From: a virus
IMG/VR virus record: IMGVR_UViG_3300030328_003198
Location: 1 to 28,343 of that record
Strand: one strand, 5' to 3'
DNA: 28,343 nt
The notes below the pieces were generated by a model, which saw nothing but the letters and a program-made list of their open reading frames with translations, was not told where the DNA came from and ran no database searches. Numbering within the stretch: position 1 is the stretch's first letter; every line of letters starts with the position of its first letter. A program made the translations under genes and the position numbers. This document shows positions 1-28,343 of the stretch, one piece after another.

Positions 1-2037
1 CCTGCAGAAGATGTGTATAGTAAACATGATAAGTGGACTGCAGCAGATTACCCTAAAGAATTAAAAAATATAAGAACAATATTCGACTGGCAAACATACC
101 CAGAAGAATTTAAAAAAGATTGGTATGGTTACATTGATAAAGAATTTACTAGAAGGGAAGAGGGCTATTGGTTCCGTAATAAAGGGATTGATACTTATAT
201 CACTGGCTCTCATTACAATTACCTGCAGTGGTCCAAGATTGATGTTGGGAAGCCAGACTTTCGAGAAGCAAACAGATTATTCTTCATATTCTGGGAAGCT
301 TGCAAGGCAGATAAAAGATGCTACGGGATCTGTTATCTTAAGAATAGGAGATCCGGGTTTAGCTTCATGTCATCAAGTGAGGCAGTTAATCAAGCTACAC
401 TCACTTCCGACGCTAGATTCGGAATATTATCGAAGACTGGTTCTGATGCAAAGAAGATGTTTACCGACAAGGTGGTACCAATCTCATCACACTATCCCTT
501 CTTCTTTAAACCAATACAAGACGGGATGGACCGTCCAAAGACAGAGCTTGCCTACCGTGTCCCAGCATCCAAACTCACAAAGAAATCCATCACCAGTACA
601 ACCAACGCCTCCAGGGGGAAAGACCTCGACGGGCTCGATACAACGATAGATTGGAAAAATACAGGGGATAACTCTTATGATGGTGAAAAGTTAAGATTAC
701 TTGTTCACGATGAATCTGGTAAATGGGAAAGACCGGATAATATATTAAACAACTGGCGTGTTACAAAAACAACGCTGAGACTAGGAAGTAGGATAATTGG
801 AAAATGTATGATGGGATCTACTTCAAATGCCTTAGATAAAGGTGGGGATAACTTTAAAAAATTATACAATGACTCAGACGTTACAAAAAGAAACCGCAAT
901 GGACAGACTAGCAGTGGACTCTATAGTTTGTTCATACCTATGGAATGGAACTACGAGGGATTCATTGATTCTTTTGGATTACCTGTATTCGATACACCCG
1001 GAACTCCTATCGAAGGACCCCACGGTGATAAAATCGATGTTGGAATAATAGAACATTGGGAAAATGAAGCAGATGGTTTAAGAAATGATTCAGATGGACT
1101 GAATGAATTCTATAGGCAATTCCCTAGAACAGAAGAACATGCTTTCAGGGATGAAACAAAAAATAGTATATTTAATTTACAAAAAATATACGAACAAATA
1201 GATTATAACGATAGTACAGTAACATCAGGGGCTGTATCTAAAGGTAATTTCCAATGGGAAAATGGTATTAAAGATTCAAGAGTAATATTTACACCAGATC
1301 CAAAGGGAAGATTCAATATATCTTGGGTTCCTAGTTATAATCTTCAAAACCGTGTAATAGTAAAAAATGGGCGTAAGCATCCCGGGAATGAACATATAGG
1401 GGCATTTGGTTGTGACTCTTATGATATATCAGGGACAACAGATGGAAGAGGATCAAAAGGAGCGTTACATGGATTAACGGTATTTAGCATGGAAGAGGCA
1501 CCTATTAATTCATTCTTTTTAGAATATATAGCTCGTCCTCAAACTGCTGAAATGTTTTTTGAAGATGTACTTATGGCATTAGTATTTTATGGAATGCCTA
1601 TATTAGCAGAAAACAACAAACCAAGATTATTGTATTATTTAAAGAGAAGAGGGTATAGAGGGTATTCTATGAATCGTCCAGATAAAACAATAAGCAAATT
1701 ATCAACAGCTGAAAAAGAAATAGGAGGCATACCTAATTCATCTGAAGATATGAAACAAATTCACGCTGCAGCAATTGAATCATATATAGATAAATATGTA
1801 GGATTACAGGAAAATGGAGATTATGGTAATATATATTTCAATGCAACGTTAAACGATTGGTCTAAATTTAATATAAATAATAGAACAAAACATGATGCCG
1901 CAATAAGTTCTGGTCTTGCTATAATGGCATGTAACAGACATTTGTACCAACCAAAACAATTAAAACAAATGAAAGTTTTAGATTTTGGGTTAAAAAAATA
2001 TAATAACAAAGGAAGTATTTCAAAAATAATAAAATAG
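1..2037 (+). CDS. terL: Terminase large subunit (TerL), 5'-truncated
   Basis: This is the ATPase/nuclease motor that pumps phage DNA into the empty capsid through the portal. The frame is open to base 1 (reading P-A-E-D-V-Y-S), so the gene is cut by the window edge; the GTG at 13 is only an internal codon. Counting codons from base 1, a Walker A-like loop KNRRSGFS lies at about 114-121 and Walker B at 233-238 (LLVHDE, acidic D237/E238). GSTSN shortly after fits a coupling motif. The RNase H-like nuclease acids are plausibly D472 (FGCDSYD), E537 (ILAENNK) and D632 (KHDAAIS). The domain order and about 680 residues fit TerL. Its TAG stop abuts the portal ATG, so the two are probably translationally coupled. 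Bases 340-650 are richer in GC and C-ending codons than the rest of the gene. The identification rests on motifs plus the adjacent portal gene. Confidence 0.93.
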   Translation, partial: PAEDVYSKHDKWTAADYPKELKNIRTIFDWQTYPEEFKKDWYGYIDKEFTRREEGYWFRNKGIDTYITGSHYNYLQWSKIDVGKPDFREANRLFFIFWEACKADKRCYGICYLKNRRSGFSFMSSSEAVNQATLTSDARFGILSKTGSDAKKMFTDKVVPISSHYPFFFKPIQDGMDRPKTELAYRVPASKLTKKSITSTTNASRGKDLDGLDTTIDWKNTGDNSYDGEKLRLLVHDESGKWERPDNILNNWRVTKTTLRLGSRIIGKCMMGSTSNALDKGGDNFKKLYNDSDVTKRNRNGQTSSGLYSLFIPMEWNYEGFIDSFGLPVFDTPGTPIEGPHGDKIDVGIIEHWENEADGLRNDSDGLNEFYRQFPRTEEHAFRDETKNSIFNLQKIYEQIDYNDSTVTSGAVSKGNFQWENGIKDSRVIFTPDPKGRFNISWVPSYNLQNRVIVKNGRKHPGNEHIGAFGCDSYDISGTTDGRGSKGALHGLTVFSMEEAPINSFFLEYIARPQTAEMFFEDVLMALVFYGMPILAENNKPRLLYYLKRRGYRGYSMNRPDKTISKLSTAEKEIGGIPNSSEDMKQIHAAAIESYIDKYVGLQENGDYGNIYFNATLNDWSKFNINNRTKHDAAISSGLAIMACNRHLYQPKQLKQMKVLDFGLKKYNNKGSISKIIK

Positions 2038-4455
2038 ATGAATATATTACCAAAAGGTGTATTTCCCAGCCAAGCAGTTTCAAATGCTGAAAAAGCAAGT
2101 GAAAAATATGGTTTAGAGATTGCGAAAGCAGTTGAATCAGAATGGTTCAAAAGAGATTCTGGGACAGCTAGGTATTACGCTAATAGAGACAACTTTCACC
2201 GTTTAAGATTATACGCTAGAGGTGAACAGTCAATACAGAAATATAAAGACGAATTATCTATTAATGGTGATTTATCATATTTAAACATAGATTGGAAACC
2301 AGTTCCTATTATCCCTAAATTTGTAGATATAGTGGTTAATGGTATTGCAGAAAGAACATATGATATAAAAGCATATTCACAAGACCCCACTTCAATACAA
2401 AAAAGAACAAAATACGTGGACAGTCTAATGGAAGATATGTTTGCAAAAGAATTAAAAGATTCTGTTAAGGAACTAACAGGTATAGATACATTCAAAACAG
2501 ATAGAAGTGCATTACCAGAAACAGAAGAGGAAGTGGAATTGCATATGCAATTAGATTATAAAGATTCGGTTGAAATTGCAGAAGAAGAAGCTATAAATAA
2601 TGTTTTTGATCATAATAAGTATGAATTAATAAAGAAAAGATTAGATTATGATATAGCAGTTATAGGAATGGGGGCTGTTAAAAATGAATATACAACATCA
2701 GAGGGTATAAATATAAAATATGTAGACCCAGCTGATTTAGTTTATTCATATACAGAATCACCACATTTTGATGATATATATTATGTTGGTGAAATAAGAA
2801 AAGTATCTGTTGTTGATTTAAAGAAACAATACCCTCATTTAACAGATGAGGATATAAGGAGAGATGTAGAAGGACAAGGAACTAATGCTAAGTTATATAA
2901 TAAGTCTTACGCTGGTAAGGATAGTGAAGATAATTCTCATGCTTATGTATTATATTTTGAATATAAAACATATAAAGATGAAGTTCATAAAATAAAAGAA
3001 ACTTCAACTGGCGGGAAAAAAGCTATAAAGAAATCCGATAACTTCAATCCTCCTAAAGATCAAAGATCTAGATTTGAAAAAACTTCAAGAAGCATTGAGG
3101 TTATATATGAGGGTGCAAAAATTATTGGTACTAGAAAATTATTAAAATGGCAATTAGCTGAAAATATGACAAGACCAAAGTCAGATACAGTTAAAGCTCA
3201 GTTTAGTTATAATATTGTAGCTCCAAGAATATATAAAGGTAGAGTTGAATCACTTGTAAGTAGAATGACTACATTTGCAGATATGATTCAATTAACACAT
3301 TTAAAATTACAGCAAGTATTATCAAGAATGGTGCCAGATGGTGTTTATTTAGATGCAGATGGTATTGCTGAAATAGATTTAGGTAATGGTACAAATTATA
3401 ACGCACAAGAAGCGTTGAATATGTATTTTCAAACAGGTTCTGTTATTGGTAGATCAATGACGCAAGATGGTGAATTCAACAATGGTAAGGTCCCTGTACA
3501 AGAATTACAGTCATCTGGGTCTAACGCTAAAATATCAAGTTTAATTAATTCATATAATTATTATTTACAAATGATGAGGGATGTGACTGGATTAAACGAA
3601 GCAAGGGATGGCTCAACACCAGACAAAAACGCTTTAGTAGGGTTACAAAAATTAGCAGCAGCTAATTCGAATACAGCAACAAGGCATATATTACAAGGTG
3701 GATTATATCTTACTCTTAAAACAGCAGAAGCTATATCACTAAGAATATCAGATGTACTGGAATTTAGCCCAACACGAAAATCCTTTATACAAGCTATTGG
3801 AAAAGCTAATGTAGGAGCTTTAAAAGAAATGAAAAAACTACAACTTCATGACTTTGGTATATTTTTGGAATTAACACCCGATGAAGAAGAAAAACAATTA
3901 CTTGAAAATAATATACAAATGTCTCTTCAAAAAGAACAAATTAACTTAGAAGACGCAATTGATATTAGAGAAATAAGGAATTTAAAATTAGCTAATCAAT
4001 TATTAAAGCTAAGAAGAAAGCAAAAATTTGAACAAGATAGATTGATACAGCAAGAAAATATTCAAATGCAAACGCAGTCTAATGCACAAGCTGCACAAGC
4101 TGCTGCACAAGCAGATGCTCAAAAACAACAGGCTATAACTCAAAGTAAAGCTGAATTAGCTCAAATACAATCACAGCTTGATACTAAAAAATTAGAAAAA
4201 GAAGCAGAAATAAAAATGATGCTAATGCAAAAAGAGTTTGAAATGAATATGCAGCTTAAAGACGCTGATTTAAATGTAATTAAAGATAAAGAGAAGTTTA
4301 AAGAAGACAGAAAAGATGAAAGAACAAAAATTCAAGCATCTCAGCAATCAGAATTAATTGATCAAAGAAAAAACAATAAACCACCAAAAAGTTTTGAATC
4401 AGCAGGATTTGATAACTTAGGGGGATTTGGCTTAGAGCAGTTTGAGCCTAAATAA
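2038..4455 (+). CDS. Portal protein
   Basis: The portal forms the dodecameric ring at one capsid vertex through which DNA enters and leaves. The call rests on position directly after TerL, size (805 aa, at the large end for portals and typical of podovirus-like phages) and overall make-up. An N-terminal alpha/beta body is followed by a helical segment (about residues 400-560), and then by a long charged, glutamine-rich helical region at about 620-770 with Ala-Gln runs such as NAQAAQAAAQAD. That region fits the barrel or coiled coil that projects into the capsid lumen in P22-type portals. The protein ends in a short Gly/Phe-rich tail (GGFGLEQF). The start is the ATG that touches the TerL stop; no Shine-Dalgarno sequence is visible. 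A structural comparison would settle the fold; no alternative seems likely. Confidence 0.88.
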   Translation: MNILPKGVFPSQAVSNAEKASEKYGLEIAKAVESEWFKRDSGTARYYANRDNFHRLRLYARGEQSIQKYKDELSINGDLSYLNIDWKPVPIIPKFVDIVVNGIAERTYDIKAYSQDPTSIQKRTKYVDSLMEDMFAKELKDSVKELTGIDTFKTDRSALPETEEEVELHMQLDYKDSVEIAEEEAINNVFDHNKYELIKKRLDYDIAVIGMGAVKNEYTTSEGINIKYVDPADLVYSYTESPHFDDIYYVGEIRKVSVVDLKKQYPHLTDEDIRRDVEGQGTNAKLYNKSYAGKDSEDNSHAYVLYFEYKTYKDEVHKIKETSTGGKKAIKKSDNFNPPKDQRSRFEKTSRSIEVIYEGAKIIGTRKLLKWQLAENMTRPKSDTVKAQFSYNIVAPRIYKGRVESLVSRMTTFADMIQLTHLKLQQVLSRMVPDGVYLDADGIAEIDLGNGTNYNAQEALNMYFQTGSVIGRSMTQDGEFNNGKVPVQELQSSGSNAKISSLINSYNYYLQMMRDVTGLNEARDGSTPDKNALVGLQKLAAANSNTATRHILQGGLYLTLKTAEAISLRISDVLEFSPTRKSFIQAIGKANVGALKEMKKLQLHDFGIFLELTPDEEEKQLLENNIQMSLQKEQINLEDAIDIREIRNLKLANQLLKLRRKQKFEQDRLIQQENIQMQTQSNAQAAQAAAQADAQKQQAITQSKAELAQIQSQLDTKKLEKEAEIKMMLMQKEFEMNMQLKDADLNVIKDKEKFKEDRKDERTKIQASQQSELIDQRKNNKPPKSFESAGFDNLGGFGLEQFEPK

Positions 4456-4475
4456 AAACTGCAAACCATTTTTAT
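4437..4475 (+). terminator. Weak hairpin with T-run across the portal stop codon
   Basis: GCAGTTT at 4437-4443 pairs with AAACTGC at 4456-4462, giving 7 bp around a 12-base loop that contains the portal stop codon. After a spacer of 5 bases comes a run of five T and a T/A-rich stretch. It could be a weak or read-through terminator, or a 3' mRNA stabiliser. The scaffold ATG follows at 4487, so full termination here would separate portal from scaffold and capsid expression. The stem is short and the spacer long, so this is tentative. Confidence 0.3.
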
Positions 4476-4486
4476 AATATTTTATC

Positions 4487-5656
4487 ATGGAAGAAAACAA
4501 AGACGTCGTAGTTGACGAAACACCAACTGCAGCAGAAAAGGAAGAGAAAGTACTTGAAGCAGCAGGACAAGATGCGGGTAAAACCGAAGACGGTATGTAT
4601 AAAGTTGATTTAAGCAAACCGGTAGAACAAGAACCAGAACCTGTTCAAGAAGAACAAAAAGAAGAGGTTACTGAAGAACAAAAAGAAGAAGTCACTGAAG
4701 AAAATCAATTAACTTTAGAAGAAGTAATTGAAGAAGAAACTAAGGAAGAACCCGAAGTGGAAATCAAAGAAGAAGTACAAGACCTACAAAATGAAGTAGA
4801 AGAAGCTGTACAAGAATCTCAGGACACAGGAATAGAATTACCAGAAAACATTCAAAAAGTTGTAGACTTTATTAATGAGACTGGTGGAACGTTAGAAGAT
4901 TATGTAAAAATTAATCAAGATTATTCTAACATAGATAATTCAACTCTCTTATATCAATATTATAATCAAACTAAATCTCATCTTACAAAAGATGAAATAG
5001 ATTTTTTAATTGATGATAATTTTTCATATGATGAAGAAATTGATGAACCTAAAGATATTAAGCGAAAAAAGCTCGCTTATAAAGAAGAAATTGCAAAAGC
5101 CAAAAGCTATTTAGAAGGATTAAAGGATCAATATTACGAAGAAGTCAAGTTGGGTTCTAAGTTAACCGACGATCAACAAAAAGCAGTTGAGTTTTTCAAT
5201 ACTTACAACTCTGAGCAATCAGAACAAGCAAAGTTGCAGGAAAAGCAATCTAGTCATTTTAATAATGAATCTAAAAAAGTTTTCAACGATGATTTCAAAG
5301 GTTTTGAATTTGAAGTAGGGGACAAAAAATATAGGTACAATGTTAATGATAAAGAAAAAGTTTTAGATAAACAAGCAAATATATTAAACGTACTTAATAA
5401 GTATATTAGTAAAGATAATATGTTACAAGATGCTAAAGGTTATCATAAAGCACTCTTTGTTGCAGACAATGCAGATGCAATTGCAAACCATTTTTACGAA
5501 CAAGGTAAAGCTGATGCTATAAAACAGTTAAACGCAGATTCAAAAAATATAAATATGGATCCACGTAAAGCTGGCACAGTTGAAGCTGGAGGCGTAAAAG
5601 TAAGAGCAATTTCTGGTGATGATAGTTCAAAGTTAAAAATTAAACTTAGAAAATAA
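4487..5656 (+). CDS. Acidic scaffold-like head assembly protein
   Basis: Scaffolding proteins template procapsid assembly and then leave the head. I do not recognise this sequence by family, but three features fit. It lies between portal and major capsid genes. The N-terminal third (about residues 1-115) is extremely acidic and low-complexity, dominated by Glu with Val, Gln and Lys. The rest is helical and charged, and the last residues are basic (SSKLKIKLRK), like the C-terminal capsid-binding helix of T7- and P22-type scaffolds. Residues about 55-70 are an exact 8-residue tandem duplication (EEQKEEVT twice). There is no hydrophobic segment or catalytic motif. The ATG at 4487 has an A/T-rich leader with no Shine-Dalgarno sequence. 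An alternative is a decoration or internal head protein. Confidence 0.62.
   Translation: MEENKDVVVDETPTAAEKEEKVLEAAGQDAGKTEDGMYKVDLSKPVEQEPEPVQEEQKEEVTEEQKEEVTEENQLTLEEVIEEETKEEPEVEIKEEVQDLQNEVEEAVQESQDTGIELPENIQKVVDFINETGGTLEDYVKINQDYSNIDNSTLLYQYYNQTKSHLTKDEIDFLIDDNFSYDEEIDEPKDIKRKKLAYKEEIAKAKSYLEGLKDQYYEEVKLGSKLTDDQQKAVEFFNTYNSEQSEQAKLQEKQSSHFNNESKKVFNDDFKGFEFEVGDKKYRYNVNDKEKVLDKQANILNVLNKYISKDNMLQDAKGYHKALFVADNADAIANHFYEQGKADAIKQLNADSKNINMDPRKAGTVEAGGVKVRAISGDDSSKLKIKLRK
4649..4696 (+). repeat. Two tandem 24-bp repeat units inside the scaffold-like gene
   Basis: Units at 4649-4672 and 4673-4696 each encode EEQKEEVT and differ at only two bases, both third codon positions (GAG/GAA and GTT/GTC). 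The protein repeat is exact. A partial third unit (GAAGAA) follows. This looks like a recent slippage duplication in the acidic tract. Confidence 0.85.
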
Positions 5657-5676
5657 CTTTAAAAAAATAAATAAAA

Positions 5677-7077
5677 ATGGCAGTAATAACTCCAACGGGC
5701 GGTACCAATTTAAGTTCGGTACCAGCTCCAGCAAAACAAACGCTAGCAACAAACTACCTATCATTTACAGGTGGTGCTAATGATTGGGCACAACAATACT
5801 TACCAGATTTATACGAAGCAGAAGTTGAAAGATATGGAGACAGATCTATCGCTAGCTTCTTAAGAATGGTAGGTGCTGAAATGCCTATGACTTCTGATCA
5901 AATTATTTGGTCTGAGCAAGGTAGACTACACTTAACGTACACAGGTGCATTAAATACAACATCAGGTGTTGTGACTATTGCAGCTTCAGGTACTCACGCA
6001 GTAAGAGTAGGACAAACAGTAAAATTAAAAGGTGCTACATCTGGTAAAATTGCTAACGCATACGTGTCAGCAGTTGCAGCAGATAACACTACTTTAACGC
6101 TTAAGAGATACGACAAAGCATTATTTAGTACTTCTCCAGCATTTACAAACTCTGAAACAGTAACAATCTTTGTTATCGGTTCTGAATTTGCAAAAGCTAC
6201 TACAGGTATGACAGGTGCGATAACTCCATCTTTCAAGTCGTTTACAAACAAACCAATCATCTTAAAAGATAAGTATGAGATTTCAGGATCTGATGCTTCT
6301 CAAATTGGTTGGGTTGAGGTTACAGGTGAAAACGGACAAACAGGTTACTTATGGTACCTAAAGGCAGAAGGTGATACAAGAACTAGATTCGAAGATTACT
6401 TAGAAATGTCTATGGTAGAAGGTGAATTAGCAGTATCAGGTTCTGGTGCAGCTGGTATTACTGGAATAGGTGGTACTGAAGGTTTATTCGCAGCAATCGA
6501 AGATAGAGGTCACGTAACTGCAGGTGTTGATGGAAACTCAGCAACTGAAGATTTAGCTGACTTCGATGAAATTCTTAAGAAATTAGATACGCAAGGTGCA
6601 ATTGAAGAAAACATGTTATTTGTAAACAGAGATGTTGCATTAAACATTGACGACATGCTAGCGGCTCAAAATTCTTATGGTACAGGTGGTACATCTTACG
6701 GTGTTTTCTCAAACAGCGAAGATATGGCACTTAATTTAGGTTTCTCTGGTTTCAGAAGAGGTTCTTATGACTTCTACAAAACTGACTGGAAATACTTAAA
6801 TGATATTACAACAGGTGGTGCATTCACTAACATTAGAGGTGTAGTGGTACCTGCTGGAACATCAACAGTTTACGATCAAACATTAGGTAAGAACATTAAA
6901 AGACCATTCCTTCATGTCAGATATAGAGCTTCTGAAGCTGATGACAGAAAGATGAAATCTTGGACTACAGGTTCTGTAGGTGCGACTACTTCTGATCTAG
7001 ACGCAATGGAGGTACACTATTTATCTGAAAGATGTTTAGTAGTACAAGGTGCTAATAACTTTATGTTATTAAACTAA
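5677..7077 (+). CDS. Major capsid protein (HK97-fold type)
   Basis: This forms the icosahedral shell. Evidence is the position after portal and scaffold, the length (466 aa), and a composition rich in Gly, Ala, Thr and Ser with few Cys. The central acidic helix region (FEDYLEMSMVEGELAVSG, about residues 238-255) looks like the spine-helix area, and the C-terminal end (LSERCLVVQGANNFMLLN) resembles ends seen in capsid proteins of crAss-like and related marine phages. Residues about 85-175 form a beta-rich Thr/Val/Ala stretch that may be an inserted or E-loop domain. Codon use differs from neighbours: C-ending codons for Phe, Tyr and Asn (TTC, TAC, AAC) are common, as expected for the most highly translated gene. 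The leader is an A-run with no Shine-Dalgarno sequence. A strong terminator follows. I cannot tell which HK97 subgroup it belongs to without a search. Confidence 0.86.
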   Translation: MAVITPTGGTNLSSVPAPAKQTLATNYLSFTGGANDWAQQYLPDLYEAEVERYGDRSIASFLRMVGAEMPMTSDQIIWSEQGRLHLTYTGALNTTSGVVTIAASGTHAVRVGQTVKLKGATSGKIANAYVSAVAADNTTLTLKRYDKALFSTSPAFTNSETVTIFVIGSEFAKATTGMTGAITPSFKSFTNKPIILKDKYEISGSDASQIGWVEVTGENGQTGYLWYLKAEGDTRTRFEDYLEMSMVEGELAVSGSGAAGITGIGGTEGLFAAIEDRGHVTAGVDGNSATEDLADFDEILKKLDTQGAIEENMLFVNRDVALNIDDMLAAQNSYGTGGTSYGVFSNSEDMALNLGFSGFRRGSYDFYKTDWKYLNDITTGGAFTNIRGVVVPAGTSTVYDQTLGKNIKRPFLHVRYRASEADDRKMKSWTTGSVGATTSDLDAMEVHYLSERCLVVQGANNFMLLN

Positions 7078-7092
7078 TCCTTATTTAATATG

Positions 7093-7135
7093 AGAATTAC
7101 CCTGGCTTCGGCCGGGGATTCTTGTATTTTTATTA
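7093..7135 (+). terminator. Rho-independent terminator with UUCG tetraloop after the capsid gene
   Basis: CCCTGGC (7100-7106) pairs with GCCGGGG (7111-7117) with one G-U pair, closed by a TTCG tetraloop at 7107-7110. Outer arms AGAAT (7093-7097) and ATTCT (7118-7122) pair too, leaving a two-base TA bulge. A T-rich tail follows at 7123-7135. UUCG closed by C-G is among the most stable RNA tetraloops. Its location just after the capsid gene suggests it caps or protects an abundant capsid mRNA. Downstream genes then need read-through or their own promoter; no convincing promoter is visible in 7136-7152. Confidence 0.88.
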
Positions 7136-7152
7136 TTTAATCTTATTATATC

Positions 7153-7899
7153 ATGACAAAAAAAGTTAACACAACCCCAAAATGGGAGATGAAAGATAGA
7201 ACATACTATCTAGTAAATGGTAAATCACCACTTACATATACAATTAAAAGTAAAGGTATATTTTGGTTTGACGAAGACAAAGGCTTCGAAAGAGAATTAA
7301 AGTATACAGTAAACCAAAAAACTTGTTTCGTAGATGAATTTAAAGGCGACGCAAGACTTGGTCATATTGTTTTTGAAGACGGTATATTAAATGTACCAAA
7401 AGAAAAACAAAATTTGCAAAAATTGATGTCAATATATCATCCAGATAATGGAACAATATATGCAGAATTTGATGCAGAACAGGAAGCAGAAGACGATTTA
7501 GATATACTTGAACTGGAAATAGAAGCTTTAACAATAGCAAAATCAATGGATATTGATCAAGCAGAAGCAGTTATAAGGTCTGAGGTTGGATCTGAGGTAT
7601 CTAAGATGACTTCTAAGGAAATTAAAAGAGATCTATTGCTATTTGCTAAGAATGACCCAAAATTATTCTTAGAATTAGCTAATGATGATGATATTAATAT
7701 TAGGAACATGGCTATAAAAGCTAGTGAACTTGGAATATTAAGGTTATCTGATGATCAAAGAACATTTAAATGGGCTAAAACTGACAAAAAAATTATGACA
7801 GTTCCATTTGATGAACATCCTTATTCCGCTTTTACAGCTTTCTTGAAAACAGACGAAGGCTTAGAAGTTTATAAATCAATTGAAAAAAGACTAAAATAA
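7153..7899 (+). CDS. Unassigned protein between capsid and neck genes
   Basis: I do not recognise this 248-aa protein. Residues 1-90 are mixed and beta-leaning (TYYLVNGKSPLTYTIKSK and IFWFDEDKGFERELKY). Residues about 110-180 are very acidic and helical. The last part contains a helical unit followed by GILRLSDDQRTFKWAK, which could be a small winged-helix-like fold, and ends with PYSAFTAFLKTDEGLEVYKS. There is no signal peptide, membrane segment or clear catalytic motif. It lies between two hairpins (7093-7135 and 7907-7947), so it may be expressed as its own transcript segment. Position suggests a minor head, head-completion or assembly role, but that is inference. The ATG has a T/A-rich leader. 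Confidence 0.8.
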   Translation: MTKKVNTTPKWEMKDRTYYLVNGKSPLTYTIKSKGIFWFDEDKGFERELKYTVNQKTCFVDEFKGDARLGHIVFEDGILNVPKEKQNLQKLMSIYHPDNGTIYAEFDAEQEAEDDLDILELEIEALTIAKSMDIDQAEAVIRSEVGSEVSKMTSKEIKRDLLLFAKNDPKLFLELANDDDINIRNMAIKASELGILRLSDDQRTFKWAKTDKKIMTVPFDEHPYSAFTAFLKTDEGLEVYKSIEKRLK

Positions 7900-7906
7900 A
7901 AGTCTC

Positions 7907-7947
7907 ATTATAGTGATAGCCACTGTAATGGTGGCTATTATTATAAT
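7907..7947 (+). terminator. Long perfect-length hairpin (17-bp stem) between two genes
   Basis: Bases 7907-7923 pair with 7931-7947 over 17 bp, including two G-U pairs, around a 7-base loop at 7924-7930. The core is ATAGCCAC/GTGGCTAT and the outer part is A/T-rich. On the + strand the stem is followed by A-rich sequence rather than a T-run, though the 3' arm itself is T-rich. It could be a terminator of unusual form, an RNA-processing or stabilising stem, or an element governing translation of the gene starting at 7960, only 12 bases beyond it. Reading the - strand, the flank (bases 7890-7906) is T-rich and looks more like a terminator tail, yet no - strand gene ends here. Confidence 0.5.
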
Positions 7948-7959
7948 AAATAAAAGGAT

Positions 7960-8664
7960 ATGGCAGTTAGCATAGATACAGTATACCAAAGGGTATTAGC
8001 TATTCTTAATAAAGAAAATCGTGGGTATATAACACCACAAGAATATAATTTGTTTGCGAATCAAGCTCAGCTTGAAATATTCGAACAATACTTTTTTGAC
8101 TTAAATCAGTATAGTAGATTACCTGGGAATGATACAGAATATTCTGACTTACCAAAGTTAATAAATGAAAAAATTAGTAAATTTAAAAAATCAGCAACAC
8201 TAACATATTCAACTGATAGATTTAATTTACCAACCGATCTGCATAAAATAGGTACAGTAATATATAATAGTACAACACCTGTTGAAGAAATTGATAATAA
8301 AAACTTATTAGAATATCAATTATCAAAACTAACATCACCAACAACTGATAATCCTGTATATGTACAGAGCATTGATAATTCATTAGGGGATTGGAGTATA
8401 AAAATATTTCCAACAACTATAACTAGTAATACTTCATGTACATATATAAGAAAACCTATAACAGCTACATGGGGCTACACTAATGTTACAGGTAATGCTT
8501 TATATAATCCAGGAACTTCACAAAATTTTGAGCTGCATGCTTCTGAAGAAACAAATTTAGTAATAAAAATATTATTATATGCTGGCGTTAGTATTAAAGA
8601 TCCTAATATAGCTCAATTAGCAGATGCAAAAGAAACAAAGAAAATAACACAAGAAAAATCATAA
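7960..8664 (+). CDS. Putative neck/ring (head-tail connector) protein
   Basis: This 234-aa protein probably forms part of the ring stack under the portal. It has an N-terminal helical segment (IDTVYQRVLAILNKENRGYI, then a helix from about residue 24), a beta-rich middle, and a C-terminal helix (ETNLVIKILLYAGVSIKDPN, about residues 197-216) that resembles the closing helix of tail-adaptor or gp4/gp11-type proteins of short-tailed phages. The call rests on this fold impression and on position between the capsid gene and the muzzle-type gene. There is no signal peptide or enzyme motif. It ends in a double TAA; the next gene starts right after. The leader AAAATAAAAGGAT is A-rich, with AGGA close to the ATG. 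An alternative is a minor capsid or head-completion protein. Confidence 0.6.
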   Translation: MAVSIDTVYQRVLAILNKENRGYITPQEYNLFANQAQLEIFEQYFFDLNQYSRLPGNDTEYSDLPKLINEKISKFKKSATLTYSTDRFNLPTDLHKIGTVIYNSTTPVEEIDNKNLLEYQLSKLTSPTTDNPVYVQSIDNSLGDWSIKIFPTTITSNTSCTYIRKPITATWGYTNVTGNALYNPGTSQNFELHASEETNLVIKILLYAGVSIKDPNIAQLADAKETKKITQEKS

Positions 8665-8667
8665 TAA

Positions 8668-9753
8668 ATGGGACTAATAACACAAACAGCTAAAGAATAC
8701 TACACGGTAGCAAATAATTTTACCGGTGATGGTTCTAACAAAGATTTTACTGTTACATTTGACCCATTACCGTTAATAGAAAATGATTTTATAGTATACC
8801 AAGCAGGAAATGAAATTGATGATGACCAATATACCTATGTTGCTAATACAGGTGTAATAACGTTTGCGACAGCTCCAGCTAATGGAACAGCAATACAGGT
8901 TAAATTAAGAAACATAAAACACGGTGCTTATAGATATATTGCTTTGAATGATATTGTAAATAACTTTATGGTGTCATATATTGGAGATGGTAAGATAATA
9001 AGTAATGCTAGAAAGTTAGATGTGCTTTTCCATACTAAAAGAGCAATACAAGAATTTAGTTATGATGTGTCAAGAATTGAAAAAATACAAGAAATTGAAG
9101 TAGGTACATCACTTACAGTACCTATGCCGCAGGATTACGTAAATTATACACAATTAGCATGGATAGACGGTGATGGATTAGAAAGAATAATATATCCATC
9201 AAAAATAACTTCAAGACCATCACAAGCAATACTACAAGATGATGAAGCTGAATATTTATATGATAACAATGAATCATTATTAACAGCTACATCTTTAACT
9301 ACAGAAAGATTTAAAAATGTACCAACTACAGAATTAAATGATGATTACTTTTATTCAGATAATGACAGAAATGCGATGATGGGTGAAGGTAAAAGATTTG
9401 GTATAGATCCAGAAACCACACAAATAAACGGTGTATTTATAATAGATGAAGCAAACGGTCAATTTGGTTTTAGCAGTAACCTAGCAGGAAAAGTTATAAC
9501 ATTAAAGTATGTTTCAGATGGGCTTGGTACTGATAACGAAATGCAAATACATAAATTAGCTGAAGAGGCAATATATAAATACGTAGCTCATGCAATATTA
9601 TCCGCAAAAGCAAATATTCCAGAATATATAGTAAATAGATTTAGAAGAGAAAGAAGGGCAGCGATGCGTAATGCTAAATTAAGATTATCTAACCTTAAAT
9701 TAAAAGAGCTTACTCAGGTAATGAGAGGCAAGTCTAAGCAGATTAAACACTAA
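8668..9753 (+). CDS. Putative tail ring protein with an added N-terminal beta domain
   Basis: This is probably a second ring protein of the neck or tail hub. From about residue 87 on (AYRYIALNDIVNNFMVSYIG, then IPQDYVNY-like PMPQDYVNYTQLAWIDGDGL) it resembles structural proteins that I associate with marine and crAss-like phages. It ends in a long basic helix rich in Arg and Lys (FRRERRAAMRNAKLRLSNLK, about residues 325-344). Residues about 15-82 form a separate beta module: a TGDGSNKDFTVTF start, a DFIVYQAG strand and GVITFATAPANGTAIQV. That layout is like the N-terminal virion-anchoring domain of T7-type tail fibres and looks fused onto the ring protein. The start ATG follows a double stop directly. 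Role and neighbours agree; exact family identity is inference. Confidence 0.62.
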   Translation: MGLITQTAKEYYTVANNFTGDGSNKDFTVTFDPLPLIENDFIVYQAGNEIDDDQYTYVANTGVITFATAPANGTAIQVKLRNIKHGAYRYIALNDIVNNFMVSYIGDGKIISNARKLDVLFHTKRAIQEFSYDVSRIEKIQEIEVGTSLTVPMPQDYVNYTQLAWIDGDGLERIIYPSKITSRPSQAILQDDEAEYLYDNNESLLTATSLTTERFKNVPTTELNDDYFYSDNDRNAMMGEGKRFGIDPETTQINGVFIIDEANGQFGFSSNLAGKVITLKYVSDGLGTDNEMQIHKLAEEAIYKYVAHAILSAKANIPEYIVNRFRRERRAAMRNAKLRLSNLKLKELTQVMRGKSKQIKH

Positions 9754-9756
9754 TAC

Positions 9757-12700
9757 ATGCCAGAAATAAAAAAGACTTTCCTCCGTGGGAAGATGAATAA
9801 AGACCTCGATGAGAGACTTATGCCTGATGGCGAATATAGAGATGCTGTAAACATACAAGTTTCTTCTACAGAGGATAGCGATGTGGGAACAGCGCAAAAT
9901 ATACGTGGTAATAAATTATTAAAGGATTTATCTACCACTACTTTATTTGGTGCTAATGCTAAATGTGTAGGTAAAATAGCTGATGAAGAAAATAACACGT
10001 TGTATTGGTTTGTAAAAGGAGCGGCAAAACAAGGTATTATTGAATATAATACAACAACAAATATAACAAAACCACTTGTTATTGATTTAACAGGAGCTAT
10101 ATTAAATTTTCCTGATAATGAAATTACAGGTATAGTTATAATTGATAGAAACTTAGCATGGACAGATAACAATTCAGAACCTAAAATAATAGATATTAAT
10201 GATTTTGTAACATATAATACATATACAACATTATCTTATTCAGCTACAACGAAAATTGGTAATTCTGATATAACAGAAGCAGATATAACTGTTATAAAGA
10301 AAAAACCAATAGCTGCTCCAACTGTTGCTATAACAAAACACACTTCAACTCCTTCTGATAAATCTTTATTTGAAGATAAATTTATAAGATTTGCATATAG
10401 ATGGAGATTTAAAAATGGTCAATATTCAGTTATTTCACCTTTTACAGACCCTGTGTTTGATCCTGATTTAACCACAGGGAATGCTTATGATTTAGAAGAA
10501 GGATATAATAACAGAATGTTAAACTATATATCTAAAATAAGATTAACTGGTTTTGATATAACGCCTTCTAATTTAGATTCTATTGACGTTTTATATAAAG
10601 AGTCTAATAATTCTAATATTTATATATATAAAACTATACTAAGTACTTCTTTCGCAACTGCTATCCCGGTAGATATAGAAAAAGAAAGTGTTTATTCTGT
10701 AATACCAGAAAAACAATTATTTAGACACTATGATAATGTGCCTTATAAAGCTAAAGCTTTAGAGATTATAGGCAATAGATTAGTGTTTGGTAATTATATA
10801 GATGGTATAGATTTAAGTGGATATGAGCCTGATTTTGAACAAGGAAATAGTAAAACTGAATTTGTAACAAGAACCGGTATACCCGTTATAACAGGAACAA
10901 ACAATACAGATAAGAGAACAATTAAATCTGGTAGATCATATCAGTTGGGTATTGTTTTTGAAGATAAATATGGTAGGCAATCACCTGTAATAAGTAATGA
11001 TACTGGTTTAATAAAAAGAGCTTTTGCAGGGGCTGCCCCAAAAAAGTTAAATGTAAAAATGGGTGGTAATAAGCCCACGGACAGTTATGATGCATCTGCA
11101 AACCCTGATGGAAGAATAACACATTTTAAATTTTATATAAAAGATTCAACTGCGGAGTATTATAATTTTATTGCTGAACAGGTTTATGCTGATACATCAA
11201 ATACTGAGCATGCTTGGGTTTCTATACCTAGTTATGAAATAAATAAATTAAAAGAAAATAATGAAATAGCTTTAAAGAAAGCTGCAGATGGTGGAGTGGT
11301 ATCAACTATATCAAAATATAAAATACTTGATATTTCTGAAAGTAAACCTAAAACTATTAGTACCGCTGAAACTGTTAATACTGATGGTAGGTTTTTTATA
11401 AAACTTAAAAAAGACGCAAACCTTACAAACGAAACAATAGCGCAAGGTGGTATAGCTTCAAGCTCATTAATAACAGATGGAGATTCTAACTGGGTTGGCG
11501 GAGATTCAGGAGGTATATTTTTAGGACAATATAGTGTAGCGGGGGATAACAATATCCATGAAAGATATAGGTTTTATTATAATGACGGTAAAATAGTTGA
11601 AGTAGTTGATAACCACGCTTACGGTGTAGATAATGATTTTGAGCAGAGTGGTGGTAATTACACTGTAAACAACCCTTGTAGTTCGTCAGCGGGTAATAAT
11701 TGGAAAAATTTAAATAAAACAGGGTCTGATAGTTCTGGTACGGTTGCTTCTGTACATGTTAGAAATATGGTGTCTGGTAGTGGGTTTAATGATTACCCTT
11801 ATGAATTTTACGTTTGCTTAACTAGCCCATCAACACCTAGTAATCCAAATTCTGGAACTGGCCCAGCAATATTTGAAACAGTGCCAGAAGAAAATATATT
11901 AGATATATATTATGAAATAAGTGATTCGATAGCAATTGCTAATTATAATACAACCCAAAGTTTAAATTGGTACAATGCTTTCGATTTTGGGGATGGTGTG
12001 GAATCAAACAGAATTAAGGATGATTTTAATGAAGATTTCATAAGTACACAAATAAAAGCATCAACTACTATAGATAGTCCTTTTAAGGAAAAAACAAATA
12101 AATCAAGTTTAATATATTCTGGATTATATAACTCAAGGAATGATTTTAATAATTTAAATCAGTTTAATACTGGCGAAAAAATAACTAAAGAATTAAATAC
12201 AGAATATGGTTCAATACAAAAGTTACATTCCAGAAATACTGATTTAGTAGCGTTTTGTGAAGATAAAATATTAAGAATATTAGCAAATAAAGATGCCCTT
12301 TATAATGCTGATGGCAATGCTAATTTAGTTTCAACTAACAATGTATTAGGACAAGCAGTTCCTTATGCAGGAGAATATGGTATTTCAAAAGATCCAGAAT
12401 CTTTCGCTACAGATGGTAATAGAATTTATTTTTCAGATAAATCAAGGAATGCAATATTAAGATTATCCAGAGATGGTTTAACAGTAATATCTAGTAAAGG
12501 TATGAAAGCTTATTTTAGATCTTTATTAAATGCTCAAACTTTACCTGTAGTTGGTTCTTTTGATGCGCATTCAGATCAATATATAATATCTCTTGATAAT
12601 TCTGATGTTGATAAGATAGAAAGTGTTTCATTTAAAGAAGATGTAGACGGTTGGGTTTCAAGATTAGGTTTTGTAATAAAAGCTGGACTTTCTATAAATG

Positions 12701-13401
12701 GGGAATTCTATAGTTTTAATTCAGGTAATCTATACCAACACCACCACCCAGGAGTAGTGAGAAATTTATTTTATGGTACACAATATAGTTCAGGTATTCA
12801 AATAATAATGAATGATGAGCCTTCTACTGTTAAAAACTTTAAAACAATATCCTATGAGGGAAGCCAAGCTAAAGTGGGTACACAAAAAGGATGGCAAGTA
12901 GATACGGTTGAAACTGATTTGCAATCTGGAAAAATAATAGAATTTAAAGATAAAGAGGGAAAATGGTTTGCAAACACATCAGGAGTAGATACTACACTTA
13001 ATAATTTAGATTCAAAAGAATTTTCAATACAAGGTTTAGGTCAGCTGAGTAGTTATGTTGCACCTTATCTACCACCTATAGTTACAACCCAGCCTACATT
13101 TAGTAATGTTGGCCAAACTTCTTTAACAGCACAAGCAAGTTTTAAAAATGAATCAGAGTTAACAGTTACTTATAAAGTTTATTTTGGTACTAATTCATCC
13201 TACGCTTCTAATACATTAACCGCGATACAAACAAGTACTAATTCTACTTTTACACCATCTTATTCACCAACTGGACTAACTTCAAACACAACTTATTATG
13301 TTACCTTTGTAGCAGATACAGGTGAATTTAGTGACGTTTTAACAAATACAGCTAACACAACAACAACTACTAATTGTAGTTTTAGTTTAGCAATAAGCTA
13401 A
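9757..13401 (+). CDS. Muzzle / tail stabilisation-type protein
   Basis: This 1214-aa protein likely closes the tail channel below the rings. The opening (KTFLRGKMNKDLDERLMPDG, then YRDAVNIQVSSTEDSDVGTA and QNIRGN) is a conserved-looking start that I associate with P22 gp10-like stabilisation or muzzle proteins of marine phages. Repeated beta blades are visible, for example TDGNRIYFSDKSRNAILRLS at about residues 888-907, suggesting a beta-propeller-like core. YQHHHPGVVRN is near residue 993. An inserted Ser/Gly/Asn-rich stretch lies at about 620-705. From about residue 1109 to 1205 there is a fibronectin III-like module (TYKVYFGTN, then GLTSNTTYYVTFVAD) and the protein ends in a Thr-rich tail. 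No enzyme motif is seen. Six bases separate it from the adhesin gene, so the two are probably co-expressed partners. An alternative is a large tail-hub or baseplate-like protein. Confidence 0.66.
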   Translation: MPEIKKTFLRGKMNKDLDERLMPDGEYRDAVNIQVSSTEDSDVGTAQNIRGNKLLKDLSTTTLFGANAKCVGKIADEENNTLYWFVKGAAKQGIIEYNTTTNITKPLVIDLTGAILNFPDNEITGIVIIDRNLAWTDNNSEPKIIDINDFVTYNTYTTLSYSATTKIGNSDITEADITVIKKKPIAAPTVAITKHTSTPSDKSLFEDKFIRFAYRWRFKNGQYSVISPFTDPVFDPDLTTGNAYDLEEGYNNRMLNYISKIRLTGFDITPSNLDSIDVLYKESNNSNIYIYKTILSTSFATAIPVDIEKESVYSVIPEKQLFRHYDNVPYKAKALEIIGNRLVFGNYIDGIDLSGYEPDFEQGNSKTEFVTRTGIPVITGTNNTDKRTIKSGRSYQLGIVFEDKYGRQSPVISNDTGLIKRAFAGAAPKKLNVKMGGNKPTDSYDASANPDGRITHFKFYIKDSTAEYYNFIAEQVYADTSNTEHAWVSIPSYEINKLKENNEIALKKAADGGVVSTISKYKILDISESKPKTISTAETVNTDGRFFIKLKKDANLTNETIAQGGIASSSLITDGDSNWVGGDSGGIFLGQYSVAGDNNIHERYRFYYNDGKIVEVVDNHAYGVDNDFEQSGGNYTVNNPCSSSAGNNWKNLNKTGSDSSGTVASVHVRNMVSGSGFNDYPYEFYVCLTSPSTPSNPNSGTGPAIFETVPEENILDIYYEISDSIAIANYNTTQSLNWYNAFDFGDGVESNRIKDDFNEDFISTQIKASTTIDSPFKEKTNKSSLIYSGLYNSRNDFNNLNQFNTGEKITKELNTEYGSIQKLHSRNTDLVAFCEDKILRILANKDALYNADGNANLVSTNNVLGQAVPYAGEYGISKDPESFATDGNRIYFSDKSRNAILRLSRDGLTVISSKGMKAYFRSLLNAQTLPVVGSFDAHSDQYIISLDNSDVDKIESVSFKEDVDGWVSRLGFVIKAGLSINGEFYSFNSGNLYQHHHPGVVRNLFYGTQYSSGIQIIMNDEPSTVKNFKTISYEGSQAKVGTQKGWQVDTVETDLQSGKIIEFKDKEGKWFANTSGVDTTLNNLDSKEFSIQGLGQLSSYVAPYLPPIVTTQPTFSNVGQTSLTAQASFKNESELTVTYKVYFGTNSSYASNTLTAIQTSTNSTFTPSYSPTGLTSNTTYYVTFVADTGEFSDVLTNTANTTTTTNCSFSLAIS

Positions 13402-13407
13402 TATCAT

Positions 13408-16400
13408 ATGGCAACATTTACTTTAACAGGAACATTCGGAGCAGACTTTAGCAATACAGATACTATTTCTCTTGCGGCTAGCGCGGGATCAGTTTCACCA
13501 GATACTACTACTAAAAGTGCTTTAGCGGCAGGATTAACTATTACAGCTAATAATAATGTAACTGTAACAGCTACATGTTCTAGTGGTAATTGTAATGGGA
13601 CTATTCAAACTATTCTTACACCTTTAGCAACTGGTATAGCTTATGATTGTAATACTAAAACATGGGCAACAGCTGCTTTTAATTGTGAAACTGGAGCTGT
13701 AACATTAACAGCAGTAGATAATACAACAACAATTTCAAATGTTTCCCCAGCAACTTTAACCACAAATAGTGGGACACAAAATGTTAGTTTTAGTTTTGTT
13801 GATAGTAATAATAGTGCGTATAGCAACGCTGGCACAACAATAAATGGATGTACAGTAGCTGTGGATACAAACGTTGCGACATCGGTTTTAATCTCTGGGC
13901 CTACTATAGGACAAGCAGGGACAAATATAACTTTAACAGCGTCGGATACCTGCATACCATCAACACCAACATATACTTGGTCAGGTAGTACTATAGATGG
14001 ACAAACTGGAACAACAAAAACATTTCATGAGGATGCTCCGGGAATATATGTTTATACAGTTTCAGCAACATATAATGGTGTTACATATTCAGATGAACAT
14101 ACAGTAGAGTTTTTAGCTGAACCAGTTGTAGATGTGGTACACGCTGGAGGTGGTAGCGGAGGCGGGACTACTGCTTATAATACAGAAACAGTAACATTAA
14201 GGGCTGATACTACGAATATAACGTCGCCAACTTATCAGTGGTATAGAAAAACAACAACACCTACAAATAGCGCGCCAGTAGTTGATCACCCAACAAATAA
14301 CAATCTTATATCAGGGCAAACAGCACAAGAGTTGCAAAGAACTGAAGCGGCAGGAACTACTGCAACATATTATTATAACTGTAGAGTAAGTGGTAATAAT
14401 TCTGTAAGCGGAAGTACTATTACACCTGTGTATGATGATAATGATTGGAGCATTGGCTGGAGTGATAGACCTTCTTTCTCTTTTTATAGATTGCCAAGTC
14501 AAACGCCAGCTCATAGTGAGGCGTGTACAACTACAGCTAATCAAGTTACTTTATATACAGATAGCTCTGTTTTAAACCAAGTAACAAAATTATATAAAAC
14601 CGCAGCAGGTAGTGTTAGTGGGTTTCCAGGAACAGGAACATATATTGCGACTTATAGTGGCGTTAAATATTATGCTCAAGTTAACTTAGGAGGCACCCCA
14701 CAGGAAGCTACAGTGCAAGGTAATTGGCTTCCATGTACTTCTTATAATATTGAAACAACAGGAAATGATGAGGGGACAAATGGGGTTATAACTGCAAATA
14801 TTACTGAAACAGTAACTTTACAATTTGTAAATCAATCTAATGCAGTAGATTCAGCTATCTCTCAATACAGTTGGACAGCTAGTGGTACTGCGGTTGGTAC
14901 TAATTCGCAAACATTAAATACAGATTCAACAAGACCAACATTAGGACCAGATGAAGAAGAACTTATAACATATGGGTGTACAGTTACATTTAACGATGGA
15001 AGACCCGATGTGTTTAAAAATATTCAAATAAAATGGCAAAACCCAGGCACTTTAAAAGTGCAAGCAGTAAAATGTGGGGGATCTACAGTAAGATATATAA
15101 GAATAAGTGGCCAAACATCATTAAATTATTCTAGCGGTGCTAATATATATGAACTTACAGCGATTAGCAGCAGCCAACTTTTAGATGGAAATGGTTGTTA
15201 TACTATAACTCAATACACAGGAAGTGAGTATAGCGCAACAGCTACAGCTATAGGGCAAAGTGGGTCAATGCAGCCTTTTGCAAATTGTGATCAGTGTAAT
15301 GGTGTAAGCGCACCTCCTCCTCCAAATGTATATTGGGGATTAAGAGAGTGTGGTACATTAAGTGAAGGATTTAGGACAAATAATACAATATCTGAAGATA
15401 CTAGTTTAAGTATAAATGAGAGAATAAAAGATGATAACACAGGTTTATATTATTTAGTTATAAATAATACCGCTACAACAGGAGCTGTAGTGAATTATTC
15501 TACAACAGGGCTTACTGGTTGTCCAGATATAGCGGAATCTAGATATTATGGTATTGAAAAATGTGATGATGGGGTACTTTATAGAACACAAGCTACAAAC
15601 GATTCTGTATCATTTAGTTTAAACCAAATTGTTGAAGGTGGGGGTACGACTTTCAGAATATTTGATGTGGATGTAGGGGTAAATGATTATACAGAATTTT
15701 CATCAGGAGTTTCAGCTTCTAATTTATCAACTTGTCCGCTGGGGACCTACACATGTAGTACACACTCAGATTGGGTAACTGTTAGTTACAACTCAGGCAC
15801 TCAAGCTGTATCAGTAGAACCTACAAGAACCACAACAACAGTCCATAGTTTTAGTCCAACAACTATTAGTCCAGGGAGCGGTAATGTTGCAATTACATTT
15901 ACATTCTCTGATAGTAATTCAGCTTATACGAATGCAAATGCACAAGTTAATTGTTCAAACGCTATTCTTTTAGATACAGGAACTGACGCTATAACTTATT
16001 ATGCAACGTTTGTTACATGTAACGAACCAACAGGTGCGGTGATTTTTGTTTCTAGTCCAAATCCTATTGATAGCACTATTGTTTTATCAGATCAAAATGA
16101 ATGTTATTCGTTTTCTAATAATAACTTAGGAAATCCAAATTCTGATTTATCAAATTATACTACATATAATTCAAAATCTACATCAGCTCTTAACTGTTCT
16201 GATTGTGCGGATGTTGTTAATCCACCACCGCCACCTGGAACTCCAACTTGTTATTCTATACTAGCAACAGCTCAAACTGTTGATCCAGCTACTGATGCTA
16301 CAGCAATGGAGAATTTATGTTCAGGAAGACAGAGAACAGTTCATATGAATGGTAACGGTTTAGCATTATCAACACAAATATATTCAGATGATAGCTGTAC

Positions 16401-16500
16401 AACACTAAGGTCAACACCTGGGTATTTTGCAAATAGTAGTCATTACTTCTATTGGAGTGGTGTTTCATTAACACTAATAGATAGTTTAGGATGTAATTAA
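13408..16500 (+). CDS. Large cysteine-rich modular adhesin / receptor-binding candidate
   Basis: This 1030-aa protein is rich in Thr, Ser, Asn and Cys and built of beta modules. Ig/PKD-like segments are at about residues 186-230 (YTWSGS, then IYVYTVSATYNGVTYSDEH) and 270-340 (YQWYRK, then ATYYYNCRV). A module with a leading Cys repeats: C556 (VQAVKCGG), C648 (YWGLREC), C719 (YYGIEKC) and C871 (FVTCNEP). Two of these end in a CxxC followed by a proline linker (C627/C630 and C930/C933). A stretch of about 49 residues occurs twice (106-154 and 809-857). There is no signal peptide, so it is a virion protein, not secreted. Position after the muzzle-type gene and the modular build fit host-surface binding. 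The target receptor is unknown. It may also be a decoration fibre rather than the main receptor binder. Confidence 0.68.
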   Translation: MATFTLTGTFGADFSNTDTISLAASAGSVSPDTTTKSALAAGLTITANNNVTVTATCSSGNCNGTIQTILTPLATGIAYDCNTKTWATAAFNCETGAVTLTAVDNTTTISNVSPATLTTNSGTQNVSFSFVDSNNSAYSNAGTTINGCTVAVDTNVATSVLISGPTIGQAGTNITLTASDTCIPSTPTYTWSGSTIDGQTGTTKTFHEDAPGIYVYTVSATYNGVTYSDEHTVEFLAEPVVDVVHAGGGSGGGTTAYNTETVTLRADTTNITSPTYQWYRKTTTPTNSAPVVDHPTNNNLISGQTAQELQRTEAAGTTATYYYNCRVSGNNSVSGSTITPVYDDNDWSIGWSDRPSFSFYRLPSQTPAHSEACTTTANQVTLYTDSSVLNQVTKLYKTAAGSVSGFPGTGTYIATYSGVKYYAQVNLGGTPQEATVQGNWLPCTSYNIETTGNDEGTNGVITANITETVTLQFVNQSNAVDSAISQYSWTASGTAVGTNSQTLNTDSTRPTLGPDEEELITYGCTVTFNDGRPDVFKNIQIKWQNPGTLKVQAVKCGGSTVRYIRISGQTSLNYSSGANIYELTAISSSQLLDGNGCYTITQYTGSEYSATATAIGQSGSMQPFANCDQCNGVSAPPPPNVYWGLRECGTLSEGFRTNNTISEDTSLSINERIKDDNTGLYYLVINNTATTGAVVNYSTTGLTGCPDIAESRYYGIEKCDDGVLYRTQATNDSVSFSLNQIVEGGGTTFRIFDVDVGVNDYTEFSSGVSASNLSTCPLGTYTCSTHSDWVTVSYNSGTQAVSVEPTRTTTTVHSFSPTTISPGSGNVAITFTFSDSNSAYTNANAQVNCSNAILLDTGTDAITYYATFVTCNEPTGAVIFVSSPNPIDSTIVLSDQNECYSFSNNNLGNPNSDLSNYTTYNSKSTSALNCSDCADVVNPPPPPGTPTCYSILATAQTVDPATDATAMENLCSGRQRTVHMNGNGLALSTQIYSDDSCTTLRSTPGYFANSSHYFYWSGVSLTLIDSLGCN

Positions 16501-16519
16501 TCCACGTAATAATATAAAT

Positions 16520-16855
16520 ATGAGCCAAATAACACTAAACATAGACGTAAAAAGAAACACATCTCTGCAAGTCGGGGATGTTATATACTATTTAGGTACA
16601 GACGGCACAACTAAAAAAAGAATAGGGTCTTTAGTTTCTAAAACAAATTCGACTATAGTTTGTGAAATAGACCCATCTCCTGTAGGAGACATATCACAAT
16701 TAGCTAGCAATAGCTATATATTTTTTGCAAAAGACAATATAATAAATACATCAGGATTGTTGGGATATTTTGCAGAAATAAACTTTTCCAACGATTCAAC
16801 AGATCATGCGGAATTATTCGCAGTTAACTCAGAAATTTTTATAAGTAGTAATTAA
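16520..16855 (+). CDS. Small conserved virion-type protein, function unknown
   Basis: This is a 111-aa beta-rich protein. The first part (QVGDVIYYLG, then TIVCEID) looks like a small barrel strand pattern. The second half (YIFFAKDNIINTSGLLGYFA, then HAELFAVNSEIF) resembles the C-terminal signature of small hypothetical proteins I associate with marine cyanophages and related phages near tail genes. No catalytic motif, signal peptide or membrane segment is seen. It sits between the adhesin and the internal-protein genes; only one base separates its stop from the next ATG, so translation is probably coupled. It may be a neck or tail accessory protein, but the sequence alone does not show what it does. 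Confidence 0.72.
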   Translation: MSQITLNIDVKRNTSLQVGDVIYYLGTDGTTKKRIGSLVSKTNSTIVCEIDPSPVGDISQLASNSYIFFAKDNIINTSGLLGYFAEINFSNDSTDHAELFAVNSEIFISSN

Positions 16856-16856
16856 A

Positions 16857-17564
16857 ATGGTAGAATATACAACAATAATAGTAGAAGCAGCAGATACACT
16901 GCAGTACGGATTTTTAGCTGGACTAGGAATGAAAATGTTACCTTCTTTAATAGGTGGTGTAGGTAGTTTATTTGGTGGTAAAAAAAGAAAAGATGAATTT
17001 GCGGGTGCGAAAAGCGCTTATGATGATGCCAAAAGGTCTTATAAAGATTTTAAGTTTGAGAATTTATATTCAAATTTAGAAAATCCATTTGAGGATTTAA
17101 GAGTATCCACTGAGGCAGCTGAATTTCAATCTCAACAAGTGCAGCAAGGTTTAGCACAATCACTTGACGCTTTAAGAGGAGCAGGTGGGGGTACAGGTGC
17201 GGCTGCAGTTGCACAAGCAATGGCACAACAACAATCAAAAACACAACAGCAAATAGCAGCTGATATTTCAAAGCAAGAAACAGCTAACGAGAGATTAGCG
17301 GCACAAGGACAATTCCAAATGCAATCACAAGAAGCAAAAGCTGGTATGGATATTCAAGGTAAAGAATTTGATAGAGAAAGTACTATATTTGGTATGGAAC
17401 AACAAAACTACGCAGCAGCGATGGAGCAAAAAGCTAAACAACAAGCGGCTGGGGGAAAAGGAATAGGAGCTTTAATAGGTACTATAGGTGGCGGATTGCT
17501 TGGAATGGATGAAAATACAAATTTCATGGGTAGTTTAAAAAATATGTTCACAGGTCCCAGTTAA
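16857..17564 (+). CDS. Putative internal virion (ejection) protein, T7 gp14-like
   Basis: This 235-aa protein has the make-up of small ejection proteins that leave the capsid first and help to span the cell envelope. There is a hydrophobic Gly-rich segment near the N-terminus (about residues 18-44, FLAGLGMKMLPSLIGGVGSL within it), a long Gln/Ala-rich helical middle (about 80-200) including a Gly patch (RGAGGGTGAAAV), and a second Gly-zipper-like hydrophobic segment near the C-terminus (GIGALIGTIGGGLLG, about 203-217). No signal peptide cleavage site is evident. It precedes a 422-aa protein and the 2489-aa giant, an order reminiscent of T7 genes 14-15-16. Function is inferred from composition and order. 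An alternative is a holin-like or pilot protein. Confidence 0.58.
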   Translation: MVEYTTIIVEAADTLQYGFLAGLGMKMLPSLIGGVGSLFGGKKRKDEFAGAKSAYDDAKRSYKDFKFENLYSNLENPFEDLRVSTEAAEFQSQQVQQGLAQSLDALRGAGGGTGAAAVAQAMAQQQSKTQQQIAADISKQETANERLAAQGQFQMQSQEAKAGMDIQGKEFDRESTIFGMEQQNYAAAMEQKAKQQAAGGKGIGALIGTIGGGLLGMDENTNFMGSLKNMFTGPS

Positions 17565-17575
17565 AATAAAAAATT

Positions 17576-18844
17576 ATGGCAGCAGATAAAGCATTAATAG
17601 CAGGCGCGGCAAAAGTCGCAGGCGCAAAAGCAAATTTAGATTACTCGATAACGAAAGCAGCTACTGAGTTGGGTAGTGACATAGAAGAAGTTATTCAGCT
17701 TAATCTTAAAAACTTACAAGAAACAGATAAAGCGAATACAGACTTTCAAAACGAGCAATACGCGAGTGTAGCGAGTTCTGTACCAAATACCGATGATTTA
17801 AATGATACCCCTTTTTCAGGTGTAGTACAAACCACAGTAGATTCATATGTAAGCCAAGGGAATGCTTTTGCTGCAATTGCTCGTGCTGGTGGGCAAACAT
17901 TTGATCATAGAGTATTAAATGACCCTATTTTAAAAGGTAAAAGAAAAGATATGGGTACAGCTATAGCGGCAGCTAATCATGAAAATGATTATATTACAGA
18001 AAGTAGAAAAAATTATTTAAAAAATTCCAAAGGAAGGCATATTGATCCAACTAGCGGTGATTCTATATTAGCTACTTCTATTTATAATAGTGAATTTGAA
18101 TGGAAAAAAAATGAAGAAACCGGGAAATATGTATATATAGTAAACAGCAAAGAGTATTCTATAGCAGATGCAAGGGCGGCAATGGATAAGGTTAGCTCGC
18201 CTGATATTTCAAAAAGTATTTTTACTAGTGCCCAAAATAATACAAAAAATGCTTTTAAAGGTGCGACTAACAACGCACAAGCAGAACAAACAATAAAAGA
18301 CTTTAAAAGAAATCTAGACCCAATAATTGAAGTAAGTGGAGATGTTAATCAAGATAATTTAAGAAATGCTGAAATGTTTTATATAGGGCAAAACCCAGGG
18401 GTTTCAGTGGGAGCGTTAAGAAAACACAAGAATTTTATTACAAATGAGAAGTATGATGAAAAAAAATACGCTGAGTTTCTATCAAGGGAGATAGACAACT
18501 TTCTTAATAATCAAAAAAATCAACATTACACACCACCTGAAGTAGTAGAAGAAGATGTGCCAGAAGGAGATACTCCACATTTTATTGCCCAAGTAGCTAT
18601 GCTTGATAAAATAACAAGCAAATTCAATAAGTACCGAGTGGGTGAAAAACCTGGAATAGATTATTACTTATCACAAGAATTTCAAGAAATGTTACCAGAA
18701 GCGTTCTCATATTTTAAACATAAAGGTAAAGTACAAATTCAAGCTAAAGGAGGAGCTAAAACAGAACACACAATAGACCCTTCAATGAGTTTGGAATACA
18801 ATATGAATATGTTAAAACCTATGTTATTATCTAAGAAAAAATAA
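17576..18844 (+). CDS. Putative second internal virion protein
   Basis: I do not recognise this 422-aa protein by family. It is mostly helical and soluble. The N-terminus is Ala/Lys-rich (ALIAGAAKVAGAKANLDY), with charged helices to about residue 70, then mixed segments. Near residues 275-310 there is a unit NPGVSVGALRKHKNFITNEK followed by a helix ending FLNNQKN. An acidic linker (VVEEDVPEGDTP) lies at about 323-334, and it ends in a Lys tail. There is no signal peptide, membrane segment or catalytic motif. Its place between the gp14-like gene and the giant gene suggests a partner in the ejected protein set, comparable in position to T7 gp15, though it is shorter. The next gene starts two bases after its stop, suggesting coupled translation. 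Confidence 0.66.
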   Translation: MAADKALIAGAAKVAGAKANLDYSITKAATELGSDIEEVIQLNLKNLQETDKANTDFQNEQYASVASSVPNTDDLNDTPFSGVVQTTVDSYVSQGNAFAAIARAGGQTFDHRVLNDPILKGKRKDMGTAIAAANHENDYITESRKNYLKNSKGRHIDPTSGDSILATSIYNSEFEWKKNEETGKYVYIVNSKEYSIADARAAMDKVSSPDISKSIFTSAQNNTKNAFKGATNNAQAEQTIKDFKRNLDPIIEVSGDVNQDNLRNAEMFYIGQNPGVSVGALRKHKNFITNEKYDEKKYAEFLSREIDNFLNNQKNQHYTPPEVVEEDVPEGDTPHFIAQVAMLDKITSKFNKYRVGEKPGIDYYLSQEFQEMLPEAFSYFKHKGKVQIQAKGGAKTEHTIDPSMSLEYNMNMLKPMLLSKKK

Positions 18845-18846
18845 TT

Positions 18847-21800
18847 ATGAAATACCAATTTAATTTAGGTAACGACGAACTTGTTACTATAGAAAAAAAC
18901 GAATTACAAGAATTCACCGCTAATAATCCCAATGCAAAATTTGATGATTTTGTTAATGAAGATGATGCGGGAAATACAGACCCTTCACCGGAGAAAAAGG
19001 ATGCACCTGTGGAGGAAAACAAAATAGCATCCGATACGGAATCCACATCGGTAGATGGTTCTTCGGGTTCCATAGAAAATCAAACTGAAAATAACTGTCC
19101 AGATGGACAAGTAAAAGGAGCTGATGGGGAATGTTATGACCCAAAAGCAGAGAATACAAATGAAATTGCTGAATTTAATCCAGATAAACTTAATTATTTA
19201 CCTAAGGACGAAATAATAAAAATTGCTAAACCAAAAGCTAATGCTGCTTTATATAAAAATTACCACGATGCAGTAGAAGTAAACGATGAAGAGATTAAGG
19301 AAATGTGGTATAGGAAATATTTTGGATTAGATGAAATAGATAAAAGAAGGAACCAAGATCTAGTAAAAATAGTATCAATGCCTTCTCATAGTTCTGGCTA
19401 TGGTGCACAACCTGTTACTGAAGCTTTACCTTATAGCTCACAAGAAGTTAGAAATTTAATACCTCTTAGTAAAATAGAAGATTATGATAAATGGCTAAAA
19501 GGAGAATTGAAAATTTCCCCGTTAGACATGTTCGCAACAGAGAAACTGTTAAAAGAGGACAAAGCAGATGACTTTTTTAAAAAATTATCTCCAAAAGAAA
19601 GAGCAAATCTTGAAAATATATTATCTGATAAAAACTTACAAATAGATAGTTTAAAAGAAGTTTTAGATATAAAATCAAATGAGGTTGACGAATTAGTTAA
19701 ACAATCAGAGAAAGAGTTGGGACCTATTGAAAACCGAATGGTGGAGATAAACAATAGATTAGAAAGAATTTATGATATTTATTCTGGAAGTATAGTAACT
19801 CCCCCTTCTGACGAAACAGTTAAAGAATTTAATACTTTAAAGACAGAATACGAAATGTTAGCTTCTCAAAGACGAGAAATAATAGGAAATTATACCACTG
19901 AATTTGAGGGCTATAATAAAACTTTAGAGGACTACCGAATAAACGCTGCTGATTATACTGGTAATATAGCTGGTTTAGAAAGCGCTAAGAAAAATTACAA
20001 TATATTATCTCAATTTGGACATCAATTAGACAAACAGGTTATAGCCTCTGGGTATACGCTGCTTGGTAAGTTTGGACCAGAAATTGAAAAAAATAGTTTT
20101 AATTATAATTTAAAGGCAAGTGAAGAAATAGAAAATTTCCCGAGGAGATTGAAAGTAGAAGAAGTAAAAGATGCTAATACATTTGGTAGATTTGTCGTTG
20201 AAACTTTAACAGACCATGGTTTGTCAATGGTCGCTGCAATGATCCCGTATTTTGGTAAAATTTTAAAAGGCGGTAAGTATTTAAATACTGCTAGGTGGAC
20301 TAGTTTAGGTCTCTTTGGGGTTTCATCTGGTGGAGCTCAAATGTTTGATATGGAAAAAAGAGATTTTGATATATCTGAAAGACTAAAACAAATTGATACA
20401 GCTTTAGATAAAGAGGGTATTAGTAGAGAGGAATATTCGCAGTTGACCCTAGAAAAAAACGAACTAGAAAATATTATTCCGTATACTGAATTTCAAAAAA
20501 TTATTTTACCAGTTTTTAAGGCTGGATCAGAAATACTTACTGAAAGACTAGGTTCAATGCGTTTTGTTGAAAGTTTAGCTGGTATGGGTAAAGTGTTGGA
20601 TGCAATGGATGTTGAGAAAGCAATATGGCATGCTTTAAAACAAATACCAACAGGTGTAGTTATTGAAGAGGGTGAAGAGATAGTTAACTTAGCGCTTGGA
20701 AACATAGCTGAGAATTTGGTTTTAAGAGAGGGGCAAGGGCACCCTTTAAAAAGTGTGTTTGATGGGGTTACCCCTGATATGTTAGCGAAAACTGCTGTAA
20801 CCGCATTGGTTATAGGTGGCCCGGGACACTATAATAACATTAAAGGTATTGTTAAAAGGCAGTTGATGACCAATGCTGAAAGAAAAAAATTAAATGATAA
20901 AGCTGAAGAGTATATTCAATTGATGGAGGACCATGAAAATAAAAATATAGATAGAAAGGAATTTAATGAAAAAAGAAGGGAGCTATTAAAAGATATGGAT
21001 TTAGATCAAATGGTTAGTTTAAATAAACTTAATCACCTTTCAATTGATGACTTAAAAGAATTAGGGCTGATAAATTTAGAAATTTCAAACTTATTAAAAA
21101 GAACAGCAACGGGAGCTGGTAATACAAGAACATCATCTGAATATAGAGACAGACAATTTGATAAAAATAAAGAGGAGTATGAAAGACTTATTGAAAGAAG
21201 AGAAGCTCTTTTAGGTAAAGCTTATAATCCTGAAGGTAAAGAATTTACCCCTGATCAAGCTTTTATATATGGTCTATATCAAATGTCAATAGATATAGCA
21301 GAATCTAAAGTACCAAAAAATGGGCAATTGATTGTTCTTGATGAAAAAAGTAGAGAAGAAGCAATTGAAAAAATGCTACAAAATGCTAAAGAAGGCGGTC
21401 CTAAGGTGCCCAAATGGGTGCTTGATGGGATTAGGACAAATAATGCTTTCCAATTTAATAATAATATTTATGTAAATCACGATTTAATTTTAGCGAGCAT
21501 ATTAAGTGCTAGAAGTAATAAAGATATGAATGCATTATTTGCAGCTGTTTCCCCGGTCCATGAATTATTCCATATAAAAATTGGGGCTGATAAAATAATC
21601 ATAAACAATAAACTACAAGGAGATTTAAAATATGCAGCAAGAGGTTTAAAGACTACACTAAGGGAAAAATATGAAAGCGGTAGAATAACAAATAAAGAAG
21701 CTTATGATGCCATATTAGCAAGATTGGATTCTTATAGTAAAAGAAAAGGAAAAGGTGGGAAACTAGATATAGAGGAATATTTTACAACAATATTTGATGC

Positions 21801-24800
21801 GTATACTTTGGGCTTGATTACTGATTCTGATATTGATTTAGATTATGCTATGAAAACTATTGTTGAAAAAGCTTTATCAATAATGCACCCGAATTCAAAT
21901 ATATTTGGAAGAATAAATACTACTAGAGATGCTTTCAATTATATAAAATCTTTTAATAAACAAGCTTTAACATCTAAAGCAAATATTTTAGGGAAAGAAG
22001 AAGATGATAAACAAGAGATTAAATTTTCCGAAAATATATTAGGTTTATATGATCAATATGGTAAAGATCATGTAGCTATGATAGAGGAGGGTAGTAAACT
22101 AAATAAAGACGGTGAGTTTGTTGAAGATATAACTAAATCAGAATTTGGTCAATCTATTGGGGGGTTAGTGCAAAAAATAACAAAAGACTTATTTGACCCA
22201 ACCCTTCCTGATAATACAAAAGTTATTGATCCTATTAGATCTAAAGCTAGGGCGATATTTCAAACTGAAGTTACACAAGACGCGGCTATGATGATTTTAA
22301 ACGAGTATAAGCCAGAATTAGGTTCTATTGGTCAATTTACCACTTCAAGACTTTATAAAAGAGTACAAAATAAATTAAGGAAAATGGGTGTTATGCCTTC
22401 TGAAGATGAGGGGGGATTAGGTATGGCTACTGAAGCAACTGACGCTACGTTAAAAGATCAAAAACAAACTGAGCAGCAAGAGGATAAAATTACCGACCCT
22501 AAGGATGAAATTAAATTAAAAAGGCTAGATACTAGAATAAGTTTTAAAAGAAAAAAACCTAAAAAAGTTAAAGATGAAGACGGAAATGAAAAAACAATAC
22601 TAGTAGATGAGTTTACTCCGATGAATGAAATTGAAATACCCGGTGAAACTGTTACTGAAATAATTGATGGAAAAAAGATAACAAGGCCTAAAACTCTTTC
22701 TGATAAAGTATTAGAAGCTGTAATTAAAACTTTTCAAACTACGTTGCCTAAAGTAAATGAAAAGGAGTTTAGAGCAAAATTCGATCAAGCAAACCAAGCT
22801 GAAATAATACCCTTGCTACAAGAAGAATTTGCTGTAGTAAAAGACAAGGACAAGAACAGGGTTGATAAATTTAGATTGTTTTTACAGGAAAAAAAGAATT
22901 TTGAAGGTATATTAGGTAAACTTCCGCAAAGTGTAATAAACAAAAGATTTAAAACTTTAGGTAAAAAAACAGGTAGAGAAACCTTAGGTGCTGGTAAAGG
23001 AATATTTGAAAAATTAAATGTAACACAAAAAGAATTTATAGAGTATTTCTCAGGAAGAGATTTAGCTTCTAATGTAAGAAGTGATAGAAAAAAATCACTG
23101 ATAATAGCGCTTGCAAATGAATTAGCTTTTGATGCTACTCTTGATGCTATTTCTGATCCTAATGTTATTAAAAAATTAGGAATACAAGGAGTTATTGTTA
23201 ATAACGCATGGACTGATGACCTTCTAAAAACAATTGAACGCGGTGAGTTAGATATAGATAATTTGGAAAAAAGTAATGAAGCAGCGGGTATTAAATTTAG
23301 TAATTTCTTAGGAGAATTAAATAATCAAGGGCTAGATCTTAACTATGCTTATGATTTTGTTGAAACATTTAAAGCTGATAGAGGTAAGGCGGGGGATAAA
23401 AATATGGAATTGTATCAATCACTTTTAGATGATGAAAATATTGCTATAAAATGGAAAGCATTTGAAACAGAAGTATTAAATAATTTAACAGCCGCATCGG
23501 CTAAAATACCTGGTTTAAAAGTGGTGTCTACAGAAGTTGCTGCAAATAATAATAATTTTATTGACATGCAATTAGTAGCTAATGGTAATAAAATAGGTAT
23601 TGAAGTAAAATTAAATGCTAGGGCTAGGATCGGCACTGCGGCTAGAATTTATCAAGATAAAGATGGGAATTTAGTAATTAAATCTCCCGAAGGTATTAAT
23701 TTAGAGGGGCTATTAGATTCAAATAATCCTCAAATTGTTGAATTTAAAAAATTATTTCAAGAGTGGTTAGATATAGCTAGTGAAAGCGAAGATAAAAAAA
23801 TACAAATGAATGAAGGCAGAAATGGCTTAACTACAATTCCATTATCACCAAAAACTAGTGCTGCGTTAAAAAAATCAGGATTACAAGCTAAAATAGGAAG
23901 AACTTATGTGGAAATTCCAATACAGATTGTTTTAGATTATTATATAAATAAAGATAAAAAAGGTTACCTTGGAGAATATATTATGCTAAATAATAAATTG
24001 TATTCTTTAGGTAACGATCCTTTAAATACTAACGCTCCTAAATTAGATTCTAATGTAACTGTAAATATTAGATTAAGAGGAGACGCAATTGAGCCTGATA
24101 GACATAAACCAGAAAATGAAAGATTAAAAACTTATAGGATTTCTGCCGAAGTAAGACTAAAAGATAAAAACGGTAAATGGAATGTAAATGATAGTAATAT
24201 TGAATTAAACACGCCTAAAGATTATGTAAACACTTTTTCTAATATAAAATTTAGTAAGAATTTAGAAGATGAAATGCACGGAATGATTGGAAGGACAAAA
24301 GGTATAGATGTTGGGAAAATGTTTTCAGAACCACAAGCAAGAAGATTAGGTAAAAAAGCGGAAAGAATCAGGTTGTTTGTCCCAAATACAGCAGAGGATC
24401 TATTAGGGTTAACATATAGATTTCTTGGTAAAGGTAAACAAGGCGATAAAGATATACAATTCTTTAAAAAGAATTTGTTTACACCATTGACGGAAGCTAA
24501 TATAAAATTTGAAGCAGAACAAGTTATAGCGGAAAGATATTTAAAAGAAGCGAAAGATATAATAGAGGAACAAGGAATAGATTTAACAGAAGAGGCTTTA
24601 GAGGGCTACACTAACGATCATGTTATAAGAATTTTTATGTGGAATCGTAGGGGCTTTAAAGTTCCAGGATTAGACCCTGACAATAAAGAAAATGAGCCTG
24701 GACCTGAGCAAGCTAAAATGGTAAGATATGCAAGACAAAACTATGATATTCTAGCAATAGCAGATGCAATAGAAGCGGCTTACCCTGATTCTCAATATGG

Positions 24801-26316
24801 TAAACCTAGTAAAAGAGGCTGGGTATCAGGAACAATTACAACTGATTTATTAGAACATACTAACGAATTCACTAGACAAAAAATTTATAAAAAGTTTTTT
24901 AATAATGTTCAAGGTATGTTTGGTAAATTTGATACGAGCACAGGTAGGTTAACGGGCCCAATTGCTAATAAAATTAGGGCTATGTATGGTAATACTTTTA
25001 TGAAAGCGTTAGAAAGCTCAATGTATAGGATATACACTGGTAGAAACAGAGCTTATACTTTAGATCCTCAGGGTGGTATAATGTTAGACTGGATGAATAA
25101 TGCTATTGGTAACATTATGTTTATTAACTCTAGATCTGCTGTATTACAGACTATTTCGCATATGAACTTTACAAATTGGTCAGATAACAACCCTTTAGAA
25201 ATAGGGAAAAGGTGGGCTGACCATAAACAATTTACAGAAGATTTTAAAATGATTTTCTTTTCTGATTATTTAAAAGCCAGAAGAGGAGGTTTAAGGACAG
25301 ATGTTCAAGAACAAGAAATTGCAGAAGCAGCTAAAAATTCTAAAAATGATATTAGGTCAATGATAGCTGTAGTTCTTAAAAAAGGTTTTATGCCTACTCA
25401 GTATGCTGATAGTTTTGCTATTGCTTTGGGTGGCGCATCATTTTATAGAAATAGATATAACACATATATTCAAAAAGGCATGTCAAAGAAAAAGGCTCAA
25501 GAAAAAGCTTTTGCTGAAATGCGTGAAATAGCCGAGGATACTCAACAGTCTGGTAGACCTGAAAAAATATCTATGGAACAAGCTGGTTTAGGTGGTAGAC
25601 TTATATTAGCTTTTCAAAATACACCTATGCAGTATAATAGATTAATGAAAAGGGCTATACAAGATTTATATAATGGAAGAGGTGATTTTAAAACAAATCT
25701 TTCTAAAATAATTTATTATGGTGGTATGCAAAATGCTTTATTTTATGCACTACAACAAGGTTTATTTGCTGTAATATTTGATGAGCCAGAAACAACAGAA
25801 GAAGAAGAAAAAGAAAAAAATAGATATTATAGATGGTTAAATGGTATGTCTGATTCAATATTGAGGGGTTCTGGAATATTTGGTGCCGTAGTATCTACAG
25901 GTAAAAACACATTGTTAAAAGTTTTAGAAAGAGAAGGGTTTGATGAAAAAGCAATTGAAGAAATAGCTAATCTTTCCCCACCGCTTGGAAAGAAAACAAG
26001 ACAATTGTTTGATATAAGAGATAAATTCCAATATAAACAAAATAAAGAAAAAATAAAAGAACTAGGTTTAGACACAAGAAACCCAGCTATATTAGCAGCG
26101 GCTGATGCAATATCATTTGGTATTAATTTACCAACAGATAGAGCTTTGAAAAAAATGAATAACTTAAGAACAGCAATGGAAAAAGAAACTGAAATGTGGC
26201 AAAGAATAGCTTTAGTATTAGGTTGGAGTAATTGGGAGCTAAATATAGAAGATGATACAAATTCTCCTTTTAAGGGAGGATTTAAAGGAGGATTTAAAGA
26301 ACCAAAATTTAAATAA
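18847..26316 (+). CDS. Giant multi-domain (polyvalent-type) internal virion protein with peptidase-like and nuclease-like motifs
   Basis: This 2489-aa protein fills over a quarter of the window. Seen in order: an acidic N-terminus with a short Cys motif (C84-x11-C96); charged helices; hydrophobic patches near residues 460-475 and 648-660; HELFH at 905-909 with a downstream Glu pair (E976/E977 in DIEEYFTTIF), as in gluzincin-type metallopeptidases; a PD-(D/E)xK-like core D1573-x12-E1586-V-K1588, preceded by a helix (AFETEVLNNL); then a long helical C-terminal region with QTISHMNFTNWSDNNP and FQNTPMQYNRLMKRAIQDLY, plus a hydrophobic segment at about 2291-2310. IKFS recurs at 1058, 1482 and 1800, near apparent domain borders. 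Polyvalent proteins of this type are known to be injected with phage DNA; that role is inferred here from size, position after ejection-type genes and the enzyme motifs. Activity of either motif is unproven. The gene ends in a short GGFK repeat. Confidence 0.8.
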   Translation: MKYQFNLGNDELVTIEKNELQEFTANNPNAKFDDFVNEDDAGNTDPSPEKKDAPVEENKIASDTESTSVDGSSGSIENQTENNCPDGQVKGADGECYDPKAENTNEIAEFNPDKLNYLPKDEIIKIAKPKANAALYKNYHDAVEVNDEEIKEMWYRKYFGLDEIDKRRNQDLVKIVSMPSHSSGYGAQPVTEALPYSSQEVRNLIPLSKIEDYDKWLKGELKISPLDMFATEKLLKEDKADDFFKKLSPKERANLENILSDKNLQIDSLKEVLDIKSNEVDELVKQSEKELGPIENRMVEINNRLERIYDIYSGSIVTPPSDETVKEFNTLKTEYEMLASQRREIIGNYTTEFEGYNKTLEDYRINAADYTGNIAGLESAKKNYNILSQFGHQLDKQVIASGYTLLGKFGPEIEKNSFNYNLKASEEIENFPRRLKVEEVKDANTFGRFVVETLTDHGLSMVAAMIPYFGKILKGGKYLNTARWTSLGLFGVSSGGAQMFDMEKRDFDISERLKQIDTALDKEGISREEYSQLTLEKNELENIIPYTEFQKIILPVFKAGSEILTERLGSMRFVESLAGMGKVLDAMDVEKAIWHALKQIPTGVVIEEGEEIVNLALGNIAENLVLREGQGHPLKSVFDGVTPDMLAKTAVTALVIGGPGHYNNIKGIVKRQLMTNAERKKLNDKAEEYIQLMEDHENKNIDRKEFNEKRRELLKDMDLDQMVSLNKLNHLSIDDLKELGLINLEISNLLKRTATGAGNTRTSSEYRDRQFDKNKEEYERLIERREALLGKAYNPEGKEFTPDQAFIYGLYQMSIDIAESKVPKNGQLIVLDEKSREEAIEKMLQNAKEGGPKVPKWVLDGIRTNNAFQFNNNIYVNHDLILASILSARSNKDMNALFAAVSPVHELFHIKIGADKIIINNKLQGDLKYAARGLKTTLREKYESGRITNKEAYDAILARLDSYSKRKGKGGKLDIEEYFTTIFDAYTLGLITDSDIDLDYAMKTIVEKALSIMHPNSNIFGRINTTRDAFNYIKSFNKQALTSKANILGKEEDDKQEIKFSENILGLYDQYGKDHVAMIEEGSKLNKDGEFVEDITKSEFGQSIGGLVQKITKDLFDPTLPDNTKVIDPIRSKARAIFQTEVTQDAAMMILNEYKPELGSIGQFTTSRLYKRVQNKLRKMGVMPSEDEGGLGMATEATDATLKDQKQTEQQEDKITDPKDEIKLKRLDTRISFKRKKPKKVKDEDGNEKTILVDEFTPMNEIEIPGETVTEIIDGKKITRPKTLSDKVLEAVIKTFQTTLPKVNEKEFRAKFDQANQAEIIPLLQEEFAVVKDKDKNRVDKFRLFLQEKKNFEGILGKLPQSVINKRFKTLGKKTGRETLGAGKGIFEKLNVTQKEFIEYFSGRDLASNVRSDRKKSLIIALANELAFDATLDAISDPNVIKKLGIQGVIVNNAWTDDLLKTIERGELDIDNLEKSNEAAGIKFSNFLGELNNQGLDLNYAYDFVETFKADRGKAGDKNMELYQSLLDDENIAIKWKAFETEVLNNLTAASAKIPGLKVVSTEVAANNNNFIDMQLVANGNKIGIEVKLNARARIGTAARIYQDKDGNLVIKSPEGINLEGLLDSNNPQIVEFKKLFQEWLDIASESEDKKIQMNEGRNGLTTIPLSPKTSAALKKSGLQAKIGRTYVEIPIQIVLDYYINKDKKGYLGEYIMLNNKLYSLGNDPLNTNAPKLDSNVTVNIRLRGDAIEPDRHKPENERLKTYRISAEVRLKDKNGKWNVNDSNIELNTPKDYVNTFSNIKFSKNLEDEMHGMIGRTKGIDVGKMFSEPQARRLGKKAERIRLFVPNTAEDLLGLTYRFLGKGKQGDKDIQFFKKNLFTPLTEANIKFEAEQVIAERYLKEAKDIIEEQGIDLTEEALEGYTNDHVIRIFMWNRRGFKVPGLDPDNKENEPGPEQAKMVRYARQNYDILAIADAIEAAYPDSQYGKPSKRGWVSGTITTDLLEHTNEFTRQKIYKKFFNNVQGMFGKFDTSTGRLTGPIANKIRAMYGNTFMKALESSMYRIYTGRNRAYTLDPQGGIMLDWMNNAIGNIMFINSRSAVLQTISHMNFTNWSDNNPLEIGKRWADHKQFTEDFKMIFFSDYLKARRGGLRTDVQEQEIAEAAKNSKNDIRSMIAVVLKKGFMPTQYADSFAIALGGASFYRNRYNTYIQKGMSKKKAQEKAFAEMREIAEDTQQSGRPEKISMEQAGLGGRLILAFQNTPMQYNRLMKRAIQDLYNGRGDFKTNLSKIIYYGGMQNALFYALQQGLFAVIFDEPETTEEEEKEKNRYYRWLNGMSDSILRGSGIFGAVVSTGKNTLLKVLEREGFDEKAIEEIANLSPPLGKKTRQLFDIRDKFQYKQNKEKIKELGLDTRNPAILAAADAISFGINLPTDRALKKMNNLRTAMEKETEMWQRIALVLGWSNWELNIEDDTNSPFKGGFKGGFKEPKFK
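26264..26304 (+). repeat. Short direct/inverted repeat forming the C-terminus of the giant protein
   Basis: Twelve-base units TTTAAGGGAGGA (26269-26280) and TTTAAAGGAGGA (26281-26292), then a partial copy from 26293, encode FKGGFKGGFKEP. The first unit also forms a small palindrome with the bases before it (CTCCTTT with AAGGGAG, 26264-26278). Read on the - strand it gives the pattern AATCCTCCTTTAAATCCTCC, which resembles short palindromic repeats scattered in many bacterial genomes. It may be such an element inserted at the gene end, or a simple slippage repeat. Confidence 0.6.
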
Positions 26317-26324
26317 TTATAATA

Positions 26325-26786
26325 ATGGAAAGAATTAGTGAACATATATCATATAAAGAAGGTATTAAATCAAATACAGCAACAAGGTTGGATATTGATA
26401 ATTCCCCTAGTGAATATCATTTAGGTAACATGAGCGGTATTGCTATACATATATTTGAACCTTTAAGAAAATGGGTGGGAGGCCCTATAAAAATAAACTC
26501 TTTTTACAGGTCAGTTGAGTTGAATAAAGCTATTGGTGGTAGTGCGAAATCGCAACACTGTGAAGGTAGAGCAATAGACATTGACGATACTTTTGGACAT
26601 AAAACTAATGCTGAAATGTTTGAATATATAAGAAGTAATTTAAACTTTGATCAAATGATATGGGAATTCGGTACAAATGATAATCCAGACTGGGTGCACG
26701 TGAGTTTCGTATCTAATGAGCAAAATAGGAATAGATGTTTAAAAGCTAAAAAAGTAAATGGAAAGACAAAATATAGTGTTATATAA
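26325..26786 (+). CDS. M15-family peptidase, probable endolysin
   Basis: This 153-aa zinc peptidase should cut peptide cross-links in host peptidoglycan at lysis. The M15 signature H-x2-G-x-A-x-D is present as H78-C-E-G81-R-A83-I-D85, and the third zinc ligand is H125 in PDWVHVSF. E114 (MIWEFG) lies between them. The region before the motif (INSFYRSVELNKAIGGSAKS) matches the family's substrate-loop pattern (YRS...N...GG...S.H). The length equals one catalytic domain with no separate wall-binding domain and no signal peptide, so a holin or other release step is needed; none is obvious in the window. The start ATG has an AATAAT leader. The AGGAGG sequences upstream are about 35 bases away and belong to the giant gene's repeat, too far to act as its ribosome site. 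Its 3' end overlaps the lipoprotein gene. Confidence 0.88.
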   Translation: MERISEHISYKEGIKSNTATRLDIDNSPSEYHLGNMSGIAIHIFEPLRKWVGGPIKINSFYRSVELNKAIGGSAKSQHCEGRAIDIDDTFGHKTNAEMFEYIRSNLNFDQMIWEFGTNDNPDWVHVSFVSNEQNRNRCLKAKKVNGKTKYSVI

Positions 26787-27000
26787 AACATTATTAGTTT
26801 TATTTTTTTTAACATTCACATCTTGTTATAGTATAAAATCTACTATTGTAAATAAGTTAGATAAGACTTGGCCTTTTAGTACTATAAAATACAAAGGGAA
26901 CCAAAAATTAGATTCCCTTCATATTTATAAACAAAACAAAACTAGCCATCGCAACTTAAGCAATCTGGATTCATTGCCTCCGCCGCAATATCGCCTCTAA
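26758..27000 (+). CDS. Small lipoprotein, candidate outer-membrane spanin
   Basis: This 80-aa protein has a lipoprotein-type signal: a Lys, a hydrophobic stretch (LLVLFFLTF) and then TSC with the lipid-carrying Cys at residue 23. Starting at the in-frame GTG seven codons in would give an even more typical signal (LYKTLLVLFFLTFTSC). The mature part is short, polar and ends with a proline run (SLPPPQYRL). It overlaps the end of the peptidase gene by 29 bases in another frame. Position beside an endolysin plus a small Pro-containing lipoprotein is the pattern of o-spanins (Rz1-like), which fuse the outer membrane at lysis. No inner-membrane partner is visible, so this role is inferred. Its last 59 bases overlap the 3' end of the opposite-strand reductase gene, and that part may be poorly constrained. 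Confidence 0.62.
   Translation: MERQNIVLYKTLLVLFFLTFTSCYSIKSTIVNKLDKTWPFSTIKYKGNQKLDSLHIYKQNKTSHRNLSNLDSLPPPQYRL
26894..26919 (-). terminator. Hairpin usable as terminator for the reductase gene, inside the lipoprotein gene
   Basis: AAGGGAA (26894-26900) pairs with TTCCCTT (26913-26919), 7 bp around a 12-base loop. Read on the - strand, the stem is followed by TGTATTTTATAG, a T-rich tail, and it lies 23 bases past the reductase stop codon (26942). On the + strand it falls inside the lipoprotein coding region and is followed by only a short T-stretch, so + strand termination there would truncate that mRNA. I assign it to the - strand. The stem is modest in length. Confidence 0.5.
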
Positions 27001-28343
27001 GAACACTTTCTGTTCTCATATAATATAAAGTTTTAACCCCTCTTTTCCAAGCTTCTATGTGGACTTTATTAATCCATCTAGGTTCTGCTTGTGAAGGGAA
27101 CGCAAGATTTAAACTAACAGACTGATCTATATATGTCTGTCTTATCCCCGCTTGATTAACTAATTCTAGTTGATTTATTTCCTTAAACGTTTTGAAAACA
27201 TTTTTAACTGGCTCACCGCTCTTTTCCTGAGTAAGCTTGCCATTATTATCGTAATAATAACCATCTAATTCTTTTATTCCTTGTATTGATCCTTTATCTT
27301 TTAGAACTCTATCCCAAATTTTTTGGTTGTTTATATTTAATTTCTTAAATACCTTTTCGAGCTCTCTATTCTTTCTTATAAATGTACCTTTAGCAGATTG
27401 CTCTGTGAATACATTAGCAGCCCAAGGTTCAACACCGGGTGATACATTACCTGATAATTTACTATTTGATACTGTTGGTGCAACTGCTCTTAAATGTGTA
27501 TTTCTCATTCCTGTACCTATACACCATAATGGTTCACCATAAACATCGGCTAAATCTCTACTAGCCCTTTCGGTTTCTAATTTTAAGTTTGAAAATATTT
27601 CTCTTGTTTTAAATTGAGCTAATAACCCTTCAAAAGCAATTCCTTGTTGTTGTAATAAAGTATGCCAACCTAAAACACCTAATCCTAATGCTCTTCCTTT
27701 TTCTGCAGACCTAACAGCATTATCAAAACCTTTCATATTTTTAGCACGTTGTATGAATTCAGATAATACACCATCTAAAAACCAAGTAGCATCATATATT
27801 AAATCACTATTTTTCCATTCATCATATTTAGCTAAGTTAACAGAAGATAAACAACATACAAAAGAATGAGATTCATCTGTATGTAGCGTAATTTCAGAAC
27901 ATATATTAGTCATGTGAACTTTTAAACTGTTAGCTTTATAAGCTTTAGGGTTAGCTTTATTTGTGTTACCTTTAAACATTATATAAGGTTCACCAGTAGC
28001 TTTTCTTTTCTGTAATAATTTACTCCATTTTTTCCTAGCTTCTGGCTGCCCTTCTTCTAGTCTTCTCATAAACTTATCACCAACTATAGCGCATTGATGT
28101 AAATTTAATGATTGTCTGTTTACATCACCTTTAGGTTCTCTAATTTCAAGCCAATCTAAAAAGTCAGGGTGATCAATGTTTATATTAACTGATGCAGCGC
28201 CTCTTCTTACTGAGCCTTGATTTGTAGCTAGTATAGTTGAATCATATATTTTACAAAAAGGCACGACACCATCTGATGTTCCATTACCAGCTATTTGCGC
28301 ACCCGCTGGCCTGATCATATTAACACCAATACCAACACCCCCG
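26942..28343 (-). CDS. nrdA: Class I ribonucleotide reductase large subunit, 5'-truncated
   Basis: Ribonucleotide reductase makes deoxynucleotides for phage DNA synthesis. This is the C-terminal two-thirds or so; the frame is open to the window edge and begins GGVGIGVN before RPAGA. Landmarks include GSVRRGAASVNINIDHPDFL; the active-site N-x-C-x-E as NICSE, with the radical-bearing Cys codon at 27899-27901; C-C in SFVCCLSSVNLA, matching the second redox Cys of the catalytic pair; TLYYMRT, the Tyr-Tyr pair of the radical transfer path; and a C-terminal CLSC, the swinging thiol pair recharged by thioredoxin or glutaredoxin. The first catalytic Cys would lie outside the window. No intein or intron is seen. 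It points opposite to all other genes, so it belongs to a separate (probably early or middle) transcript, and its 3' end overlaps the lipoprotein gene. The small subunit gene is not in the window. Confidence 0.95.
   Translation of the reverse strand, partial: GGVGIGVNMIRPAGAQIAGNGTSDGVVPFCKIYDSTILATNQGSVRRGAASVNINIDHPDFLDWLEIREPKGDVNRQSLNLHQCAIVGDKFMRRLEEGQPEARKKWSKLLQKRKATGEPYIMFKGNTNKANPKAYKANSLKVHMTNICSEITLHTDESHSFVCCLSSVNLAKYDEWKNSDLIYDATWFLDGVLSEFIQRAKNMKGFDNAVRSAEKGRALGLGVLGWHTLLQQQGIAFEGLLAQFKTREIFSNLKLETERASRDLADVYGEPLWCIGTGMRNTHLRAVAPTVSNSKLSGNVSPGVEPWAANVFTEQSAKGTFIRKNRELEKVFKKLNINNQKIWDRVLKDKGSIQGIKELDGYYYDNNGKLTQEKSGEPVKNVFKTFKEINQLELVNQAGIRQTYIDQSVSLNLAFPSQAEPRWINKVHIEAWKRGVKTLYYMRTESVLRGDIAAEAMNPDCLSCDG

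Follow-up and report, generated by a model that had tools for sequence, protein, structure and literature searches.

The arrangement nearest to the one considered here is that of crAss001, where C1 (gp45), C2 (gp46) and gp47, described as cargo proteins, are encoded in the same order behind a ring protein and a muzzle, the latter homologous to the one here (PMC10172136). In N4 (Schitoviridae) the likeness is that tail tube and plug are followed by gp52, gp51 and gp50, of 150, 644 and 3500 aa, with gp50 described as an ejected giant carrying HExxH (PMC12633501). For gp14, gp15 and gp16 of T7, and gp7, gp20 and gp16 of P22, order, rising size and tight spacing are the shared features (PMC8954989), together with the small protein's length of some 200-240 aa. 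Also pertinent are phage polyvalent proteins (Iyer et al. 2017, PMC5512222), giants with a zincin-like domain and differing enzyme modules, encoded amid virion genes.

The window (the whole stretch analysed, 28,343 nucleotides, being positions 1-28,343 of IMG/VR virus record IMGVR_UViG_3300030328_003198) has three genes, here termed S, M and G for small, middle and giant protein, whose products probably serve a Bacteroidota podovirus, one with a crassvirus-like tail, as its ejection (internal virion) proteins, G being polyvalent as well. An ejection set is the best reading because the trio is conserved, has MS/MS-annotated counterparts and follows the order of T7, P22, N4 and crAss001. The relevant features are as follows.

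9757-13401, plus strand: muzzle-like tail-tip protein, 1214 aa, the landmark upstream of the trio (Pfam crAss_MUZ_C, E 4e-10)
16520-16855, plus strand: 111-aa ORF, the muzzle C-terminal tail as a separate gene, directly 5' of S (blastp)
16857-17564, plus strand: S gene, 235 aa, ATG start
17576-18844, plus strand: M gene, 422 aa, ATG start
18847-26316, plus strand: G gene, 2489 aa, ATG start
20026-21000, plus strand: G residues 394-718, common to virion giants of cultured Cellulophaga phages (blastp, iterated profile)
21229-21951, plus strand: zincin-like metallopeptidase region of G, with HEXXH at residues 905-909 (21559-21573) (motif, alignment, profile)
23479-24126, plus strand: exchangeable module of G, residues 1545-1760, PD-(D/E)XK-like nuclease (motif D1573, E1586, K1588)
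24235-26247, plus strand: conserved C-terminal all-helical domain of G, residues about 1797-2467 (alignment, AlphaFold2)
26325-26786, plus strand: M15-type peptidase, 153 aa, directly 3' of the giant (Pfam Peptidase_M15_3, 8.6e-15; PHROG endolysin, 7.2e-28)

The three consecutive ORFs of the sequence-only reading, with gaps of 11 and 2 bases, are exact in coordinates, lengths and spacing, and its comparison with the order and rising size of T7 genes 14, 15 and 16 extends further, the succession tail-tip, small, middle, giant being found also in P22, N4 and crAss001. Of these, crAss001 (muzzle, C1, C2, gp47) offers a nearer parallel than T7. By blastp the 1214-aa muzzle matches phi38:1 gp97 (8e-63) and crAss001 gp44 (7.7e-5), and the 111-aa ORF aligns to the last 95-100 residues of undivided muzzles (L101, 2.5e-18; L100, 1.8e-17). 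A 1030-aa gene and this muzzle-tail gene lie between the muzzle gene and S in the window; the order of the trio is fixed, behind muzzle and ring genes, and the genes directly before it are muzzle and adhesin-like genes. Very probably the virus infects a Gram-negative member of the Bacteroidota, and so a host with an outer membrane, as had been supposed. The M15-type peptidase downstream is a lysis enzyme or, possibly, a peptidoglycan enzyme that acts in trans during entry.

Among 80 further related IMG/VR loci, 72 include the start of the giant gene itself, and an S gene is upstream of it in 70 of these, which is 70 of the 70 with enough upstream sequence (the other two hold just 548 and 899 bases there). 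One ORF fills the interval between S gene and giant in 69 loci, and sizes rise from S through M to G in 66/66 measurable cases. This conservation goes far beyond what chance would give. Relatives of the C-terminal domain of G account for at least 589 of at least 599 matched IMG/VR stretches.

The same trio occupies the same place in cultured relatives (phi40:1/phi38:1, phi18:3, Gundel_1 and elemoE). Records for phi40:1 gp97 (the muzzle), gp98, gp99, gp100 and gp101 carry the remark 'annotation based on experimental MS/MS proteomics analysis', and the same note is attached to gp120, gp121 and gp123 of phi18:3. S and G are linked to such counterparts by sequence, presence in virions coming from the record annotation of two relatives; M is tied to MS/MS-seen virion proteins (phi40:1 gp100, phi18:3 gp121) by position only, with no sequence link. 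The sequence-only reading had turned on the small and middle proteins being structural, and the counterparts of both in phi40:1 and phi18:3 are MS/MS-annotated as structural, that of the middle one being positional. In other records the annotation is hypothetical (the phi46:3 giant, and elemoE gp19 in the M position), and the S and M of MW202828 show no likeness by sequence.

S is probably, by analogy, the first-ejected outer-membrane pore protein, in the place of T7 gp14, P22 gp7, N4 gp52 and crAss001 gp45. The description of it as Gly/Gln-rich with two hydrophobic ends is borne out by composition (12.8% Gly, 13.6% Ala, 11.1% Gln) and by the best 17-residue KD means, which are 1.44 from residue 19 and 1.27 in the last third versus 0.70 in the middle. 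Both end thirds reach at least 1.0 in 51/76 family members, compared with 5.2 predicted by composition shuffles, and these thirds contain 319 GxxxG motifs versus 152 +/- 11 in shuffles. The transmembrane level (1.6, 19-residue window) is missed by the S of the window (maximum 1.27) and attained by 1/19 small proteins tested; the predicted structure is all-helical at low confidence (pLDDT 57.7). A hold-out HMM places homologues in cultured phages (phi38:1 gp99, 2.2e-7; Gundel gp72, 9.5e-12; elemoE gp20, 2.3e-6).

Membership in the T7 gp14/15/16 families is not supported by sequence, with Pfam cut-offs unmet, no gp15 or gp16 homology found and no transglycosylase found. For S, the best T7_gp14 score in all 21 records is 15.3 bits against a cut-off of 27, and the best P22_gp7 score 18.8 against 28, the S of the window being without a match to either. 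Five sub-threshold matches to these two models were nevertheless obtained in a six-frame search of the 21 records, 4 on the S gene and 1 on crAss001 gp45, compared with 0/21 records for a coiled-coil control family; that they fall on the S gene is a further likeness to T7 and P22. The S profile gives nothing against profiles of T7 gp14, P22 gp7 and N4 gp52 (P 0.2, 0.049 and 0.2). It does match residues 138-169 of crAss001 gp45, a single sequence, at P 8.5e-4 over 28 columns (reversed, 0.22), and a transmembrane helix is predicted at 136-158, under the matched stretch (PMC10172136). However, a V-ATPase coiled coil is matched about as well by this profile (5e-4), so weak S matches of this order can be compositional. 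At 842 aa, crAss001 gp45 is much longer than S.

M, proposed earlier to be a soluble helical protein, has no hydrophobic segment (maximum 0.77). It has no sequence match to any protein outside its close group and no homology to gp15 or gp20 (hhalign P 0.096 and 0.67); one of 18 M proteins matches a short-tail-fibre PHROG at 0.089. Comparison of M, and of the conserved domains of G, with crAss001 gp46 and gp47, where the crAss001 side is single sequences, gives no match (P 0.12 and 0.62). From position, size and conserved adjacency only, M is probably a periplasmic-tunnel or internal core protein, in the place of T7 gp15, N4 gp51 and crAss001 gp46.

G is probably an ejected multidomain (polyvalent) virion protein, in the place of T7 gp16, N4 gp50 and crAss001 gp47. 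The region 394-718, which contains two of its more hydrophobic stretches (from 449 and 640; the giant of the window has no strong transmembrane segment), matches phi38:1 gp101 (E 1.4e-5) and phi18:3 gp123 (E 0.008) by blastp. An iterated profile of it takes in 59/81 giants and 5 cultured ones, with 0/95 reversed decoys at 1e-3. It is held in common with gp101 of Cellulophaga phi40:1/phi38:1, gp123 of phi18:3, Tenacibaculum Gundel_1 gp74 and Flavobacterium elemoE gp18, whereas a profile of the C-terminal domain of G matches none of these cultured giants by sequence (the Gundel_1 giant matches that domain in a fold search at E 1.7e-4 but with TM 0.19). N4 gp50 378-444 matched the 394-718 region only after iteration, a relationship that is not established.

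HEXXH is present in 77/81 giants, compared with 4/136 other ORFs of at least 400 aa. Its H, E and H and a later E, with E977 (21775-21777) being the candidate third ligand, are invariant in 12/12 aligned rows, and the profile of the giants' zincin region matches the zincin region of N4 gp50 (P 8.1e-5; reversed control, 0.31). As phi38:1 gp101 lacks HEXXH and its phi40:1 twin is present in virions, the machine does not require the putative protease. The slot just before the C-terminal domain, PD-(D/E)XK-like in the window, is occupied elsewhere among the giants by HAD or P-loop modules. For the PD-(D/E)XK-like nuclease, D, E-x-K and the following N are invariant in 7/7 aligned modules; the module of the window has no Pfam, PHROG or PDB match. 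The C-terminal domain is 32-59% identical to 64 other rows, is predicted by AlphaFold2 at pLDDT 78.3 and pTM 0.76, and has no PDB match, i.e. no solved relative. In BFVD it has 49 matches (E <= 1e-3), for the most part to giant phage proteins, of which several are named polyvalent.

Judged by motif, one G chain thus appears to bear several unrelated enzyme domains, the HEXXH domain and the PD-(D/E)XK-like module, which supports the proposal that the giant carries enzymes with it. Beyond what had been observed earlier, G looks like a polyvalent protein, its predicted C-terminal fold being common to proteins so named in BFVD. It differs in that the HAD, P-loop and PD-(D/E)XK-like modules use one fixed slot and the giant is within a conserved S-M-G set. 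The phage-type LPD38 domain was matched in 0/42 records, but the control genomes gave no match either. Relative to T7, G is about twice the size of gp16, with other domains and no homology found; transglycosylase Pfam families were absent from 13 giants at E 0.01 and from S, M and G of the window at E 1. crAss001 gp47 is similar in size (2341 aa) and has HEXXH, near its C-terminus rather than mid-protein as in G. N4 gp50 has an RNA polymerase domain not found in G, and a C2 domain unmatched by it.

An alternative, unlikely on present evidence, is that G is simply a packaged, injected effector, with S and M loading it as a plug of capsid or portal, a chaperone or a scaffold, and no channel being formed. 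The enzyme-like modules on G would suit such cargo, as would an M lacking outside homologues and hydrophobic segments, and polyvalent proteins are described as typically encoded near virion genes (PMC5512222). However, the ends of S are hydrophobic and GxxxG-rich, the three genes are in the order of known ejectosomes, and counterparts of all three are in mature virions, which a scaffold leaves. Still less probable is an exterior location, as tail, tail-fibre or tape-measure proteins. The trio directly follows muzzle and adhesin-like genes and the structural label in the records is silent on place within the virion, yet relatives are podoviruses by morphology, their tails some 23 nm long (PMC8776804), presumably too short for a 2489-aa tape measure. 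Further, S, M and G of the window match no fibre or receptor-binding family, the C-terminal domain of G is predicted all-helical with a fold like that of other polyvalent giants, and by analogy the corresponding crAss001 gp45, gp46 and gp47 are cargo.

That G is a virion RNA polymerase, like N4 gp50 and as crAss001 gp47 is annotated (putative RNA-polymerase subunit), is very improbable, despite similarity to these two in size, place and HEXXH motif. The giants give P 0.42 against the N4 RNA polymerase domain, with single giants at 0.19 or worse, level with decoys from 0.3; crAss001 gp47 is not matched, and D-x-D-x-D-like motifs occur in just 4/20 giants, that of the window included, at differing places.

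On the preferred reading, that of an ejection set, S, M and G would be stored in capsid and tail and exit before the DNA does. Through its glycine-rich hydrophobic ends S would enter the outer membrane and M would line the periplasm, with G following as a largely unfolded chain that refolds at or inside the inner membrane. The fixed machinery of G would be the C-terminal helical domain and the 394-718 region; the HEXXH domain would be a protease, which may cleave the chain into fragments, and the slot preceding the C-terminal domain would carry an exchangeable payload, in this virus a PD-(D/E)XK-like nuclease, that acts as soon as DNA enters. Ejection, release order, membrane insertion, and the protease and nuclease activities with their targets, are what we infer. 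A tentative extension, rather doubtful at present, is that G is a general payload carrier in the ejectosome of marine Bacteroidota phages, with a fixed helical C-terminal anchor and membrane-crossing part, a chain-cutting zincin and one cassette slot.

Three hypothetical genes of a very common marine phage group are given a function-level reading that connects them with the crAss001 and N4 ejection sets, and that phi40:1 and phi18:3, with their proteomics notes, make directly testable. The combination of a conserved metallopeptidase motif with an enzyme slot is a little-noticed and testable feature of a virion giant that is probably first to enter the host. If the payload-carrier extension were true, nucleases, HAD phosphatases and P-loop kinases would be exchanged between lineages, each phage delivering a different enzyme, and the delivered enzyme would disable or take over the host ahead of any gene expression.

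The ORFs of 235, 422 and 2489 aa that the sequence-only reading had picked out are present exactly as described, with gaps of 11 and 2 bases between them (their products are S, M and G in what follows, for small, middle and giant). Their designation as a T7-like ejectosome set was right in kind, but naming T7 was too specific: the trio is most likely a crAss/N4-style ejection set, and its giant probably doubles as a polyvalent protein, i.e. a phage giant with several enzyme domains. Order, conservation, motifs and modularity are matters of direct observation, as, by annotation, is virion presence of counterparts. The setting, within a 30.6 kb virus record, is as follows.

Start of window: large terminase gene (PHROG, 1.8e-157)
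After the terminase: portal gene (PHROG, 3.1e-152)
After the portal: capsid-type and adaptor-type virion genes, then a ring/tail gene (PHROG scan)
9757-13401: muzzle-like protein, 1214 aa (crassvirus muzzle C-terminal domain, Pfam E 4e-10)
13408-16500: adhesin-like gene, 1030 aa, between the muzzle and its separate C-terminal tail gene
16520-16855: 111-aa ORF, the muzzle C-terminal tail (about 100 residues) as its own gene
16857-26316, plus strand: S, M and G
After the trio: M15 peptidase gene (Pfam)
26942-28318, minus strand: ribonucleotide reductase large subunit, class I-type (Pfam, 1.2e-77), facing the late operon

The muzzle, a crassvirus-like tail-tip protein, matches crAss001 gp44 (7.7e-5) and gp97 of Cellulophaga phage phi38:1 (8e-63) in blastp, and the 1030-aa gene and the 111-aa ORF lie between its gene and the trio. 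The muzzle tail is a separate ORF in 7 of 14 relatives (L102, L103, L105, L106, L108, L110 and L113) and fused in the other 7. GroEL and/or GroES are encoded near the packaging genes, upstream of the terminase, in cultured and circular relatives (L001, L002, L114), perhaps for folding of giant virion proteins. The window terminase matches 87 phage records, all from phages of Flavobacteriaceae genera except for one that is unassigned. Half of 18 loci in bacterial or archaeal assemblies are in Bacteroidota MAGs; the MAGs holding the remainder carry the labels Aliivibrio, Woesearchaeota, Alphaproteobacteria and Ilumatobacteraceae, placements that we presume to be binning errors.

With S, M and G each, tblastn of the annotated phage collection yielded no record, and an initial search with a degenerate pattern from G only gave no result. 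IMG/VR relatives were reached via the terminase, and 34 of the 82 loci, mostly longer records, were searched for G. It was matched in 14, the 20 without a match including short fragments and two phage records (W01, W02). A small and a middle ORF precede the giant in all 14, and each small protein matches others of that set in blastp. A profile of the C-terminal domain of G (about residues 1797-2467) then recovered at least 589 relatives among 599 pattern-matched IMG/VR stretches. From this search 80 loci were kept, of which 72 show the giant's own start, the 8 without it being left out. S is upstream of the giant in 70 of the 72 (the other two hold only 548 and 899 bases upstream), one ORF fills more than 88% of the S-to-giant interval in 69 loci, sizes increase from S through M to G in 66 of 66 cases, and the gaps have medians of 13 and 8 bases. 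By the criteria of the script, one locus, L150, has S but lacks an ORF at the M position. Near copies (L155, L171, L207) were dropped before counting; the 81 giants counted below are without the incomplete L112 and L113 and without cultured giants, and the alignment of 76 S proteins is without L103, L116 and new S proteins of at least 300 aa. Against PHROG, 18 M proteins gave single weak matches, the best at 0.0024.

Cultured phages provide the link to the particle. The order in phi38:1 is gp97 (muzzle), gp98, gp99, gp100, gp101, and in its sibling phi40:1 gp97 to gp101 are all noted as annotated from experimental MS/MS proteomics, as are gp120, gp121 and gp123 of phi18:3, a Cellulophaga phage of a different family; the notes presumably stem from Holmfeldt et al. 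2013. A hold-out HMM of S finds phi38:1 gp99 (2.2e-7), gp72 of Tenacibaculum phage Gundel_1 (9.5e-12) and gp20 of Flavobacterium phage elemoE (2.3e-6), and phi18:3 gp120 is tied to phi38:1 gp99 (tblastn, 1e-13). Residues 394-718 of G match phi38:1 gp101 (1.4e-5), with phi18:3 gp123 at 0.008 over 68 columns, and their iterated profile gathers 59 of the 81 giants plus five from cultured phages; at 1e-3 it takes in no decoy among 95 reversed sequences. The M profile recovers no middle protein from the cultured phages, so that for M orthology is positional. Contrary to the virion trend, the giant of Cellulophaga phage phi46:3 and elemoE gp19 are annotated as hypothetical. By the annotated virion presence of their counterparts, S, M and G are probably virion proteins.

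Tail genes come first and the gene for the largest ejection or cargo protein last in T7 (gp12, 13, 14, 15, 16), N4 (gp54, 53, 52, 51, 50) and crAss001 (gp43, 44, 45, 46, 47), and in P22 (gp14, 7, 20, 16) head/tail genes precede with the largest again last. Unlike in T7, P22 and N4, the first protein of crAss001 (842 aa) exceeds the second (534 aa) in size. For crAss001, gp45 (C1) and gp46 (C2) have been described as cargo proteins that are expected to build the channel as in T7 (PMC10172136). A literature search, with subscription literature mostly outside it, turned up no publication that treats ejection proteins in this group of phages. A six-frame scan of 21 records with the Pfam model T7_gp14 hit the S gene three times and nothing else; the best has 15.3 bits against a cut-off of 27, and with the cut-off unreached direct membership of S in that family was rejected. 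P22_gp7 gave 2 matches in the same records, to an S gene and crAss001 gp45 (18.8 and 10 bits; cut-off 28), and a coiled-coil control family none in the 21. Among 14 control genomes, T7_gp14 and P22_gp7 matched in 3 and 5, above cut-off in 0 and 1 respectively. The S profile aligns with residues 138-169 of crAss001 gp45 (P 8.5e-4, reversed 0.22) and matches none of T7 gp14, P22 gp7 and N4 gp52, and hhalign of S and G against single T7 and crAss001 proteins gave no result. Among PDB sequences S matched a V-ATPase coiled coil at 5e-4, taken as a warning about composition, and otherwise nothing relevant. GxxxG is a membrane packing motif, and 1.6 KD a hydropathy threshold. The AlphaFold2 model of S is too poor for a fold search (pLDDT 57.7, pTM 0.29). 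With the sequence tie to known ejection families weak and the V-ATPase match perhaps compositional, we say that S is probably functionally like gp14, gp7 or gp45 and claim membership of none of their families.

HEXXH, which we take to be the mark of a zincin, is in 77 of the 81 non-redundant giants, whereas of the 136 further ORFs in these loci that reach 400 aa 4 have it; about 0.014 per protein would be expected from composition alone. Its H, E and H and a later glutamate (68 residues past the last H in the window) are invariant in 12 aligned rows; phi38:1 gp101 is without the motif. The HEXXH profile aligns with the HExxH (C1) region of gp50 of N4 (P 8.1e-5, reversed 0.31), which is an ejected giant (PMC12633501). 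A second HEXXH is found about 59-71 residues before the end in the giants of L140, L144, L145, L148 and L149. A single HEXXH also occurs in crAss001 gp47, which is annotated as a putative RNA polymerase subunit; it lies at residue 2157, near the C-terminus, and the literature consulted yielded no mention of it. For G itself an RNA polymerase reading was rejected. Similarity of G 394-718 to the N-terminal region of N4 gp50 arose only in iteration 3 of the profile and is not claimed: with the profile built without N4 the hmmsearch match is gone and hhalign gives P 6e-4, reversed P22 gp16 as decoy reaching 0.0047.

Conservation in G is highest over the C-terminal 670 residues, which are modelled as almost wholly helical (AlphaFold2, 65 rows; pLDDT 78.3, pTM 0.76). 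PDB structures gave no match, the best values being E 0.97 (Foldseek) and Z 4.3 (VIA-align, covering mainly model residues 334-518 and 524-638), and a PDB sequence search found nothing relevant. In BFVD, a collection of predicted viral structures, there are 49 matches at E of 1e-3 or below, mostly to giant proteins of phages that share 10-17% identity with it; several are named polyvalent, MuF or nuclease. Pfam LPD38 matched neither relatives nor controls, and comparison of the domain with N4 C2 gave no match. Median identities in 32 pairs with S known are 85% for the C-terminal domain, 58.5% for S and 42.5% for the rest of G. Among L193, L205, L169 and L173 the domain can be 93-98% identical while the remaining giant is 24-42% identical, pointing to possible recombination at the domain boundary or very unequal rates.

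The slot directly preceding this domain varies in what it holds. HMM labels across the 81 giants are HAD (30), HAD plus P-loop (7), PD-(D/E)XK-like (10, the window giant among them), HAD plus PD (4) and none (30); where two labels coincide, shared flanks may be the cause. Zeta-toxin/AAA matches occur in 3 of 13 giants, and polynucleotide-kinase PHROGs match the modules of L100 and L105. L193 and L209 have C-terminal domains 82% identical, but their modules are labelled differently, one HAD and the other PD, and there is no blastp match outside that domain; for L193 and L205 the figures are 93% in the domain and about 24% elsewhere in the giant. On a FastTree tree of the C-terminal domain, leaving out the 4 giants of 81 with joint HAD and PD labels, there are 24 label changes versus 36.2 in shuffles; the labels are therefore clustered yet change often. 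In the window module (residues 1545-1760 of G), D1573, E1586 and K1588 fall in columns invariant in 7 of 7, a D..ExK arrangement that we take to be PD-(D/E)XK. Because the module has no match in Pfam, PHROG or PDB, nuclease is a motif-based call.

For the steps after adsorption, all of which we infer, S, M and G would most likely exit the particle ahead of the DNA via the ring-and-muzzle tail, S opening the outer membrane, M bridging the periplasm and G passing across as a loose chain. In polyvalent proteins, processing of the chain has been proposed as the role of the zincin domains (Iyer et al., PMC5512222), and the HEXXH domain of G may similarly process its own chain. The module in the slot would then be the payload, released after chain processing.
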